This document shows positions 1-64,000 of a stretch of DNA of 64,000 nucleotides, piece after piece. The notes beneath the pieces were generated by a model, which worked only from the letters and a program-made list of their open reading frames with translations, made no database searches and was not told where the DNA came from. This stretch comes from Roseivivax jejudonensis (lineage in GTDB: Bacteria; Pseudomonadota; Alphaproteobacteria; Rhodobacterales; Rhodobacteraceae). The stretch spans positions 62,001-126,000 of the forward strand of contig NZ_FWFK01000008.1 of NCBI RefSeq assembly GCF_900172265.1, in the 5' to 3' direction. The translations under genes and the position numbers were made by a program. Positions within the stretch are counted from its first letter, which is position 1. Each line of letters starts with the position of its first letter.

Positions 1-1576
1 ATGCGCCTTCGACAATCTCCATCATACGCAGCATCAGTTCCTCCTGGATTTCCAGGAATTGGTTCCAGTCGCTGGCGTGAATGTAGGCGAAGAGTTCGAT
101 GTCGAGCGAATGGGCCCCGAAAGAAAGGAGTCGCACGCGGGCAGGATCAGGGGAGACGCGCGGATGCTCAAGCAGCATCGATTTCAGATGCCCGAGCAAT
201 GCCCGCATCTGTCGTGGCGAGGTCTCGTAGCGCACGCCGATGGTATGGTGGAACCAGTAGTCGTCCCGGCGCGTGAAGTTTTCAAGGTGAAGCGACGAGA
301 ACTCTCCATTCGGAACTGTGACGATGGTCCGGCCCAGCGTTCGCACGCGAGTCGACCGAATTCCGATCTCCTCGACGGTGCCGTATGTCTCGCCGAAGCG
401 GCAGAAATCACCGACGCGAACCGGCCGGTCGGCAATCAGCGTCACCGACCCGATGAGATTCTCGATCAGCTTCTGCGCACCGAACGCCAGCGCCAGGCCG
501 CCGACACCCAGTGCCGCGAGGCCCGCTGTGATGTCCACGCCGAACGCGCGCAGGGCGGTTGCGGTGACGACTGCAACGATGACCGTTTTCAGGACTCGCG
601 TGAGAAAGGTTACAGCCGAATAGGCGGTGATCGCGCCGCGGCGCGACATGCGGCCGAGCATGATCTCGGCGAGGACGTCAATGACGCGCCACAGAAACCA
701 CGCGGCCGAAACGAAGGCGGTCAGTTCGACGACCCAGCTCAACTGGTAGCGGGCGACAACGGACACGCCAAGCTGTCCTGCACCGAACGTGAAGATCAGC
801 GCCGCGATGAACAGGCGCAGCGGCGGCTCGGAAATCGCAGCGAAGCGGGCAAGGCGTTCAGATTCGGACTTCCTGCCGACAAATCCGGTGACAAGGGCCC
901 GGATGGCCGTCAACCCGTAGGCGAGGATGTAACTGATCGCCGCAAATGCCACGAGGAGAAGCCAGTCGCGGAGCGCGATGCCGCGAACGTCTGGGCCCGC
1001 GGGCAGGTTGCCAAGCATTGCCTGAAATCGCGCGAGACCGGACGCGTCGGTCGAGCGCCAGGAGAGGAGCGCATCGACTGATGCCGAGGACAGCACCCAG
1101 ACTGGGATCTCATCCCGGACCACCTTTTCGGCGATCATCGGAACGGCGGAGTCGCCGCGACCGAGGCGTCCAACGCGCTCGCGATCCGCTGGCAGGCCGT
1201 CGTCGAGATCTCCTTCCGGCACGAGGCTGAGTTCGGTTGGGGGCACGAACTCGACGGCCGAATTCAATGTGCTCTCGATCCGGCGGATCTCCCACGACGC
1301 GATGTCGTTGGCTGCTGCGTCCGATCGCAGGAAGCGTCCGGCTTGTTCGAGATCACTTTCGCCTAACGCAGCGATCAGTCCCGTAACAAGACCTCGCGGC
1401 GTGTCGCGGCCCAGCGGGTCGGCTGCTGTCGGACTGGCTTCTTCCGCGCCAGCAGCGCCACCGAGCCCCGGTATCTGGGCCGAGGCGGCGCCTAGGAGAA
1501 GCAGAATGACGAGAGCCGTCGCCGCGGCGAAAGTGACGATTTTTCTGATAATTCCAATGCCCATGAGATGCACCAT
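1..1576 (-). CDS. MscS-family mechanosensitive channel (C-terminus cut by window edge)
   Basis: Small-conductance mechanosensitive channel family protein of the inner membrane, which releases solutes on hypo-osmotic shock. About 525 codons are present, reading off the left edge with no stop. The start at 1576 (MVHLMGIG...) is followed by a signal-like hydrophobic stretch ending near ASAQ, then a periplasmic region of about 170 residues, several membrane helices, and the typical pore segment (FGVDITAGLAALGVGGLALAF, AQKLIENLIGS) followed by the beta domain (VGDFCRFGETYGTVEEIG, TVPNGEF). The last residues visible still belong to the cytoplasmic domain. An alternative start lies 12 bases in (1564). 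It follows the GntP-type permease by 3 bases, so the two are probably co-transcribed. Family assignment is strong; the extended N-terminal domain is typical of larger MscS relatives such as YbdG/MscM types, but I cannot assign a subfamily. Confidence 0.9.
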   Translation of the reverse strand, partial: MVHLMGIGIIRKIVTFAAATALVILLLLGAASAQIPGLGGAAGAEEASPTAADPLGRDTPRGLVTGLIAALGESDLEQAGRFLRSDAAANDIASWEIRRIESTLNSAVEFVPPTELSLVPEGDLDDGLPADRERVGRLGRGDSAVPMIAEKVVRDEIPVWVLSSASVDALLSWRSTDASGLARFQAMLGNLPAGPDVRGIALRDWLLLVAFAAISYILAYGLTAIRALVTGFVGRKSESERLARFAAISEPPLRLFIAALIFTFGAGQLGVSVVARYQLSWVVELTAFVSAAWFLWRVIDVLAEIMLGRMSRRGAITAYSAVTFLTRVLKTVIVAVVTATALRAFGVDITAGLAALGVGGLALAFGAQKLIENLIGSVTLIADRPVRVGDFCRFGETYGTVEEIGIRSTRVRTLGRTIVTVPNGEFSSLHLENFTRRDDYWFHHTIGVRYETSPRQMRALLGHLKSMLLEHPRVSPDPARVRLLSFGAHSLDIELFAYIHASDWNQFLEIQEELMLRMMEIVEGA

Positions 1577-1579
1577 TTT

Positions 1580-3019
1580 TCAGAAGGACCCGAACACGGA
1601 CCCGAGAAGGATCACGGCGATCAGTGACAGGATTGGGGCTAGGACAGCGACGACTGCGATGTCTGCATAGCTATCCTTGTGGGACAGACCGCAAATCCCG
1701 AGGAGCGTGATGACGGCTCCGTTGTGTGGCAGGCTGTCGAGACCGCCAGTGGCGATGGTCGTCACACGATGCAGCAGGTCCGGCGCAATGCCAGCCATCC
1801 GAGCTTGTTCGAGATACTGCGAACCGAGCGCTTCGAGGGCGATCGACATGCCGCCCGAGGCTGAGCCTGTTAGCCCGGCAAGAACATTGGTCGAAATCGC
1901 CAGCGACACGAGTGGCCCGCCGCCTATCGCATCAATCGAATTCGAGACCGCTGCGAACGCGGGCAGGGCGGCGACGACCGCGCCGAAACCCACGAGACTT
2001 GCGGTGTTGAGAATCGGCAAGACCGCAGCGTTTGCGCCATCACTCACGTCGCGACGCGGGGAGGCGAGCCGGTTCAGCGAGGTCGCAAGGATCAGGACGA
2101 TTGCGACCGTCAGCGCGGCAATCACGGACCATAGACCACGCAGCTCGGAAATGTCAGTCGCGCCAAACTGATCCTCGGACAGGTAGCTCGTATCGACCGC
2201 CGGGAAAATATGAACACTCAAAGCATAGTTGAGTGCGATGACAACGACAATCGGCAGTGCCGCGAGCCAAAAAGGTGGGGCAGGGGAGGTTGCGGCGGGA
2301 TTGATCTCGTTAAGATCAAAGCCTTCGTCCATGGCGAAGTCGCGCAGGTCTCCATCGATGGTCACGACGGAGTCATATGCCTCCCCATAGCCTTCACCGC
2401 GTGCTGCGGCGGCGCGCTTGCGGCGCTCGAGCCAGAGAAAGCCGGCTCCGCCCATGATGGCGGCGGCAATGAGACCGAGGCCCGGCGCGGCGAACGGCGT
2501 CGTGCCGAAATACGGCATCGGGATCGCGTTCTGGATGGCGGGTGTGCCAGGCAGGGCGGTCATGGTGAAGGTGAATGCGCCGAGCGCGATGGTCGCAGGA
2601 ATGAGACGTTTCGGGATGTCGGCCTGCCGGAAAAGTGCCGCGGCCACCGGAAAGATCGCGAAGGCGACCACGAACAATGAGACGCCGCCATAGGTGAGAA
2701 CGGCGCAGGCCAGCACGACGGCCGGGATGGCCTGGCTTGCGCCGAGCTTCGCGACGATGCCATTCGATATGGCCTTGGCGGATCCGCTCGCATCCATCAG
2801 GCGCCCGAAAATGGCGCCGAGAAGAAAGAGCGGGAAGTATGTCACGATGAAACCGCCCGCCGCGGGCATGAAGACCTGTGTATAGGTCGCGAGGCCGGGT
2901 GTCAGGGAGAAGGCTGCAGCGAGAAGTGCCATGACCGGTGCCACGACCAGCACGCTCGCGCCCTTGTAGGCAAGGAATATCAGTAGACCGAGGGCGAGGA
3001 GGATGCCGAAGAGACCCAT
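1580..3019 (-). CDS. GntP-family permease
   Basis: Inner-membrane proton symporter of the gluconate permease (GntP/InaA) superfamily; members carry gluconate or other small organic acids. The 479-residue protein is almost entirely hydrophobic, with about 12 membrane helices, and shows family patterns such as YFPLFLLGAIFGRLMDASG and TMTALPGTPAIQNAIP near residues 60-165, and LTGSASGGMSIALEAL and DSLPHNGAVITLLGICGLSH near residues 380-440. ATG at 3019 is preferred over GTG at 3022 because AGGAGG lies 7 bases upstream. The start overlaps the stop of the patatin gene, so the two are translationally coupled. The substrate cannot be read from the sequence. Confidence 0.85.
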   Translation of the reverse strand: MGLFGILLALGLLIFLAYKGASVLVVAPVMALLAAAFSLTPGLATYTQVFMPAAGGFIVTYFPLFLLGAIFGRLMDASGSAKAISNGIVAKLGASQAIPAVVLACAVLTYGGVSLFVVAFAIFPVAAALFRQADIPKRLIPATIALGAFTFTMTALPGTPAIQNAIPMPYFGTTPFAAPGLGLIAAAIMGGAGFLWLERRKRAAAARGEGYGEAYDSVVTIDGDLRDFAMDEGFDLNEINPAATSPAPPFWLAALPIVVVIALNYALSVHIFPAVDTSYLSEDQFGATDISELRGLWSVIAALTVAIVLILATSLNRLASPRRDVSDGANAAVLPILNTASLVGFGAVVAALPAFAAVSNSIDAIGGGPLVSLAISTNVLAGLTGSASGGMSIALEALGSQYLEQARMAGIAPDLLHRVTTIATGGLDSLPHNGAVITLLGICGLSHKDSYADIAVVAVLAPILSLIAVILLGSVFGSF

Positions 3020-4065
3020 CACTCCACCTCCTGAGCAAGGTCGATATTTTCACTCATAAGGTCTTGGATCATCGGACGTGGATCGAAGCTCGATCTGACT
3101 CCAATGTCCTGACCATGCGCCTCCAGGAACCGGTCAGTCTCGGCGCGTCCGCGTTCGAACAGATGCTGCAGATACGCCCATTCCGCATTGAGCTTGGACG
3201 ACGGGGAATATTCGATCAGCACATCGTCGGCCTGTACATTGTGAAGGCGGACATCGGTTTCGCGTCCTCGGGCTTGGGCCGCGATCAATGCTCGCAACTC
3301 CTTCAGTAGCGAGGAGTTGAACGTGATTTCGTTTAACCGGTTGGCGATGTCGCGCGCCGTCCTCGGGATATCTGGCCGTCTGAACGGGTTGGTCTGGACG
3401 ATGACGAGGTCGTGTGCGGACTCGAGTGCGATCAAAGGGAAGAGCGCCGGATTTCCGACATAGCCACCGTCCCAATAGGCTTCGCCGTCAATTTCGACCG
3501 CGCGGAATAGGTTGGGCAGGGCGGCCGACGCCAGAAGGGTTTCGACCGAGAGTTCAGGTTGGGTGAAGACGCGTGGTAGCCCAGTTCGGACATTCGTTGC
3601 GGTGATATATGTTCGGGGTGCCGCAGCGGCGTTAAGCGCCTCGAGGTCGAGATGACGCTCCAGGATGGGAGCCAATGGATGATGACCGGGCAGGCTGGAT
3701 TGGTAGGGACTGACCATCCGACTCATGAGGTCGAGCATCCTGTATCCAGGATTGTCGTCGAAGGACCAGTCTCCAAGCATCCGCGCAAGAGGCGTGCGTT
3801 GGATCGGTGAAAAAGCGGCGCTCCGGCTGACCGAACGCCAGTAGCGCGCCAACGCCGCCCGCGCAGCCTCGGCTCCGCCGGCAGCGAGCCCCGCGGACAG
3901 GAAAGCCGCGTTCATGGCGCCTGCGCTCGTCCCGCTGACGGCAACGATGTCGAGATCTGGTTCTTCAAGCAGTCGGTCGAGCACCCCCCAGCCCATCGCG
4001 CCGTGCGAGCCTCCGCCCTGCAAGGCGACGAGAATGGGTTTCTTGGTCTTCGGTGTCGTGGTCAT
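3019..4065 (-). CDS. patatin-like phospholipase (cytoplasmic type)
   Basis: Serine acyl-hydrolase of the patatin family, probably acting on phospholipids or other acyl esters with a Ser-Asp dyad. The oxyanion-hole motif QGGGSHGAMGWG is at about residues 16-27, the nucleophile elbow GTSAG at about 46-50, and the catalytic Asp in WDGGYVGNP near residue 205. There is no signal peptide, unlike the second patatin at 8904. GAGG is placed well before the ATG. It lies 130 bases after the RND pump, separated by a strong hairpin at 4167-4193, and is coupled to the GntP permease downstream, so it probably starts its own transcription unit. Confidence 0.9.
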   Translation of the reverse strand: MTTTPKTKKPILVALQGGGSHGAMGWGVLDRLLEEPDLDIVAVSGTSAGAMNAAFLSAGLAAGGAEAARAALARYWRSVSRSAAFSPIQRTPLARMLGDWSFDDNPGYRMLDLMSRMVSPYQSSLPGHHPLAPILERHLDLEALNAAAAPRTYITATNVRTGLPRVFTQPELSVETLLASAALPNLFRAVEIDGEAYWDGGYVGNPALFPLIALESAHDLVIVQTNPFRRPDIPRTARDIANRLNEITFNSSLLKELRALIAAQARGRETDVRLHNVQADDVLIEYSPSSKLNAEWAYLQHLFERGRAETDRFLEAHGQDIGVRSSFDPRPMIQDLMSENIDLAQEVE

Positions 4066-4166
4066 GTCGGTCTCCTCGAATTGTCCGCGCGGGCGTGCGA
4101 GGACAGTGCGCCCGCCGCAGCATGTCTGTTTCGGGGCTCCTGATGGGCCCTGTCGATCGGGAAAGA

Positions 4167-4193
4167 GCGCCCCGGCTGAAATTGCCGGGGCGC
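4167..4193 (-). terminator. hairpin between RND pump and patatin gene
   Basis: A perfect 10-bp GC-rich stem (GCGCCCCGGC paired with GCCGGGGCGC) with a 7-base loop lies just after the RND pump stop on the minus strand and is followed by TCTTTCCC. It is a likely intrinsic terminator, with a weak U-tract. Confidence 0.7.
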
Positions 4194-4197
4194 CGCG

Positions 4198-7100
4198 TCA
4201 GGCCGGACGGGGGGAGTCCGGCCGTGCCGCATCCGCAGAGGTCTGATCGGACGCGGTATCGGGATCGTCCTTTTGAGCCATTCGGAAAAAGAGCGAATAG
4301 AGGACCGGCACAAAACCTAGCGTGAGGATCGTGCCGACGCCGAGGCCCGCCGCCATCACCGTTGCCATTCCGTAAAACAGCGGGTCGTTTGACAGGATCA
4401 GCGGCAGCAGGCCCAGAATCGTTGTTATGGTTGTCATCAGGATCGGCCGCAGGCGGCGGCGCGCGGCCTCGATGATGGCCTCGTTTCCAATACGTCCCGC
4501 CTCGCGCTCGATGTCGATGCGGTCGATGAGCACGATCGCGTTGTTGAGGATGATGCCGGCGAGGCTCAGAAGCCCGAGGATCGGCATGAAGCCGAAGTCT
4601 GCGCGGAAGAGTCGCAATCCGAGCGCTACGCCGAGGACGATCAGAGGGACGGTGGCGAGTATGATCGCCGGCCGGCGAAACGAATTGAATTGTGCAATCA
4701 GCAACACGACCACGAGCGCGAGACAGAGGGGCATATTGGCCGCGAGCGCCGCACGTCCCTCGGCCGATTGCGTGAGGATGCCGTCGTATTCGATGCTGTG
4801 GCCGACTGGCAGGGTGGCGCGCAGCGCTTCGATGTCGTCCTCGATGATCGGCGCCATGTCCTCGGCGCCCATGAGCTCGGATCGGCCAGACACCGTGACG
4901 GTGCGCTCCAGCCCTTCGCGTTCGATGCGCGAATAACCCTGCGCTATTGCCACCTCTGCTACTTGCGCCAGCGGCACAGACGAGCCGTCCTGGGCGAAGA
5001 CGGGCACGGTGCGCAGGCGGTCAAGATCGGTGCGTTCTGCATCAGAAGCTCGCGAGACGATGGGAATGACATCGTCCCCGTCGCGATATTGCGACACCGC
5101 GCGGCCCGAGAAAAAGCTCGACATCGATTGGGCCACGTCCGACGAGGTGACGCCGGCACGCCGGGCCCGGACCTGGTCAACTTTGACTTCGAGGCGCAGG
5201 ATACGGTTTTCCCAGTCCTGATGGATGTCGCGGGCGCCGGGGACGGACCCCAAGATTTCTTCCAGTTGCGCCGCAGCCCGGTAGACAAAGTCCCTGTCCG
5301 GTCCCTTGATCTGAACCTCGATCACCGAACTGTCTGTTGGGCCGAGAAACATCGTCGTGACACGCGAGGTGAAGTCCGAGAAATTCGTTTCGAGATGGCT
5401 GCGCAATTCCTCGACACCACGCGCGACGTTCTCGCTCTCGTCGACATTCATCACCAGAACCGCGCGGTTCGGCGCCGGATCGATCGGCGTGAGCGACAGA
5501 ACGAACCGTGGACCGCCATAACCGACATAGGCAGCCGTGTCCTCGAGCCAGTCGAATTCGTCGTCGGTGAGAGTCGGCAGGAGCTCCTCGACGGCGTCCT
5601 GCGTAGCGTCGGCGGTCACGTCCGTTGGCAGGTCGAGATAGGTTATGATCTGAGCACGGTCCGAACCGGGAAAGAACTTTTGCGGCGCGGTTGCGATTCC
5701 CGCGATCCCGCCGACGAGCCCACACACCATCAGAGCCACAAAAATCCAGCGATGGGACAAGACTTGGCCTATGAGGCGCGCGTACCCGTCGTTCAGGGGA
5801 TCGAACATGCGTTCGTAGAACGGGCGATCCGCACCTTCCGCCGGCTCGCGCGCAGCGAACTTGTGCGACAGTATCGGCGTCACGGTCATCGCAAGCAGCC
5901 ATGAGATGGAGAGCGTGATCGCGATCACGAGACTGATCGAGCGAGTGTATTCGCCCGAAACGTGGTTCGCCAGCATCAGCGGCAGGAAGACGAGGATGGT
6001 TGTCGCCGTCGAGGACAGGAGCGGCAGTTGCATTTCCGATCCGGTCGCTTCGAGCGCTTCATCTCGCTCCGCACCTTCCGACAATCGGGTCTTATAGTCC
6101 TCGGCGACCACCACGCCCGCGTCCACCAAGAGCCCCAGAGCGATCACAAGGGTCGCGAGGCTCATTCTTTCGAGCGGCAATCCCATGAAGCCCATGACAG
6201 CAAGTGTCGAGAGCATCACGATCGGCACGATGGCCCCCACGATGAGCCCTGTGCGAAGCCCGAGCAGACACACGACGACGGCCAAAACGATCCCGAGCGT
6301 CTGCAGTACGTTGATCGACACGCCATAAACGGCCTTCTCGACCTGCTCGGCCTGAAATGTGATGGTGCCGATCTCGTAGCCGAGCGGCAGACCCGTCTCG
6401 ATCTCATCGAGTTTGTCGGCGACCCGCGGGCCGAATTCGAGCACGTTGCCGCCATCCTGCATGGCCACCGCGAAGATTATCGCGGGCTTGCCCTGGTAGT
6501 AGGCTGCTTGCGTCACAGGGTCGGCGAGAGTGCGCTCCACCGTCGCGATATCGCGCAACGGAATTGTACCGCCGCCCGGGACCGGGATTAACGTCTCCGC
6601 GATCTGCTGCACGTTACGATAGTCGCCGGTGGGCTCGATCAGGAGTGTCCGGTAGCCCAGGTCGACCTGCCCGCCAGGTCGGATGATGTTCTGGCTCGAC
6701 AGTGTTTGCGCAATCGCTGCGGGTCCGATCCCGAGCGCGGCTAGTCGTGAAGAGTTGGTCTCGATATAGACCCGTTCTTCGCGCGCGCCGGAAATGTCGA
6801 CGGCCTTCACGCCATTGACCGTGTAGAGTTGGTCCCGTACGTGGCCTGCCATTTCTGACATCTCGGCAAGCGTGTGATCCTGCGACGTTAGCGTCGCTGT
6901 TACGACCGAGACGTCGCCCACGTCATCGGTCACCACCGGTGGCTGGGTGCCGTCTGGCAGCGAGGTGGACGCACGCTCCACCTCCGCGCGCAGCCCGTCC
7001 CATATCTGATCGAGATCGAAGAAACGGTCATAGACCTCGACATGAATGATTGAGGCGCCAGCGGTGGAGGATGAGCGGATCTCCTCGACCTCGGGCATGG

Positions 7101-7314
7101 TTCGGATTGCGCGCTCCAGCGGTTTGGTGACGAGGTTTTCAATCCGCTCGGGCGGAAGTCCCGGATATCGAGTCGTCACGATGGCTTCGCGGATGGTGAT
7201 CTGGGGATCCTCTTGCGCCGGCAGCGTGAAGTAGCTGTAGGCGCCGAACCCCATCAGTACGGCGACGAGGAAGAAGGTCAGTCGCTGAAATCGGAAGGCG
7301 AGACGGGTCAGCAT
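4198..7314 (-). CDS. RND-family efflux pump permease
   Basis: Inner-membrane component of a tripartite RND exporter, a proton-driven trimer working with a periplasmic adaptor and an outer-membrane channel. The 1038-residue protein starts MLTRLAFRFQRLTF with GAGG upstream, which is preferred over the GTG 27 bases earlier. It has the two-fold RND plan: a first membrane helix, a large periplasmic loop, helices 2-6 near residues 330-520 with the proton-relay segment ALGLLVDAGVVVAED, then the second half with LLSLAGIILNNAIVLIDRID near residue 930. The relay has one Asp (VDA) where AcrB has two (VDD), as in heavy-metal and several environmental RND subfamilies. It begins 7 bases after the adaptor gene. 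No outer-membrane factor gene is nearby, so it probably shares a TolC-type channel encoded elsewhere. The substrate is unknown. Confidence 0.92.
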   Translation of the reverse strand: MLTRLAFRFQRLTFFLVAVLMGFGAYSYFTLPAQEDPQITIREAIVTTRYPGLPPERIENLVTKPLERAIRTMPEVEEIRSSSTAGASIIHVEVYDRFFDLDQIWDGLRAEVERASTSLPDGTQPPVVTDDVGDVSVVTATLTSQDHTLAEMSEMAGHVRDQLYTVNGVKAVDISGAREERVYIETNSSRLAALGIGPAAIAQTLSSQNIIRPGGQVDLGYRTLLIEPTGDYRNVQQIAETLIPVPGGGTIPLRDIATVERTLADPVTQAAYYQGKPAIIFAVAMQDGGNVLEFGPRVADKLDEIETGLPLGYEIGTITFQAEQVEKAVYGVSINVLQTLGIVLAVVVCLLGLRTGLIVGAIVPIVMLSTLAVMGFMGLPLERMSLATLVIALGLLVDAGVVVAEDYKTRLSEGAERDEALEATGSEMQLPLLSSTATTILVFLPLMLANHVSGEYTRSISLVIAITLSISWLLAMTVTPILSHKFAAREPAEGADRPFYERMFDPLNDGYARLIGQVLSHRWIFVALMVCGLVGGIAGIATAPQKFFPGSDRAQIITYLDLPTDVTADATQDAVEELLPTLTDDEFDWLEDTAAYVGYGGPRFVLSLTPIDPAPNRAVLVMNVDESENVARGVEELRSHLETNFSDFTSRVTTMFLGPTDSSVIEVQIKGPDRDFVYRAAAQLEEILGSVPGARDIHQDWENRILRLEVKVDQVRARRAGVTSSDVAQSMSSFFSGRAVSQYRDGDDVIPIVSRASDAERTDLDRLRTVPVFAQDGSSVPLAQVAEVAIAQGYSRIEREGLERTVTVSGRSELMGAEDMAPIIEDDIEALRATLPVGHSIEYDGILTQSAEGRAALAANMPLCLALVVVLLIAQFNSFRRPAIILATVPLIVLGVALGLRLFRADFGFMPILGLLSLAGIILNNAIVLIDRIDIEREAGRIGNEAIIEAARRRLRPILMTTITTILGLLPLILSNDPLFYGMATVMAAGLGVGTILTLGFVPVLYSLFFRMAQKDDPDTASDQTSADAARPDSPRPA

Positions 7315-7321
7315 AGCATCC

Positions 7322-8806
7322 TCACATGTCGTAGCGGGCAATGCCGACGCCCTGGAGCGCCACTGCCGCGCCGTCAGAGAGAACGGAGACCCCGCGCGTA
7401 ACCACCACGTCCCCGGGTGTCAGCCCATCCGTGACGATCGCCAGTTCTCTTTCGACTGTCGCGACCGCCACCTCGCGCAGACGCACGACACCTGCGGAAG
7501 GGTCGAAAACGAAGATGTGCGTCTCCGAGCCCTCACCCGGACGGATTGCAGCGAACGGTACCGCGACTGCATTTTGCGGGGCAGCGTTTCCACCGAACCG
7601 AAAATGGACCTCCGCGCTGAGACCGGCCCGGGCCGAGCCGTCTGCATCGAGAATTTCGAGCGTAACCGGAAAGCCTGTTTCGGCGTTGGCCCGGGCACCG
7701 ATCTCGATCAGCTCGGCCGTGACCTGTTTTTCATGACCGTCGAGCAGTTCCGCCTCGTGACGGGTTCCGAGTTCGAGTGCGCCGATGAGCGTTTCGGGAA
7801 CCACGACATCGATCTCGGCGCCGCCGTTCAGGCTTTGGATCTCGAACACGGGCTCACCAACGCGGACGAGTTGCGCGGGCTCGACGCTTCGCTCGGCGAC
7901 ACGACCGGCATAGGGCGCGGTCAGCCGGGTATCCTCCAGCCGGTCCTGGGCCTGCTCGACGCCCTTGCGCGCGACCTCGAGCCGAGAGCGCGCGCTGTCG
8001 AGCGCTGCGGCGGCATCCTCGAGCCGTGCCTCGGCAGCCACGCCGCGATCGAAGAGCTGTTCCTGACGGGCATACTCCTGCCGGGCCTCTGCGAACATGG
8101 CCTCGGCCTCGATCAGCGCCGCTTGCCGCTCGTCGAGTTGAAGTTGCAACGTGCGCGTGTCTATCGTCGCGAGCACGTCGCCACGTCCGAACTCGTCGCC
8201 GATGCGCACAAGTACGCGATCGACTCGGCCATCGACCTCGAAGCCGAGCGGCGCGCTCTCGGCGGCGGTCACCGTGCCCGTGAGCGTGCGATGTGATGAC
8301 CCGTCATACGGCGCCGCCTCTGCCCAAGCGACGGGCCGGGCGGGCGTATCGGCGGCGTCTGGCTCGTCCGGGGTCGTCGGCGGCGCGTAGGCAACCGCAT
8401 TTGTGTCAGCTACGGCGGCGAGACGGCTCCCGGCGGCGGCGATGGGTGGATAAACGGGGGCTGAGAGCACTGCACCGCGAGCCTGGGAATTGGTCGCTTG
8501 TATGATGCCGGCGACGAGGATCACCGCTGTGATGCCGTGCGCGAGCCCAACGGCCGAGCCGAGGCTGCGCGACACAACGACTATTCGCAAGACAGGTAAC
8601 CGCGGCAGCGCGATGCCGAGGAAGACGAGAAGAGCAAGAGAACCGCCCACACCAAGTCCTACAAGACGTGCGTCGTTCCCCGAAAAAGCCGCCATCGCGC
8701 TTGCGCCCAGGGCAGTCGAGCAGGCCAACGCAGCAGGCAATCCGGCTCGGAATGCGAACAGCATGGCGCCCAAAAGCGCTGCAACGGCGATAAGTGTCAC
8801 GGGCAT
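7322..8806 (-). CDS. RND efflux periplasmic adaptor with N-terminal multi-helix extension
   Basis: Membrane fusion protein of the RND exporter encoded immediately downstream. The 494-residue protein starts MPVTLIAVAALLGAM. Its first 110 residues hold about three or four hydrophobic helices (residues 2-25, 28-40, 48-65, 80-105), instead of the single anchor or lipobox usual in adaptors. The rest is a standard adaptor: barrel-sandwich half (LGFEVDGRVDRVLVRIGDE) near residue 180, a long Glu/Ala/Arg-rich coiled-coil hairpin at about 215-300, second lipoyl half (LTAPYAGRVAERSVEPAQLV), then a beta-barrel and a membrane-proximal domain. A longer reading frame runs upstream to 9070 but overlaps the preceding gene and looks non-coding. 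The helices could be a fusion with a separate small membrane protein. Confidence 0.85.
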   Translation of the reverse strand: MPVTLIAVAALLGAMLFAFRAGLPAALACSTALGASAMAAFSGNDARLVGLGVGGSLALLVFLGIALPRLPVLRIVVVSRSLGSAVGLAHGITAVILVAGIIQATNSQARGAVLSAPVYPPIAAAGSRLAAVADTNAVAYAPPTTPDEPDAADTPARPVAWAEAAPYDGSSHRTLTGTVTAAESAPLGFEVDGRVDRVLVRIGDEFGRGDVLATIDTRTLQLQLDERQAALIEAEAMFAEARQEYARQEQLFDRGVAAEARLEDAAAALDSARSRLEVARKGVEQAQDRLEDTRLTAPYAGRVAERSVEPAQLVRVGEPVFEIQSLNGGAEIDVVVPETLIGALELGTRHEAELLDGHEKQVTAELIEIGARANAETGFPVTLEILDADGSARAGLSAEVHFRFGGNAAPQNAVAVPFAAIRPGEGSETHIFVFDPSAGVVRLREVAVATVERELAIVTDGLTPGDVVVTRGVSVLSDGAAVALQGVGIARYDM

Positions 8807-8880
8807 GAGCCGTCTCCGGTTGCTTGTATGAGCAGCGAGATAACGCGGCGTTTGACGTGAAATAAGGAGCGCGCCGGGAA

Positions 8881-8911
8881 GGCGGTGTTTCGTATTTGAA
8901 ACGCTACCGCC
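8881..8911. promoter_or_regulatory. imperfect hairpin/palindrome at end of patatin lipoprotein gene
   Basis: GGCGGT...ACCGCC arms enclose GTTTC-N6-GAAAC in the roughly 100-base gap between the patatin lipoprotein and RND adaptor genes. There is no U-tract, so it could be an attenuating hairpin or a regulator site. Seen directly; the function is inferred. Confidence 0.4.
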
Positions 8912-9992
8912 AAGCATCTCCTGATGTGGCGCGCGTGTATCCGTAGCGATAGAGCGGTCGCATGTAGTCGAGTGAGAACCGCTCGGAGGCATCGAACGGG
9001 ACGTCGAAATCCGGTCCGACCGCAGCAACCTCAAACGCCATCCCGGTGCGCTCGGAATAGCGCCGCGCACTTTCCGTGGTCTGTCGGGCCGAGGCGCGGA
9101 CCATGCTGCTGAATGTCGCCTGCATGATCGACAGAGCTCGGCGCGGGACCGCGTTCTGTGTCGGCGAAAGCGTGTTGTTGATCACGAGGTAGAGGCTACC
9201 GCCGGATCCCGCAGTCGCGGACAGGTTCCGGAACGCCGCATCCGGCACGGCAAGCAGCTGCATGTTTACGCCGCCATCCACATGGGCTTCCGATAGCGCG
9301 CCGCGCTCTGTGGAGAGCCGGATACGTACGGGTGGAAAGACGCCAGGGATACTGGCGGAGGCAAGCGTGACGGACCGGAACAGATCTATCTCGCCGGCCG
9401 CGGCGATTGCGCCCATGTTCCAGATCCAGGCCCGGCCCGTGTCCAGGTTCGACGTCACGACGAACATGCGAGCGCCACTTGCGTGCCGTGCCGCAATCCG
9501 TTCCAGAAGTGCCTCGTCAATGTAAATGTCGAGCAATTGGCGCATGGGCTCGGAGTCGAAGATTGCGTCTTGTACGATTCCACCCGGAAACCGCGAGCGC
9601 AGGATGTCGCCCTGATCATGGGTGGTATAAATGCGTCGTAGGACCCGGTCTTCCGACGCACCTACGAAGGCAAATGGTGCGATCAGTGCGCCGGTCGAAA
9701 CGCCAGTGACCAAGTCAAAATCCGGTCGCTTTCCGGTCGCAGACCAGCCGTTCAGAAGACCGGCTCCAAACGCTCCGTCCTCGCCGCCGCCCGATAGTGC
9801 GAGTATGGTGGGACGTTTCCGCATGACCGAAAGATCGAGATGGCGCCGCCAGATATCGAACGACGCATCAGCGGGCAGTCGGTACTCCGGAATGACTTGC
9901 CCGCGCCGCTCACGCGGTAGAAGTGTCGGGCCCGGGGCCGCCGAACAAGCGGCGGCCACGAGTGGTGCGGCGAGAAAGACTCGTCGTTTCAT
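8904..9992 (-). CDS. patatin-like phospholipase, lipoprotein
   Basis: Second patatin-family acyl-hydrolase of the cluster. Start MKRRVFLAA at 9992 is chosen because it gives a compact signal peptide with lipobox VAAAC near residue 16 and an ATGA overlap with the DoxX stop; a start 18 bases earlier is possible. After lipidation the protein would sit in the periplasm on a membrane. Motifs: SGGGEDGAFGAGLL (oxyanion hole) near residue 70, GVSTG nucleophile elbow near 97, and DGGVNMQ (catalytic Asp) near 265. The length of 362 residues suits single-domain bacterial patatins. Pairing an envelope patatin with an RND exporter suggests lipid or acyl-ester turnover in the envelope (inference). Confidence 0.88.
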   Translation of the reverse strand: MKRRVFLAAPLVAAACSAAPGPTLLPRERRGQVIPEYRLPADASFDIWRRHLDLSVMRKRPTILALSGGGEDGAFGAGLLNGWSATGKRPDFDLVTGVSTGALIAPFAFVGASEDRVLRRIYTTHDQGDILRSRFPGGIVQDAIFDSEPMRQLLDIYIDEALLERIAARHASGARMFVVTSNLDTGRAWIWNMGAIAAAGEIDLFRSVTLASASIPGVFPPVRIRLSTERGALSEAHVDGGVNMQLLAVPDAAFRNLSATAGSGGSLYLVINNTLSPTQNAVPRRALSIMQATFSSMVRASARQTTESARRYSERTGMAFEVAAVGPDFDVPFDASERFSLDYMRPLYRYGYTRATSGDAWR

Positions 9993-10387
9993 TGCGGCCT
10001 CTTCAGCCACAAGACCGCGCCGGCGAGGATCAAGAGGACGAGTGCGGGAACCGCCGTACCGCCGATCAGAAACAGGTGTGTGAAGATGGCTCCGAACATA
10101 ATCACGGCGATCGTGGCCGCCCCGATGAAGGCGGTCGCCGGAATGGCCACGAGCACGGCGGCAACGACCTCAAGCCCGCCGGTGATCCATCGCAGCCACT
10201 GACCCTGGCCGATCTGGTCGAACATCTGGACCATTGCTTCTGTCGATGCGAGCTTCTGGCCGCCCGCGGCCAGGAAGGCGAGAGCCAGAAGGGCTTGAAG
10301 ACCCCATGTGGTCCAGGTCAGCCAGCGCGGGGTTGAGTTGCCGGTGACGGGATCGGTGCCGGATGTGGATTGTGTCGATAACTTCAT
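9989..10387 (-). CDS. DoxX-family membrane protein
   Basis: Small integral membrane protein of the DoxX/DoxD-like family, 132 residues, with four predicted helices; family pattern LALAFLAAGGQKLAS near residue 37 and GGLEVVAAVLVAIP near 70. The start at 10387 is set by AAGGAG 8 bases upstream; the open frame upstream of it is not protein-like. Members are often found with oxidoreductases or thiol-stress genes, and the exact role is unclear. Its stop overlaps the start of the patatin lipoprotein (ATGA). Confidence 0.85.
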   Translation of the reverse strand: MKLSTQSTSGTDPVTGNSTPRWLTWTTWGLQALLALAFLAAGGQKLASTEAMVQMFDQIGQGQWLRWITGGLEVVAAVLVAIPATAFIGAATIAVIMFGAIFTHLFLIGGTAVPALVLLILAGAVLWLKRPQ

Positions 10388-10457
10388 GATATTTCTCCTT
10401 TTGGTTGGTGCAATTGTCCTCGGTCCGCTTGACTGACTTTGTCTTACAGCTCGACAG

Positions 10458-11117
10458 CTAGGCCGCCTTACGTCGTGGCAGTCGGCTCGGATCCATTCTG
10501 GCGGGAACTTCCAGCCCCTTGCGAACGGCCCGACGTGCATCGACCCGATCAAACCATGCAAGGAGGTTGGGCGTCTCCGCGAGCGTATATCCCGCTGCGA
10601 CAGCGATCTTGATCCATCCGTAGACCGCGATATCGACAATCGAATACTGTTCGCCGAGGAAATACTCGCGACCCGAGAGCATACTGTCGCAGACTTCCAT
10701 CAGCCGATCGCCCTCGGCTTCGTACCTACGAATGCCGTATGGAACAGTCTCCGGTGCAAGAAACGAAAAATGCATCCTCTGTCCGAACATCGGACCGATC
10801 GATGCCGAGGCGAAGAAAAGCTTCTGCATTCCGTCCCAATACGACGCCGGCTCACTCTGGTCGGGAAATAACTGACCCGATCGCTGCGCGAGATAGAGTA
10901 GAATAGCCTGGCTTTCGTAGATCGTGACGTCCCTTTCCCGGTCGACCAGGATCGGGATTTTCGCGTTAGGGTTTTTTTCTCGAACCGCGGCCTCGAATTG
11001 TTGTCCTTTCGACAGATAGATCGGATGCACCGAATAGACGTAGCCGAGTTCTTCAAGTGCGATTGAGACTTTGTAGCCGTTTGGTGTGGCGTGAGTGTAG
11101 AGATCGAACATTTGCAA
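10458..11117 (-). CDS. glutathione S-transferase family protein
   Basis: Cytoplasmic glutathione S-transferase of the YfcG/nu-like group, 219 residues. The N-terminal thioredoxin-fold domain carries ATPNGYKVSIALEELGY (TPN is the thiol-interacting motif of this group) near residue 11, the cis-proline region AKIPILVD near 50 and ESQAILLYLA near 67. An all-helical C-terminal domain follows, ending with YSIVDIAVYGWI near 160. It lies 21 bases after the glutaredoxin/AhpD-like gene and probably shares its transcript. A likely role is disulfide or peroxide reduction or conjugation of electrophiles, which matches the neighbouring peroxidase-like, DoxX and efflux genes. Confidence 0.9.
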   Translation of the reverse strand: MQMFDLYTHATPNGYKVSIALEELGYVYSVHPIYLSKGQQFEAAVREKNPNAKIPILVDRERDVTIYESQAILLYLAQRSGQLFPDQSEPASYWDGMQKLFFASASIGPMFGQRMHFSFLAPETVPYGIRRYEAEGDRLMEVCDSMLSGREYFLGEQYSIVDIAVYGWIKIAVAAGYTLAETPNLLAWFDRVDARRAVRKGLEVPARMDPSRLPRRKAA

Positions 11118-11138
11118 TCCTTGGATTTGTCGTGGACG

Positions 11139-12791
11139 CTAAAGGGTCGAGGTGCCCATGACGCCGTCCAGCGGGTAGCGCATCGACAGCGCATCGGAAG
11201 GAAGGCCGTGCTCTTTGAAGAAGCTACGGATCATGCCTTCAGTGGACGGCCGAGCAATTGCGCAGAACCGTTGCGTGAGGCCGGCGACGGCACTTGTCGT
11301 CAACAATTGGACCAGTTCTTCAGGATCGAAATGCTCAGCCGCATCCTGAATCCAGCGCCGCGGTGCCCGCGCAGGTATTTGCGCGGAGACCCACGCCAGT
11401 TTGAGCGCGGCACGCTCACGGGCGTTGTAGAGTCCACTTGGAACGAACCGCATCCGGGAGGCGTCGTAAGCGTGGCGTAAGCGATCGAGGCTCCACGTAT
11501 CGGCGCCACCTGTGCGCCAGGCTTGCCAGCCTTCGAATGAAGCCAAGTAGGAATGATCCCGAGCCGCCGCGGACACATGCGCCATAAGATGCCGCAACTC
11601 GGACGGGATACGTTCGTGCGTACGCGTCTGCATCATTTCGGTGTAAAAATACGCGTGAAGTGCTCGGCCACCCTCGGGCCAGAGACCAATCCATCTCGGC
11701 ATGATGCCGAGTTCGCGACGGCAATAGGCCTCCACTCCGCCGGCATCCTCGACGTTGGCGCGATATGTGTCGAGCATCCCGTCGAGCGTGGGTGTCCGGC
11801 CCTTGGGTGGGGCATAATCCGGCAAGGGAAAGACCGGACCTTCACGTGCAGCCGCCCCGACATCGAAACCGGCGTGTTTGTTGGCCTGACAGGTCCAATG
11901 TCCTTCCGGCTCGACTCCGGATAAGGAACAAAAGACGTTGAGAAACCCGAAGGAGGCCGCTATCGCGGCAACCGCCGAGACGCGACGGTTGGCCTCCGAG
12001 GCGTCCGAGGAGACGCTCGCCATTGCGGCGAGGTGTTCGTCCGCCACGCTATTGGTGACCGAGCGGGCCGCAAGGTCGATGCATGATTTGCGCAAGTCTG
12101 GTGGTCCGCCAGTTCCATTCGCACCTTCCCGAAGTGACTGCGAGAATTCTCGGGCAGTTTCGAGGCTTCGCTCACCACCGGCAACGGCGGCGTGGATCAG
12201 GCTGTATCGACAGCCGTATCTGTGAGACGCAGACAGCGCGACGCTCGTAGTCGTGCGGTGTCCGAGAAGCTCCAGCGCTTCGGCCATGGCAGGCATGTGC
12301 TGACAATAGAACGAAAGCTTGTAGGCTTGCGGCCATCTGTAGAGCGGGCTGCACATGTTCGGCCAAAACCCGAACAAGCGACTGAAGAACTGCAGCATCG
12401 GCCACGTCTCAGGCTCGCGATCGTCACGACCATCTTTGACGGGAATGAGGTCGCTCAAGTTGATGGGCTCGACTGCGGTCTCCAGACCCTCGCTGGATAG
12501 GGCCGCGAGGTCGATCCTGTCCGTCTTGTGACCCGACAGGGCCGCCAGTGACCCATCTTGAGCAAGTGGTTCGATATCACAGCGTTCGATGTTCAGATCG
12601 CCGACGAACAATTGAGGAAATGTTGACGAGCCCGACAGATACGTCGCAGCGCGCGCCATCAGCTTGTTTGTCGAGATATCAATTCGGCGGAACGCGAGAT
12701 CCGCTTCGCGCATTGCCCGCTCAACCCGACCGGTTTCGGCGTCTGCGGGATCGAAGAACAACGTCATGCTCGAGGCGTTTTCGGCGGCCAT
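11139..12791 (-). CDS. glutaredoxin-like / AhpD-like fusion protein with degenerate active sites
   Basis: A 550-residue protein I could not match to one named family. Residues 1-85 look like a glutaredoxin fold: SSMTLFFDPADAE, then STFPQLFVGD (cis-Pro site) and CDIEPLAQDGSLAAL, but the usual CxxC at the strand-helix turn is missing. The rest resembles two carboxymuconolactone decarboxylase/AhpD-like helical repeats: FSRLFGFWPNMC...LSASHRYGCRYSLIH near residues 130-190, and LRHLMAHVSAAARDHSYLASF near 400. In AhpD the repeat holds CxxCxxxH; here the first repeat has CRYSLIH and the second has no cysteine. GGAG lies 7 bases before the ATG. It heads the minus-strand cluster and is divergent from the LysR gene, so it is probably LysR-regulated. 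It may be a peroxidase relative with altered chemistry or a structural homologue. Confidence 0.6.
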   Translation of the reverse strand: MAAENASSMTLFFDPADAETGRVERAMREADLAFRRIDISTNKLMARAATYLSGSSTFPQLFVGDLNIERCDIEPLAQDGSLAALSGHKTDRIDLAALSSEGLETAVEPINLSDLIPVKDGRDDREPETWPMLQFFSRLFGFWPNMCSPLYRWPQAYKLSFYCQHMPAMAEALELLGHRTTTSVALSASHRYGCRYSLIHAAVAGGERSLETAREFSQSLREGANGTGGPPDLRKSCIDLAARSVTNSVADEHLAAMASVSSDASEANRRVSAVAAIAASFGFLNVFCSLSGVEPEGHWTCQANKHAGFDVGAAAREGPVFPLPDYAPPKGRTPTLDGMLDTYRANVEDAGGVEAYCRRELGIMPRWIGLWPEGGRALHAYFYTEMMQTRTHERIPSELRHLMAHVSAAARDHSYLASFEGWQAWRTGGADTWSLDRLRHAYDASRMRFVPSGLYNARERAALKLAWVSAQIPARAPRRWIQDAAEHFDPEELVQLLTTSAVAGLTQRFCAIARPSTEGMIRSFFKEHGLPSDALSMRYPLDGVMGTSTL

Positions 12792-12868
12792 CTTGCGGCT
12801 CCAGAGTTTGCTGGGTCAAAAATACTTGCAACGGCGCGTTGAAAAACGACCGACAACGGAACATCTCA

Positions 12869-12882
12869 TTCCAAATTCGGAA
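12869..12882. promoter_or_regulatory. near-palindrome TTCCAAATTCGGAA, candidate LysR site
   Basis: A 14-bp dyad in the roughly 110-base divergent gap between the AhpD-like gene and the LysR gene. The same half-site sequence recurs as TTTCGAATTCGGAA at 14301-14314, upstream of the small exported protein. LysR regulators bind such A/T-centred dyads next to their own genes, so autoregulation and control of the cluster are inferred. Confidence 0.5.
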
Positions 12883-12900
12883 CAGTTGGCGTGCGGCGAA

Positions 12901-13815
12901 GTGGCAGATGAACCCAAGTTGAGCTTAGAGGACTTGCGCCTTTTTGCACTGATGTCTGAAGCGGGCGGCATTAGTGCCGCCGAGCGCCAGTATGGCCTTT
13001 CGAAGGCTCGCCTGTCGCGGGCGCTATCGAGGCTCGAAGGTCTGGCGGAAGGTCCACTCTTCGACCGAGTCGGTCGAGGCTTAGCACTGACCCAGGCGGG
13101 CCACGTTCTTCTGCCGATCGCCCAGGACAGTCTGAGAGCCGCTAGGGAGGCGGAAACGGCTTTGAATGCTGCACATGGCGTGCCTCGCGGCCCGTTGCGG
13201 ATTGCGGCCAGTGCCCTGTCGGCGCAGCAATTGCTTGCACCGGTTATTGCCGAGTTCGGTCACCGCTACCCGGCTGTGGAAACCTCGATCGTGGTGACAG
13301 GTCACGGTCCGGACCCGCTTGCAGAGAATCTCGACGTCGTTCTGCGTCTCGGGAGACCCGAAGAGGCGCATCTCGTGGCCAGGCGTGTTCTGACATCGCC
13401 GCTCAAGCTCTACGTATCTGCTCTGCGTGAAAAAGATGTCGATTTGCACGATCCGGAAGCCGTCGCCGGCCTCGGGCGTATCTTGATCGACGTACCCGGA
13501 AGCCCAAGGGACTGGACGTTGCGCAACGCGTCAGGACAGGTTTTGAAGTTCCAGCAGCCACCTCTCGTGCAAGTGGGAGACCCGACCGTAGCGTTGGGAA
13601 TTCTTCGTGCAGGAACCGGGGTGGTGTTTCTTCCGGAACTCTACGGACGCGCGCGGATCGGCTCCAACGATTTCGTCGAAGCTTTGCCGGGATATCGCGG
13701 ACCCGACGTCGAGATCTACGCCGCGTTTCCTCCAAGACGAGCGAGCGTACCAGCCGTCAGGGAATTCATGAACACGCTTGGAGAGTACGTTCTGCGGGTC
13801 GGGCGTGGATTCTGA
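12901..13815 (+). CDS. LysR-family transcriptional regulator
   Basis: DNA-binding regulator with an N-terminal winged helix (SLEDLRLFALMSEAGGISAA, then YGLSKARLSRALSRLEGLAE, residues about 8-60) and a periplasmic-binding-protein-like effector domain (GPLRIAASALSAQQLLAPV onwards). GTG at 12901 gives 304 residues, the family norm, and leaves a gap from the divergent gene; the open frame extends back to 12664 but that part overlaps the divergent gene. It is placed to control the divergent AhpD-like/GST/DoxX/patatin/RND cluster. The effector is unknown. Confidence 0.9.
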   Translation: MADEPKLSLEDLRLFALMSEAGGISAAERQYGLSKARLSRALSRLEGLAEGPLFDRVGRGLALTQAGHVLLPIAQDSLRAAREAETALNAAHGVPRGPLRIAASALSAQQLLAPVIAEFGHRYPAVETSIVVTGHGPDPLAENLDVVLRLGRPEEAHLVARRVLTSPLKLYVSALREKDVDLHDPEAVAGLGRILIDVPGSPRDWTLRNASGQVLKFQQPPLVQVGDPTVALGILRAGTGVVFLPELYGRARIGSNDFVEALPGYRGPDVEIYAAFPPRRASVPAVREFMNTLGEYVLRVGRGF

Positions 13816-13946
13816 ACCTCAAACTGTCGATGCTGGTATTTTCTCATTGGAGAAGATTTCGTTTTTCGAAAGAGGGTCGAAGGCAATGGAAATATGCGAA
13901 GCGGTTGGTACCGCTCCGCACTTAGCGTTCACCAGGCGAGCTTGGA

Positions 13947-14186
13947 TCAGCGATACTGGCGGATGAGTGACTCGAGAACAGACTCCGTGTCGCCGAAGCT
14001 GTCACCCGAGTTGAGGACGTTCATCAGCGACGCGATTTCGGTTTGGTTGAAATCGGAAAGATCAACGTCACCCACATAGGGACGAAGTTGTATTTCCGCG
14101 GACTCATACGGCGTCGCGGTTGCGGCCGATGCGCCGAATACGAGAGCGGTTGCGGCGACAAGTGACGCGAGTTTGTAGCGTGTCAT
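13947..14186 (-). CDS. small exported protein, unknown function
   Basis: A 79-residue protein with a clear Sec signal peptide: MTRYK, then the hydrophobic LASLVAATALVFGASAATATP with probable cleavage after ATA. The mature part of about 55 residues is acidic and rich in Asp/Ser/Leu (VGDVDLSDFNQTEIASLMNV), with no cysteine and no recognised domain. GAAAGGATC before the ATG is a good ribosome-binding site. A dyad TTTCGAATTCGGAA at 14301-14314 lies upstream and resembles the one beside the LysR gene, so it may be part of the same regulon. Confidence 0.7.
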   Translation of the reverse strand: MTRYKLASLVAATALVFGASAATATPYESAEIQLRPYVGDVDLSDFNQTEIASLMNVLNSGDSFGDTESVLESLIRQYR

Positions 14187-14549
14187 GTTTGATCCTTTCA
14201 GAACACTTTATATCATGGCCGACCTGGGAAGGCGCCGACCTCGTTGTTCTAAAATGCTCACGCGATCCTTGTGTTGAAGTTAGTGTAGTGGAATTGGCTG
14301 TTTCGAATTCGGAACGGATTCATCAGGTCGAGAAATTTCTAACTTGCTCAACCGGCGCGGCGCTTCCGACGCCAAATCTAGCGCATGCTAAGAGGCGCTG
14401 CTTCAACCGACCCTGATCCTACGATACCTCGCCGCCAACCGTGGCTCGAACTAAGGTCTTGAATGCCAGTTCGCCTCTGCAGCAAAGGCCTGGAAAAATC
14501 ATGATTTTTCGCTGAAGAGAGCCATCCATGTCAATCGGCAGCCAATAGA
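14187..14549. other. intergenic region upstream of the small exported gene
   Basis: No gene is seen. It holds the promoter region of the small exported protein gene, including the candidate LysR dyad at 14301-14314. It ends at the left inverted repeat of the ISL3-type element. Confidence 0.6.
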
Positions 14550-16210
14550 GGCTCTGAATCAAATTTGGTGCTTCTCCAGCGTCATGATGCAGCGACCAGA
14601 CGCGCTTTCAGAAGCTCGATGTTGCACCTGCCATACATCTGTCGTTTGAGGGTCTTGAGGCGGTTGATCTGCCCCTCCGTTTGACCGTTGGACCAGGGCT
14701 CCGTCAGGGCTGCGACCACGGCAGCTCGACCAGAAGCGAGGCCACGGGTGATTGAGGCGATCTCGCTGGTCGCTGCTTCAACGAGCCACCCCGCCAGGTC
14801 GTCCGATGTGCCGTTGCGCACCATTGCGACGAACCGGTCGACGAGGAGACGGGTGGCCGCCAAAGCTGGCAGCGCGGCTTCGACTTGTGCAACGAGCACG
14901 GCGTCCGCCCTGGAAAGGTGATTGCGTGCCGAGGTCATGAGTTGCGCGATCCTGCGCTCGGATGGGCACCTCCCGGACCCCGACAGCACCACACTTTCAG
15001 CGCGCCGCTGTCGCGTGGCCCATTCACTTACCACCCGGAGGCTACCGCCGAAGCCCGAGGTGCGAAGCCGGCGCCAAATCTCCGTGGCATTGCGACATCC
15101 GCCTGCCCAATCTTCCTCCAGCCGAGGCAGCCAGGGGGTCAGGCTATTCTGGCGCACCCGGAAGACATCGTCGAGCTCGTCACGCACGATCCGGCGGACG
15201 AGAACGCGGCTCAGCCCTGTCGCTCGCACGATACGTTTGATCGGAACACCTTCACTGGCCATGCGCCGCACGGTCTCGTTCGTCTGCTCTCGGCGCTGGA
15301 AGCCGTCGTATTGCAGGCGCTCGGCCGCAGTGAGCAGGGCGGGATCGAGCTCCGTCGCACCAACCGCGCGGCGAATTATTGGCATCTGCCGTCGCACTGC
15401 CGCCAGTGACGCCGCGCTGACGTTCTCGAGGAGATGCCAGCGATCCGCGACCTGGACCGCTCGGTTCAAGGCCCGCGTGACCGCACTGCCATAGCCACCA
15501 TTCCGATCACGGGCGACCACCTCGATCTGCGGCTGCGCCCTCAGCCATGCCTCCACGGTCGCCGGCTCCCTGTCCGGCAGCAGGTCGATGACCTGACGTC
15601 GCTCGAGATCGCAGATCAAAGTGCCGTAGCGCTGGCCGCGCCGCCAGGCCCAGTCGTCGATACCGATCACCCGCGGCGCGCTGGACGGCGGTCTCACCGC
15701 GGTGCGGACGCTGCGCAGGAAGGTTCCTTGCTGACCGGCAGTAGCAGTCGTGCGACTAGGGCCTGAGCGGGACGCCCTCCCAAGGCAAGACCGAGATGAC
15801 GGACCAGGTCTTGCACGCGCCCTGTCCGCCGCGCGTATGGCTGAGCAATTGCCGGCGAGAACCGCTCCGCGAAGATCCGTGTCCGGCACAGAGGGGACCA
15901 GCACCTAAAGCGCCGAGCAGACAGAACGAGCCTGACTTGTCGGCCATGCGCCGACAGATCCGCACGACGACGCTGGTAGTGACTATGAACGCGCCGGGAA
16001 ATCTCGCCGCATCTTGGGCAGGCGGCAACTCCCCCGACCGGACGCGCATGGATCAACACACTGTCGTCCACCACCTCGACACGTTCCGCCTTCAACCCTC
16101 CGGGCAGGAACGCCCGTCGATCCATTCCAGATGCCATGGGCAACCTCCCGCGAAGATTGCCAAAATGTAGCGCTCAAAAGCATCATCTGCCCCAAATATG
16201 CGTCAGACCC
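14550..16210 (-). mobile_element. ISL3-type insertion sequence
   Basis: About 1.66 kb. The inward-reading ends match imperfectly: GGCTCTGAATCAAATTTGG at 14550 on the plus strand and GGGTCTGACGCATATTTGG from 16210 on the minus strand. The single transposase frame inside is broken. No 8-bp target duplication is evident in the immediate flanks (CCAATAGA against ACTTTTCC), which suggests later rearrangement or decay. The right end lies 16 bases from the stop of the second RND pump gene. Confidence 0.75.
14582..16143 (-). pseudogene. ISL3-family transposase, frameshifted
   Basis: The N-terminal part (start 16143) has the family zinc-binding region CPRCGEISRRVHSHY...[10 protein letters not shown] and helix-turn-helix, and runs to 15694. 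The catalytic part ([56 protein letters not shown], ending 14582) is in another frame. The two join near 15730, where one base appears to be missing at AAGGAACCTTC (expected Lys-Asp-Thr-Phe). ISL3 elements are not known to use programmed frameshifting, so this is most simply an inactivating one-base deletion. Confidence 0.8.
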
Positions 16211-16226
16211 ACTTTTCCACGCCGGG

Positions 16227-19200
16227 TCACACGCCAAGTCGACCCGAGAGTTCGGAAGAAAGGGCTGTAGGCTCCGAATCCACGTTGTGTGCATCAGTCC
16301 GAGGGCGCACCAGCACGAACATCGGCGGCACGAAGTAAAAACTGACGACGGTCGACAGAAGGACGCCGCCTGCCACCGCCATGGCAAAGGGTGGCCAGAA
16401 GCCGCCGCCCTCCACGATCAGCGGCAGGAAGCCACCGAACGTTGTGATCGTCGTGGAGACGATATGCCGGCTCGACCGCATCACCACCTCGACCATCGCA
16501 TCGCGAGCGCCCGCGTTCGCGGCGCGGTCGGCTTGCAGACCCGTCTGGATGATGATCGCCGCGTTGATCGAGACGCCGATGGAGCCCACGAGACCGATGA
16601 TCGCCTGCAAACCGAACGGATACTGGAACATGGCGAGCGCCAGCAGGCTCAAACCGGCCGACAGGCCGCTCACCACCAGCGTCACGGCGGCAAGACGGAA
16701 CGAGCCGAAGGTCAGCACGATCGCCGCGATCGAGGCCAAGACGATAACCGGCAGGGCCGCGATCAGGTTGCCGAGCGTGTCGGCACGCGCATCGCTGTCG
16801 CCGCCGAGCTCGAGCCGGACACCGTCCGGCAGCGCGAAATCCTCGGCCTCGAGCGCGGCCTGAACCCGGGTCAGTGCCTCGTCGGGCAGAACGCTGCGAA
16901 GGATGAAGCCCTGCACGGTGTTCACGCGTTCGCCGTTGCGCCGTGTGATCGCGCCTTCGGCCGGGGTCACGTCGACTGTCGCGATGGCCGACAGCGGGAC
17001 TGCCGGCCAGCCCCCCTCGGCCGCGATGGCGCGCGCGTCCGCGCGCAGGATCGGAAGGTCGCGCACCGCATCGAGATCGCCGCGCGTCGCATCGCCGAGC
17101 CGCACCCGGATCGGCAGTTGTTCCGTGCCCTCGACCATCGACCCGCCCGTCACCCCGTCGAGCGCCGCCCGGATCTGGCCTGAGATCACCGATAGGTCCA
17201 GCCCGAGCGTGCGCGCCAGCGGTTCGTCCACCGCGACGGTCGCCTCGGGCGCGGCCTGGCCCAGCGTCGACCGGGCAAGCGTGATCACATCGACTCCGTC
17301 CATGATTCGGCGCAGGGCGTCACCGGTCTCGCGCAAGACGGCGAGATCGTCGCCCACAAGCCGCATTTCCACCGGCGCGGGCACGGGCGGGCCCTGGACA
17401 AGGCCCTGCACGCGTACCTGCGCGCCGGGGGCGAGGTCGGGCAGGTCACGCTCGAGAACCGGCAACAGCGCCTCCGTCGCCTCGGGCGAGGCGGAGCGGA
17501 TCAGCGCCTGCGCGTAGCCCGCGTCGCCGTCGCGGTCGCCCACGATGTTGTAGTAGAAGCCCGGCGCGGACCGGCCGAGGACCCATGTCACGCTTTCGAT
17601 GTCGTCTTCGACCCTCAGACGCGCGTCGAGCGCACCGACCGCTACGCGCGTGACCGCGATGGACGCGCCGGGGGCCATGTCGAGGTCGACGGTGAACTGG
17701 TCGCGATCGACGCCGGGAAAGAATTGCGCCGTGAGGCCGGGCAGGCTCAGGAAGCCAACGATGGGCAGGACGAGCGCAAGCGCGATCGAGCGCACGGGGT
17801 TGGCCACCGAGGCCGCAACCGACGCGCGGAACACCCGCGCGACGGCGCCGCCCGGGATGCCGCCGCCCGTCCCTTTGCGCAGCGCCCAGCCGGCGATCGC
17901 TGGTGTGATCGTCGTCGCGACCACGAAGGACCAGATCAGCATCACGACGACCGCGATCGCGATGGACCCCACGAAATCGCCCGCGCCGCCCGGCAACAGG
18001 ATCAGCGGCGTGAAGCTGAGCGCCGTCGTGACCGTCGAGGCCAGAAGCGGCGCGGCAAGGCGGCGGACAGCCCCGCCAACGGCATCGACCCGGGCGTCGC
18101 CGCGGCGCAATCGCTGCCCGATCTCGTCGGTCATGACGATTCCCGCATCGACAAGCAGGCCAAGCGCGACGATCAGCCCGGTCACGGACATCTGCTGGAT
18201 CGGCAAGCCTATGACGTTCATCGTGGCGAGCGTCAGCAAGGTTACGACCGGCAAGACGACGGCGACGACGAGCGCCGCGCGCAAACCCAGCGTCAAAAGC
18301 AGGACAGCCACGACCAGCGACACGCCGATGGCCATGTTGATGCCGACCTCGGTCAGCCGGTCGGCGGTATAGACGCTCTGGTCGAAGACAAGGTCGAGCG
18401 CGAGCCCGTCCGGGACCCTTGACTGGTACGCAGCCAGATCGTCGCGCACGAAGCCCGCCCAGATGTCGATCTGGACTCCGTCCACCGGCCGCGCGGCGAC
18501 AAGGATGGCATCGCGTCCGTCCTGAAGGGCCGCTTCCGCCACCGGCAGGCGCGGACCCCGCGTGACCTCCGCGATCTGGCCCAGACGTGTCACCTGTCCG
18601 TCCGCACCGTCGCGCAGAACGACGTCGCGCAGCCGGTCGAGCGCGCGCACCTCGCCCTCTAGCGCGACGCTCAGCTCCGTGCCGGACCCGCGCACCCGCC
18701 CCGCCTGGCCCTTCGCGTCGGCCGCGGCGACGGCGCGAGAGACGTCGGCGGCCGTCAATCCCAGTTGGGCCGCGGCGACGGGATCGAGCGTCACGAGCAC
18801 GTCTTCGTCCGGCGCGCCGAACACCTCGACCAGTTCGGTGCCGGGAACGTTGCGCAGCCGCTTGGCCAGATCCTCGGCGTAGCGCGCGGGGATCGTCGCC
18901 GGAATGTCCGGCATCTGCGACGATATGGCGACGATCGCTGCAAAGTCGGAGCCGTCGGTCGACAGATCGGGCTCGGACGCGCCCTCGGGCAATGTGGGCG
19001 CGAGATCGGCCAGATCGTCGCGCATCTCCGTCCAGATGCGGCCCAGCTCGTCCGCGAGCGTCGCGGCGCCAAGCTCGACCGAGACGATGGAGATCCCCGT
19101 GTCGGAGGTCGACGCAATCACGTCGACCTCGGGCGTCTCGCGAACTGCATCTTCAATCTCGGCGGTGACCAGCGTCTCGATCCGTTCGGGATCGGCACCG

Positions 19201-19349
19201 GGCAGGGTGGTCGTGATCGTCCCGAACAGGTTGGTGATGGTCGGATCCTCTTGCCGACCGATGGCGGTCAGGGCGGATATACCCGCCGCGAGGATCACCA
19301 GCAGCACCAGCGCAACGACACGCGGCTTGCGGAAGGTCAGCGTCTCCAT
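16227..19349 (-). CDS. RND-family efflux pump permease (second system)
   Basis: Inner-membrane proton-driven exporter subunit, 1040 residues, starting METLTFRKPRVVALVLL with a first helix, then the porter domains, helices 2-6 at about 335-520 with LGLLVDAGIVMTDEIGQRL (single relay Asp, as in the first RND pump), the second half, and a C-terminal helix bundle containing IGLVGSIGVSINAAIIIQTGL near 920. ATG at 19349 touches the stop of the adaptor gene, so translation is coupled. It is only distantly similar to the RND protein at 4198. Downstream, the ISL3 element begins 16 bases after the stop. The substrate is not predictable. Divergent TetR control is likely. Confidence 0.92.
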   Translation of the reverse strand: METLTFRKPRVVALVLLVILAAGISALTAIGRQEDPTITNLFGTITTTLPGADPERIETLVTAEIEDAVRETPEVDVIASTSDTGISIVSVELGAATLADELGRIWTEMRDDLADLAPTLPEGASEPDLSTDGSDFAAIVAISSQMPDIPATIPARYAEDLAKRLRNVPGTELVEVFGAPDEDVLVTLDPVAAAQLGLTAADVSRAVAAADAKGQAGRVRGSGTELSVALEGEVRALDRLRDVVLRDGADGQVTRLGQIAEVTRGPRLPVAEAALQDGRDAILVAARPVDGVQIDIWAGFVRDDLAAYQSRVPDGLALDLVFDQSVYTADRLTEVGINMAIGVSLVVAVLLLTLGLRAALVVAVVLPVVTLLTLATMNVIGLPIQQMSVTGLIVALGLLVDAGIVMTDEIGQRLRRGDARVDAVGGAVRRLAAPLLASTVTTALSFTPLILLPGGAGDFVGSIAIAVVVMLIWSFVVATTITPAIAGWALRKGTGGGIPGGAVARVFRASVAASVANPVRSIALALVLPIVGFLSLPGLTAQFFPGVDRDQFTVDLDMAPGASIAVTRVAVGALDARLRVEDDIESVTWVLGRSAPGFYYNIVGDRDGDAGYAQALIRSASPEATEALLPVLERDLPDLAPGAQVRVQGLVQGPPVPAPVEMRLVGDDLAVLRETGDALRRIMDGVDVITLARSTLGQAAPEATVAVDEPLARTLGLDLSVISGQIRAALDGVTGGSMVEGTEQLPIRVRLGDATRGDLDAVRDLPILRADARAIAAEGGWPAVPLSAIATVDVTPAEGAITRRNGERVNTVQGFILRSVLPDEALTRVQAALEAEDFALPDGVRLELGGDSDARADTLGNLIAALPVIVLASIAAIVLTFGSFRLAAVTLVVSGLSAGLSLLALAMFQYPFGLQAIIGLVGSIGVSINAAIIIQTGLQADRAANAGARDAMVEVVMRSSRHIVSTTITTFGGFLPLIVEGGGFWPPFAMAVAGGVLLSTVVSFYFVPPMFVLVRPRTDAHNVDSEPTALSSELSGRLGV

Positions 19350-20536
19350 CACTCGCGTCCGATGTCGGCGGAGGCGAGGCCGGGCTCATCGGCCGCGAGA
19401 CGGATGCGCTGGCGTGGCACCAGGCGGTGGGTGCCGTCGACGACCACGCGGGCCCCGGTCCGGATCGTGCCGCGCACGTAAGCGATGCGGTCGTCTGCGT
19501 GGATCATCTCGACCGCGGCCATCGCGGCGACATGCCCGCCCGATCCGTCGGGTTGCGCGACCGTCACCGTCCAGGCGCCGCGCACCCCTTCGCGCAGCGC
19601 CGTCAGCGGCACGGCGAAACCCGGCGTCTCGATTCTTTCGTCAAGGCGGAGCGTGCCGCTTTGTCGGAAGGGCGGCGCGCCATCCATGAGCCGCAGGATC
19701 ACCGTGCGCGTTCCGGTCGCGGGATCGAGGTCCGGTCGAACCGCGGTCACGGTCGCGGGGTAGGCCTGGCCATCCACGATCACGTCGTGCGCGTCGCCGG
19801 GCGAAAGCGTGTGCGCCAGGCGGGGCGCGAGGCCCACGCGAAACGTCGGCCGACTGTCTTCGAGAAGCGTCAGCACGGGCACCCCTGCGCCGACCGCCAT
19901 GCCGTCGTCGACGGCCCGGGTGCCCACGCGGGCCGCGAACGGCGCGCGCAATTCGGCCTTTTCGATGCGCAGAGTGATGTCTGCAAGCGCGGCGTCGGTC
20001 TGCGCGATCGCGGCTTCGAGCTCGGCCAGCGTCAGGCGCACCTCGTCGAGGCGCTGATCGGAGGCGAAGCCCGATTGGGCAAGGTCCTCTTGCCTCGCCG
20101 ACGTGCGGCGCGCCAGTTCCGCGCGGGCGACGTCGGCTTTGCGCAAGGCGCGCAGGCGCGCGCGTTCCGCCTCCAGCCGCCGCGTGTCCAGTCGCGCGAC
20201 AAGCTCGCCCTCGGATACGACGTCGCCCTCGTCCACCAGCACCCGCGACAGCGTCCCGCCCGCCTCGAAGGCAAGCGCGGCGGTGCGCATCGGCTCGATC
20301 TGACCGGCGAAACGCCGCGAGACCGTGAACCCGCGCTGTTCCTCGGCGAAAGCCGTCGCGACGAGCGCGGCGGGCACGGGGTCAGGCCCATCGGTGGCTT
20401 GCGTCCGCGCCGCGATGGCGCTCGACAGGCCGGTCGCGACCGCCCCGGCGCCCAATACGACCACGAGTGTCACGATGAACGTTCCGGCGTGTCGAAACGC
20501 ATTGTTCCAGCGCCTTTGCGGATTTGCATCTTCCAT
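19349..20536 (-). CDS. RND efflux periplasmic adaptor (second system)
   Basis: Membrane fusion protein partnering the RND pump that follows. It has 395 residues from ATG at 20536, with one N-terminal anchor helix (AGTFIVTLVVVLGAGAVATG). The adaptor core follows: RRFAGQIEPMRTAALAFEAGG (lipoyl half), a coiled-coil hairpin near residues 115-200 rich in Arg/Ala/Glu, LRAPFAARVGTRAVDDG, then beta-barrel and membrane-proximal domains. The start is 20 bases from the palindromic operator at 20556-20597, shared with the divergent TetR gene. Confidence 0.9.
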   Translation of the reverse strand: MEDANPQRRWNNAFRHAGTFIVTLVVVLGAGAVATGLSSAIAARTQATDGPDPVPAALVATAFAEEQRGFTVSRRFAGQIEPMRTAALAFEAGGTLSRVLVDEGDVVSEGELVARLDTRRLEAERARLRALRKADVARAELARRTSARQEDLAQSGFASDQRLDEVRLTLAELEAAIAQTDAALADITLRIEKAELRAPFAARVGTRAVDDGMAVGAGVPVLTLLEDSRPTFRVGLAPRLAHTLSPGDAHDVIVDGQAYPATVTAVRPDLDPATGTRTVILRLMDGAPPFRQSGTLRLDERIETPGFAVPLTALREGVRGAWTVTVAQPDGSGGHVAAMAAVEMIHADDRIAYVRGTIRTGARVVVDGTHRLVPRQRIRLAADEPGLASADIGRE

Positions 20537-20555
20537 CGTCGCGCGCCCTCGCCTA

Positions 20556-20597
20556 CAAAGTGAGTGTCGCTTACATATGTAATCGATACTTACTTTG
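20556..20597. promoter_or_regulatory. 42-bp palindromic operator between adaptor and TetR genes
   Basis: Near-perfect dyad centred between 20576 and 20577: each 21-base arm reads CAAAGTRAGTRTCGMTTACAT, with three mismatches between arms. It lies between the RND adaptor gene and the divergent TetR gene. TetR repressors of efflux operons characteristically bind such dyads over divergent promoters. The repressor-operator pairing is inferred. Confidence 0.8.
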
Positions 20598-20653
20598 GCA
20601 AGGGACGTCGAATGATCTTGCGCGCGGGAAACGGGTCCGAGATAGCAGCGGCC

Positions 20654-21244
20654 ATGTCGAACCGCCGGCCATACCATCACGGCGACCTGCGCGCGCAGCT
20701 CCTCGAGACCGTGCGCGCGCTGATCGAGGAAAAGGGTCCCGACGGCTTCTCGATCAGCGAGGCAAGTCGCCGCGCGGGCGTGAGTTCCGCGGCCCCCTAC
20801 AAACATTTCCGCGACAAGCCCGAGATCATGAAGGCGGTCGCTATCGCGGGAATGGAACGGCTTGCCGACAGGATGGAGGCCGCCGCACAGGCAAAGCCGG
20901 AGGCGAGCCTCGAACGCCTGAGCGCCATCGGAAAGGCCTACATCGATTTCGCGCGCGCAGAGCCCGGAATCTTTCGTGTGATGTTCGGCGCGACCATCCA
21001 CGATGAGGACCCGGACGTGCAGCGTGCCGGACGGCGAAGCTACGGGATCCTGCTCGATGCCGTCGGGGCCCGCCTCGGACGCGAACCGACCGACCCGGAC
21101 GTGCTGATGCGCGCGTACTCACTGTGGACGCTGGTCCACGGGCATTCGTTTCTGGTGATCGACGACAACATGCCATCGGAAGGCGCGCGGCCGGACGAGG
21201 ATGCCTTTCTCGACCAGGTCGGACGTCAGGTGATGGACGGATAG
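20654..21244 (+). CDS. TetR/AcrR-family repressor
   Basis: Transcriptional repressor of 196 residues from MSNRRPYHHGDLR. The N-terminal helix-turn-helix is FSISEASRRAGVSSAAPYKHFRDKPEIMKAV (residues about 31-61). The C-terminal ligand domain (residues 80-190) matches the WHG/TetR_C type (YIDFARAEPGIFRVMFGA). Starts at 20564 and 20612 are also in frame, but 20564 falls inside the operator palindrome. It is divergent from the RND adaptor-pump pair and probably represses both promoters, releasing on binding an exported compound. Confidence 0.88.
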   Translation: MSNRRPYHHGDLRAQLLETVRALIEEKGPDGFSISEASRRAGVSSAAPYKHFRDKPEIMKAVAIAGMERLADRMEAAAQAKPEASLERLSAIGKAYIDFARAEPGIFRVMFGATIHDEDPDVQRAGRRSYGILLDAVGARLGREPTDPDVLMRAYSLWTLVHGHSFLVIDDNMPSEGARPDEDAFLDQVGRQVMDG

Positions 21245-21289
21245 GGGCGGCGTCGCGCGCGCCCAAATGCAATGCAAAGGAGCAGAACC

Positions 21290-21811
21290 TTGACCGATGA
21301 CGCCACGGCGCGCCCCAAGACGGGTCTCGTCGATCCTGAAACGGCCCTGTCGATGACGGGACTGGACTTCGTTGCCGGCATGGGGGAGGGCACGTTGCCC
21401 ATGCCGCCCATATTCGACGTCATGCCGGTTCGGGCGCATCACTGGGACCACGGATCGGTCGAGTTCCGAAGCCGCACGGAACCGCGCTTTGCCAATCCCA
21501 TGGGCACGACGCATGGCGGCTGGATCATGACGATGCTCGATACCGCGATGGCGGTCGCGGCGCACACGACCCTTGCAAAGGGCGAGACCTATACCTCGAT
21601 CGACACCAGCGTGCGCTTTGTCCGCCCGATCCCGACCGAAGGTGAGGACCTGCGCATCGTCTGGCGCGTCCTGTCCCGCGGTCGCAAGGTCATCACGGTC
21701 GAAGGCCGGTTGGAAGCGATCGGGAAGGACGACGCGTCCGGCAAGCTTTGCGCGACGGGCACATCGTCCTGCATGGTGATCGACAACGGTAGGAGCAAGA
21801 TCCCGTCGTGA
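21290..21811 (+). CDS. PaaI-type hot-dog thioesterase
   Basis: Acyl-CoA thioesterase of the PaaI/4HBT hot-dog fold, 173 residues. The core shows NPMGTTHGGWIMTMLDTAMAVA near residues 70-90, the typical active-site loop and central helix, followed by YTSIDTSVRFVRPI and RGRKVITVEGRL strands. TTG at 21290 is chosen because AAAGGAG lies 7 bases upstream; the ATG at 21272 is upstream of that site. It follows the TetR gene by 45 bases and may be co-transcribed with it. Substrate unknown; an aryl- or medium-chain acyl-CoA is likely from the family. Confidence 0.88.
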   Translation: MTDDATARPKTGLVDPETALSMTGLDFVAGMGEGTLPMPPIFDVMPVRAHHWDHGSVEFRSRTEPRFANPMGTTHGGWIMTMLDTAMAVAAHTTLAKGETYTSIDTSVRFVRPIPTEGEDLRIVWRVLSRGRKVITVEGRLEAIGKDDASGKLCATGTSSCMVIDNGRSKIPS

Positions 21812-21846
21812 TTGGCGTGCCCCCATCGGGTGGTCCGTTTTCAGTC

Positions 21847-22746
21847 TTAGTGCATGATAGGTCGTGGTGCCAAGGCTGGGGCCGAGGGGGGCAGAGATAC
21901 GTCTCGCTTTGACGGCCAGTGGATGGCTTCCGGCGCCGAGGGTCGATAGCCCAGCGATAAGTGAGGCCGCACGGCGTTGTAGTGGACACGCCATGCTCCG
22001 ATCACGACGCGCCTCTGCGAGCGAGTAGAAGATCTCGCCGTTGAGCAGCTCGTCGCGGAGCTTCGAGTTGAAGCTCTCGCAGTAACCGTTCTCCCAAGGG
22101 TGCCGGGTTCAATGAATGCCGTCATTGCTCCCACGGCATCAATCCAGCCCCGAACAGCTATGGCAATGAACTCCGGTCCGTAATCCGAGCGAACATGTCC
22201 GGGCACACCTCGCAAGATGAACAGGTCGGTCAGGACGTCGATCACCGCAGTCGAGTTCAGTTTCCGGTCGATGCTGATCGCCAGGCATTCCCGGGTGAAC
22301 TCGTCGATCACGTTGAGCCTGCGGAACTTCTTCCCGTCATGGGTCCGGCTCTCGACGAAGTCGTAGGACCAGACATGGTTCGGCCGTTCCGGCCTTAGAC
22401 GGATGCATGACCCGTCACCCAGCCGGAGCCGGCTCTTATTTGGCTGCTTTTGTGGAACTTTCAGCCCCTCCCATCGCTACATCCGCTCAACGCGCTTGGT
22501 GTTCACGATCCAGCCGACATCCCGCGGCATCGCTGCAATCCGACGATAGCCGTAGCGGCCGTACTGGGCGGCGAGCGCGATGACGTCCGCGGTCAGCGCG
22601 TTCTCGTCAGCTCGCACTCGCGGCACCTTGCGCTGCGTCGAGCGATGCTGGCCGAGCACAAGGCAGGCTAAGCGTTCCGAGACGCCGAACTTCTGCCTGA
22701 TGTGGTCGATGCACCGACGGCGGCGGGCGGGGCTTAGAAGTTTCCC
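21847..22746 (-). pseudogene. IS3-family transposase OrfB (stop plus two frameshifts)
   Basis: The DDE transposase reads from the slippery site through LLSPARRRRCIDHIRQKFGV and RYGYRRIAAMPRDVGWIVN, then meets a TAG at 22478 where the family has Trp (VERIW). The core continues with RPNHVWSYDFVESRTHDGKKF, LNVIDEFTRECLAI and VRSDYGPEFIA. Around 22100 the frame shifts (PWENGYCESFNSKLRDELLNG is in another frame) and shifts back near 22015 (VVIGAWRVHYNAVRPH). One nonsense change and two compensating indels leave it non-functional. Confidence 0.85.
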
Positions 22747-23012
22747 GAGGCGGCCTCTCGCAGGATCAGCTTCTCGAGCGTCAGGTCGGAGACCGCCTTT
22801 CGCAAACGCTCATTCTCCTTCTCGAGCTCTTTCAGCCGCTTCACCTGGTCGGTCTTCAGGCCGCCGAACTCCCTGCGCCGTCGATAGTAGGTGAACTGTG
22901 TCACGCCGATCGACCGCACAGCCTGGGCCACCGACTGGCCTTGCGATACCAGCACGTCGACCTGCCGAAGCTTCGCGAGGATCTCTTCCGGCTTGTGTCT
23001 CTTCTGGGGCAT
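22734..23012 (-). CDS. IS3-family transposase OrfA
   Basis: The 92-residue DNA-binding part of an IS3 transposase: MPQKRHKPEEILAKLRQVDV, then a helix-turn-helix (QSVAQAVRSIGVTQFTYYRRR) and a leucine zipper-like helix (LKELEKENERLRKAVSDLTLEK), ending LREAASGNF. It is intact. OrfB would be made by -1 frameshifting at GGGAAAC near its end, but OrfB itself is broken. Confidence 0.85.
   Translation of the reverse strand: MPQKRHKPEEILAKLRQVDVLVSQGQSVAQAVRSIGVTQFTYYRRRREFGGLKTDQVKRLKELEKENERLRKAVSDLTLEKLILREAASGNF
22740..22746 (-). promoter_or_regulatory. GGGAAAC slippery heptamer for -1 frameshifting
   Basis: The classic X-XXY-YYZ heptamer G-GGA-AAC lies in the OrfA frame two codons before its stop, where the OrfB frame (AAA CTT CTA AGC) takes over. 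Known IS3 elements make OrfAB this way. Confidence 0.75.
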
Positions 23013-23084
23013 CTTTGCATCTTCCAAATGGCTCGTAAGCCATACTTCAGGGAGGATCAATTTTCAGGCGGCAGGCCACGAGCG

Positions 23085-23525
23085 GCCGAAGGAGATCTAG
23101 GTCGAGCATGCCTAACACCAGTGACGGCGACCGCGGAGAAGTGAGACATGTCCGCGATGAAGGAGCGGCAGCCATAACACTGGTGGACCCATGGCGGAGC
23201 GCCGAGCCATTGGCTTTATTGTGGCGGAACTCTGCATGACAGATCTGCGCAGTCGCCGCTTCAAGGACCAGGCGCGTCCCAAAAAGTGTCGCTAGAGTTG
23301 TCCGGTCCCGAAGTAGGACGAGGCGGTCGTTGAGCGCTTACAGGCGCTGTTCGAAGCGATGGCTGACAAGAAAGGACGCGCCCGGTACCCCAGCCCCTGA
23401 GGTAAATGTTGATCAATCGAGCCCGGGCACAGCAATGCGCCCGGGCTTCTGTTTGAGCTGATTTCGACTGACCAGGTCGAGCATGTCGCCTCTTCCCGGA
23501 TGAGCCGAATGGCGGCGATAAGCCC
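23085..23525. other. intergenic region with gene debris and hairpin element A
   Basis: No intact gene. A plus-strand frame near 23310-23400 (EAVVERLQALFEAMADKKGRA...) ends at TGA and looks like the tail of a lost gene. It runs into the conserved motif at 23390-23415 and the terminator-like hairpin at 23419-23446. Confidence 0.5.
23388..23446 (-). repeat. hairpin-plus-motif element, copy A
   Basis: On the minus strand this reads a GC-rich hairpin (GCCCGGGC arms, 23419-23446) followed by TCAACATTTACCTCAGGGGC and, further on, GGTACC. An inverted counterpart is at 28165-28230. Seen directly; the function is unknown. Confidence 0.6.
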
Positions 23526-24074
23526 TCACTTGACCTTCGCATACATCAGGCAGTCTCGGGGAACATCCGACATGTTGGGGTGTAGGAAGTACCGGCGCAG
23601 TACGCCTTCCCTGCTCATGCCCACCTTTTCCATGACCCGTGCAGAGGCCGGATTATCGACATCGCAGAACGCTTCGGCGCGAAAGATCCTCGGGTGCGCC
23701 AAGGCATGCTCGACAAGCCACGCCATGACTTCCGTGGAGCAACCAAAACCCCAAGCCCGCCGCGCCAGGACATAGCCATAGCGCACCGTGGAATTGGCTG
23801 CGCGCGGGTGAAACATCCCGATCAGATCGTCCGGGTCGGATCGCGCGAAGACAACCAGGGGAAATCCGCGCCCCGTCTCCCATTCCTGCGTGGCAGCCTT
23901 AACAAACTCCGTCGTATCGTCGATGTTCGTGTGAGGGCGCCACGCCAGGTACCGCGTCACGGCTGCGTCCGCTGCGTAGCTCTCGAAAATGGAGGAGGCA
24001 TCGGCTGGAGCGATCCGTCGTAAGCTATAGCGCGCGGTCTCAAAAGAGTCGGGAACACGGTAGGCTGAGTCCAT
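23526..24074 (-). CDS. GNAT-family N-acetyltransferase (RimJ/RimL type)
   Basis: An acetyl-CoA-dependent N-acetyltransferase of 182 residues from MDSAYRVPDSFETARYSLRRI. Family features are the N-terminal TARYSLRRIAPADASSIFESY, the strand-bulge region STVRYGYVLARRAWGFGCSTEVMAWLVEHAL (acetyl-CoA site) and the C-terminal CDVDNPASARVMEKVGMSREGVLRR. In-frame starts upstream to 24170 are less likely. The substrate could be a ribosomal protein, an antibiotic or a small amine; neighbours do not decide it. Confidence 0.88.
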   Translation of the reverse strand: MDSAYRVPDSFETARYSLRRIAPADASSIFESYAADAAVTRYLAWRPHTNIDDTTEFVKAATQEWETGRGFPLVVFARSDPDDLIGMFHPRAANSTVRYGYVLARRAWGFGCSTEVMAWLVEHALAHPRIFRAEAFCDVDNPASARVMEKVGMSREGVLRRYFLHPNMSDVPRDCLMYAKVK

Positions 24075-24300
24075 GGCGGGATGATTATCCGATCCAGCGC
24101 GATCCGCAACGATGGCTGGGGCCGCATGGCCGCCGCTCGTGGGAGTTGCGCCGAAGGTCCGCGAGCCCACTTTGCTGGATGCTGCGGAGGTCAGGAAGGT
24201 CGGCTTCTGCGGTTGGAGTGGAACTGTTCGGTCTGAACCGCATAGACTGTGGCTGTGTTGACTGTGTCGGCATTCACGGCGACGTTCCTTTCCCGGGGGG

Positions 24301-25296
24301 CTATCGCTTGATCGACCAGACCATCGCCGTCTCGTAGCCGGCGGCCTCCAGTAGCTCGATCTTCGAGCGCCAACCCGCCGGGCAGACGACGAAGGTCACG
24401 CCAGTGCTCCGTTCGGCAAAAGCCGCTTCGGCGGCGCGTAGGAGCGCCATGCTCCCTGCGCCTTCGTTCGCAAGCGCGTTCGGTTCGGCGAGATCGGGAT
24501 GGTAGAAGTCATCGATGACGCCTGTCCCGGTGATGTCGTGGGCGGGCGGGAAGTGCAGTCGAGAGGCAGGCTGCGCGATCACGTAGCCCTCCAGTTTTTC
24601 TGCGTCGCCCATCACCAGCATGTCCCGATCAGGCAACGTCAGGCTCCGTCGCATCCAGGCATCGAAGCGAGCATCTGCCTCTGGGTGGATCGCCCAGAAG
24701 GGGTCGATGCCGAAGAGGACGGACCGGTTCTCGGCACTGCGTGCGACGATTCCGGGCACGTCCGCCTCGTTGGCCAACCGGACGTCCGACGGCCTTGCCG
24801 CATCGCCGAGATCGGAGCGCGAGTAGTAGAGAGTCAGCGGTTCATAGCCTTCGGCCTCGAACGCGGCCCGCCAATTCGGGCCGGTGACGAAGGACGACAG
24901 AAAAATCCGCGCACCGGCCTCGCGCAGAACTGCTTGCGCAGCCTCTACCAGCGCATTCACCGTGCCCTCGGGCGCGTCCGGCACGGCGAAGCTGTCGGGC
25001 AGGATCAGGCCGGGCTTTCCGTCCGCGCCGGCATAGATCGGCGGGACGGGCAGCAGCATCGAATGAACCACGCCCACGATCCGTCCACCATGCGCAGCGA
25101 CCTGCCAGAACTGTCGGAAGGGTTGCGCCTCGGCGGTCAGGGCGAAAGCAACTGCCTTCTCAACGTGCGAAGCCTCATCCTCGGCCATGTCCCACAACAG
25201 CGCGTCTGCTGCATGACGCTCTCGCGCGTCGGCGAGCAATAGCTCGACCATCGCGGGAATGTCCTCGGTGATCGCGGGGCGGATTGTGGCGGGCAC
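24301..25296 (-). CDS. tandem GNAT-like acetyltransferase
   Basis: 331 residues forming two GNAT-like halves: TIRPAITEDIPAMVELL...VVHSMLLPVP, and DVRLANEADVPGIVARS...YVIAQPA and NALANEGAGSMALLRAAEAAFAE (acetyl-CoA-binding region) with VVCPAGWRSKIELLEAAGYETA at the end. The first half looks degenerate in its cofactor site. It is divergent from the LysR gene at 25408 across 111 bases, so that regulator probably controls it. Substrate unknown. Confidence 0.8.
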   Translation of the reverse strand: MPATIRPAITEDIPAMVELLLADARERHAADALLWDMAEDEASHVEKAVAFALTAEAQPFRQFWQVAAHGGRIVGVVHSMLLPVPPIYAGADGKPGLILPDSFAVPDAPEGTVNALVEAAQAVLREAGARIFLSSFVTGPNWRAAFEAEGYEPLTLYYSRSDLGDAARPSDVRLANEADVPGIVARSAENRSVLFGIDPFWAIHPEADARFDAWMRRSLTLPDRDMLVMGDAEKLEGYVIAQPASRLHFPPAHDITGTGVIDDFYHPDLAEPNALANEGAGSMALLRAAEAAFAERSTGVTFVVCPAGWRSKIELLEAAGYETAMVWSIKR

Positions 25297-25407
25297 GGCG
25301 GTCTCCTGGTTGAGCCGGGTTCTTCCGTGAGCATCGACAGGACGGGGAGGTTTGACAAAGCAGGACTTCTGACCGAGCCATTAGAAAACCTAACGACGGG
25401 AAACCCG

Positions 25408-26292
25408 ATGCCACCTGCGAACCTGAACGCCCTGCGTGTCTTCTCTACCGTGGCGGAGCACGGCAACATCCAGTGTGCAGCCGAGGTTCTGAACCTCTCG
25501 CGAGGAGCGGTGTCGCAGAGGATCAAACAGATCGAACTCGAGATCGGAACACCGCTCCTCGTGCGGGGCGCGCGCGGCGTATCCCTCACACCTGCCGGCA
25601 AGCGTTGCCATGCGGCGATGACCGAAGCGCTCGCCATCATCGACAGCGCGCTTTCAGACGTCGCCGGGCACGACGGCTGGATCACCCTGCATATCGGTCC
25701 GTCCTTCATGGCGAAATGGATGATGCCGCGGATGGAGCGGTTCAGGAAGGCCTTCCCATGGGTCTCGCTTGCCACGGAGATTCATAACCGGGTGATGGAT
25801 CGCGGCCTAGGACGCGGCGAGATCGCCATCTGGCCTGACACCGCCCCCGATCCGAACCCCGCCCATCAGAGCCGACATCTCACAGAACTGCGCCTTGCCG
25901 CCGTGTGCAGCCCCGACTTCCTCCGCCCCGATTGGCCGATGGGGCCGGAGACGCTGTTGACCCTGCCGCTCCTTCAGGACGGGCATCGCCGTTGGGATCG
26001 GCTGGCCGAGGCCACCGGACAGCGTCCGGCGCATGCCCCTCTCAACTTCGGCCGCTCGGCGCTCGCGCTGGACGCGGCCATGAACGGGCACGGCGTGGCG
26101 ATTGCGCCCCACCACATGATCGAGGCGGACCTACGCGCCAAGCGGCTCGTGGAAATCTGGTTTCCTCCGGAGCCCTCTAATGAGGGCCTGTATATGTCTT
26201 GGGCAAAGGAGCAGAATGGCGGGCGGCATCTCCGTCGCGTCGTGGACTGGTTCCTCGTGGAGTTCGGGCAAGGCCACAGACGGCAGGAATGA
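25408..26292 (+). CDS. LysR-family transcriptional regulator
   Basis: 294 residues from MPPANLNALRVFSTVAEHGN. The winged helix (IQCAAEVLNLSRGAVSQRIKQIE, residues 20-43) is followed by an effector domain of the GcvA type (WITLHIGPSFMAKWMMPRM, GRGEIAIWPD, GRSALALDAAMNGHGVAIAP). ATG at 25408 gives the usual length; the open frame extends to 25327 without a convincing ribosome-binding site. It lies divergent from the tandem GNAT gene and is probably its regulator. Confidence 0.9.
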   Translation: MPPANLNALRVFSTVAEHGNIQCAAEVLNLSRGAVSQRIKQIELEIGTPLLVRGARGVSLTPAGKRCHAAMTEALAIIDSALSDVAGHDGWITLHIGPSFMAKWMMPRMERFRKAFPWVSLATEIHNRVMDRGLGRGEIAIWPDTAPDPNPAHQSRHLTELRLAAVCSPDFLRPDWPMGPETLLTLPLLQDGHRRWDRLAEATGQRPAHAPLNFGRSALALDAAMNGHGVAIAPHHMIEADLRAKRLVEIWFPPEPSNEGLYMSWAKEQNGGRHLRRVVDWFLVEFGQGHRRQE

Positions 26293-26378
26293 AGCGTTGG
26301 GACAGTTTCAGATTTATGCCCGGCTGAACGGACTTTAGAGCCTTGCGCAGCGGATGCCCGTTCCGTCCTGCCTAGCTG

Positions 26379-28112
26379 TCATGCGGCGAGCAGATCTCGG
26401 CGATACACCAGCCCTCTCGCCAACCCGATCTTCATGGCAGGCGTTGCGCCGCTCCGGTCCGAGGCGGGCAGCATGTAGTTGTGGTAGAAGCGCAGGATGT
26501 TCGCGACGCGCGGAAACATGGCCGGCTCGTAGATGCTGTAGGCATGCCAGATGCGGCCCGCGTTCGCGCGGGTCGGAATGCCCCGCTCGAACCCCGCAAC
26601 GCGCCGCCGGGCAAAATTGAAGTAGGCATCGACAGGGTGAATCGAGGCTCGGCACAGCACGTCCGCCAGCTCCAGGAAGCCGTGCTGGCCGAGATCGGTC
26701 CTCAGCCGGATCGTCTTTTCCGGCTCCGCCTTGGTGTGGAACGGCCAGCGCAGGCCCTCACGCATCAGCAGGTCTCCTCTCGCTGCCGGGTCGAGCTCAC
26801 CGAGCCGGTCTTCGAGGACGGCCGCGACGAGGGCCTGCAGCTCGGGCACATCGTGCCTCGCGACGGTGTCGGCCACGGCCGCCTGATGCTCCTCCAGCAG
26901 CTCGCGGCGAACCTTCCGGCCCCGATCAGCATATTCGTTGCGAAGATCGTTCGTCATACCCTTGGTGAAGCTCACCTCGGCGATGTCCACACGCCGCTCT
27001 GCGACTTCGGGCTGGAAGATCGCCGAGGTCGCCGCGGCCAGCCCGGCTTCGGCATCGAGACAGAAGAGCGCGCGCTCGAAATCCTGACCAAGCAGTTTTT
27101 TCACAAGCATCATGTGCGCGTGCATGAAGATGTCTGTGCGCACGCGGGATCCTGTTCCGGGCAATCTCCACTGGCCGCCAACGGCCAGGTCGTCTTCCGA
27201 AAAGATCGCGCGGTTCATTCGCAACAGGCCGGCTTCATACTCCCGCGCCGACCAGAGACGCGCCTGCCGGCGCATCGACCGCGGGAGTGCGAAGTCGCCG
27301 GACTGGATCATCTCCTCGTCCACGCGTTTGGGCGAAACGGACGGATCGTAGTCGACCGTGGCCGCCATGATGAACTGGCTGCCCTGATGCACCGTCGCCA
27401 TGTGAAGCAACGGGATCGTGCCGCGGCGCCGTTTGACCGGCCAGTTCACGAGGATGACCTGCGCATCGGTGGCGAAGCAGGGGGCCGAAGCCCGGAAGCA
27501 GTCTGCAAGGCGCTCTTCGCGCCGGGCGGCAAACTTGAGGCACTGCTCCTCTAGGAATTCGATCTTGTTGTAGATATGGCCGTAAGTGACGCCCAGCGTC
27601 TCCCGGATACGACTGATCGGCACCTTGTTGACCAATGATACCAGGATGTCGCCGGTTCGATCCGTCTTCTTGTGCCGGCGCGTCGGCGAGCCCTGCGAGA
27701 AGGTCGCCCTACAGATCTTGCACTGGTGCCGCTGGTCGCCCCGGGCAGTCCGTCCCGCGCCGCGGTAGGCACTTGGAGCAAGGGCCAGCGGGAGGTCGAA
27801 GTTCGGACAGGACGCGGTCCGGCAGGACGGGAAAAACTTTTTCCTATACTGACGGGACAGCCGGGAGTATTCCTCGGCGATAGCGGTGTTCGACTTGAGG
27901 ATGTTGAAGCCGTCGCATGCGGGGCACCGAAATGTTCGGTCTTCGCCGGAGCCAACCACCCGGCCGTGATCCTGGTCGCCACCGCGGCGTCCTCTGACAG
28001 AGAACGGGTGCGGAAGAAGCCCGAACCGGTCGCAATGCGGGTTGCGGCAGAAGTTGACGCTGAAGCCGCCGACCAGTCAGGGAAGGCGTATTTTCGGCGT
28101 CGAATAATTCAT
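26379..28112 (-). pseudogene. zinc-ribbon transposase-like gene with in-frame TGA
   Basis: The long frame has an N-terminal zinc region (FCRNPHC, then FRCPACDGF, CPNF, QCKIC), a helix-turn-helix (ISRIRETLGVTYGHIYNKIEFLEE), a probable RNase H-type catalytic region (CFATDAQVILVNWPVKRR; RALFCLDAEAGLAAA) and an IS-like C-terminus (FYHNYMLPASDRSGATPAMKIGLARG). From ATG at 28112 (MNYSTPKIRLP) the frame meets TGA at 28077-28079 and continues with LVGGFSVNFCRNPHC. A GTG at 27959 would give 526 residues without the first zinc pair. Either an early nonsense mutation or a start after the stop is possible. It lies next to hairpin element B. Confidence 0.6.
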
Positions 28113-28164
28113 CGAGACGTTCTTGGCGGCACCAACTCCTCAAATGTCAGTAATTCAAAGCTCG

Positions 28165-28190
28165 AGAGCCGCCCACTTGGGGGCGGCTCT
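28165..28190 (+). terminator. GC-rich hairpin, part of element B
   Basis: Stem AGAGCCGCCC / GGGCGGCTCT with a short loop, followed by GCGAATTTTC. It is terminator-like on the plus strand and lies just upstream of the conserved motif of element B and 82 bases before the XRE gene. Confidence 0.6.
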
Positions 28191-28231
28191 GCGAATTTTC
28201 AACATTTATCTGAGGGGCTGGGCCCGGTACC
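28191..28231 (+). repeat. hairpin-plus-motif element, copy B (motif part)
   Basis: TTTCAACATTTATCTGAGGG, then GCTGGG and GGTACC, directly after the hairpin at 28165-28190. It matches copy A at 23388-23446 in inverted orientation; the shared core TCAACATTTAYCTSAGGGGC has two differences. Confidence 0.6.
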
Positions 28232-28271
28232 ATCTCTTCAACCACTCGAACAGGACAAGGGGAATGCGATC

Positions 28272-28553
28272 ATGGGTGCAATTCGAGAACGCCTCCGCAA
28301 GACGCGGCCAGACGTCGAAGAGCAGCTTCTCCTCAACAAGGACAAACGCGCTCTGGCGCGGGTGGCAAGCCGGGCCCGAAAGCAACAGGGTTTGACCATT
28401 GATGCTTTGGCCGCTGCGAGCGGGCTGTCGGATGACGAGGTCCTCGCGATCGAGGCTCCGACCGGGGAACTGCCAAGCCTCAAGAGCCTATTTGCGTATG
28501 CCGAGGCTTGTGGCTTGAGGCTCAACATCAGTTTCGTTCCGGCGACTGAGTAG
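28272..28553 (+). CDS. XRE-family helix-turn-helix protein
   Basis: Small DNA-binding protein of 93 residues. ATG at 28272 follows AAGGGGAA. An N-terminal helical segment (MGAIRERLRKTRPDVEEQLL) precedes the helix-turn-helix ARVASRARKQQGLTIDALAAASGLSDDEVLAIE (residues 31-63), and the tail is GLRLNISFVPATE. This resembles HigA-like antitoxins or small regulators of plasmids and phages; no adjacent toxin gene is visible. It follows element B. Confidence 0.75.
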   Translation: MGAIRERLRKTRPDVEEQLLLNKDKRALARVASRARKQQGLTIDALAAASGLSDDEVLAIEAPTGELPSLKSLFAYAEACGLRLNISFVPATE

Positions 28554-29033
28554 TGTTCAAGGCACCTGTCGCCTGCATCTATTCATGAACAGGACGCAGA
28601 ATGTTAAAGATGGTACATTGGTTTGAGTGCTGCTGCGCGCTCAAATCTTTTTCCTGGCACTTTGCGAATGACCGACGAAGAGATACTCTATCTGTTTGCT
28701 AATGTTTTGAGATCGGTGCTCGCTACGATCGGACGCAAAATCGAATTTTGATATCTGTCGAGTCTTGGTGATTTCGAGGCCAATGTCGATACTTAACCAG
28801 CAACAAAAGGTAATATCGAAAGCACAGCTGCTGAGATGTTTTAAAACGTTTTGAGTGATGGCCCGAACTGAAAGTGTCGTGGATCACTTTCGAAGTGAAT
28901 AGACATCCACCAGATGCGCAGAAGATTCAAACTGTTTGGGACAGTTGTCAATTTTAGTAGGTGTACGAAAGATGCGATTGCGCTAGTGCTGGATAAACGT
29001 AAGAAGCCGATCGATCGGTGCGGCTTTCCAAGG
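28554..29033. other. intergenic region left of tniQ
   Basis: About 480 bases, AT-richer than the surroundings, with no gene. A hairpin AAGCCG...CGGCTT at 29004-29026 lies just past the tniQ stop and may terminate that gene. The left boundary of the Tn7-like element may be here, but I could not identify a terminal repeat. Confidence 0.5.
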
Positions 29034-30875
29034 CTAGTCCGCCCTCATCGCTCGTGCATCAGCGTAATCCCTCGAGAAAATCTGGCCGTTGGGTTGTGAT
29101 GGTGAATTGAAGCTCGTCAAACCTAACCTTCGGATTTCGGCTTCGATCGTCCGGCAGTTGACTCCGCGCTCTTTCGCAAGGCTTGTCACGGTAAAGAAGC
29201 GTTTGTGGAACGCTTCCGCATCCTCTCCAGTGATATAGTGCTGCTTTCTACCAGAAACGGGATTCTTTTGCTTCGTCGCCGGAGTATGTCCTTCAGCCAC
29301 GAACTTAGCGAAAGCTCCGTTCTCCCGTATTCCAATGCTTCTCGCGAATTCAGCCAACGTTGGTGGTCGTTTGTCCCTCAATTTCTGAACGAGAGCCTCA
29401 GGTACGAACACAGCTGCATAGCCCCAATATCTCGGATGTTTCCCAATCAGTTCAGTTCCAGCTTCAACGTGCTGAACGATGTCAGCCGGAGATATTCCAG
29501 ACAGTCTGGCGGCCGTGTGAATGTGGCACCATCCCTTCGAGTCGACGTTCAACGAAACCGCTTTAGACAGCAGGCGCTCCAACAGGCGCGCGCCGTCATA
29601 GGGTCGCCAAGGTCTATGGGCTGTGCCGACTTCCAGCGCAGGCTGAATCAATCCGCATGACATCATCGCCCGTAGTTGCGCCTTCGTCGCGTTGATCTGA
29701 GCCATGAATTCTCTTGTGGTGACCATGGTCCGGATGTCGGAAGTAATTTCGGATAGGTGTGACGCGGCGAACGTTTCATGAGAAGAATGTTGTTTGACCT
29801 CTTTAAGTAGCACGCCTCGCTCGATTAGGGCCTTTCTAAGGGTCCCTTGGTGAATGCCGCTTTCTGCGCTAGCCGAGCTAAGCGAGTGTAGGCGGCGTCC
29901 GGTGAGGGTTTTTCCGAGCACACATTCGCCAGGGCCGAAGGGCCATATACCCAAGATGACGTCCCTCAGAAGGTTCTGGAGTTCTGCAACTCCCTGTTTG
30001 TTTTCAAGATCCTGGGCGAGCCACGTGTAAAGACTTCCGTACGCGCCGCGCGGCCCCTTGCCCTTTTTGAATCCCGTTCGCCCAAGATCTCGCAGGACGT
30101 CGGTAGCATGGTACTTTCCCGCGTCCAGAACCTTGAACCCGAGAGCGCATGACTCCCGCTCCTTGGGTGACACAATTGGCGATGATGCGTCTACATGTTG
30201 ATCCCGAATTCGTCCTCCCAGGAGCCGGCAGAACGTGGCCGCACTATGGACCGGCAACTCGGCCAACCACGTGGCGTCTTCGCCGGTCTCCAAACGTTTG
30301 TCGAGCCAGGTGTCGTAGGCTGTCACGGGCACCGACAATGGCGTGAGCTCGCCCGACATCAGACGTGCCGAGACGTCGCGAAGCCGGGACGCGAGATCAT
30401 ACCGCCGCGAAGGCAAATTTTCCGACCAAATCGGAACGAGCGGACGGCCGTGGAATCGGCAAACAGCGACATGCCGCACTTGCCAATCGCCTCGCATAAT
30501 CATGCAGCGAACGGGCTCTTCCCCGGATGCTTCCGCGTCTTCCATTAGGCAGCATGGACATCCGCGGACGGTTGGATGTCGGATCGCGCGCGAGACCATT
30601 GTTTCTCCGCGGAACAACATTCGAACGTCGCCAAGCCTGCGTCCGGTCCAGGACACCAGCTCGTCAAGCTCGGCGCCTGTAAGATCACAGATCAAGCCGA
30701 TGTGCTCGATGGCGGCGTCATTGGTGTCAATGATCCTCTTGAACGACGTACCCATGTCGAACGCAAACTCGTTCGGAGTGACTCCATTCATCGACGCAGC
30801 CCGCGAAAGGAAGGACAGGAACGTTTCTCTTGAGGCTGGCCTCGGACGCCGTTTGAGAGTTTCTTTTGCAGCCAT
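29034..30875 (-). CDS. tniQ: TniQ/TnsD-family transposition targeting protein
   Basis: Target-selection protein of Tn7- and Tn5053-type transposons. From ATG at 30875 (MAAKETLKRRPRPASRETFLSFLSRAA) it is 613 residues; the frame runs up to 31109 but that part is AT-rich and not protein-like. The TniQ domain covers the first 160 residues with the zinc signature RGCPCCLMED...RGDWQVRHVAVCRFHGRPLVP. The long C-terminal half has at least two helix-turn-helix-like segments (HIHTAARLSGISPADIVQHVEAG; TVTSLAKERGVNCRTIEAEIRRLG), which could read a specific attachment site. It is divergent from the tnsABC-like operon. TnsD-like length suggests sequence-specific targeting; this is inference. Confidence 0.85.
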   Translation of the reverse strand: MAAKETLKRRPRPASRETFLSFLSRAASMNGVTPNEFAFDMGTSFKRIIDTNDAAIEHIGLICDLTGAELDELVSWTGRRLGDVRMLFRGETMVSRAIRHPTVRGCPCCLMEDAEASGEEPVRCMIMRGDWQVRHVAVCRFHGRPLVPIWSENLPSRRYDLASRLRDVSARLMSGELTPLSVPVTAYDTWLDKRLETGEDATWLAELPVHSAATFCRLLGGRIRDQHVDASSPIVSPKERESCALGFKVLDAGKYHATDVLRDLGRTGFKKGKGPRGAYGSLYTWLAQDLENKQGVAELQNLLRDVILGIWPFGPGECVLGKTLTGRRLHSLSSASAESGIHQGTLRKALIERGVLLKEVKQHSSHETFAASHLSEITSDIRTMVTTREFMAQINATKAQLRAMMSCGLIQPALEVGTAHRPWRPYDGARLLERLLSKAVSLNVDSKGWCHIHTAARLSGISPADIVQHVEAGTELIGKHPRYWGYAAVFVPEALVQKLRDKRPPTLAEFARSIGIRENGAFAKFVAEGHTPATKQKNPVSGRKQHYITGEDAEAFHKRFFTVTSLAKERGVNCRTIEAEIRRLGLTSFNSPSQPNGQIFSRDYADARAMRAD

Positions 30876-31577
30876 GAACAGCGAGAGCAAGTGATTGGGT
30901 GTGAAGTTCCTCCCGTACAGGAGCCAGAGTCCACGTAGCCATTCGGCAAAGCAAGGAAAAATTTTATCCGAGAAGCCGAAAGTCGGCGACAAGAATTTGC
31001 GAAAAAATGAGACAGAAAGTTTTTCGCAAAATCCAGAATCCAAAACTGAGCCAAGCGAGTCCAAGGAAAATATAGGAATTTCCATGGCTTGAAAGGGCGA
31101 GTGTCTCATTTGGGAATTTTCCGCGGAGTAAATTTACCTGCGGCCGATCGGTTTTTCGCAAATTTGGCGGTGGGAGGAATTCCGCTCGATCGAAAATAAG
31201 GCGCTCGACACACCGCAAAATTTGTGTATTTGAAAGAATCACTAGTTTTCGCAAGAACGTTGGAACGAGCAAGAGAAAGGGAGAAGTCAAGGAAAGTAAG
31301 GGCAAAACGAACAAAGCCCAGCCGTTGGCCCGGCTGAGCTTTGAGGATCAGAGCTTAGAGGTCCCGATCGAGTGTCTGAAGACGAGATAGCGTAACCGCT
31401 GATCTCGCGCAAGAGGTATTTTTCAGGCCTTCTCTGCTCCCCGTGGAGCTGCCGGACCTTGACGGGTGCGGCAGCACCCTCGGGCACATCCGAGAATATC
31501 TTCCGAGCGGTCACGACGACCGATGCTCGGTGATAACAACGGTTTTGCGCGGCCTGAGAGCCGCGAACGGAGAGAAC
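30876..31577. other. repeat-rich divergent region between tniQ and tnsA
   Basis: About 700 bases, lower in GC than either side, with no convincing gene. It carries several copies of TTTTCGCAAATT-like words: inverted at 30994-31005, direct at 31020-31031, 31151-31162, 31213-31223 and 31245-31255. A strong hairpin is at 31312-31343. In Tn7 the end next to tnsA holds several TnsB sites and overlaps the promoter, so these may be transposase sites or operators. Confidence 0.55.
31312..31343. terminator. 13-bp stem hairpin upstream of tnsA
   Basis: CAAAGCCCAGCCG pairs with CGGCTGAGCTTTG across a 6-base loop with one mismatch. On the minus strand it is followed by TTCGTTTTG, so it could terminate leftward transcripts or insulate the tnsA promoter. 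The role is inferred. Confidence 0.5.
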
Positions 31578-32351
31578 ATGCCTTCAGAAGATGATATATT
31601 CACGAGCGAGCTAACCTTCGAGTATCCTCCTGCTTGCTACGATACCGCACCGTTTGAGGCGGTTCCGCTAGCGAGCCCGACAGATCCGGATGAAGTCTAT
31701 CCAACCCACTTGAAAAAGGTCGAGCCCGGGAAGTCTTCGAGATCGTTCCGAATTCTCGCCACGATTCGCCCGCACCGGAAATCAATGCTCCAACAAGTTT
31801 GGTGCGCAAGTCAGGAGGAGTATGGGGTGTGCCTATGTCTTGCGGCGCATCCGGAAGTTGTGGGGCTGCGAGAACAGTTTGCAAGATTAAAGTACCGAAA
31901 ACCAAACGGAAGGCCAGGTTCGACACTGGTCGATTTCCTCTGCCTGAAGCGAGATGGAAGCCAAGTCTACGTTTCCGTAAAGTATCCTCAGAAGGCGCGG
32001 CGCGCGTCGTATCGCAGTGAAGTTGAGGAAATCGCGAGGCAGGCGATCACGTCTAGCTCCGAATCATTTGCGATCGCCTCCCGACAATGCTTCGGTTCTA
32101 GGTATTTGAAAAAAGCTCAAATGATCCACTACGTCCGGAAGGGATGGGATCCGGAGGCCGATAAGATTGTACTTCGTCAGGTACCGCCCGACACGAAACA
32201 ACGATCCATCGGAGAAGTCTTGGCCGGCTCCGATCTTGAGTATGGCCGCGCGTTTCGAGCCATAGCAAGATTGATCGGAGACGGAGATGTGCAGATCGGA
32301 TTCTACGACCCGATCGAAGATGCAACGAATTGCTGGAGAGCCTCGCTATGA
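31578..32351 (+). CDS. tnsA: TnsA-like transposon endonuclease
   Basis: Endonuclease subunit that nicks the 5' ends of Tn7-type elements so they move by cut-and-paste. ATG at 31578 (MPSEDDIFTSELTFEYP) has CGGAGAGAAC upstream; 257 residues. The N-terminal nuclease fold is recognised from CASQEEYGVCLCLAAHPEVVGLREQ (catalytic Glu in EEYG), STLVDFLCLKRDG (catalytic Asp) and VYVSVK (Lys), the E-D-(Q/E)xK order of TnsA. The C-terminal part (YLKKAQMIHYVRKGW...GRAFRAIARLIGDGDVQIGF) matches the winged-helix half. Its stop overlaps the next start (ATGA). It differs from Tn5053 and Tn402, which have no tnsA. Confidence 0.8.
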   Translation: MPSEDDIFTSELTFEYPPACYDTAPFEAVPLASPTDPDEVYPTHLKKVEPGKSSRSFRILATIRPHRKSMLQQVWCASQEEYGVCLCLAAHPEVVGLREQFARLKYRKPNGRPGSTLVDFLCLKRDGSQVYVSVKYPQKARRASYRSEVEEIARQAITSSSESFAIASRQCFGSRYLKKAQMIHYVRKGWDPEADKIVLRQVPPDTKQRSIGEVLAGSDLEYGRAFRAIARLIGDGDVQIGFYDPIEDATNCWRASL

Positions 32352-34588
32352 CGCGGTCACTTCCGGTAAGGCAACTCACGGACATGGACTACGCAGTCTT
32401 TGAGGGGCGCGATGTTCTTAGCATAACTCCGGAAAGGCACGGAGAGAGCACGGCGGTAACTCACTACAGGCTGGCGGTGAAGAATGAAATTGACGGCTTC
32501 GATGTCCGATTGTTTCAAGTAAATGAAGTGAGGGAATTAATTCAGGAGCAGAGGCTTCTTGTTGATTACGACTACTTCACGGAGGCGCGTCGAAGAGACC
32601 GAGAGGTTCGGAGTACGGGTGAACTGTACGGCGCCACAAACAAGGTGCGACGCGACGTTGGAAGAAAAGTCTTTCTCATGGAGAGGCTGGACCGCCTTCG
32701 TTTAGAAGGGTTGAATCTGACACGAGAGAGCGTCGACGAATTCCGTGTCTCCTTGGAAGTTGAATATGAGAAATATCAAGCTCAAGTTGAGCATGGCGTT
32801 AAAAAGGCAACCGCACAACATGCATTGAGGCGTCTACCTGCAAGTAGTACGCTTTTGGAATGGTATCGTAGATGGCGAAGTTCGGGAAGGAATCCCAACT
32901 GTTTTGTTTACAATGTCCGAAAGTGTAAAAATAAAACTCTTGAGAAAAGAATTGACGAAGCCAAGATCCAGCGTATCATATCGGAATGGGAGAGGTCGCC
33001 ATCACAAACAATTAAAGCGGCTGCAAAAAAAATCAATAATTTGGTGCTAAAAACGAATAGAGCTCGCAGGGAGCGAGGCAGAACGGACCTCATGCCGGAG
33101 CGATGCTTTCGGACTTACGAGAATTGGATCAAGGACCGTTCAGACCCTTTTTCCGCGACCATGCACAAGAAGGGGCGCGGGCGGGCAATTCAAAAGTTCG
33201 GAACCAGCGAAGGTGGCCGCACGGTTCGGATTCCCGGCGCCGAGGTCGAGTTCGACGCTTGGAATATTCACGCAGTTGTTCTGGACGTGAGCCGGGAGCG
33301 GTGGCTGACTATGACAGAGGCGGAGCGTGAGAAAGTGCCTCGTGTAAGACTATGGCTCGTCATAGCAATTGATGTAGCAACGCGTGTGGTATTGGGATTC
33401 TCAGTTTGTAAGAACCCAAACGCGGCTGCGTCGCTGGAAGCTCTGAGGCTCTGCTTCTTGGATAAGACTTACCTGCTCCGTGCGGCTGGACTCAATGATT
33501 CGGATGCCACCTGGAACTATTCGGTAAAGATGGCTGCAAGCGTTAGTGATTCCGGTTCTGAGTTCGGTAGAGAGCCGTTTGGCGGGCACCTGTTTATCGC
33601 GGCGCATAGAATAATGGGAATTACCTGCGCGACAACCCCAACTGCATCGCCATCGGCAAAACCTTATGTAGAGACCAGTTTCCGAACGTTTGACCTACTT
33701 GGTGTGAGAAACTGGCCGGGTGCAACCGGCAGTAATATTTCGGATCGGGGGGACAGGGATCCCTCCGCACAAGCATGTTTGACGCATGATGAGGTGCAGG
33801 AATTAATTATCCTCCACATTGCCGAATATCACAATCGTCCGCATAGCGGCTTGGATGGTATTACACCAGCAACAGCCTGGGAGAACGCGACCTCGTTGCC
33901 TGAGTATGACGACGAAGCAGCGCACTGCCCTGGTCGCATCAGAGAGGCTTGCGGCTACAAAGCGAAGGCAACGATCACGAAATATGGTATCAGGTATGAG
34001 AATAACCTCTATGTTAATGGGGATGTCAGAGACGAGCGCGTTCGACCCTATGGGAGTAGGAGCTCGTCTCGTAATGGGGAGGTTGATATCGTCGTAGATC
34101 CGTTTGATTTAGGCGCAATTTCAATTGTTACCGCCAAAGGACTTATCGGGATCCCCTGCATTGACAAAACAATGTGTGGAAAGTCGTTGCGCACCTGGCG
34201 GCGTGAGCGCATGGAGAAAAAGATAAAGTCGAATTTGGACGCTGAGAGGCGTTCAGGAGTGTTGTCGGGGGCGCGAGAAGCGTGGCGAAGTATCTTGTCT
34301 ATTGCGACCCAACGGATTGATGTCGGCCTCTCTGGATATTCTGACGGTGAGGTGATGTTGGAGAAAAATTTACTCTGGGTTGGGAAGGGGCAACACGAAG
34401 AACCTTATATCGGAAAGGATGAGGGGCGCGATCCGCTTGCCAACGGCTTCCGCGGCGACCTGGGCGAGGATACAACCCGTCCGAAGCGTAGTCCCCGAAA
34501 AAGTTCCTCCAAAGCTGAGGTCAAGTCTGATCCTTTATCGCGCTATCGCCGCAAGAGTTCGGATGATGGATCGAGGGGTCAGGAATGA
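32348..34588 (+). CDS. tnsB: TnsB/TniA-family DDE transposase
   Basis: Catalytic transposase of the Tn7/Mu/Tn5053 superfamily, 746 residues from MTRSLPVRQLTDMDYAV. The N-terminal DNA-binding domains cover about 1-290. The integrase core has VEFDAWNIHAVVLDV (first Asp) near residue 300, LWLVIAIDVATRVVLGF, VSDSGSEFGREP (second Asp) near 400, and KPYVETSFRTFDL (Glu) near 440, then YHNRPHSGLDGITP and a basic Ser-rich tail that may contact the ATPase. The gene overlaps tnsA and tnsC by 4 bases each (ATGA), so the three are one coupled operon. Confidence 0.92.
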   Translation: MTRSLPVRQLTDMDYAVFEGRDVLSITPERHGESTAVTHYRLAVKNEIDGFDVRLFQVNEVRELIQEQRLLVDYDYFTEARRRDREVRSTGELYGATNKVRRDVGRKVFLMERLDRLRLEGLNLTRESVDEFRVSLEVEYEKYQAQVEHGVKKATAQHALRRLPASSTLLEWYRRWRSSGRNPNCFVYNVRKCKNKTLEKRIDEAKIQRIISEWERSPSQTIKAAAKKINNLVLKTNRARRERGRTDLMPERCFRTYENWIKDRSDPFSATMHKKGRGRAIQKFGTSEGGRTVRIPGAEVEFDAWNIHAVVLDVSRERWLTMTEAEREKVPRVRLWLVIAIDVATRVVLGFSVCKNPNAAASLEALRLCFLDKTYLLRAAGLNDSDATWNYSVKMAASVSDSGSEFGREPFGGHLFIAAHRIMGITCATTPTASPSAKPYVETSFRTFDLLGVRNWPGATGSNISDRGDRDPSAQACLTHDEVQELIILHIAEYHNRPHSGLDGITPATAWENATSLPEYDDEAAHCPGRIREACGYKAKATITKYGIRYENNLYVNGDVRDERVRPYGSRSSSRNGEVDIVVDPFDLGAISIVTAKGLIGIPCIDKTMCGKSLRTWRRERMEKKIKSNLDAERRSGVLSGAREAWRSILSIATQRIDVGLSGYSDGEVMLEKNLLWVGKGQHEEPYIGKDEGRDPLANGFRGDLGEDTTRPKRSPRKSSSKAEVKSDPLSRYRRKSSDDGSRGQE

Positions 34589-35574
34589 GTGAAGATCGCA
34601 CTCAATTTGTTCTTTCCGAAGGCGCGCGGATTAGACTGGCGTCGGACACAAAAGCCCGCTTGGCTAGCTTGTTTTTTCCAACCGATGACTATCGAGAAGT
34701 GATGAAAAAGGTGTTTCAGGTCCTTCAGGCGCGCGAAGCGAGCATGGCGCTAGGACGTATGGTCGCCACCGGTGTCGTTGTTGTGGGTCCTTCGGGAGCT
34801 GGTAAGTCGAGATTGATCGAGGAGGTCGTAAAGGATTACGAGACCTTTGCATGTGGGGGAGTAGCGCAGAAATTCGGTACAAACATCGTGACAAGCGTAG
34901 TTCCGGGTAAAGCGTCGATCAAGGCGATGCTGGAACGGCTTCTCCGGGATCTTGGCTACCCAATTCAGCGAAATCTAAGTGAGAATGAACTTCAGTCCAG
35001 GTTGGTCTTCCAACTGAAGGAACAGCGCATCGCCGCGCTTCACCTTGATGAAGTTCAAGATGTAGGGCGACACCGAACGGACGATAGCTACGACCGATTC
35101 ACAAAAAAGTTCCGGAACCTTATGCAAGATCAGGATTGGCCGGTCTGTCTCATATTGTCCGCAACACCAGAAGTTAAGACGTTCATCAATCACGACCGAA
35201 CGCTGACGAGAAGGCTGCTTGCGCACGAGATGAACTCGCCCAAAATGAAGGACTCCGGGACGCTGAGGTGCGCTACGAATACCTTGCTCGCTGAAGCGGG
35301 GCTTCGAGATGTCGGGTTGCTCAGTTTTGACGGGTTCTTCGAGATCTTGAGGCACGCTGCTTGCGATTGTTTCGGTCAGTCGATTCATCTGACCATTCAG
35401 GCGATGGGTTTGGCTAAGGAGCAAGGCGCCGAACTCATTGATGCAGATCACTTCGCGGAAGCCTACTCTATCGAGACCAACTGCGCAGATGACCATAACC
35501 CTTTCATTGTTCAGGAGTGGCATCTCATCGATACACGCAAGGCGATGGAACGCGCGAGGCGCGAGGACCTCTAG
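34585..35574 (+). CDS. tnsC: TnsC/TniB-family AAA+ ATPase
   Basis: Transposition regulator that links the target selector to the transposase. 329 residues. Walker A is VVVGPSGAGKSRLIEE near residue 68, Walker B AALHLDEVQDVG near 150, a sensor region ICLILSATPEVK is read as VCLILSATPEVK near 185, and the arginine-finger segment RTLTRRLLAHEM is near 210. It matches the TniB/TnsC branch in length. It ends the operon and is followed by two hairpins, the second a strong intrinsic terminator. Confidence 0.92.
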   Translation: MSEDRTQFVLSEGARIRLASDTKARLASLFFPTDDYREVMKKVFQVLQAREASMALGRMVATGVVVVGPSGAGKSRLIEEVVKDYETFACGGVAQKFGTNIVTSVVPGKASIKAMLERLLRDLGYPIQRNLSENELQSRLVFQLKEQRIAALHLDEVQDVGRHRTDDSYDRFTKKFRNLMQDQDWPVCLILSATPEVKTFINHDRTLTRRLLAHEMNSPKMKDSGTLRCATNTLLAEAGLRDVGLLSFDGFFEILRHAACDCFGQSIHLTIQAMGLAKEQGAELIDADHFAEAYSIETNCADDHNPFIVQEWHLIDTRKAMERARREDL

Positions 35575-35601
35575 CTCGGTTCCGCTAGCCGGTTGGAGCT
35601 G

Positions 35602-35648
35602 ACCGGCATCAAGGCCGGCATTTTTCGCCCCTCGGGGCGATTTTTTTT
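35602..35648 (+). terminator. terminator of the tnsABC-like operon
   Basis: Two successive hairpins: CCGGC-loop-GCCGGC followed by TTTTT, then TCGCCCC-TC-GGGGCGA followed by eight T residues. This is a textbook rho-independent terminator 50-75 bases past the tnsC stop. Confidence 0.92.
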
Positions 35649-35680
35649 GACCTATCCGAATTTGAGGGCCGGTGCTGGGG

Positions 35681-35743
35681 TTTCGTAGGTCAGCCGTGAG
35701 GTTTCGTCGATCAGCAGGTGAGTTTCGTCTCGGAAGACGTAAC
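35681..35743. repeat. three tandem 21-bp direct repeats, candidate transposon end
   Basis: TTTCGT recurs at exactly 35681, 35702 and 35723. The first two units are TTTCGTAGGTCAGCCGTGAG and TTTCGTCGATCAGCAGGTGA (plus one base each); the third keeps only the start. A weaker unit begins at 35661. Spacing and tandem arrangement are like the overlapping TnsB-binding sites at a Tn7 end. No matching copy was found left of tnsA. Confidence 0.6.
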
Positions 35744-36204
35744 GTGTTGATAAAAATACGTTCTCTTTCGATTCGGATCTGTCTTTCCACTTCGTTCTCC
35801 AGCAGTCTCAGAAAAACGATCAGTATCAGCGCGTAATCCGGCGCCGATCGGTCGGAGCCGACGCAGGTCGCGCTGTCAGTCCAGCGAGCATGTCCACGCG
35901 GAGTCCGGAGCATATCGCGCCCTCCGAGGGGCGCTGCCACGAACGTCGGACGGAGCGAGGTGCTGTCGCTGTCTCCTCGGCAGACCGGGGCACCTGACGC
36001 AGATTTTATCTGGATTTCAGAGGGCGACCGCTCCGGTCGCGGGCCGTGCGGTCGGGCCGGAGCCGGTCACGCAAGGCTCCGGCTGCGCCGCACGCGCGGG
36101 CGAGTTGGCGGGGCGGCACGCGCAAGGAAATGTCGCCACGCTCTTGAGCCTCGGGCGAAACTTCCGCATCAAAGGGAAACGATCAAGCCAAGCTGGGGTG
36201 GCCC
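35744..36204. other. intergenic region upstream of the Mrp operon
   Basis: No gene is seen. It contains the presumed outer limit of the Tn7-like element (near 35743-35800) and the promoter region of the Mrp operon. Several GC-rich inverted segments (for example around 36040-36100) are present. Confidence 0.5.
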
Positions 36205-39063
36205 TTGTCCCTGATCCTCGTCGTTCTCATGCCGTTTCTGGGCGCTCTGCTGCCCGGCGTCCTGTATCCGGCGGGTCGGCGGACCTGTGCGCTGGGCACT
36301 CTGGCCGTGTCGGTCATCGCCCTGATCGGGCTGGCCTCGAACCTGCCGGCGCTTCTCAACGGAGAGGTGGTCACCCAGAGGATCGAGTGGCTGCCGGCGC
36401 TGGGCCTGAACGCGACCTTCTTTCTCGATCCGCTCGGCGCGTTCTTCGCCACCCTGATCCTCGGGATCGGCTGTCTGATCATCGCCTATGGGCGCTACTA
36501 CCTGTCGCGCGACGACGACATGGGCGAGTTCTACACCTACCTGCTGCTGTTCCAGGGCGCGATGGTGGGTATCGTCCTGAGCGACAACATCCTGATGCTC
36601 CTGGTGTTCTGGGAACTCACGTCGCTGTCGTCGTTCCTGCTGATCGGCTATTGGCGCCACCTGCCGGAAGGGCGGCAGGGCGCGCGCATGGCGCTGGCGG
36701 TGACCGGCATGGGCGGGCTCGCCCTGATCGGCGGGATGCTGATCCTCGGCCAGATCGCCGGGTCCTATGACCTGACCGTGATCCTGGAGAACCGCGACGC
36801 GATCCAGTCGTCGGACCTGTACCTGCCTGCATTGATCCTGATCCTGCTGGGCTGTTTCACGAAGTCCGCGCAGTTCCCGTTCCATTTCTGGCTGCCGCAC
36901 GCGATGGCCGCCCCGACGCCGGTGTCGGCCTACCTGCACTCCGCGACGATGGTGAAGGCCGGAATCTTCCTGATGGCGCGGCTGTGGCCGGTGCTGTCGG
37001 GGTCCGAGGCGTGGTTCTGGCTCGTGACGGGCGCGGGGCTCATCACGGTGGTGCTCGGCGCGGTGATCGCGCTCTTCAAGCATGACCTGAAAGCGCTCCT
37101 GGCGTTCTCGACGGTGTCGCACCTCGGGCTCATCACGATGCTGCTGGGCACCGGGACGGCGTTCGGCGCGATGACGGCGATCTTTCACATCCTCAACCAC
37201 GCGACGTTCAAGGCCGCGCTCTTCATGTCGGCCGGCATCGTCGATCACGAGGCGCATACCCGAGACATCCGCAAGCTCGGCGGGCTGAGGCACCTGATGC
37301 CGGTGACGGCCACGATCGCCACGCTCGCAGCGCTGTCGATGGCGGGCATCCCGCTCTTCAACGGGTTCGTGTCCAAGGAAATGTGGCTCGAGGAGGCGCT
37401 GCACACGACGCTGTTCGGGCCGGAGTGGCTGGTGCCGGCGGTCGCGACGGTGGGGGCACTGTTCTCGGCGGCGTACTCGTTCCGGTTCATCTTCCACACC
37501 TTCTTCGGCAAGGAGCGGCACGACTACCCGAGCCATCCGCACGATCCGAACCCGGGCATGTGGCTGCCGCCCGCGTTCCTGGTGTCGCTCGTGCTCCTGA
37601 TCGGGCTTGCGCCGTTCCTGGCGGAACCGCTGGTGAAGGGCGTGACCGGGGCGGTTCTGGGCAGCGCCGCGGAGGTGCCGGAGTATCACCTCGCGATCTG
37701 GCACGGCTTCAAACCGCCGCTCTATCTCTCCGCGGTCGCGGTGGCGGGGGGCATCCTGCTTCTGCTCTTGCATCGCTGGCTGCAGAAGGGCTGGGACGTG
37801 GTGCCACGGCCCGAGGCCAAGACGATCTTCGACGGCGTCATCGCGGGCTGCGTCTGGGTCGCGCGCCGGGTGACCTGCGTGCTGCATGACGGAGCGTTCA
37901 CGCGCTACGCGGCGATCCTGTCGGTGGCGATCCTCGCCGCGGCGGTGCATGCCTTCCTGACGGGCACGACGGGCCCGGCGACACGTGCGATGCAGCCGCC
38001 GAGCGTGGTCGCCATCGCGACATGGGTGATGCTGGTCGCCGCGACCGGGTTCCTCGTCTTCGTGCACCGCCACCGCTTTGCCGCGCTCATCCTGATCGGC
38101 ATCATCGGCCTTATCGTGTCGGTGGCCTTTGCCTTCTTCTCGGCGCCCGACCTCGCGATGACGCAGATCTCGGTCGAGGTGGTGACGGTGGTGCTCATGC
38201 TCCTGGCGCTGAACTTCCTGCCCAAGACCACCCCGGTCGAGAGCGGAATGCTGCGTCGGGCGCGCGACGCCGTGATCGCGTGCGCCGGCGGGATCGGCGC
38301 CGGGGCGCTGGCCTACTTCCTGCTGCTGCGCGATTTCGTGTCGGCGCCGATTTCGGAGTATCACCTCGAGAACTCGTATGCCGGCGGCGGCGGCACGAAC
38401 GTTGTGAACGTGATCCTCGTCGACTTCCGGGGCTTCGACACGTTCGGCGAGATCATCGTTCTGGGCATCGCGGCGATGGTGATCTACGCGCTGACGGAGG
38501 CGCTGCTGCGCGGTCCGGTGCGGGCGCGGCTTCTCAACCGCGTGCCGGAAACGCCGCTGGCCGGCGACCGGCATCCGCTGATGATGGTGGTGCTGACGCG
38601 GGTCATCATGCCCGTGCTGCTGATGATCGGCGTCTACATCTTCCTGCGCGGGCACAACATGCCCGGCGGCGGCTTCATCGCCGGTCTGGTGGTCGCGGTG
38701 GCCATCGTCCAGCAATACATGGCCTCGGGTTATGCCTGGGCCACGCAACGCCAGCGGTTCCCGTATCACGGCATTGTCGGGGCCGGCGTCCTGATCGCCG
38801 GGCTGACCGGCATCGGGGCGTGGTTCACCGGGCACGAGTTCCTGACCTCGTCCTTCACCTACATCAAATTGCCACTGCTCGACGAATTCGAGGTCGCCTC
38901 GGCGATGGGCTTCGACCTCGGCGTCTTCCTCGCGGTGCTGGGCGCGGTGCTTCTGTCGCTCGAGAGCTTCAGCCGGATGGCTCGCCGCGCCTATACCGAG
39001 GAGTCCGAGTACGCGATGGACATCGACCCGTCGCGCGAGAACCGGACAGGGGGAACAGACTGA
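36205..39063 (+). CDS. mrpA: Mrp antiporter fused subunit A/B
   Basis: Largest subunit of the multisubunit sodium(potassium)/proton antiporter Mrp (also Mnh, Pha, Sha) of the inner membrane. 952 residues. The NuoL-like part has VFWELTSLSSFLLIGYW near 135, STPVSAY-type sequence APTPVSAYLHSATMVKAGIF near 235 and LKALLAFSTVSHLGLI near 295. The C-terminal 170 residues are the MrpB domain (RVIMPVLLMIGVYIFLRGHNMPGGGFIAGLV), as in the alphaproteobacterial fused form. The start TTG at 36205 has only a weak ribosome-binding site; no better in-frame start is seen. First gene of the operon. Confidence 0.94.
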   Translation: MSLILVVLMPFLGALLPGVLYPAGRRTCALGTLAVSVIALIGLASNLPALLNGEVVTQRIEWLPALGLNATFFLDPLGAFFATLILGIGCLIIAYGRYYLSRDDDMGEFYTYLLLFQGAMVGIVLSDNILMLLVFWELTSLSSFLLIGYWRHLPEGRQGARMALAVTGMGGLALIGGMLILGQIAGSYDLTVILENRDAIQSSDLYLPALILILLGCFTKSAQFPFHFWLPHAMAAPTPVSAYLHSATMVKAGIFLMARLWPVLSGSEAWFWLVTGAGLITVVLGAVIALFKHDLKALLAFSTVSHLGLITMLLGTGTAFGAMTAIFHILNHATFKAALFMSAGIVDHEAHTRDIRKLGGLRHLMPVTATIATLAALSMAGIPLFNGFVSKEMWLEEALHTTLFGPEWLVPAVATVGALFSAAYSFRFIFHTFFGKERHDYPSHPHDPNPGMWLPPAFLVSLVLLIGLAPFLAEPLVKGVTGAVLGSAAEVPEYHLAIWHGFKPPLYLSAVAVAGGILLLLLHRWLQKGWDVVPRPEAKTIFDGVIAGCVWVARRVTCVLHDGAFTRYAAILSVAILAAAVHAFLTGTTGPATRAMQPPSVVAIATWVMLVAATGFLVFVHRHRFAALILIGIIGLIVSVAFAFFSAPDLAMTQISVEVVTVVLMLLALNFLPKTTPVESGMLRRARDAVIACAGGIGAGALAYFLLLRDFVSAPISEYHLENSYAGGGGTNVVNVILVDFRGFDTFGEIIVLGIAAMVIYALTEALLRGPVRARLLNRVPETPLAGDRHPLMMVVLTRVIMPVLLMIGVYIFLRGHNMPGGGFIAGLVVAVAIVQQYMASGYAWATQRQRFPYHGIVGAGVLIAGLTGIGAWFTGHEFLTSSFTYIKLPLLDEFEVASAMGFDLGVFLAVLGAVLLSLESFSRMARRAYTEESEYAMDIDPSRENRTGGTD

Positions 39064-39064
39064 C

Positions 39065-39427
39065 ATGGAATTGCTTGTCGCCAGCGGCATCGGGGTGCTG
39101 ACCGCCGCGGGGATCTACCTCGTGCTGCGCCTGCGCACCTTTCCGGTGATCCTCGGGACCGCGCTTCTGACCTACGCGGTCAACGTGTTCCTGTTCGCGT
39201 CGGGTCGGCTCGTCGTCGGCGCGCCGCCGATCCTGATGGACGATGCCAGCCGCTACACGGACCCGCTGCCGCAGGCGCTGGTGCTGACGGCGATCGTGAT
39301 CTCGTTCGGTATGACCGCGGTCGTGGTGATGATCGCGCTTGGCGCGTTCCTCGGCTCTGACGATGACCACGTCGACGACCAGGACGGCGCGCTCGACCCG
39401 GTGCGGAAACTGGAGCGCGCGGAATGA
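39065..39427 (+). CDS. mrpC: Mrp antiporter subunit C
   Basis: 120-residue NuoK-like membrane subunit of the Mrp complex: MELLVASGIGVLTAAGIYLVL, then FPVILGTALLTYAVNVFLFASG and ALVLTAIVISFGMTAVVVMIAL, giving three helices and a short acidic tail. The start is one base after the mrpA stop and the end overlaps mrpD by 4 bases. Confidence 0.94.
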   Translation: MELLVASGIGVLTAAGIYLVLRLRTFPVILGTALLTYAVNVFLFASGRLVVGAPPILMDDASRYTDPLPQALVLTAIVISFGMTAVVVMIALGAFLGSDDDHVDDQDGALDPVRKLERAE

Positions 39428-41097
39428 GCCACTGGATCGCCACACCGATCGTGCTGCCGGCGATGGTGGCCGCTTTCCTGCTGCTGGTCTGCCGGCATCA
39501 CCTCGGGCTGCAGCGCATCTTCGCGCTCGCTTCGGGCGTGGCGATGATCGCGATCGCGCTGGGCCTGTTCGTGCAGGCCTTCGACGGGACGATCACCCTC
39601 TACCAGTTGGGCGACTGGCAGGCGCCCTTCGGCATCGTGCTCGTCGCCGACCGGCTGTCGACGCTGATGGTCCTGCTGACCGCGGTGCTGGCGCTTCTGG
39701 TGCAGCTGCATGCGATCGGCACCGGGTGGGACGATCGCGGCCGGCATTTCCACACGCTGTTCCAGTTCCAACTGATGGGGATCATGGGCGCGTTCCTGAC
39801 CGGGGACGTGTTCAACCTCTTCGTCTTCTTCGAGGTCCTGCTGATCGCGAGCTACGGGCTGATGATCCATTCGGGCGGCACGCGCCGGACGCAAGCGGGC
39901 ACGCAATACGTGCTCTACAACCTGCTCGGCTCAACGCTCTTTCTGTTCGCGCTCGGCACGATCTACGCCGAGACCGGGACCCTCAACATGGCCGACCTGG
40001 CCGAACGCGTGCGCCAGATCGACCCGGAGAACAGCGCAGGTATCCGGGTGGCGGCGGTGCTGCTGATCATCGTGTTCGCGATCAAGGCCGCGATCGCGCC
40101 GGTGCATTTCTGGCTGCCGGCCTCCTATTCCGAGGCGCCGGGTCCGGTCGCCGCCCTGTTCGCGATCATGACGAAGGTCGGTGCCTACGCGATCATCCGC
40201 ATCTACACGCTGGTGTTCCCGCCCGACCTCGAACTGACGCAGGGTCTGATCGATACGTGGCTGCTGCCGCTGGCGCTCATCGGCCTGACGATCGGCATGG
40301 TCGGCGTGCTCGGTGCGACACGGCTCGACCGGTTGGTGGCGTTCTCGGTGATCGGGTCGATGGGCATGCTGTCGGTCGCCGTCGCGCTGTTTACCGCGGA
40401 AGGGATCACCGCCGCGCTCTACTACGTCGTGCACTCTACGCTGGCGACGGCTGCGCTGTTCCTGATCGTCGACCTCGTGGCAGAGCATCGCACCCGGCAC
40501 GCCGAGCTGGTGACCGCGCCGCCGGTCCCGAGCGCAGGCATCCTGGGCGCGATGTTCTTTGCCGCGGCGATCGCGATGGCGGGTCTGCCGCCGCTTTCGG
40601 GCTTCGTCGGCAAGCTCCTGATCCTCGACGCGGCGTTCGACAGCCCGCTCGTCGTCTGGACGTGGGCCGTGATCCTGACCACCTCTCTCGTGGCGGTGGT
40701 GGGCTTCGCCCGCGCCGGGTCGACGGTGTTCTGGAAGGCGGCGGAGGCGCAGGAGCGGCTCGATGCGGATCTCGACGACAGCCTGACCCAGATGGACAAC
40801 GTCGAGAGCAAGCCGGAGACCGATCCGCGCCGCCAGCCGGCGCTGCCGCTTCTGCCGATCGCGACGCTTCTGGGCCTGCTGGCGCTGCACACCGTGTTTT
40901 CCGGGCCGGTCAACGGCTTCATGGCCGCAACGGCCGAACAACTCTTCTCGCCCGAGCCCTACATCTCCACCGTGCTCGAGACCGAGGGCAAGGAGATCGA
41001 GTATCACGGCAGCGGCGAGTATGCCGAGGAGGGCGATGGCGACGGCCACGGCGAAGGTTCCGGCTCAGGCGAGCACGGCGAAGAGGAGGGACACTGA
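39424..41097 (+). CDS. mrpD: Mrp antiporter subunit D
   Basis: 557-residue NuoN/NuoM-like proton-channel subunit with about 14 helices. It has FNLFVFFEVLLIASYGLM near 125, IVFAIKAAIAPVHFWLPASYSEAPGPV (the antiporter core Lys/His region) near 220 and RLDRLVAFSVIGSMGML near 300. The last 30 residues are a Glu/Gly/His-rich cytoplasmic tail (GDGDGHGEGSGSGEHGEEEGH), unusually acidic. ATGA overlap with mrpC. Confidence 0.94.
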   Translation: MSHWIATPIVLPAMVAAFLLLVCRHHLGLQRIFALASGVAMIAIALGLFVQAFDGTITLYQLGDWQAPFGIVLVADRLSTLMVLLTAVLALLVQLHAIGTGWDDRGRHFHTLFQFQLMGIMGAFLTGDVFNLFVFFEVLLIASYGLMIHSGGTRRTQAGTQYVLYNLLGSTLFLFALGTIYAETGTLNMADLAERVRQIDPENSAGIRVAAVLLIIVFAIKAAIAPVHFWLPASYSEAPGPVAALFAIMTKVGAYAIIRIYTLVFPPDLELTQGLIDTWLLPLALIGLTIGMVGVLGATRLDRLVAFSVIGSMGMLSVAVALFTAEGITAALYYVVHSTLATAALFLIVDLVAEHRTRHAELVTAPPVPSAGILGAMFFAAAIAMAGLPPLSGFVGKLLILDAAFDSPLVVWTWAVILTTSLVAVVGFARAGSTVFWKAAEAQERLDADLDDSLTQMDNVESKPETDPRRQPALPLLPIATLLGLLALHTVFSGPVNGFMAATAEQLFSPEPYISTVLETEGKEIEYHGSGEYAEEGDGDGHGEGSGSGEHGEEEGH

Positions 41098-41098
41098 C

Positions 41099-41599
41099 AT
41101 GGCCCGGTTCCGCCGCGCATTGCTTCCGCATCCGCTCCTGACGCTGCTGCTGATCGTGACATGGTGCCTCGTGTCCAACTCGATCGCACTCGGGAGCATC
41201 GTTCTCGGCGCGATCCTCGGAGTGCTGATTCCGATCCTGACACTGCCGTTCTGGCCGGACGCGCCCAAGGCGCTCAGGACGGCGCGGATGGTCGGCTACA
41301 TGGGCGTCGTGATCTGGGACATCGTCGTCGCGAACATCGCGGTGGCCTGGATCGTGGTCACGCGGGCCAACCCGGCCATGCGCTCCACGTGGGTTGTCGT
41401 GCCGCTCGACCTGCGGACGCCCGAGGCGATCACCGTGCTGGCGGGGACGATCACGCTGACCCCGGGCACGGTGTCGGCGGACCTGTCGGACGAGGGGCAC
41501 GCGCTCCTGGTTCACGCGCTCGATGCCGAGGATCCGGACGCGGTCGCACGCGAGATCAAGGACCGCTACGAGCGCCGGCTGAAGGAGATCTTCGAATGA
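41099..41599 (+). CDS. mrpE: Mrp antiporter subunit E
   Basis: 166-residue MrpE, a scaffold subunit needed for complex assembly. MARFRRALLPHPLLTLLLIVTW starts at 41099, one base after the mrpD stop. Hallmarks are the MVGYMGVVIWDIVVANIAVAW segment near 65 and the hydrophilic C-terminal domain ITLTPGTVSADLSDEGHALLVHALD near 120. Overlaps mrpF by 4 bases. Confidence 0.93.
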   Translation: MARFRRALLPHPLLTLLLIVTWCLVSNSIALGSIVLGAILGVLIPILTLPFWPDAPKALRTARMVGYMGVVIWDIVVANIAVAWIVVTRANPAMRSTWVVVPLDLRTPEAITVLAGTITLTPGTVSADLSDEGHALLVHALDAEDPDAVAREIKDRYERRLKEIFE

Positions 41600-41880
41600 G
41601 CGATCCGGACCTTGTCACCTACGCGATCTGGTTCGCCTTCGGCTGCGTCTCTTTGGCGCAGGTGATGGCGATGGTGCGGCTGATCCTCGGGCCGAACACG
41701 GCGGACCGGATTCTCGCGCTCGACACGATGACCCTGAACGCCATCGGCCTGATCGTGCTTCTTGGCCTCGCTCAGGGCACGCAGATCTATTTCGAGGCGG
41801 CGCTGATCGTCGCGATGCTCGGCTTCGTGTCGACGGTCGGCTACTGCCGTTTCGTGCTGAGGGGGGACATCATCGAATGA
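41596..41880 (+). CDS. mrpF: Mrp antiporter subunit F
   Basis: 94-residue subunit with three helices; AMVRLILGPNTADRILALDTMTLN near residue 25 carries the conserved GP-x4-R and D. ATGA overlaps with mrpE before it and mrpG after it. Confidence 0.93.
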   Translation: MSDPDLVTYAIWFAFGCVSLAQVMAMVRLILGPNTADRILALDTMTLNAIGLIVLLGLAQGTQIYFEAALIVAMLGFVSTVGYCRFVLRGDIIE

Positions 41881-42254
41881 CCGCCACGCTGATTATCGAC
41901 ATCGCGACCGCCGTCAGCCTCGTGATCGGGGCGGTGTTCACGTTCGTGGGCTCGTACGGCCTCCTGAAGCTCGACGATCCGATGAAGCGGCTTCACGCGC
42001 CGACCAAGGCGGGTACGCTCGGTGTCGGTTCGCTTCTGCTGGGCTCGATCCTCGCGGCGCTCGGACGGGGCGAGCCGTCCCTGCAGGAGGTGCTGATCGT
42101 GGCGTTCCTGTTCGTGACGGCGCCGATTTCGGCGCACTTCATCTGCAAGGTGAACCTGCACCGGCGGAGCTGCGACACGCCGCCCGCGCCGGTCAACGAC
42201 ACCACGTGGTCGACGCTCGACACGCCACCCACCGGCGCGCCGAAACCGTCCTGA
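41877..42254 (+). CDS. mrpG: Mrp antiporter subunit G
   Basis: 125-residue subunit G: three helices with FTFVGSYGLLKLDDPMKRLHAPTKAGTLG near residue 22 (the family LPDxYTRxHAxTKxxTLG-type motif), and a proline-rich tail. Last gene of the operon; it is convergent with the gamma-glutamyltransferase gene 30 bases away. Confidence 0.93.
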   Translation: MTATLIIDIATAVSLVIGAVFTFVGSYGLLKLDDPMKRLHAPTKAGTLGVGSLLLGSILAALGRGEPSLQEVLIVAFLFVTAPISAHFICKVNLHRRSCDTPPAPVNDTTWSTLDTPPTGAPKPS

Positions 42255-42284
42255 CATCGGGCGGTCCGTCGCGCCGGGCCATCA

Positions 42285-44087
42285 TCATTCCCCGAGCGCA
42301 ATGCCCTCGCGGCGCGGGTCCGCGCCGCCGGTCAGCCCCTCGGGGCCGATGGCGATCACGTGCAGGCCGGAGGTCAGCTCCCGCACCTCGGTGTCGAAGC
42401 CGAGGCCACCGAGCGGATCGGCCAGCGTCTCGGCGTCCGTTCCCGCCTCCAGGTCCATCGTGCCGAAGCGGTTCAGGACATGCGGGGCGGCAACGGCGGC
42501 CTGCGCGTCCATGCCGAAATCGACCACGTTGATCACCGCCTGCGCGACGTAGCCGATGATCCGGCTGCCGCCCGGCGATCCGACGACGAGCACCGGCGCG
42601 CCGTCCCGCAGGACGATCGTCGGCGCCATCGAGGAGCGGGGGCGCTTGCCCGGTTCCACGCGGTTGGCGATGGGGCGGCCGTCCTCGTGCGTCGCAAAGG
42701 AGAAATCCGTCAGTTCGTTGTTCAGGAGGAACCCGCCCGGCGTCATCAGGCGCGAGCCGAAACCGTTCTCGATCGTCGTGGTCATCGACAGCGCGTTGCC
42801 GGCGGAGTCGACGATCGAGATGTGCGAGGTGGACGGAAACTCGATCGAGGCATCGTCGCCCCAGGCCTGGGCATGATCCCAGTCTGGCGTGCCCGGGGTC
42901 GCTTCGGACAGCGCCGCGTCGCGCCCGGCGATCAGCCCCGCGCGCTCGGTCAGGTACGCCGGATCGACGAGACCCGCGGTGGGCATCGGCACGAAATCGG
43001 AATCGGCCATGTAGCGGCCACGGTCGGCGAAAGCGAGGCGCGAGGCATCGCCGACCAGCCGCCATGTCTCGACGTCGTCCGGGCCGCCGGCCAATTCGAA
43101 ATTCTCCAGCGTGCCGAGGATCTGGCCCACGGTAAGCGCGCCGGACGAGGGCGGGCCCATCCCGCAGACCTCGTGCGCGCGGTACTCGACGCAGACCGGC
43201 GCACGTTCGCGCACCGCGTAGATTGCCAGGTCGGTCGCGGACAGCAGCCCCGGATTGCCCGCCGCGCCGCGCACCGTCTCGACCACGCCCTGCGCGATGT
43301 CGCCGGTGTAGAACGCGTTGGCGCCGTCCGTGGCGAGGGCGCGTAGCGTCTCCGCATAGGCCGGATTGGTCAGCGTGTCTCCTTCGGCAAGCGGCGTGCC
43401 GCCGGGCAGGAAGTACTCCGCCGTCGCCGGGAAGCGGCCGAGCCGCTCTGCGTCCTCGGCCACGAGGCTGGCGAGCCGGGGCGAGACGACAAAGCCGTCC
43501 TCGGCCAGCGCGATCGCCGGATCGAAGAGACCGGCCCAGTCGGCCGTGCCCCAGAGTTCGTGCGCCGCCTCGAGCAGCGCGGGTGTACCGGGCGTGCCGA
43601 CGGAGCGTCCGCCGACCACGGCGTCGAAAAAGTCGAGCGGTTCGCCCGCGTCGTCCTGGAACAGCGTGGGCGTGGCGGCAAGAGGAGCCGTCTCGCGCCC
43701 GTCGAGTGTCGTGACCGCGCCGCTGGCGGCGTCGTACCAGACGAGGAAGGCGCCGCCGCCGAGGCCGGAGCTCTGCGGCTCTACGAGCCCCAGCACGGAC
43801 TGAACGGCGATCATCGCATCCGCCGCGCTGCCGCCGGCGCGCAGCACGTCGGCGCCGGCCTCGACCGCCAGCGGGTTGGCCGCGGCGACCATCCAGTCCT
43901 CCGCGAGAACGGGCCGGCCCTCGGCCTTGGTCGCCAGCGCTGCGCGCGCGGGCTCGGACAACGAGCCGAAGGCGCTGTCCGCGCCCGCCTCCGCCGCGGC
44001 TTCGGGCGCGACGGTGTCCGCAGCGTCCTGCGCCGTGGCCGGAGCGATGGAAAGACAGAGAATGCAAAGGGCGAGGATGCGGCGCAT
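42285..44087 (-). CDS. ggt: gamma-glutamyltransferase
   Basis: Periplasmic N-terminal-nucleophile hydrolase that cleaves or transfers the gamma-glutamyl group of glutathione. 600 residues. A signal peptide (MRRILALCILCLSIAPATAQ) supports the start at 44087 rather than 44123. The precursor is cut before the catalytic Thr of the small subunit, seen in FPSTSHISIVDSAGNALSMT near residue 400, followed by NGFGSRLMTPGGFLLNNELTDF and the GSPGGSRIIGYV region near 485. The large subunit begins MVAAANPLAVEAGADVLRAGGSAADAMIA. Length and layout are normal. Possible link to the GST gene through glutathione turnover (inference). Confidence 0.94.
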   Translation of the reverse strand: MRRILALCILCLSIAPATAQDAADTVAPEAAAEAGADSAFGSLSEPARAALATKAEGRPVLAEDWMVAAANPLAVEAGADVLRAGGSAADAMIAVQSVLGLVEPQSSGLGGGAFLVWYDAASGAVTTLDGRETAPLAATPTLFQDDAGEPLDFFDAVVGGRSVGTPGTPALLEAAHELWGTADWAGLFDPAIALAEDGFVVSPRLASLVAEDAERLGRFPATAEYFLPGGTPLAEGDTLTNPAYAETLRALATDGANAFYTGDIAQGVVETVRGAAGNPGLLSATDLAIYAVRERAPVCVEYRAHEVCGMGPPSSGALTVGQILGTLENFELAGGPDDVETWRLVGDASRLAFADRGRYMADSDFVPMPTAGLVDPAYLTERAGLIAGRDAALSEATPGTPDWDHAQAWGDDASIEFPSTSHISIVDSAGNALSMTTTIENGFGSRLMTPGGFLLNNELTDFSFATHEDGRPIANRVEPGKRPRSSMAPTIVLRDGAPVLVVGSPGGSRIIGYVAQAVINVVDFGMDAQAAVAAPHVLNRFGTMDLEAGTDAETLADPLGGLGFDTEVRELTSGLHVIAIGPEGLTGGADPRREGIALGE

Positions 44088-44205
44088 GGGCGGTCTCCGG
44101 TAGGGTGCGAGGATCTCTCTCACAGGATGACCCGCGTCGCGCGAATGTCCATGCCGGGCTTCGCTCTTGCCCTTCCTCCGCGCCGCCGCTACTTGAGTGC
44201 GCGGC

Positions 44206-44281
44206 GCCGGTATAGCTCAGCTGGTAGAGCAACTGATTTGTAATCAGTGGGTCGGGGGTTCAAGTCCCTCTGCCGGCACCA
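44206..44281 (+). tRNA. tRNA-Thr (anticodon TGT)
   Basis: A full cloverleaf: acceptor arms GCCGGTA/TGCCGGC, D-arm AGCTCAGCTGGTAGAGC, anticodon loop TTTGTAA flanked by CTGA/TCAG, T-arm GGGTTCAAGTCCC and encoded CCA. The anticodon TGT reads ACA. The 3' 16 bases (44266-44281) are duplicated at 62750-62765, marking it as an integration site. Confidence 0.97.
44266..44281 (+). repeat. left attachment repeat (attL core) in tRNA-Thr
   Basis: CCCTCTGCCGGCACCA at the tRNA 3' end, identical to 62750-62765; both are preceded by GTTCAA and two differing bases. The repeats delimit an 18.5-kb element with its integrase next to the right copy. Confidence 0.9.
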
Positions 44282-44679
44282 TTAAATTATATCAAGACTT
44301 TGTTTTTTCTCGAGATTATTCTCCGCTACCGTATCTCATCCACCCTAGTATCCACCCGGTCATCGTCGCTTCGCCTTAGGTAAGGCGTTCTAGCGCTGCA
44401 TCCGGCAAAGGCCGTTGGAGCGCAGCGGCGTCCTGCCATGGTGCTGACTACCAAGCGCCGCCCTCGTTCGCAGTCGCAAGAATGACGGCATTGATGTCAG
44501 ATGCACCTCGAATTCCGGCTAAGTGGCCACAAATCCACACTATTCCGGCGAATCCACGTGCCGCATGAAGTGAGCGGGGTCCATTTCAGCGAGCTTGCAC
44601 GCGGCCACCGTCGAGAACGCGTTGCAACTGCCGCTCAGCAAAGAGCGGCAATGGCTACCGACAAAGGGGGATAGAGACC
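44282..44679. other. left-end region of the element, no gene
   Basis: AT-rich just after the tRNA, then GC-rich. The block at 44451-44509 is repeated beyond the right att site (62933-62989). On the minus strand both copies read a similar peptide (AS-x-x-NAVILATA-x-EGGAW), so it may be a remnant of a shared gene. Confidence 0.55.
44451..44509. repeat. block shared with DNA beyond the right att site
   Basis: Starts CCAAGCGCCGCCCTCG and contains CGCAAGAATGACGGCATTG; its counterpart is at 62933-62989 in the same orientation, with a handful of differences over about 57 bases. Confidence 0.75.
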
Positions 44680-44976
44680 TCAATCGTACCCATCGCTTAT
44701 TGAAGGGAAAGGTGAGTCGATACCGAGGCGACGATCAAGGTACGCAATCATGGTGGGCGTCAAGCCTTCACCATCAGGCAGACCACCGAATACGACGAAG
44801 CGCCCATCGGGCGCTTCGATTCGGTATACATTGGCTGTGCCCTGCACCCCCTCTTTAACTGTACAACCAGCCTCTTCCTGGACCCACTTGATGTACGTTC
44901 TGAGCGACGGGAACTTTCCAAAAGGTGCCGACAAGGTAATTCCACTTAAGCTGCGAGGGCGACTTCGTAACCGCAC
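44680..44976 (-). CDS. HicA-like small protein, candidate toxin
   Basis: Up to 98 residues. The GTG at 44976 overlaps the upstream gene by 31 bases; TTG at 44934 (LSAPFGKFPSLRTYIKW) is an alternative start. The sequence VYRIEAPDGRFVVFGG...GEGLTPTMIAYLDRRLGID resembles the end of HicA-type dsRNA-binding toxins, but the usual catalytic His of HicA is not evident. Position after a HicB-like gene supports a toxin-antitoxin pair. The assignment is tentative. Confidence 0.5.
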   Translation of the reverse strand: MRLRSRPRSLSGITLSAPFGKFPSLRTYIKWVQEEAGCTVKEGVQGTANVYRIEAPDGRFVVFGGLPDGEGLTPTMIAYLDRRLGIDSPFPSISDGYD

Positions 44977-45197
44977 TGCTCGTCCGCGAGCCGACGCGCA
45001 TTATCCCACATCTTGTGAAACTCTTCGGGAGCAGGGTCAATATCGGCCAGCGATCCATTGCGCTCGCTGCACTCCAAATCGACGGTCAAAACGAGGCGAG
45101 ACATGAGTTCGTCAACGCTGCAACCCTGCGCGCAAATGTCGTGCTCAAGGCACTGGCCCACAAACATTTCGCCCTCTTTTTGGATCAGAACTCTCAT
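44946..45197 (-). CDS. HicB-like antitoxin domain protein
   Basis: 83 residues: MRVLIQKEGEMFVGQCLEHDICAQGCSVDELMSRLVLTVDLE matches the partly degraded RNase H fold of HicB (CLEHDI, AQG, then a helix), without the usual C-terminal DNA-binding tail. It precedes the HicA-like gene and overlaps it. Probably the antitoxin of the pair. Confidence 0.6.
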   Translation of the reverse strand: MRVLIQKEGEMFVGQCLEHDICAQGCSVDELMSRLVLTVDLECSERNGSLADIDPAPEEFHKMWDNARRLADEQCGYEVALAA

Positions 45198-45296
45198 GAT
45201 GGCTCCCCTTACAACTGGCGTCGGTCTTTGCCGACCGGCGTGTTAACCATATAATGTTTGTCTGCTCAAGTCCTACGTAAACGCAGCGTTGTGACG

Positions 45297-45445
45297 AAAC
45301 TGCGGCAGGAAGCCGCTTGCGCGGCGGCGGTGGCTATGGCCGAGACCTGGGCATTCTGTTCGGGCGCGACGGCGAAGATGTGCGCGAGCCACTGATGCGT
45401 GCGGGGCTCGCTCAGGCGTCAAAGAACGCGGACTGGTGTCGCTAG
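45297..45445 (+). pseudogene. remnant of a staphylococcal-nuclease-like gene
   Basis: One frame ending TAG at 45443 reads GYGRDLGILFGRDGEDVREP then LMRAGLAQASKNADWCR, which resembles the C-terminus of thermonuclease (SNase) family proteins (YGR...V.G.DV.E.L...GLA). No upstream part or start is present. Confidence 0.4.
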
Positions 45446-45619
45446 ACGGTAGCAAGGTCGGGAGATCCCGAAACACACCAACGGCACCCAGAGGAGTTGA
45501 GGCACCGTTGACCCCTTTACATGCGAACCGGATCTCCCTGCTCACAACGCTAGCCAAGATCCGTGCACACTCAACGGCCGATGTATCTGTTGAGCGTCAA
45601 CAGTCTGTTCGTGTGGCTC
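45446..45619. other. no gene seen
   Basis: Short stretch between the nuclease remnant and the small membrane ORF; no clear signal. Confidence 0.4.
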
Positions 45620-45763
45620 TCAGACAATCATCGCGACGAGACCCGTGCACGAACCGACTACCGTCAGAACAAGCAAAACCATGACCGCCGCGCCAGGCGC
45701 GCCCCAGCGCTCATCTTCATCGGGTTCGTGATGTTTGTCGTCGTACATATCAGACAGGCACAT
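45620..45763 (-). CDS. small single-helix membrane protein, unknown
   Basis: 47 residues: charged N-terminus (MCLSDMYDDKHHEPDEDERW), then a helix GAPGAAVMVLLVLTVVGSCTGLVAMIV to the end. An internal start at 45748 (MYDDK) is possible. A plus-strand frame overlaps, but its composition is less protein-like. No strong ribosome-binding site. Confidence 0.4.
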   Translation of the reverse strand: MCLSDMYDDKHHEPDEDERWGAPGAAVMVLLVLTVVGSCTGLVAMIV

Positions 45764-45937
45764 CCGCTGGCTTGAGATGTCGGTTTTCAAACAAGAAATC
45801 TGCAACGGGCACAGCGATACAGTGACAGGTCAGCGGGTCGCGTCAAGCGAGCGTAGGCGAGACATTGTGACCTACCCACGGTTGCCGAGTTTTACATCAC
45901 GTACGTAGCTTCGAACCACGTTGGAAGGAGCTGCTTC

Positions 45938-46204
45938 GTGGAGAAGACTTCAAACGACATCAACAGGATTTTCGGGGCCAACCTCCGGCAACTCATCGAT
46001 GAGCAACAGGGCGGAAACGTGTCTCACGTCTCTCGCGAGATGCCGATGAACCGAACCCAGCTGAACCGCTATCTCGCCTCCGCGGCGTGGCCTCGACCGG
46101 ATGCTCTGGATCGGATCTGCCAATACTTTGGGGTAGATGCCCGAGTGTTGCTTGAGCCCTTGGACGATATCAGAAACGCAAGACGTGATGTCCCCCACGG
46201 ATGA
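45938..46204 (+). CDS. helix-turn-helix regulator of the element
   Basis: 88 residues from GTG at 45938 with GGAAGGAG upstream. The segment IFGANLRQLIDEQQGGNVSHVSREMPMNRTQLNRYLASAAWPRPDALDRICQYFGVDARVLLE is a repressor-type helix-turn-helix of the Cro/C1 group. Likely an element repressor or accessory regulator. A hairpin follows at 46205-46230. Confidence 0.8.
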   Translation: MEKTSNDINRIFGANLRQLIDEQQGGNVSHVSREMPMNRTQLNRYLASAAWPRPDALDRICQYFGVDARVLLEPLDDIRNARRDVPHG

Positions 46205-46230
46205 CAGGCGCAGGTATGTACCCGCGCCTG
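46205..46230 (+). terminator. hairpin after the helix-turn-helix gene
   Basis: CAGGCGC pairs with GCGCCTG around a 12-base loop, followed by CAGACTTAATTTC. A possible terminator; the T-tract is weak. Confidence 0.5.
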
Positions 46231-46323
46231 CAGACTTAATTTCTCGCAGAAATCAGAGCGCACGGATGCCAGGGTCGGCCCGACTGTTGCAACTCTTGTC
46301 GGCTTGAAGGAAAGTCTCGCTTA

Positions 46324-47460
46324 CTACTCTGCGGCGATCAATCGGAAGCGAGCGTCGCTGCCTTCACTGATCATGGTGCCGCTCCTCCGGAAGTGACCGT
46401 GCCTCTGCAGGCTTGTTTGGATCACGGCGAGAGACTGCGAAAGCTCCTCTGCCTCGAATGATCCGGCGCGCTCAACGGGGTAGTCAAGTTCTCCGCGCGC
46501 GAGCGCACTGGAGCACCCGGCCAAGCGCTCAATCGGGCGCGAAATCACGCTATTCACCTTGCCGAGCATCGCGAGGATGCAAGCCGCCGCAGTGACGAAA
46601 CCGAGGACATCCCAGTTCCAAGGGTGCTCGCTCGTGGCCGACTGACCTTGCAGCGGCACCCGCACGATCAAGCTCCAGCCCATGTCCGGAACCGCAGTGC
46701 TGGTAATCCTCGAAATGGTCGCAGAGGCGAAGCTGGGTCCATCCTCCCGATCAGCGTTGATGCCCCGATCCTGTCCCAGGCCGAGAGCCATCAGCTCGGC
46801 TTCGGACGGCATGAAGTCAAACTGCTTCGCCGCGCTGGCAAGCACGCTACCGTCTCTGCTCACGACCAGCGCATCCGCGTCGAGTGCAACTGCCGTCTCC
46901 TGAACGAAGCCATCCACCCAAGCCATGTCGATGCGGTAAACAGCTACGCCAACCGGTGCTCCGTCAGCATCGAGAACAGGACGGGACAAGTTGATGAAGC
47001 CGTCGCCTTCGTGTCCGGATGGTTGGAATACCGATCCGGCGCTCTCCCCGCGCAGGCCCTCCCGGAACCATCGGCGCTCGCTGACGTCCTCACCCTCGCG
47101 CACCGCGTTCGAGCCCGCGACGATTAGGCCGGACGGGTTGGCAACGCCGGCCCATGCGACGCTGACGCTCGCGTCAGGGACGGCGTCAACGAAGCTGCGC
47201 ATGGACTCGTAGTCGCTCGTTTCAATCTTCTCGGAAACTGCTCGGATGCTCTCCCACTCCCGATCAAGGGCCTTGGAGAAGGTCAACGAAACGGCGCGTG
47301 CTGCTCTCAGCGCGTTATCTTCCTGGGCTTGGCGGCTTACTTCGTGTGCATGCTGCTGCGTGAAGTGCAGGACCATTAGGACGGCGATGCCGAGACACAG
47401 AGCATTCCAGAAGGTGAGAACCACGGACAAACGCGGACGGTGTGTACTCAAGTTCATCAT
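46324..47460 (-). CDS. dCache-HAMP membrane sensor without output domain
   Basis: 378 residues. N-terminal helix (LSVVLTFWNALCLGIAVLMVLHF), a large periplasmic double-Cache-like domain with ADGAPVGVAVYRIDMAWVDGFV, RRWFREGLRGESAGSVFQPSG and GINADREDGPSFASATIS, a second helix (WDVLGFVTAAACILAMLGKV), then a HAMP-like region ISRPIERLAGCSSALARGELDYPVE and coiled coil. It ends after that with no GGDEF, kinase or MCP signalling domain. On a mobile element this could titrate or modulate host chemoreceptors or cyclases; that is inference. Confidence 0.75.
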   Translation of the reverse strand: MMNLSTHRPRLSVVLTFWNALCLGIAVLMVLHFTQQHAHEVSRQAQEDNALRAARAVSLTFSKALDREWESIRAVSEKIETSDYESMRSFVDAVPDASVSVAWAGVANPSGLIVAGSNAVREGEDVSERRWFREGLRGESAGSVFQPSGHEGDGFINLSRPVLDADGAPVGVAVYRIDMAWVDGFVQETAVALDADALVVSRDGSVLASAAKQFDFMPSEAELMALGLGQDRGINADREDGPSFASATISRITSTAVPDMGWSLIVRVPLQGQSATSEHPWNWDVLGFVTAAACILAMLGKVNSVISRPIERLAGCSSALARGELDYPVERAGSFEAEELSQSLAVIQTSLQRHGHFRRSGTMISEGSDARFRLIAAE

Positions 47461-47598
47461 TTGCTCCCTGTCGCTCGCTGCATCACAACATGTTCTGCCG
47501 TTTCGAGCGCTCGATTAATCAGGGAAAATGACGTAATTGGGGCGCCTGCAAAAAATATCAGTGCATGACACAGCTTTTTCGATACGCCGCGAGACACG

Positions 47599-48102
47599 TC
47601 AAACGGAAGCTGCGACAACAATCGAAGGATGCTGAGGGAAGGTGCGGAGGTCGAACCAGACAAATCGGCTACCGTCAGGGTTTGTCTTGTTCCCCCAGGT
47701 GATTGCGCCCTCACCGGACTTGTGGCGGATCAGCGCCGCCCGGAACGCCCGCAGGTCGATCAGCCACCACCGATCCATACCGCCCCACTCGTTCGCGTGA
47801 CCGTAGAACATCCAGTCGCCATGACCGTTGACGATTTTGGACAACTCCGTCTCTCCACCTGACGGAAGCCCGGAGCGAATGGTGAACTGGTGCGGGAAGC
47901 GTTCTGCGTAGCCCGGCCGGCGCACGCGCGCAGCGATGCGAAGATCCTTGCCATCGAGCATCAGCAAGTCCGTCGCCTGGCGCATATCCAAGGCATCGGG
48001 CGCAGCCTGCAACAGGTGCGCCCCGACAATGTGCTTGATCTGCGGGATGAACTGGTCCGACCAGGACCGGTTCTGCTCGTAATCGCGAGCGATCATGTTC
48101 AT
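47599..48102 (-). CDS. conserved phage-type hypothetical protein
   Basis: 167 residues, mixed alpha-beta, no signal or membrane segment. Features: MIARDYEQNRSWSDQFIPQIKHIVG, DLLMLDGKDLRIAARVRRPGYAERFPHQFTIRSG, SKIVNGHGDWMFYGHANE, DRWWLIDLRAFRAAL. The acidic/basic pattern D...R.A.R.R...FTIRS is compatible with a nuclease-type fold, but I do not recognise a named family. Gene order with 48164 and 49052 suggests one leftward operon. Confidence 0.65.
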   Translation of the reverse strand: MNMIARDYEQNRSWSDQFIPQIKHIVGAHLLQAAPDALDMRQATDLLMLDGKDLRIAARVRRPGYAERFPHQFTIRSGLPSGGETELSKIVNGHGDWMFYGHANEWGGMDRWWLIDLRAFRAALIRHKSGEGAITWGNKTNPDGSRFVWFDLRTFPQHPSIVVAASV

Positions 48103-48163
48103 GCGGCAAATACCTGGTTGGGGGAGCGGAGGGCGCTGGGGTGCTTGCGCCCTCCGAAGTCAC

Positions 48164-49024
48164 TCATGCGGCCCGCTGCTCCTCCACGACACGGGTGAAT
48201 GTCTGCATGGCGTCATCCACGTCAGCGCCCTCAACGATCAGTCGAAGCGTGAAGACCAGCGCCTTCCGTTCGTTGTCCGAGAGGTTGCGTGTCGCCTTCA
48301 TGAACGGCTTCTTCTGCTCGGAAAAAGCGCGGTGGGACCGCAGGAGTTCCCCGACGTCACCGGTCAGCAGCCAGTCCAAGCTGCCGTTGGCCTCATTGCA
48401 GAACGCGATCAGGTCGTCTGTCAGCAGAGCATCGCCATCGGCAATCTCGATCCCGACCGGCTCGATGCCCGCCGCAGCCGCAAGCAGATCCACACGCTCG
48501 CGGAGGGCTGCCGGAGACCGTTGTGCATGGGTCGTCCTGTAGGCCCGCAGGAGCGGCGTCACATCGCCCAGAAACAGCCAGTCCAGCGAAAGCTCCTGCT
48601 CGCGCACGAAGTCCATCAGCTCGTCCGTGGGGGCGCCCTCAGCGTCCAGAAGCGTTGCCGGCGCTTTTGCACCAACAAGCTCGCAGAAGCGCTCCATGCG
48701 CGTCTCTGCGGCCTGCATTTCGTACCACGGCAGGCGCCCCGAATCCTTCCCGTCGAAGCCGGGCACCGGCTCTCCGATGAGATTGCACGCCTCGCGGAGG
48801 ATCTGGCCGATACCGTCGCCTGTGAGGCCAAAGTCTCCGTGCGACGTGTAGGCGAGAACCTTCGCCGCAAAGTCGGCCGCGCTCTCGCTCGGGATCTCCA
48901 GCATCGCGTCCTCGATGCGCATCATCTCTTCCACAGCAGCGTCGCAATCCTCCTCCGAGGTGCCGTGAGCGCTTGCGCGGAGCTGTTTCCACTGGTGGTA
49001 CATCTGCTGAATTGCTGTCGTCAT
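48164..49024 (-). CDS. hypothetical protein with repeated SLDWL-x-x-GDV motif
   Basis: 286 residues, acidic and helical. Two repeats occur: DELMDFVREQELSLDWLFLG (about 129-148) followed by DVTPLLRAYR, and DDLIAFCNEANGSLDWLLTG (about 202-221) followed by DVGELLRSHR. The N-terminal part (MTTAIQQMYHQWKQLRASAH) is a helical segment. I do not recognise a characterised family; the duplicated unit suggests a binding repeat. Second gene of a leftward operon starting at 49522. Confidence 0.65.
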   Translation of the reverse strand: MTTAIQQMYHQWKQLRASAHGTSEEDCDAAVEEMMRIEDAMLEIPSESAADFAAKVLAYTSHGDFGLTGDGIGQILREACNLIGEPVPGFDGKDSGRLPWYEMQAAETRMERFCELVGAKAPATLLDAEGAPTDELMDFVREQELSLDWLFLGDVTPLLRAYRTTHAQRSPAALRERVDLLAAAAGIEPVGIEIADGDALLTDDLIAFCNEANGSLDWLLTGDVGELLRSHRAFSEQKKPFMKATRNLSDNERKALVFTLRLIVEGADVDDAMQTFTRVVEEQRAA

Positions 49025-49051
49025 GTCGTCCTCCTGAGGTTTGTTTGTTGG

Positions 49052-49522
49052 TCAGACGCGCAGGGTGGCTGCGGCGCTGGCGGTCGTAGGTGTGCGGGGA
49101 ATACGCACGCGTTGCTGAGGGCGCTTTGCGTGCCGGAGGGGGCGAGGCTCGGAGGCTTCCCCGCACATCCGAAGCGCCGCTTGCAGCTGAGAGAGGCGCT
49201 TCCAGCCATCCGGTCCGATACGGTTGCGGGTTTCGATGTCGCGGATCTCGGCGCGCAGCGAAGAAGCGCTGCGGTCGCCCAGCTCGCCAAGGTTGGCTGC
49301 ATGCGCTGCGAGACGGGCCACGCGGGCCTTCATCTCGGCCCATGCCCTCCGAAGGCACTCGGCGAACACAGCGCGTTTCTCCGGGCCTGTGGCGGCTCTC
49401 CTGTGGCCGTAGCCCGGGCCGGGCGTCCAGTTGTAGATGAACGTGTAGCCTTGCTCCTGACGCGCCCACATCCAGGCGAGGCGCATAAGTTCGCTGCGGT
49501 TGATCCTCACTACGCCGGCCAT
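49052..49522 (-). CDS. element hypothetical protein, first gene of leftward operon
   Basis: 156 residues from MAGVVRINRSELMRLAWMWARQEQGY, followed by a basic Arg/Ala-rich helical region and a Pro/Thr/Arg tail. No recognised domain. It is divergent from the XRE gene at 49624, with two operator-like sites between them, so it is probably controlled by that regulator. The open frame extends to 49561, which would run into the operator. Confidence 0.6.
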   Translation of the reverse strand: MAGVVRINRSELMRLAWMWARQEQGYTFIYNWTPGPGYGHRRAATGPEKRAVFAECLRRAWAEMKARVARLAAHAANLGELGDRSASSLRAEIRDIETRNRIGPDGWKRLSQLQAALRMCGEASEPRPLRHAKRPQQRVRIPRTPTTASAAATLRV

Positions 49523-49546
49523 GAACTCTATCACTCGCTTGCTGTT

Positions 49547-49614
49547 TTGTGCTGATAGCACTAAAATAGGATGTCAGCGCATGCTGTCAACACATTTTAG
49601 TGCCATCAGCACAA
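49547..49614. promoter_or_regulatory. paired inverted operator sites of the element switch
   Basis: TTGTGCTGATAGCACTAAAA (49547) and the inverted counterpart ending at 49614 share 20 of 21 bases. Each also holds an internal dyad (GTGCT-GAT-AGCAC; GTGC-CATCA-GCAC). They sit in the divergent promoter region of the 49052 and 49624 genes, as for phage-type repressor operators. Confidence 0.75.
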
Positions 49615-49623
49615 GAGAGAAGA

Positions 49624-49890
49624 ATGGCGGAACGAGCAGTATCGATCAGCGGAGCACAGATCAGGATGGCGAAGGCCGCCCTGGGCCTCTCCAATCCGCA
49701 ACTGGCAGAGAAGACCGGCCTCCATAGAAACACGTTGAACAGGGCCGAGCGCGGTGAAGGGCGCGCTGCGACCTTTGATCACCTCAGGCGTTTTTTTGAG
49801 GCGGAAGGTGTAGTCTTCGTTCCGGAAAACGGAGGTCCGGAAGGTATCCGTTTCGCTCAAATTCAATCAAAGGGAGATGAGGGTGTCTAA
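49624..49890 (+). CDS. XRE-family regulator
   Basis: 88 residues from ATG at 49624 after GAGAGAAG. Helix-turn-helix SGAQIRMAKAALGLSNPQLAEKTGLHRNTLNRAERGEG (residues 9-46), then LRRFFEAEGVVFVPENGGPEGIRF, a tail typical of small alphaproteobacterial XRE proteins. Probably binds the paired operators and represses both divergent promoters. Confidence 0.85.
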   Translation: MAERAVSISGAQIRMAKAALGLSNPQLAEKTGLHRNTLNRAERGEGRAATFDHLRRFFEAEGVVFVPENGGPEGIRFAQIQSKGDEGV

Positions 49891-50113
49891 AAGCCTAGAA
49901 CCGGCGGAAATTAAATCATTGCGCTTCGAGCGGAACGGCGGCTATCTTTTTGCTGTGCTTGGTCCATATATTTATGATTATTGGTATGGGCCTTTCGATA
50001 ACCTCCCTCTGATCTACGTGATAAGTTTCAGCGCTGGATTAATCCACGGAAAGCTGTGTGAAATTCGCAGTGACGCCATATATCGCGATTTCCGAAATTC
50101 ATTGAATTCATAG
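49877..50113 (+). CDS. small protein with hydrophobic centre, unknown
   Basis: Up to 78 residues, overlapping the end of the XRE gene by 14 bases; GTG at 49883 is an alternative start with GGGAG upstream. Aromatic-rich middle (LFAVLGPYIYDYWYGPFDNLPLIYVISFSAGLI) may form a membrane helix or hairpin. Not recognised. The base composition is lower in GC than its neighbours. Confidence 0.5.
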   Translation: MRVSKSLEPAEIKSLRFERNGGYLFAVLGPYIYDYWYGPFDNLPLIYVISFSAGLIHGKLCEIRSDAIYRDFRNSLNS

Positions 50114-50244
50114 AGTTCGGACACGCCGACCCTCTGCTGCAGCCTTGGGGTGAAACTAGTATCGGCACCGGTAACAGTTTTCGAGGGACCGTTTTGCTCA
50201 GCTTCAGACGGTGCCAGCGTGTATAGTGTGAAATAACGTCGTTT

Positions 50245-50640
50245 CTACCTTCGCACTTTTTCAAGCTTGCTGCCTCCAATCTTGAAGTAGCGACCGCCAT
50301 TGTCAGTGACGGTGGCGCCGTTCTCGCACATGTCCTCAAACACATCGTCCGGAACATTTGCGAGATGCTGGGCGGTGTCGGCTTGGCGCTTAGAAAGCCC
50401 GGCTGCCGCAGCGGCCTGATGCTTCGGAATAGACATATCGGCGCCGTTACGTTTACTTTCCCAATGCTTTCCGCGTTGACCTAATATCGGCGCCGGTATC
50501 AGGTTGAATGTCAGTCCTGGCGCCATATGCGGGCTCAACCTGCTTCAACAGTTCACCTGCCCGACGCGTCGCGCGAGTCCTGATGCGCTTCGACATGGGG
50601 TGACCACGCCAGGACTTTGCCATCTCGAACGACACAGGGA
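50245..50640 (-). pseudogene. remnant of a phage DNA-binding/ParB-like accessory gene
   Basis: Two frames join near 50460. The upstream one reads IRTRATRRAGELLKQVEPAYGA then RTDIQPDTGAD; the downstream one reads GADMSIPKHQAAAAAGLSKRQADTAQHLANVPDDVFEDM. Together they match the AERRAGELL...AAKAAGLSxRQxxTAxRVANVP pattern of phage and ParB-like accessory proteins. A frameshift between them makes it a probable pseudogene; the second part (from 50436, MSIPKHQ) could be a truncated product. Confidence 0.6.
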
Positions 50641-50693
50641 ACCAGAACGCCGCCCAGACAGTTCGCCCCTGATAGTTTGTGAGAAAGATAGCT

Positions 50694-50843
50694 ATGTCGC
50701 AGGCCCCTCAGCCGCCGGAACGCCCCCCTTTCAAAAAAGCAGGATTACCGCCAAGACGAGCTTTGGATGCCGTCGGATGGGGGTACATCTGGGTCGGCGT
50801 AGCGATCATGGCCGGCATAGCTGTGGTGTCCGGATACCAATAG
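50694..50843 (+). CDS. 49-residue single-helix membrane protein (repeated family)
   Basis: MSQAPQPPERPPFKKAGLPP begins the protein; a Pro-rich basic N-terminus is followed by VGWGYIWVGVAIMAGIAVVS and the end GYQ. A homologue of exactly the same length lies beyond the right att site (63771-63920) and a decayed copy at 51842-51920. This conservation supports it as a real gene despite its size. Function unknown. Confidence 0.65.
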   Translation: MSQAPQPPERPPFKKAGLPPRRALDAVGWGYIWVGVAIMAGIAVVSGYQ

Positions 50844-50880
50844 GCTGAGAGCGACGGCTCCACCGCGTTTCCTCGCAGCG

Positions 50881-51222
50881 TTAGCGAATCGTACCCCGGA
50901 TCAGACGCTCGCTGGTAAGCTTGCGCTCGTACTCGATCATTCGATGAAGTACCGCGATGATCATTGCCCGCGCCTCAACAGGAGTGTTCGCGGACTGTTC
51001 GTTGGTTACCCTGACGACCTCTTTGGCAAAGTGGCTAAATTGATCGTCTGACATTATGGTTGGAGTTGCCGCGAAATGCTTGGCGATCAAGGCGATCCCG
51101 CCAGCATCAAATCGATAGAGACTACTTTCGGCCATGATCAACAAACCTAAGATGTTGTCTGGAAACAGCTTTGGAATTTTGCTCGCTTCGATAATGTGCG
51201 GCGTGAGGAACTCACGTTTCAC
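50881..51222 (-). CDS. element hypothetical protein
   Basis: Up to 113 residues from GTG (MKREFLTPHIIEASKIPKLFP); an ATG at 51135 (MAESSLYRFDAGGIALIAKHF) would give 84. Helical, no membrane segment, tail ARAMIIAVLHRMIEYERKL. No family recognised. No strong ribosome-binding site. Confidence 0.5.
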   Translation of the reverse strand: MKREFLTPHIIEASKIPKLFPDNILGLLIMAESSLYRFDAGGIALIAKHFAATPTIMSDDQFSHFAKEVVRVTNEQSANTPVEARAMIIAVLHRMIEYERKLTSERLIRGTIR

Positions 51223-51502
51223 GCACGAGCGTAGTCAGACTGTTCTTCGTGCACGTCGGAACCGGATTCACGGCATCCTTGGATGCTTCAAGTTTCGAGG
51301 CGCACACCGCAGACTCTATCCCGAGCGTTGGGTGCTCGGAGGTTTTTCTGACACGTAGCTACAGCATCACATGAGGCTGGCCCAAACACTTTCTGAACGC
51401 GCAATACTTCGTGATGTCGATGGCGTATGACCAGACGCCTTCTGCAGCACGAGGTTCGGTGATCTGAGTGAGTAGCGACGGCCTGAGACGAAGAGCTGCT
51501 GG

Positions 51503-51775
51503 CTAGATGCTTGAAGGCCCGGGCTGGCCCTCCATGGCGCGCGCCTCCTCACGCATCCAGCGCCTCGCTTCTTCGACGCGCCCTTCATTGCGCAGGCTGT
51601 TCATCAGCACGCCGTGGCCCTCGATATGCATCCAGGCCTCAAAGTCCGAGAACTCTAGGTACTCAAGCGGCACAGGCATGCGGAAAGGGCTCGCCATCCA
51701 GACGCGGACGTACTGTCTTACGAGATGCTCGGCAGCTGGCTCAGACACCTCGGTGACTTCCCCGCTTATGGACAC
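51503..51775 (-). CDS. element hypothetical protein
   Basis: 90 residues from GTG: MSISGEVTEVSEPAAEHLVR, then YVRVWMASPFRMPVPLEYLE and WMHIEGHGVLMNSLRNEGRVEEARRWMREEA. Soluble, helical, no known domain. Isolated, flanked by short gaps. Confidence 0.5.
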   Translation of the reverse strand: MSISGEVTEVSEPAAEHLVRQYVRVWMASPFRMPVPLEYLEFSDFEAWMHIEGHGVLMNSLRNEGRVEEARRWMREEARAMEGQPGPSSI

Positions 51776-51841
51776 ACGCCGCCCGTTACCCGCGTTTCCA
51801 AGCTGACTAGGGCATAGGTTGCCGTCAGGTTAGTGCAACGT

Positions 51842-51920
51842 GATGCAGAACCAAGGGTGTTGGGCGACATCTGGTCAGTGCTTGCCGTGATGGGGTTCGT
51901 CGCGATCCTCTTCGGGTATC
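51842..51920 (+). pseudogene. decayed copy of the 49-residue membrane protein
   Basis: In one frame: EPRVLGDIWSVLAVMGFVAI then LFGYQ, matching the C-terminal helix of the proteins at 50694 and 63771, but the stop codon after GYQ is replaced by TGG and no start is present. Confidence 0.6.
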
Positions 51921-52117
51921 AATGGGCCAAGGTCCCCGTACGAGCAGTGGGCTGTCGAGCATCCAACGATTGCCCGCGACGGTCACGCGAAGCCGAAGTA
52001 TCTTGGAGCTAGGCGACTCACCGAGTGTCCCAGCATGTCGAGAAACACGCTTATCATTGCAGGCCCTTCTTCGCTGACTGGCCGGCCGCTTCGCTGAACT
52101 CGACATATTTTTATTCC

Positions 52118-52438
52118 TCAGAACGGCTCATCAGCTTCATCCCAGACCATGTCGTCGGGTCGCGAGTATTCCACCCAAAGTAACTCGACGGTTCGCTCCT
52201 GCTCATTCATTCGAAACCATATAGAGTGCGACAAGATAACATCCGGTCCATTGAACCTCAGATGCGTTCGCGCAAGTCGTATTTCAGCCACACTCGTTTC
52301 AGGGAAAGCAAGTGGCTCGCGATGCAATGCATAGATTATTGGAGCAATGGCATCATCAACTTGTCGCGCGCCGCCGCATTGTGCGACGGCACGCAAGTAA
52401 TCGTCGCTCTCAACTATAGACCACCCGTTACCAGCCAA
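52118..52438 (-). CDS. probable toxin partner of the Panacea-domain protein
   Basis: About 106 residues if started at TTG 52438 (LAGNGWSIVESDDYLRAVAQ); overlaps the stop of the upstream gene by 11 bases, indicating coupling. Core: DDAIAPIIYALHREPLAFPE, then IRLARTHLRFNGPDVILSHS and ERTVELLWVEYSRPDDM, a beta-rich pattern compatible with RelE/ParE-type toxins. A Panacea-domain antitoxin directly upstream is the main support. The exact toxin family is not certain. Confidence 0.55.
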   Translation of the reverse strand: MAGNGWSIVESDDYLRAVAQCGGARQVDDAIAPIIYALHREPLAFPETSVAEIRLARTHLRFNGPDVILSHSIWFRMNEQERTVELLWVEYSRPDDMVWDEADEPF

Positions 52439-52997
52439 GCTCTCGTGCCAACTCTTGCGTTCTTGTCTGCTCGGCGTCCGAAAGCGGGTCTCCAGAAAGA
52501 TGCACGAGTTCGTAGGGCATGTGGTCTTTGTGCCGCAACGCGCGCCAACGAATGTCGTGAGAGGCATCACTGACTTCTGCCGCGGTTTGGCTCCACAGCT
52601 CCCGTATCACCTCATCAACAAGGTACAGCTCATCGGCGGTGAACAGGTCGACAACCGGCTCTCGAAGCGCAATCGGGCGGTCCTGACGATGGTCGGGTCC
52701 AACTTGTCGCTTCTCGACACGCAAAGCACCTTCACGCACCAGTTCATCGCGAACCGGAACCAGCATTTTGGGGGCAGGCCCCTTCGGGAGGCGGAAGTAA
52801 CGAACTCCTGTCAGCGGCACACCGAAACGCTCAAAGGCCCGAAAGTCCGAGTGGTAGAGGATCTTGTTCAGCTTGACTGCGCCAAACCAATGGTCGCTCT
52901 GGCATTCCATGCAAATATACAGAATCAGTTCGCGAAACCGCTGCGTTCCGCGAGGCACATCAAACGTTTCGTGCAGCATTCCTCGCACCACGGGCAC
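52428..52997 (-). CDS. Panacea-domain (SocA-like, DUF4065) antitoxin
   Basis: 189 residues; Panacea signature at residues 25-95: ELILYICMECQSDHWFGAVKLNKILYHSDFRAFERFGVPLTGVRYFRLPKGPAPKML. Panacea proteins neutralise unrelated toxins, for which the partner gene is next to them. Start at 52997 (MPVVRGMLHETF) or 52979 (MLHETF). An AT-rich promoter-like stretch lies upstream (53000-53040). Confidence 0.8.
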   Translation of the reverse strand: MPVVRGMLHETFDVPRGTQRFRELILYICMECQSDHWFGAVKLNKILYHSDFRAFERFGVPLTGVRYFRLPKGPAPKMLVPVRDELVREGALRVEKRQVGPDHRQDRPIALREPVVDLFTADELYLVDEVIRELWSQTAAEVSDASHDIRWRALRHKDHMPYELVHLSGDPLSDAEQTRTQELARELGW

Positions 52998-53070
52998 TCC
53001 TCACATTTCGCAATACCATATATGGTAGAATTTGCCAAAATTTTATCCCGGACGAGAGCGCGAGCCCGGC

Positions 53071-54777
53071 CTACCTTTCTAGCGCTGGAGTAGCGCCAGT
53101 GATCATGGCCGCTTGCGAGCGCGTGAGCTGAGGAGACTCAGAAGCAGGACGGAAACCCGATGCCGCGTCTCTGATGGCCTCCACGCCTTGGCGAACGGCT
53201 TTGTCGGCGTAGCCCTTTGCAGCCGAGCCCACGACCATCGCAGGCAGCGTAGCACCGCCGGAGAGAATGCCGCCGGTCGTGTGCAGCGCCAGCATCAAGC
53301 CGTTTCCATCGGGCGAAAGTTTCCCCAGAAGGCGGGCGAAGTTCTCACTGCGGGAGCCACGAACAAACTGGCGCATAAGGCTAATTTCGTCCTCGCTGAA
53401 GAACCTGGCCTTCTTCTTGTCATTGATGATCGACGTGACCGCCTGGCGATACTTGTTCAGGATGTTGCCACCGGAACCAGTAGACGCCGTTTGGTCCTCT
53501 GCCTTCCTGAAAGCATCGTCCAAGAGCTGAGATTTGGCGTAGCGAGCGTTCGCAGCTCGGGCGAGCCCCATGACTTCAGAGGCTCCGGCCCTGCTGTCGA
53601 TCAGCGCATCAATCTCTCGGATGGCGTCAAGGATGAAAGGTTGATCCGGTGCACTGCTGTAGCGTCGCCATAGGCTCTGGCGAATTCCGTCTAGTTGGGA
53701 CAGCGTGGTATTCGGCTGATCTGCTCGCTTCTCCAGCGTTCGCAAGACCGCGCGGCCGGCGTTGTCAACTTCCTCAACGTAGTTTGCCGCCTCAAAGGCT
53801 CTCGTAGCTCGCTCGTAAAGGCTGCGCATTTCGCCGGAGCCAAAGCTCTCACCTGCCTCGTCCACCGCGCGATAGGCTAGATCCTTGGTGGTCCTGAGGG
53901 CGCCGAGCGTGGGTCTCTGCTGTGATTGCTTGAAAGCCATCCTGACGCGCGTGGGCACCCCGCTGAGAGCGTCTACCGCCTTTGGCGCTACTGTTCCGAA
54001 GATACCACCCAGCGCTCCTGTGAGGGCACCTGACTGCGCCCGGGCCGATGCGTCCCCCTCACCCTCCAGGAACCCGTACAGACCACCTGCGCCCGCACCC
54101 AGCGCCATTCCAGCGCCGCTGCGCCCTAGGGCATTACTTGCCTTAGCGGCGAGCTTTGCACCACCAGCGCCGGGAATAAGCGCAGGGGCGACTTCTGCGG
54201 CGAATGCCACGCCTGGGTTCTCGTCGCGCAGCTGTTGCTCTTGGTCACGGCGAACCTGCAACCGCTCATCGTAGGAACCGCGCCCCATAGCGGCGTCAGT
54301 CGCCGCTGCCGCCTCGTCCCCCACAAGGCCGAGCGTCAGGCTTTCCCCGCCGATGTTGAGCGCTGTCGCCGCCTTCTCACCGAAAGACTGTACACCGTCA
54401 TCAACGCCGACGATATTGTCTTTCAGGCGCCCTGTGAACGACATGTCAGCGCGGGGCGGGCGAGCTTGCGGACGAACCTTTCCCAAAGCCGCGCCCTGCG
54501 CCGCCTGCTCTAGTCGCTTCCGACGTGCGGTTAGCCGGGCCAGTTCCTCGAAATTTCGCGGGCGGATTCCAGACGGCTCCTTGGTTCGGTCCTGCGATGA
54601 CTCAGCGCCGCTCTCTTGCATGGCCTTTCGCTTCCTCGCTTGAGCCTGCATCAATTGGAGGCGCCTCAATTGCACATCGGTCGCCTCTGACGTGGCTGAT
54701 CCCTCTGCGCGATTATTCGAGGCACCGACTGAGCTTTCCGACGCCCGGTCAGAATCCCTAAGCGCGTTGCTGGACAT
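53071..54777 (-). CDS. phage DNA-ejection (internal virion) protein-like
   Basis: 568 residues from MSSNALRDSDRASESS, with GAGGGAAAG upstream. Disordered, charged N-terminus (1-110); then Ala/Gly-rich hydrophobic segments (VAFAAEVAPALIPGAGGAKLAAKA; GMALGAGAGGLYGFLEGEG; LTGALGGIFGTV), long helices, and a C-terminal glycine-rich patch (LHTTGGILSGGATLPAMVVGSAAKGYADK). This mix is characteristic of P22 gp16-like and other podovirus ejection proteins that form a channel for DNA entry. Family resemblance is by composition and neighbour rather than a sharp motif. Confidence 0.6.
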   Translation of the reverse strand: MSSNALRDSDRASESSVGASNNRAEGSATSEATDVQLRRLQLMQAQARKRKAMQESGAESSQDRTKEPSGIRPRNFEELARLTARRKRLEQAAQGAALGKVRPQARPPRADMSFTGRLKDNIVGVDDGVQSFGEKAATALNIGGESLTLGLVGDEAAAATDAAMGRGSYDERLQVRRDQEQQLRDENPGVAFAAEVAPALIPGAGGAKLAAKASNALGRSGAGMALGAGAGGLYGFLEGEGDASARAQSGALTGALGGIFGTVAPKAVDALSGVPTRVRMAFKQSQQRPTLGALRTTKDLAYRAVDEAGESFGSGEMRSLYERATRAFEAANYVEEVDNAGRAVLRTLEKRADQPNTTLSQLDGIRQSLWRRYSSAPDQPFILDAIREIDALIDSRAGASEVMGLARAANARYAKSQLLDDAFRKAEDQTASTGSGGNILNKYRQAVTSIINDKKKARFFSEDEISLMRQFVRGSRSENFARLLGKLSPDGNGLMLALHTTGGILSGGATLPAMVVGSAAKGYADKAVRQGVEAIRDAASGFRPASESPQLTRSQAAMITGATPALER

Positions 54778-54826
54778 TGGCTTTCCCTCGATCCTTCCAA
54801 ATCGCTTTGCTCGCCTCAACGAGGAG

Positions 54827-55654
54827 CTAGAACAGGCCTAGCAAGCCCGCTCCGACACCGCCCGCAATTGCCATCGGTCCACTCAAGCCCATAGCCGCGA
54901 GACTTCCGTATGTGCCAAGGCCGCCAAGCCCCGCACCCAGTGCCTTTTCAGCACCGCTCGCGCCCGGCATCGTCTGGCTGCCCGACGTAGTGCCGCCCTG
55001 GCCGCCCATCAGCGCCGCAAGGTTGGCATAACCCATGAGGTTGTCACGCGGCTGAAGCTCGCCCTCGTAATAACGCTCCATGTCCGCGTCAATCCGGCGC
55101 TGGCGCAGGGCATCACGCTCATCACCCACGGCACCCATCATCTGTGCCCCGAGATAACCCGCCTGCTCGGTGCTCGGCGTCAGCGCCACGCCACGCAGCG
55201 CATTCGTCTGCATGTTGTTCATCGCGTCGTAAGCGAACGGCGCCGTCGCCTCTGCCGCTACCCGTCCCACGGTATCCATTGCTTGGGACGAGTTGAGCAT
55301 GCCCGACCCGGAGAACTGCGCCGTTGCCGCTGGGATCGCGGCATCAAGTGCATTGTCCTGCGCGGCCTTAAGTTGCTCGCTTTGGAAGCCGCCAGACATC
55401 ATCTTTGATAAGTAACCTTGAGCATCGTCCGTGAGACTTGGTCCGCGCGCGCGATCCATAATCATCTGTTGGGAGACTGCTGTGGGTGCACCTGGTCCTG
55501 CGACGCGGTTGCCCTCGTAGGGAGACGCTGAAAAGCCACCAGAGCCATAGAGCTTGGAGCCGCCTGCCATAGCTTCTTTGAGATATGGTTTAGCAGCCTT
55601 CCACGGCTCCATCTTTTGCGTAGTTTCAGTCTTTTCGCTACCACCGCCTGGCAT
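54827..55654 (-). CDS. phage internal virion/DNA transfer protein-like
   Basis: 275 residues: MPGGGSEKTETTQKMEPWKA, then AKPYLKEAMAGGSKLY, repeated Ala/Gln helices (SEQLKAAQDNALDAAIPAATAQFSGSGMLNSSQAMDTVGR), and a Gly-rich hydrophobic C-terminus (GLGTYGSLAAMGLSGPMAIAGGVGAGLLGLF). It resembles P22 gp7/gp20-type ejection proteins, and its pairing with the gene at 53071 supports this. TAAAGGG lies upstream of the ATG. Confidence 0.65.
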   Translation of the reverse strand: MPGGGSEKTETTQKMEPWKAAKPYLKEAMAGGSKLYGSGGFSASPYEGNRVAGPGAPTAVSQQMIMDRARGPSLTDDAQGYLSKMMSGGFQSEQLKAAQDNALDAAIPAATAQFSGSGMLNSSQAMDTVGRVAAEATAPFAYDAMNNMQTNALRGVALTPSTEQAGYLGAQMMGAVGDERDALRQRRIDADMERYYEGELQPRDNLMGYANLAALMGGQGGTTSGSQTMPGASGAEKALGAGLGGLGTYGSLAAMGLSGPMAIAGGVGAGLLGLF

Positions 55655-55666
55655 CTCATTTACCCT

Positions 55667-56146
55667 TTAGTTCAGCCGTGCGTTTTCGCCGGGCGCTTCA
55701 TTCAGTTTACCATCACCATCTATATCAAGCCACATCGTTCGATATATCTCAGGTGCGATTTCTTCGGCCCATTGATCGCCGCCACAAATCCACGCTGTCA
55801 CATGAACAACGCTCAGCAGAGAATGCGACAAAACTTCGATGATGGGCTGATCGGGGCTTTGCTCAGGATCAAGGCTGGCTATCGTCCGTAACTGAAGGCA
55901 ACTTGTCAGAACAACAGGCCGAAGTATCGCCGCATGCTGGACGAAGAACGGGTGTAGCTCTTTTCCAAATGCCATCCAGACCGTCATCCGCCCCATGCAG
56001 TCGGTTTCGCTGGTTTGGGACATGCGTATCCACTCGCTGCAGGCGATGGAGAGGTTCTCCATGAAATTCACGGCCTGAGCGTTCCCACAGAACCATTTGT
56101 TCAGGTCCTTTGAGTTTAGCCTCAAGAGTTGATGCTTGCCCGTCAT
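55667..56146 (-). CDS. element hypothetical protein
   Basis: 159 residues, Cys-containing, helical: MTGKHQLLRLNSKDLNKWF, then ENLSIACSEWIRMSQTSETD, with a terminal EF-hand-like loop WLDIDGDGKLNE that would bind calcium (D-I-D-G-D-G-K-L). It follows the 56150 gene by 3 bases and precedes the ejection protein genes. No named family. Confidence 0.55.
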   Translation of the reverse strand: MTGKHQLLRLNSKDLNKWFCGNAQAVNFMENLSIACSEWIRMSQTSETDCMGRMTVWMAFGKELHPFFVQHAAILRPVVLTSCLQLRTIASLDPEQSPDQPIIEVLSHSLLSVVHVTAWICGGDQWAEEIAPEIYRTMWLDIDGDGKLNEAPGENARLN

Positions 56147-56149
56147 TTT

Positions 56150-56437
56150 CTAAGTCTCCAGGTTTTGATGATTGACACCAATCCGAGTCGAGCATCTGGC
56201 TATCTCGACAAGAAATTCTGCAAAGTCATCAATCATGGTGAAGCTGCAAGAATTCGCTTTCGGGTTTCTGAAAACAACAAGCTCCTTCCAGACGAAGCCG
56301 TCAGCTGTCGCGACCTGATTGGCCTGTCGTTCTATTTCTGCGTCCTCTAGGTCGGCGGGTGCGAAAACGATTATCGCAAGCGACGTGTCACCCCTGCCTG
56401 CCTCCAGCCTTTCGACGCGGTTCATGAGCTGTCTCAT
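56150..56437 (-). CDS. small element protein, paralogue of the next gene upstream
   Basis: 95 residues: MRQLMNRVERLEAGRGDTSL, then AIIVFAPADLEDAEIERQAN. Starts with an N-terminal coiled-coil segment (NRVERLE) followed by a strand AIIVFAP, the same plan as the 82-residue protein directly upstream (STRIERLE ... PAIIFLVA). Overlaps that gene by 4 bases. Unknown. Confidence 0.6.
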   Translation of the reverse strand: MRQLMNRVERLEAGRGDTSLAIIVFAPADLEDAEIERQANQVATADGFVWKELVVFRNPKANSCSFTMIDDFAEFLVEIARCSTRIGVNHQNLET

Positions 56438-56682
56438 TGCGCCGGACGCCTATGCTCTTCGAAGACGGATTCCGCGCGCGCGTAGAAGCTCTCGCTGGTT
56501 TCACCCTCTGCCCGTGCGATGCTGGAAACGCTGCAATTCACGAAGAGCGCGACATCGGGTGCATCTTCTTGGCTGTCCGCATGGTCTGCCCTCTGGGCCA
56601 CGAGAAAGATGATTGCAGGCCATTCCTTGTCCGGGGCGTTATCGCCTTCCAGCCGTTCGATCCGCGTACTCAACTTGCTCAT
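56434..56682 (-). CDS. small element protein
   Basis: 82 residues: MSKLSTRIERLEGDNAPDKE, then WPAIIFLVAQRADHADSQED. Helix followed by a strand; tail SFYARAESVFEEHRRP. Overlaps DUF5681 upstream and the 95-residue paralogue downstream (ATGA), so it is within the operon. Confidence 0.6.
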   Translation of the reverse strand: MSKLSTRIERLEGDNAPDKEWPAIIFLVAQRADHADSQEDAPDVALFVNCSVSSIARAEGETSESFYARAESVFEEHRRPAQ

Positions 56683-57116
56683 GTCCTGCTCTCCAGTGCC
56701 GCCACGCGGCGTTCGAGTTCTTCGGTCTCAAGGGCCCGCCGGTAGGTCTCGACCAGCGCCATGACGCTTGCCGCTTCGCTAGGTGTCAGCTCACCCTCGG
56801 ACACGGCCTTCAGGACCGCCTGCGCCGCCTTGGTGGCGTCTTCGGCGGTCTTCATTTCGGGTAGGTCAAAGCTGACCGGGGCGTCCTTCTTGGCGGGAGC
56901 GATCCGCTCCAGGCAGAGGCGCATGGCTGTCGTGTCCCCCTCTAGCGCCATCTCGACAGCCTTGCGGGTAATGCCCTCGGCTTCGCCCTCCAGCAGTTCC
57001 TCCACCGCGCGGGTGATCTTGTGGCGTGTGCCCTTCGGGCGACCCGGATTACCGGGCGCAAACGTGCCGTCGGGGTTGCGGGTATCCGTAGTCGAGCCGC
57101 TATTTCGGTGGGTCAT
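56679..57116 (-). CDS. DUF5681-domain protein
   Basis: 145 residues from MTHRNSGSTTDTRNPDGTFA. The DUF5681 signature PGNPGRPKGTRHKITRAVEE is at residues about 21-40, followed by a helical region (TTAMRLCLERIAPAKKDAPV). DUF5681 proteins are phage and transposon proteins often next to large terminase, and may be small-terminase-like; no large terminase follows here. It overlaps the primase-polymerase gene by 4 bases. The start at 57116 is chosen over 57152 for that overlap. Confidence 0.8.
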   Translation of the reverse strand: MTHRNSGSTTDTRNPDGTFAPGNPGRPKGTRHKITRAVEELLEGEAEGITRKAVEMALEGDTTAMRLCLERIAPAKKDAPVSFDLPEMKTAEDATKAAQAVLKAVSEGELTPSEAASVMALVETYRRALETEELERRVAALESRT

Positions 57117-58180
57117 CGTGCGGCCTCCGAGACTTGCCGGATCTGCCAACAATCACTATACACCTCTTCCCCCCGGAGGGATTGGGATACCAAGCTGTAG
57201 AGGCCACACTGACGACGGCTTTTATCCGGACTGCGGCGCTCGGCCAGGTAACCACGCTCAAGCAGTACGTCCCGGGCGCATTCGATACGCCGGCGCGGCC
57301 ATGGCGGTGAACCAGCCTTGCTCATGGCTGTGGGCGCGATTGCGAACGACTGGCGGTTTGGATGCCAGCGCTGGAACAGCAGATACAGCGCATAAGCTTC
57401 CGGCTGGTCGATCAGACCGTCCATGATCCTGTCTCCGTTCGTGATCTGGGGTTTCTTGAGCCCGAGGAAGTTCCGGCCGGCGGCCTCGTACTTCCATGCC
57501 GAGCGCGCGCAGCCTTCGACCTCTCTCAGCCCGAGCGGGTTGGGGAATGCGCTGCACCAGGTCTCGGCCGCGTCGATCAGCGTCTCCACGTCGTCGCAGT
57601 GGCGCGCCTCTGCCATGCACCAGCGAAAGAGGCTGTTGTTGCGCTCACCTTTCCCGATGCTCTCAGCGGCCCTCAGGGAGCCAGTGCTGAGCGCTGCAGC
57701 CGGGATGGTCGGGAGGTTTGCGATGTCGCCAAGACCGCCGGTCCGGAACGCGTACGACGCGCCCAGGTCTTCGCGGCGAGACGGCGGCGCGATGGTGAAG
57801 CCGTCGCCGAGGATGTCGATTGGCTGATTGGATAGAGGGCGGATAGCTCGCCCCTCACCATTGTGCCGATACCAGAGCTTCGACTTTCCAGACGCGGTTC
57901 TGATCGTGATCGGGGTCTCGCCGAACCGGTCAACGGCAACGGCGAGCCACGCGTCTCCAACGGCGTCCACGTCTACTTCGACCAGGCCGGATGGCTTGCC
58001 CATGACAAGGCCGAGTCCGTCCGCATTGGCCAGTCTCGAGGAACGCGCCCACGCTCGCGACTTGTTTGCGTTGGCGTGCTGCCAGCCCTTCACTGCCGGA
58101 CGCTTCGCACGGGTATCCACCGGGAAGGTGGCGAGCCCGTGATCCGCGAAGTGGGGAGCGTGCTGAGCGAAAACACCCAT
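57113..58180 (-). CDS. bifunctional primase-polymerase domain protein
   Basis: Replication protein of 355 residues. The N-terminal prim-pol domain starts APHFADHGLATFPVDTRAKR (the G-x5-P-x5-K-P pattern) and has LVMGKPSGLVEVDVDAVGDA (the catalytic acidic D-V-D) and RTASGKSKLWYRHNG near residue 95. A helical C-terminal region (IGKGERNNSLFRWCMAEARHC; RRRIECARDVLLERGYLAERR) contains a winged helix; no helicase domain is fused. Start 58180 overlaps the stop of the Toprim gene. It probably primes replication of the element. Confidence 0.85.
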   Translation of the reverse strand: MGVFAQHAPHFADHGLATFPVDTRAKRPAVKGWQHANANKSRAWARSSRLANADGLGLVMGKPSGLVEVDVDAVGDAWLAVAVDRFGETPITIRTASGKSKLWYRHNGEGRAIRPLSNQPIDILGDGFTIAPPSRREDLGASYAFRTGGLGDIANLPTIPAAALSTGSLRAAESIGKGERNNSLFRWCMAEARHCDDVETLIDAAETWCSAFPNPLGLREVEGCARSAWKYEAAGRNFLGLKKPQITNGDRIMDGLIDQPEAYALYLLFQRWHPNRQSFAIAPTAMSKAGSPPWPRRRIECARDVLLERGYLAERRSPDKSRRQCGLYSLVSQSLRGEEVYSDCWQIRQVSEAAR

Positions 58181-59055
58181 TATGCTGCCCTCCCGATGAA
58201 TTGCATCAGGGTGGCGCGCTCTTGGGCCTCGATGTTTTTCAGCTGCGTCAGTTCCTCGTGCGGCAAGTGCGCTTCGATGGCACTCTCCACGAGCCGACGC
58301 AGGAGGTCGGGCGGCATGGCATCCAACTCGGCAGCGAACTCGTAAGGCCAACGCTGATCCGCCCTTGACTTGCGCTTCGCTGGGCGGGTCGGAAGCTCGT
58401 GGTCGATGACCTGCTGGTACGTCAGCCCGAGTTCGTGGAAGACGACGGGCACATCGAATTCGGTGCCAAAGCGATGCAGTTTGTCCCTTAGCGAGCGCGC
58501 GGCATCCCGTCCGCTGCGGTCGAAGTCGTAGAGCGAGTAGACCACGAGTGTCTGGCCGATGCCGATCATGTCGTTTACTGCCTCGAAGGCGAACGTCTCC
58601 GAAGAGAAGCCACCGGTCGGCATGAGCGGCACGTCGTATTCGCTCGTAACCGGCGCGATTACACCAGCCAGCGCGCTCTTCTCGATCCAGATTTCCACCT
58701 GTTCGGCCGCATCCGCCCAAAGAGCCTTGCGGTACACCTGCGCGGTGCGGCGCAGTGCGTCCTGCCAGCCGTCATAGGTCCGGGGCTTCCGCATGTAGCG
58801 GGTGGCGTCCGCAACTGCGCTGTAGGGCATCCTACCGGCACGGCGAAGGGCGAGCACTTGTGCCTGCACCTTGCCGTAGCCACTCTCAGACTTCTCGATA
58901 AGCCCGGCAACGGTCGCGGCATAAAACAACTGCCGGACTGTCACGGGACCGTGCAGGTTGGCGTAGCTGATCAGGAAGTCGGCGCGCGCTTCCATCTCAG
59001 CGCCAGTGGCGCGCCCGCGCTTTATCCGGCCAGCCTGATAAACACCGGAATTCAT
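58180..59055 (-). CDS. Topo VI A / Spo11-like Toprim protein
   Basis: 291 residues. An N-terminal helix-turn-helix-like part (ISYANLHGPVTVRQLFYAATV; GYGKVQAQVLALRRAGRMPY) with Tyr residues, then a Toprim-like domain: VEIWIEKSALAGVIAPVTSE (metal-binding Glu), DVPLMPTGGFSSETFAFEAV, and LVVYSLYDFDRSGRDAARSL (the D-x-D pair). This order matches topoisomerase VI subunit A. It lacks the partner ATPase gene (subunit B). Overlaps the prim-pol gene downstream and the PC4-like gene upstream by a few bases. It could nick or resolve element DNA; that is inference. Confidence 0.75.
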   Translation of the reverse strand: MNSGVYQAGRIKRGRATGAEMEARADFLISYANLHGPVTVRQLFYAATVAGLIEKSESGYGKVQAQVLALRRAGRMPYSAVADATRYMRKPRTYDGWQDALRRTAQVYRKALWADAAEQVEIWIEKSALAGVIAPVTSEYDVPLMPTGGFSSETFAFEAVNDMIGIGQTLVVYSLYDFDRSGRDAARSLRDKLHRFGTEFDVPVVFHELGLTYQQVIDHELPTRPAKRKSRADQRWPYEFAAELDAMPPDLLRRLVESAIEAHLPHEELTQLKNIEAQERATLMQFIGRAA

Positions 59056-59282
59056 GACGATGCCCCCTGATTTGGGGACATCGCGCGCAGCACATCATTG
59101 AGGCCGACGCAAAGTTCGGGAAGCTCGTGCGGCTCGATGGATACGCCTTGCTTTGAAGGTCGCATCCGACCATCTCTGAGCGGATACCAGAGACGCAGGT
59201 CGACGCGCTGCCGGCCCTGCGCCCCCTCCAGCGTTAGGCGCAGTTCCTTACCATTGGTCTGCGAGATTGCGGCGTAAATCAC
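59052..59282 (-). CDS. PC4-like ssDNA-binding protein (second copy)
   Basis: 76 residues from GTG at 59282; GGAGGG lies upstream and GTGA overlaps the preceding stop. The segment ELRLTLEGAQGRQRVDLRLWYPLRDGRMRPSKQGVSIEPHELPELCVGLNDVL matches the PC4/Sub1 fold (R-x-W-Y-x8-P-S-K-x-G-V-S). Binds single-stranded DNA as a dimer in known members. Tandem with the gene at 59279. Confidence 0.75.
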   Translation of the reverse strand: MIYAAISQTNGKELRLTLEGAQGRQRVDLRLWYPLRDGRMRPSKQGVSIEPHELPELCVGLNDVLRAMSPNQGASS

Positions 59283-59509
59283 TGCTGCTGCCCTCCGCAC
59301 TCGGGCGGCATCTGCTGCGCCTCGTTCAGAGCCCAGAGGAAATCCGACAGCAGCTCGGCCTTGAAGGCGATGCCCTGCTTGCCAGGCTTCATCTCGCCGC
59401 CCGCGTCGTAGAAGACGCGGACGTTGATCATGTCGTGGCCTTTGAAGTCATTCCGCATGACGCGGATTTCCTCGCGGTCGTTCTTCCTGATCTTGGTAAA
59501 CAAGGGCAT
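59279..59509 (-). CDS. PC4-like ssDNA-binding protein (first copy)
   Basis: 76 residues: MPLFTKIRKNDREEIRVMRN, then DFKGHDMINVRVFYDAGGEM and PGKQGIAFKAELLSDFLWAL. PC4-type pattern of ssDNA binding (V-R-V-F-Y ... K-P-G-K-Q-G-I). Two such genes in a row are unusual; they may form heterodimers or have split roles in replication. Confidence 0.78.
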   Translation of the reverse strand: MPLFTKIRKNDREEIRVMRNDFKGHDMINVRVFYDAGGEMKPGKQGIAFKAELLSDFLWALNEAQQMPPECGGQQQ

Positions 59510-59610
59510 CAGCCACGCCCTCCGAATGCGAGCCCTGCGATGACGCGGGCGGTCGGTTCAGGCAGGCCGTGGCGCTTGCGGAGACGGTCAATCTGCAGGC
59601 GGCGGATCAT
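59509..59610 (-). CDS. 33-residue coupled ORF
   Basis: MIRRLQIDRLRKRHGLPEPT then ARVIAGLAFGGRG. ATG at 59610 overlaps the stop of the upstream gene (ATGA), and the stop overlaps the next start (TGATG). Translational coupling at both ends and absence of a gap argue it is a real gene. It is short, basic and helical; function unknown. Confidence 0.55.
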   Translation of the reverse strand: MIRRLQIDRLRKRHGLPEPTARVIAGLAFGGRG

Positions 59611-59963
59611 GCTGCCACCTGCTCGCTGGCCACGCGGTGAACCCGCGAAACAAGCGTATACGTTCCGTAAGCACCCGCTCCGGTGTTGGGATCACCGGCG
59701 TAGTAATCCGTGTGGATCTCGACGCCGGTTTCGCGCTTCAGCAGATGCACGATGTCCGAGATGCGCACGGGCGACGCGCAATAAACGGGTGCAGCAATCA
59801 GCAGATCCATCACCTGGCGGCGACGCTTCGACAGGATGTGGCGCGTAACCGAGCCGTCCGCTTGCTGGATGGCATAGGTTGCAGCGGAGCGGTCAGACGG
59901 CAGGTCTGAAACACGCCAGATGCGGCGTGTGCTGGCTGGGGGAATTGCAGTTTCGGTCTTCAT
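59607..59963 (-). CDS. element hypothetical protein, probable winged helix
   Basis: 118 residues: MKTETAIPPASTRRIWRVSD, then SDIVHLLKRETGVEIHTDYY, with LSKRRRQVMDLLIAAPVYCASPVRISDIVHLLKRETGVE consistent with a winged-helix DNA-binding unit. AAAGGAC lies before the ATG. First gene of the replication operon after the AlpA-type gene; unrecognised. Confidence 0.6.
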   Translation of the reverse strand: MKTETAIPPASTRRIWRVSDLPSDRSAATYAIQQADGSVTRHILSKRRRQVMDLLIAAPVYCASPVRISDIVHLLKRETGVEIHTDYYAGDPNTGAGAYGTYTLVSRVHRVASEQVAA

Positions 59964-60071
59964 GGTTCGTCCTTTCCAGTTGAAAGGACCGAGCCGCGTC
60001 GCTATACTTTCAATTGCCGCTGAAAGAATAACGCCCCTGCGAGCCCGGTCGGGTTTGCGGGGGTTTTTCTT

Positions 60072-60326
60072 TTACGCGGCTTCGCGATTGGCGGCGGCGT
60101 TGTCGATAACCGCTTGGATTTCGCTGCACTTCCAGCGGCTCATTCCGCCAATCTTGATCGGGCGCGGAATCACGCCATCCTGAACGCGGCGCCAGAACGT
60201 CGAGACAGACGCACCGAGCATCGCGGCCGCTTCCTTGTCGCGAAGGAGCGGATCAGCAGGAATAGCGAGCTTGGGGGCTTCGCCGATATTCGACGTCGCT
60301 TGATTTCCAGAATAATTCGTTTGCAT
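60072..60326 (-). CDS. AlpA/excisionase-like helix-turn-helix protein
   Basis: 84 residues: MQTNYSGNQATSNIGEAPKL, then the MerR-like helix-turn-helix PLLRDKEAAAMLGASVSTFWRRVQDGVIPRPIKIGGMSRWKCSEIQAVID (residues 27-75), the AlpA/phage excisionase pattern. Likely an activator of the replication operon or excision. Confidence 0.85.
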   Translation of the reverse strand: MQTNYSGNQATSNIGEAPKLAIPADPLLRDKEAAAMLGASVSTFWRRVQDGVIPRPIKIGGMSRWKCSEIQAVIDNAAANREAA

Positions 60327-60461
60327 CTCTCAGCCCTCAGGTCAGCGCCGGGGGCTAAGTGCTCAACCCTCGGCTTGATTGCGATGGGTTGAGAATACGG
60401 CGGGCAGTTCTGTCGCATAACGGGGTGCAGCATCTCTGCACACCACCCCGCAGGGGCTAAA

Positions 60462-61163
60462 CTATCTAGGCGGACCAGCGTTTTTGTTGCGATACTCCCT
60501 CATTCTCGCGATTTCCCAGTCACTTAAGTCCGGAATATTTATCGAGAAAGAACCATCTGTGACCGCTGACATGTATCGCTTGGGGACTGCATGTGGGACC
60601 TCGTTGGCGACGAGTTGCATCACGGTCAGCTCCCTCTGAAACCAAGCGGAAACCTTCAAGAAGCGATCCAGTGCATTGGATTCCTCAAAAAGGGCTTTGC
60701 GAACTGTTACTTCGTCTAAAATTTCGTGCGCGGCCCAAAGATGCGCCACAGACTCAAATTTTGGCCACATCTTAGACTGCAAATTATTAGCGTCAGAGCT
60801 TACTGATCTTCCCGACGAGTCTCGCTGAGTTGAAACCCACTCCGAGACAAGAAACGCCGCCTTCATTTTTTTCTTTTCGCCATATTTCTTTATGTTCCTA
60901 AGCATCTGAATAGCCAAACACCCACAAAGCCTGCCGTTCTGAGTTCGCGTCGGTGCATCCTTGAAAATTAGTTTGCTAAACCGCGAAAATTCTTCCGCTT
61001 CGCCCAATGCCATGGCGGCACCATCACGAAGCGCGATATCGATGGCGTTGTTTCGATCCAGATCACTCTCCGGATACAGCATATACACGTGCAGAATGAG
61101 TGGAGCCAAAGAGGAAATACTTCCGTCTTCGCCTAAGATTGGCAGGACTTCAGCCTGGGTCAC
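60462..61163 (-). CDS. element hypothetical protein
   Basis: 233 residues from GTG at 61163, overlapping the AlpA gene (GTGA). Mostly helical and soluble: MTQAEVLPILGEDGSISSLA, DNAIDIALRDGAAM is read as NNAIDIALRDGAAMALGEAE, MKAAFLVSEWVSTQRDSSGR. AT-richer than its neighbours, which suggests separate acquisition. No family recognised. Confidence 0.65.
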   Translation of the reverse strand: MTQAEVLPILGEDGSISSLAPLILHVYMLYPESDLDRNNAIDIALRDGAAMALGEAEEFSRFSKLIFKDAPTRTQNGRLCGCLAIQMLRNIKKYGEKKKMKAAFLVSEWVSTQRDSSGRSVSSDANNLQSKMWPKFESVAHLWAAHEILDEVTVRKALFEESNALDRFLKVSAWFQRELTVMQLVANEVPHAVPKRYMSAVTDGSFSINIPDLSDWEIARMREYRNKNAGPPR

Positions 61164-61348
61164 AACATCTCCGTTTCATGCCTAAGTGCGAGCCAATCTT
61201 GCACGGTGCGGCTATACCAACCCACGGCGCGCTCTCCGATCCGCGCGGGCACCGGCAAGTCACCACGCGCAATCATGCGGTACAACGTGCTCTTACTTGG
61301 GCCGGTGAGGCTCTCGACCTCGGGGCGGCGCAGCATTCTGTCAGTCAT
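61160..61348 (-). CDS. AlpA-family regulator
   Basis: 62 residues from MTDRMLRRPEVESLTGPSKS (AAGGAAAG upstream). Typical AlpA: TLYRMIARGDLPVPARIGERAVGWYSRTVQDWL. AlpA proteins activate excision or early genes of P4-like elements. Immediately downstream of the integrase in the same orientation. Confidence 0.9.
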   Translation of the reverse strand: MTDRMLRRPEVESLTGPSKSTLYRMIARGDLPVPARIGERAVGWYSRTVQDWLALRHETEML

Positions 61349-61418
61349 TTTTCTTTCCTTCCTTGACTGACGTGATGAATATACCGCGACGTTTTCGCCA
61401 AAGTTAAAGGCCAGTTGC

Positions 61419-62606
61419 TCAGGCAAGTTTCACCACCTTTCCGGTGCCTTTGCCTGTTACGTGGTCCGCCCACCGCTCCAGTAGGGCGTGCCGCTGCTCC
61501 AGGAAGTCCGTTCGCCGATAAGCGCGCTCGACCGCGCTGCCGGTCGTATGCGCCATCACGGTCTCCGCGACCTCGTGCGGTGCGTCGGTCGTCTCGGACA
61601 GCCAGGTGCGCAAACTACTGCGGAAGCCGTGCGGCCTCTCAGGCAATTCGCGGCGCTCCATAAGACGGGACATGGTTGCGTCCGAGATGACGCCTTTCCG
61701 CGCGCTCGGGAAGAGGTACCCGTCTCGCGAATGCGGTTTTGCCAACTCGATAACGGCCAGAACTTCAGTGGACAGCGGCACGCGGAAGTCGCCAGTCTTG
61801 CCCTCGCGGCCCTTCATCAGTTCCGCCGGTATCGTCCAAACGCTACCGTCTATCTGGTCGAGGCTGAGAAAGCGGATTGGCTTTGACCTGGCGCCGGTCA
61901 GTATCAGCAGGCGAAGCGCCAAGTGCGTGACGGTCGGCTCGTTCAGGGTCTCGTAGAACGCAGGCACCTCGCGCCAGTCCATCGACGCGATGTTCTGCGG
62001 CTTGTGCCGGCTCTTGCCAAGAAGCGCTTTGGCTTTTTCGGTAGCCTGCAGATCCACGTCGAGCCCGAGCGCGGCGGCGTGTTTCATCACAATGCTCAGC
62101 CGGTTCATGGCTTTTCGGGCCGTGTCAGCCTTGCTGTGCCAGATAGGCGACAAAGCAGACTTGATGTCCTGCTGGCTGATTTCTTCGACAGGAACCCGAG
62201 CGAGCTTCGGCAGGACGTGAAGCTCAAGCGGGGAGAACCAACGACCGGCTTTACCGTCCCCACGCAGTTCCGCCTTGCGCGCCTCAAATGCATCGGTCGC
62301 CACAGTGCGGAGTGTGTTGTCGGATCGGGCGGCCTCTCGTTTCAGACGGTCTCGCTCCTTGATCGGATCTTTCCCCTCGCGAGCAATCGCCCGCCAGCGC
62401 TCAGCTTCCAGCCGCGCTTCCTTGAGCGAGACGTCGGACAGCCGGCCGAGGCCCATCTCGCGGCGCCGGCCGTGGACGGTGACACGCAGGAACCACTGTG
62501 CGCCGCCATCATCACGCTTGTGCAACCAGAGGCCGCCGCCATCGGCATGCTTGCCTGGCCCAGCGTTCTTTACTTCTGCAGCTGAGAGCCTGTGCAGCGC
62601 GCGCAC
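61419..62606 (-). CDS. int: P4-type tyrosine integrase
   Basis: Site-specific recombinase of 395 residues for the tRNA-Thr site. N-terminal arm-binding DUF4102 domain (DGGGLWLHKRDDGGAQWFLR, MGLGRLSDVSLKEAR), SAM-like core-binding region near 110-210, then catalytic domain: TGARSKPIRFL (first Arg, the usual Glu replaced by Pro), HGFRSSLRTW (HxxR), MAHTTGSAVERAYRR (final His region and Tyr). Start MRALHRLSAAEVKNAG. It reads away from the right att core, 144 bases away. Confidence 0.94.
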   Translation of the reverse strand: MRALHRLSAAEVKNAGPGKHADGGGLWLHKRDDGGAQWFLRVTVHGRRREMGLGRLSDVSLKEARLEAERWRAIAREGKDPIKERDRLKREAARSDNTLRTVATDAFEARKAELRGDGKAGRWFSPLELHVLPKLARVPVEEISQQDIKSALSPIWHSKADTARKAMNRLSIVMKHAAALGLDVDLQATEKAKALLGKSRHKPQNIASMDWREVPAFYETLNEPTVTHLALRLLILTGARSKPIRFLSLDQIDGSVWTIPAELMKGREGKTGDFRVPLSTEVLAVIELAKPHSRDGYLFPSARKGVISDATMSRLMERRELPERPHGFRSSLRTWLSETTDAPHEVAETVMAHTTGSAVERAYRRTDFLEQRHALLERWADHVTGKGTGKVVKLA

Positions 62607-62749
62607 GTTCCGCCCACCCTTCTATCCACCCCAACATGTGCCACATCATGACACGGATTGAGGCCGAACGAAAGGGGTACACGCTGCGGTATCAGGATGT
62701 TGCGAGAAGCGCGAGATTGGGTGAGGCTACACGATATTGATGTTCAATG

Positions 62750-62765
62750 CCCTCTGCCGGCACCA
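62750..62765 (+). repeat. right attachment repeat (attR core)
   Basis: CCCTCTGCCGGCACCA, identical to the tRNA-Thr 3' end at 44266-44281. No tRNA is formed here; the preceding bases (GTTCAATG) are a partial copy of the T-arm. Confidence 0.92.
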
Positions 62766-63270
62766 CCAATCCAGATCAAGTTTCGGTTCATAGTGAACCT
62801 CCGAGGTCCATTCTGGATCGCACGTGCGTGGCTCCGCGCTGCCAGCGTCGCTCTGCGCCAGACAAGGGTTCCGTGCGCCGGATCCTGCAGACGTCGCTTT
62901 GGCGCCCCGGCGTGCCGCCACTGCGTCGATATCCAAGCGCCGCCCTCGTCCGCAGTCGCAAGAATGACGGCATTGCTTTCGGATGCACCGGGGCGACTTC
63001 GAAGTCGTTTCGGTCGTCAGGCAAGGATACAGGACCACCGTCACCACGCCCTCCTGGTCGCTCCGACATTCAGCCTGGCACGACGATCGTCGCGAAGGAG
63101 GTATTCGGCCGGCTCTCACCCAGCGCGACCGAACAGGCGCATACGGGCTCCCGGCGTTTCGGCTCGGCGCGTGGCAACCACCCTTTCATTGAATGCTTGG
63201 AAACATTCTGCCCGTTTGGCTGTTCACGCTTTCGGGGAGGCAAGTGGCACCTTGCGAGAGGGAGGTCCCG
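62766..63270. other. flank beyond attR with element-like remnants
   Basis: No intact gene is seen. A block at 62933-62989 repeats 44451-44509 from inside the element. Several overlapping frames here look random. Confidence 0.5.
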
Positions 63271-63483
63271 ATGACGGCGGCAGAGTCGGAGACGGTGCAG
63301 GCAATTCGCGAGCTGATCGCCTCGAGGATACGGACGGCCGAAGCGGTGTCCGCGTTCATGTACGCTCCTCATCCGCACCTCAAAGGGCGCCGGCCGCATG
63401 ATATTCTCGCGTGTGCCGATCACTTCGAACTCATGGAACTCACATCTTGCGTGCTTTCGATGAGCAAAACGCGCTCGGCATAG
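63271..63483 (+). CDS. MbcA/ParS/Xre toxin-binding domain-like antitoxin fragment
   Basis: 70 residues from ATG at 63271 after GAGGGAGG. Core IRELIASRIRTAEAVSAFMY then APHPHLKGRRPHDILACADH resembles the C-terminal DUF2384 toxin-binding domain (W-x-x-x-P-x-P-x-L-x-G-x-x-P-x-D-x-L). The helix-turn-helix half is missing. No RES-domain toxin is seen in the remaining 500 bases. Tentative. Confidence 0.45.
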   Translation: MTAAESETVQAIRELIASRIRTAEAVSAFMYAPHPHLKGRRPHDILACADHFELMELTSCVLSMSKTRSA

Positions 63484-63770
63484 AGCGCGGTGTTCTCCCT
63501 GCGGGCCTTGTCGGATGCCTTGGGCGCCCGCTTGGCGCAGGACGCGGGCCCGGCGGCCGTGCCGTAGCACTGTGCACACTCGCCCGAAGGCTCACGCTGC
63601 AAAATGGCGCGGGACGCCGAGGGCGACCTGGTCTGGTCTCACAGACGTCGAGGCTGGTCAGCCAACGCGAGGCGATACGACAGGGTGGCTGCGTCGAGAG
63701 GCCAAGTCCTGATTTTGGGGAACCGATATCGCTCACGTTGGTTATGTTCCAACATGGTATGAGATGTGAG

Positions 63771-63920
63771 ATGTCCCGAGCCCCTCAACGCTTCGACAAC
63801 CAGTCACGGAACCCACCAGCGCGACCGTCACCGCAAAAATTGGATGGCGTAGGGTGGGGCCACATTTGGGCAGTTCTCGGAGTGATGGTCGTCGGCGCGA
63901 TCCTCTTTGGATATCAGTAG
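63771..63920 (+). CDS. 49-residue single-helix membrane protein (repeated family)
   Basis: MSRAPQRFDNQSRNPPARPS, then a helix VGWGHIWAVLGVMVVGAILF and the end GYQ. Same length and plan as 50694-50843 inside the element, with a conserved start (MSxAPQ), VGWG-x-IW and GYQ end. Its place outside attR implies a second related element once sat here. Confidence 0.65.
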   Translation: MSRAPQRFDNQSRNPPARPSPQKLDGVGWGHIWAVLGVMVVGAILFGYQ

Positions 63921-64000
63921 GATACCGCTGAACCAGAGGAGGAAGCGCGTCGCGAAAGATCCGCAGGTTGCCGCGACCGTCGCCTGCGGCTGACGTATCA

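Follow-up and report, generated by a model that had tools for sequence, protein, structure and literature searches.

Four genes with the make-up of a Tn7-like transposition core lie near the middle of the window, by which the whole 64,000-nucleotide stretch analysed is meant (Table 1). The ORF list shows tniQ, tnsA, tnsB and tnsC all open, in the layout given by an earlier, sequence-only reading of this DNA. That reading described a TnsA-TnsB-TnsC operon and a divergent 613-residue TniQ, and ORFs, Pfam matches and the sequence bear it out, including the ATGA overlaps at 32348-32351 (tnsA/tnsB) and 34585-34588 (tnsB/tnsC). The start of tnsA is a judgement; ATG 31578, giving a predicted 257 and not 302 aa, is most likely, because an RBS-like GGAGAG lies just 5' of it and the conserved part in relatives begins downstream.

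Table 1. Features of the transposition locus and its borders, in window coordinates.
Feature	Position	Strand	Basis and remarks
HTH (Xre-type) gene, 93 aa, 3' end toward the element, at the tniQ-side boundary	28272..28553	+	Pfam HTH_3, E 3.2e-6
tniQ-side boundary interval, no end sequence recognised	28465..28603	.	Base composition only
tniQ/tnsD, 613 aa, N-terminal TniQ domain and long C-terminal half	29034..30875	-	Pfam TniQ
tniQ-tnsA gap, 0.7 kb, genes divergent	30876..31577	.	ORF list; gap of 9-33 kb in five relatives
tnsA, 257 aa, PD-(D/E)XK-type endonuclease	31578..32351	+	Pfam PF08722, fold match, invariant residues
tnsB, 746 aa, DDE transposase	32348..34588	+	Invariant triad, PDB profile matches to I-F3 TnsB
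tnsC, 329 aa, AAA+ ATPase	34585..35574	+	Pfam TniB/AAA_22, identity to relatives
Intrinsic-terminator-like hairpin and T-run after tnsC	35626..35648	+	Read from sequence; likewise in relatives
Three direct repeats of 21 bp with core TTTCGT, putative TnsB-binding sites	35677..35739	+	Repeats at the same place in relatives
TTGAT motif and predicted tnsC-side terminus	35746..35801	+	Placed by the spacing in relatives

TnsA matches Pfam TnsA_N (PF08722) exactly at the cut-off (E 9.4e-6, 26.5 bits; 27.0 bits with the shorter start), a profile matched by only 5 of the 11 members of this TnsA family, and residues E99, D119 and K135 are invariant in the alignment of the 11 sequences. Because a TnsA profile matched no PDB sequence, a structure model was submitted to a fold search, which retrieved Tn7 TnsA (1t0f) with an E value of 4.8e-8 and a TM-score of 0.39. 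Four PDB matches had E<=0.001, three being Tn7 TnsA and one a chain of a TnsABCD transpososome. TM-scores, normalised by query length, were only 0.39-0.42, values at which the fold is identified and the domain packing loosely matched. The predicted model thus shows the fold of Tn7 TnsA, as the sequence-only reading had supposed. TnsB, 36-39% identical to its nearest kin, scores 21.1 bits against Mu-transpos_C, just under the Pfam cut-off of 21.7; in alignment with two relatives, each 36% identical, its D306, D404 and E445 (numbered from 32339) are invariant. TnsC matches Pfam TniB (PF05621, E 5e-13) as well as AAA_22, is 41-42% identical to relatives and, as an AAA+ protein, adjoins tnsB, as in Tn7-like transposons. 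In the selector protein, the TniQ domain (PF06527, E 5e-21) covers residues 9-146 of 613. By eye, the HTH-like segments previously noticed in its C-terminal half look plausible, but among Pfam HTH models none reaches its cut-off in this half; the single-sequence structure model is uninformative (pLDDT 38).

Relatives were found in genome contigs with a TnsC alignment as query (15 loci), the single TnsB having given no match at the first scan. The window TnsB and nine Rhodobacterales TnsBs form one clade (SH-aLRT 100), in which it branches outside the other nine (support 94). This clade is separate from Tn402, Tn6022-like and Tn7 TnsBs in two trees and from I-F3 TnsBs in the second, where the latter are partial sequences. 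Both trees left out L080 (short ORF) and L044 and L051 (broken), and the second also L052 (long branch); L072, L078, L079, L081, L082 and L086, whose TnsB is absent, cut or broken in the locus, were in neither, and L073 is the same gene as L053. The clade comprises L053/L073/L070 of Rhodobacteraceae Alg231_04 (genome G217), L054/L067 of G118, L083, and loci of Pseudodonghicola (L074), Sagittula (L075), Salipiger (L077), Pacificibacter (L076, L085) and Pelagimonas (L084). In this analysis it was found only in the order Rhodobacterales, and the window is a deep branch of it.

Elements of this clade usually have tnsABC at one end and tniQ toward the other, and show 5-bp target duplications in the cases that were measurable. 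Both ends and an identical duplication were found in G118 (CTATT, 18.6 kb), G686 (GTTGT, 39.4 kb) and, on two contigs, G217 (TTGGC); in G693 and G695 the tniQ-side end was not found, and their tniQ and tnsABC may not be one element. Where both genes share a contig, tniQ is divergent from tnsABC in five of six relatives, with tnsA and tniQ 9-33 kb apart, the Sagittula tniQ being the one that is not divergent; a reversed tniQ is therefore not peculiar to this locus, contrary to the earlier proposal. The window shares with the clade the TnsB grouping (support 100), the tnsA-B-C order, the usually divergent tniQ and the terminator and repeats after tnsC, but differs in its end sequence, in the mere 0.7 kb between tniQ and tnsA and in having no adjoining tRNA or nrdJ.

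Among known systems, Tn7 itself (L125) resembles the window in its TnsA fold, TnsB, TnsC and TnsD-type selector, whereas its tnsD comes after tnsC in the same orientation and its TnsB falls elsewhere in the trees. In the PDB, the TnsB profile matches TnsBs of type I-F3 CAST best (Tn6677, PseCAST; E 1e-16), yet the window operon has no adjoining Cascade gene and the I-F3 TnsBs, as partial sequences, fall outside the alphaproteobacterial group. In the accounts consulted, CAST I-B2 and I-D (PmcCAST, CyCAST) have a large TnsD that homes to tRNA genes, as the window's relatives seem to, but a fused TnsA-TnsB and other tRNAs as targets; none of eight window proteins scanned with Pfam is Cas. Likewise, as the sequence-only reading had stated, the window holds no recognisable CRISPR array (no 18-mer three times at CRISPR-like spacing). 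That reading regarded TnsA and TniQ without CRISPR as unusual, a view at odds with the figures drawn here from a survey of Tn7-like elements, in which the combination is common: tnsA is reported in 92% of clade 1 and only 28% of clade 3, to which Tn5053 and Tn6022 belong, and tnsD/tniQ in 73-97% of each clade (Benler 2021). Of its "little-described Tn7-like lineage", the Tn7-like core with TnsA stands on the trees and the TnsA fold, and no published description was found in the literature searched, which lacked most subscription papers; the grounds for novelty mostly fail.

The tnsC-side end of the window copy can be followed in some detail. After tnsC, a G+C stretch and T-run occur in 14/14 relatives tested, and the spacing from TTGAT to the terminus is 56 bases in 11/14. 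An equal-spaced 6-mer triple of any kind, as in the 21-bp repeats, arose once among 500 shuffles, and 2 of the 117 tiles of equal size in the window contained one; the window repeats have diverged from those of relatives. A profile of clade termini detected no end between 10 and 45 kb of the window and gave the predicted terminus a score of 2.5, compared with 14.2-34.6 for the 21 ends used in training, so that by this profile the window termini are not of the clade's TGTCGGACGACA type. On the tniQ side, motif, terminus and gapped-alignment searches stayed at chance level, and no TnsB-site repeats were found there. The best agreement of this flank with the tnsC-side terminus was 14/25 (shuffled mean 13.9), and an end picked by eye near 28857-28908 was no better than chance. 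No 5-bp target duplication was seen in the window, where the ends of the copy are placed only approximately. Base composition delimits an island at ~28.58-35.84 kb (boundaries 28576 and 35837), with the tnsC-side change at 35815-35853.

The flanks give no target. Between 26000 and 36300, an Rfam scan with a threshold of E<=5 returned one meaningless hit and neither a tRNA nor a tRNA relic near the copy, and no nrdJ lies beside it, the nrdJ seen in this genome being on contig C14. Neither flank yielded an empty site against 60 other genomes: 35803-36204 matched 86 and 55 bp adjoining mrp in two same-genus genomes and two further short stretches elsewhere, nothing more, and 28222-28860 gave a 68% HTH-gene match and a 28-bp match, both in G002. 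An attachment site beside the Mrp operon, as once suggested, was rejected, with neither duplication nor empty site and with DNA upstream of mrp that is not common to relatives.

These data are best explained by a cut-and-paste transposon of the Tn7-like kind, pared down to its core, that belongs to the Rhodobacterales clade (probability roughly 0.8); it is another member of a known transposon type, with no new machinery. That an endonuclease gene was added to an element of Tn5053/Tn402 or Tn6022 type is hardly credible. The TniB match of TnsC would suit it, and R751 (Tn402, L124) and the Tn6022-like L126 also have TniA/TnsB, TniB/TnsC and TniQ, but in the TnsB trees those two pair with each other (SH-aLRT 99) beyond a branch of support 100 and lie outside the window's clade, a placement that agrees with the sequence-only reading. 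Moreover, R751 carries a recombinase gene and lacks an annotated tnsA there, Tn6022 is described as having TnsF in addition (Faure 2023), and the ORF list shows no gene on the strand of tnsC between it and mrp. That the operon has been domesticated to serve its host and no longer transposes would fit the open genes, the absence of room for cargo and the lack of a recognisable second end; the chances of this are slim, since of 294 other genomes of the family only two contain a TnsB relative (37-38% identity), which fits a mobile element over a fixed host function.

The history of the copy is harder to settle. It could be an immobile remnant of a larger clade element that lost its tniQ-side end, and cargo with it, through an insertion sequence or rearrangement, its genes not yet decayed, a reading that falls a little short of even odds. 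It would account for the missing second end and duplication; an IS-like element (26370-28221) adjoins the tniQ side, the region upstream of mrp has been rearranged among genomes of the genus, the segment 1.8-6 kb upstream of mrp in G006 lying in inverted orientation some 22 kb past the mrp operon in the window, and a decayed clade relic exists in Tateyamaria (L072; broken tnsC, 50% identical). Against it stand four open ORFs with catalytic residues, the persisting tnsC-side repeats and a composition island bounded on both sides. That the island just encloses the four genes speaks instead for a cargo-free transposon, complete at 7.2 kb, in which the tniQ-side end has drifted too far from the other to be detected, much as the tnsC-side repeats have diverged past the clade profile. 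This is plausible, with the odds leaning against it: six pairs of termini from relatives agree at 18-24/25 (though one pair or more, Sagittula's included, does not come from a single element), no duplication is seen, and 96% of Tn7-like elements are reported to carry cargo (Benler 2021). A minimal or stripped Tn7-like core is the best reading of the window copy.

By analogy with Tn7, from which the roles of all four proteins are taken, TnsB would bind the end repeats and join the ends to target DNA, TnsA would cut the other strand, and the AAA+ TnsC would link TnsA and TnsB to the target; the 613-aa TniQ/TnsD would read a fixed chromosomal site through its C-terminal half. The window copy presumably works like its relatives, its cargo lost or never gained and its TniQ having a target of its own.

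What such targets may be is indicated by the relatives, of which the better-preserved are often located directly beyond a tRNA gene or nrdJ, a ribonucleotide-reductase gene; where measurable, 12-26 bp separate the element from the 3' end of tRNA-Arg, tRNA-Trp or nrdJ. The terminus-to-tRNA gap was 12-19 bp, with the tRNA 3' end toward the element, in all four cases measured, and the distance to the nrdJ match 25-26 bp in both. From 33 TniQ loci entered, 14 were left out, as duplicates (L105, L116), a second view (L104), a fragment (L101), for identity of 26% or less (L102, L103, L108, L110, L111, L114) or for no match (L109, L112, L113, L115). Among the 19 that were counted are L067, interrupted by an IS110-type element, and the incomplete L070, L096, L100 and L107; of the 19, six have an intact tRNA within 370 bp, three adjoin nrdJ (named by NCBIfam, E 5.5e-178), and eight have no tRNA, tRNA fragment or nrdJ alongside. 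Neighbours in the clade include tRNA-Arg(CCT)/tRNA-Trp, tRNA-Arg(TCT) and nrdJ, and different TniQ subfamilies appear to go with different neighbours, on few rows and one quick tree. The window TniQ, 33% identical to those of L068 and L070 and 38% to those of L087-L089, sits on a long branch beside the nrdJ-linked group (SH-aLRT 96). It is a tentative and rather unlikely extension that the window represents the deepest lineage in a clade where TniQ exchange re-aims one TnsABC core between these sites, its own TniQ reading a further site, as a 7-kb cargo-free transposon. The window copy alone is of modest value, as a compact four-gene core; the clade looks like a natural series of related TnsABC cores with TniQ subfamilies tracking different neighbours, which, if true, would make it possible to dissect, free of CRISPR, how large TniQ/TnsD proteins recognise their targets. 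Near-identical TniQs also adjoin different tRNAs, tRNA-Arg at L087 and tRNA-Trp at L089.

The window copy belongs, as a divergent member that carries no cargo, to a Tn7-like clade of the Rhodobacterales and does not represent a new kind of system. In trees built from 39 and 40 TnsB sequences this copy forms, with nine relatives, a single long-stemmed clade (SH-aLRT 100), within which the other nine group apart from it (support 94). The TnsBs of Tn402, one Tn6022-like element and Tn7 fall outside this clade in both trees, as do two partial I-F3 TnsBs in one of them; the trees are quick and midpoint-rooted, with Tn7 and I-F3 rows that are long-branched or partial. TnsB is therefore not placed inside the Tn5053-type families by these trees. 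TnsB relatives (E ≤ 1e-8) occur in 63 of 295 family genomes, the window's own included, of which only two others (G217 and G118) reach 37 to 38% identity, and no match at E ≤ 1e-60 is present in 385 genomes of the class, the own genome excepted. Scanning contigs with the TnsC alignment via two peptide patterns retrieved 15 loci, all in genera that we take to be Rhodobacterales. In the literature on Tn7-like TniQ/TnsD at tRNA or nrdJ sites and on Rhodobacteraceae, Roseobacter or Alphaproteobacteria, the clade is undescribed among the matches listed.

The gene layout and position proposed by the sequence-only reading are confirmed, and all four reading frames are open. Aligned with its relatives, TnsB retains D306, D404 and E445 (numbered from 32339), and TnsC carries Walker motifs. 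TnsA residues E99, D119 and K135, presumably catalytic by analogy with Tn7, are kept across 11 aligned sequences. The predicted TnsA structure (pLDDT 78) has four PDB matches at E ≤ 0.001, namely three Tn7 TnsA chains and one TnsABCD transpososome chain, with TM-scores of 0.39 to 0.42 by query length. The Tn7-type fold on which the TnsA assignment had been staked beforehand is recovered in this model, as three of its four matches are Tn7 TnsA chains. The inverted repeat between tniQ and tnsA is possibly an operator common to two divergent promoters.

Features of the window copy, its surroundings and related loci (positions in the window, which spans G000:C12:62001-126000, unless a contig or locus is named)
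Feature	Position	Strand	Remarks
tniQ	29034-30875	-	
tnsA	31578-32351	+	most likely start, 31578
tnsB	32348-34588	+	
tnsC	34585-35574	+	
Imperfect inverted repeat	31157-31226		CGCAAATTTGGCGGTG
Three 21-bp repeats	35677-35739		beside tnsC
Compositional island	about 28576 (28465-28603) to 35837 (35815-35853)		encloses just the four genes
IS-like element	26370-28221		526-aa protein, weak IS1 transposase match
Internally deleted copy of IS-like element (L055)	G006:C6:346-950		91-93% identity, MITE-like derivative
IS3-type transposase	21847-23060		split over two separate frames
Second TniQ of the window's genome (L068)	1-4720 (start of G000:C14)		610 aa, 33% identical, adjoins nrdJ
Cluster beyond the G118 element (L067)	10855-16041		adjoins an integrase
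Facing ends (L130)	G693:C1:2364644-2364699		two tnsC-side-type ends 6 bp apart

In the Tn7 scheme, TniQ marks the site, TnsC bridges, and TnsA and TnsB cut and join. By homology, the window TniQ would mark the target site and TnsC would act as the bridge, with cutting and joining done by TnsA and TnsB. The outcome of transposition is readable in the relatives' sequence as ends, a 5-bp duplication and recurrent neighbors, and we infer the same outcome for the window copy.

The tnsC-side anatomy was scored on 14 of the 15 loci, the decayed Tateyamaria relic being set aside. All 14 present, after tnsC, a G+C stretch with a T-run and two to five TGTCG copies, the last of which sits in the terminus, 205 to 230 bp past the tnsC stop. 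A TTG motif lies a constant 56 bases from the terminus in 11 of the 14 and is missing at the expected place in L079, L082 and L083. Past tniQ, many relatives show by eye the TGTCG site as an inverted pair, plus a terminus. Both termini carry identical 5-bp duplications in G118 (CTATT), G686 (GTTGT) and G217 (TTGGC, with ends on two contigs); G694 has two termini and no clean duplication, G693 and G695 have the tnsC-side end only, and the two ends in Sagittula are oriented alike. The facing ends in G693 are read as insertions, either tandem or nested, into a single site. The reversed tniQ, previously thought peculiar to the window locus, is the clade's usual plan, because tniQ diverges from tnsA in five of the six relatives with both genes on one contig (separation, 9 to 33 kb).

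For the window copy, a terminus near 35801 is predicted from the TTG motif when the spacing seen in relatives is applied; the composition step lies 14 to 52 bp beyond it, which leaves the exact end uncertain. The clade terminus profile fails to recognize this predicted terminus, and the end search found no recognizable tniQ-side end in the window copy. An equal 6-mer triple at equal spacing, as in the 21-bp repeats, arises in 1 of 500 shuffles of the repeat stretch and in 2 of 117 window tiles. The nearest relative by TnsC is the broken Tateyamaria tnsC (50% identity), and the repeats that follow it resemble, by eye, those of the window, a hint that the two may form a sub-branch whose end sequence is distinct.

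The suggested attachment site beside the mrp operon is unsupported. The 15 to 17 kb upstream of mrp were compared with the window in nine related genomes (eight of the same genus, one of the same family); seven of them align in this part, with homology beginning between 36119 and 36206, and to the left of it the window shares no DNA with the genomes compared. DNA upstream of mrp in G005 is found on contig C19 of the window's genome, that of G006 at 1.8 to 6 kb is inverted at C12:126632-130834, about 22 kb past the mrp operon, and the mrp-adjacent piece of G006 is on C6. By these comparisons the spot beside mrp is a rearranged place within the genus. This may account for the failure to find an empty site, and it makes any claim of an attachment site weaker. 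A nrdJ-like target is conceivable, because the TniQ tree puts the window protein on a long branch adjoining the nrdJ-linked group (SH-aLRT 96), but nrdJ in this genome carries a different TniQ. That second TniQ has no visible cognate TnsB, since a TnsB search of the genome gave only the window gene and a distant match (26%, C9).

Among 19 distinct related TniQs, six have an intact tRNA (tRNA-Arg CCT, tRNA-Arg TCT or tRNA-Trp) at most 370 bp from the match end, three adjoin nrdJ (identified by NCBIfam NrdJ_Z), two more (L067 and L088) adjoin a tRNA fragment seen by eye, and eight have none of these alongside. The terminus lies 12 to 19 bp from the tRNA, whose 3' end points towards the element (4 of 4 measured), and 25 to 26 bp from where the nrdJ match ends (2 of 2); L092 and L107, two of the six tRNA-adjacent loci, lack the clade's terminus. 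The TniQ tree separates the tRNA-Arg(CCT)/Trp rows from the nrdJ rows, each in a supported group, and puts the tRNA-Arg(TCT) rows in a third that is weakly resolved. Near-identical TniQs (L087, L088, L089 and L067) adjoin tRNA-Arg(CCT), or a fragment of it, and tRNA-Trp(CCA), which suggests that a single TniQ reads a feature common to both. That members of this clade seem to have swapped TniQs, and with them tRNA for nrdJ sites or the reverse, is a more useful result than the window copy itself. Homing of large TnsD proteins to tRNA is known in CAST I-B2 and I-D from Faure 2023 (PMC10293859) and a 2024 review (PMC11406308); Benler 2021 (PMC8649781) names sites downstream of tRNAs.

Another end-like sequence (GTGTGCATG..AAGCTTATG..CATTGGC) is seen by eye in L092, L098 and L107, at tRNA sites in the first and last of these, and directly beyond the tnsC ends of L074, L080 and L085; it is perhaps the end of another Tn7-like element type with a common target. 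The L067 cluster matches PADLOC MzaB, MzaC and MzaD (E values of 2e-86, 9e-134 and 4e-18) and is, by these matches, an anti-phage defense system. The split IS3-type transposase is probably a broken insertion sequence.
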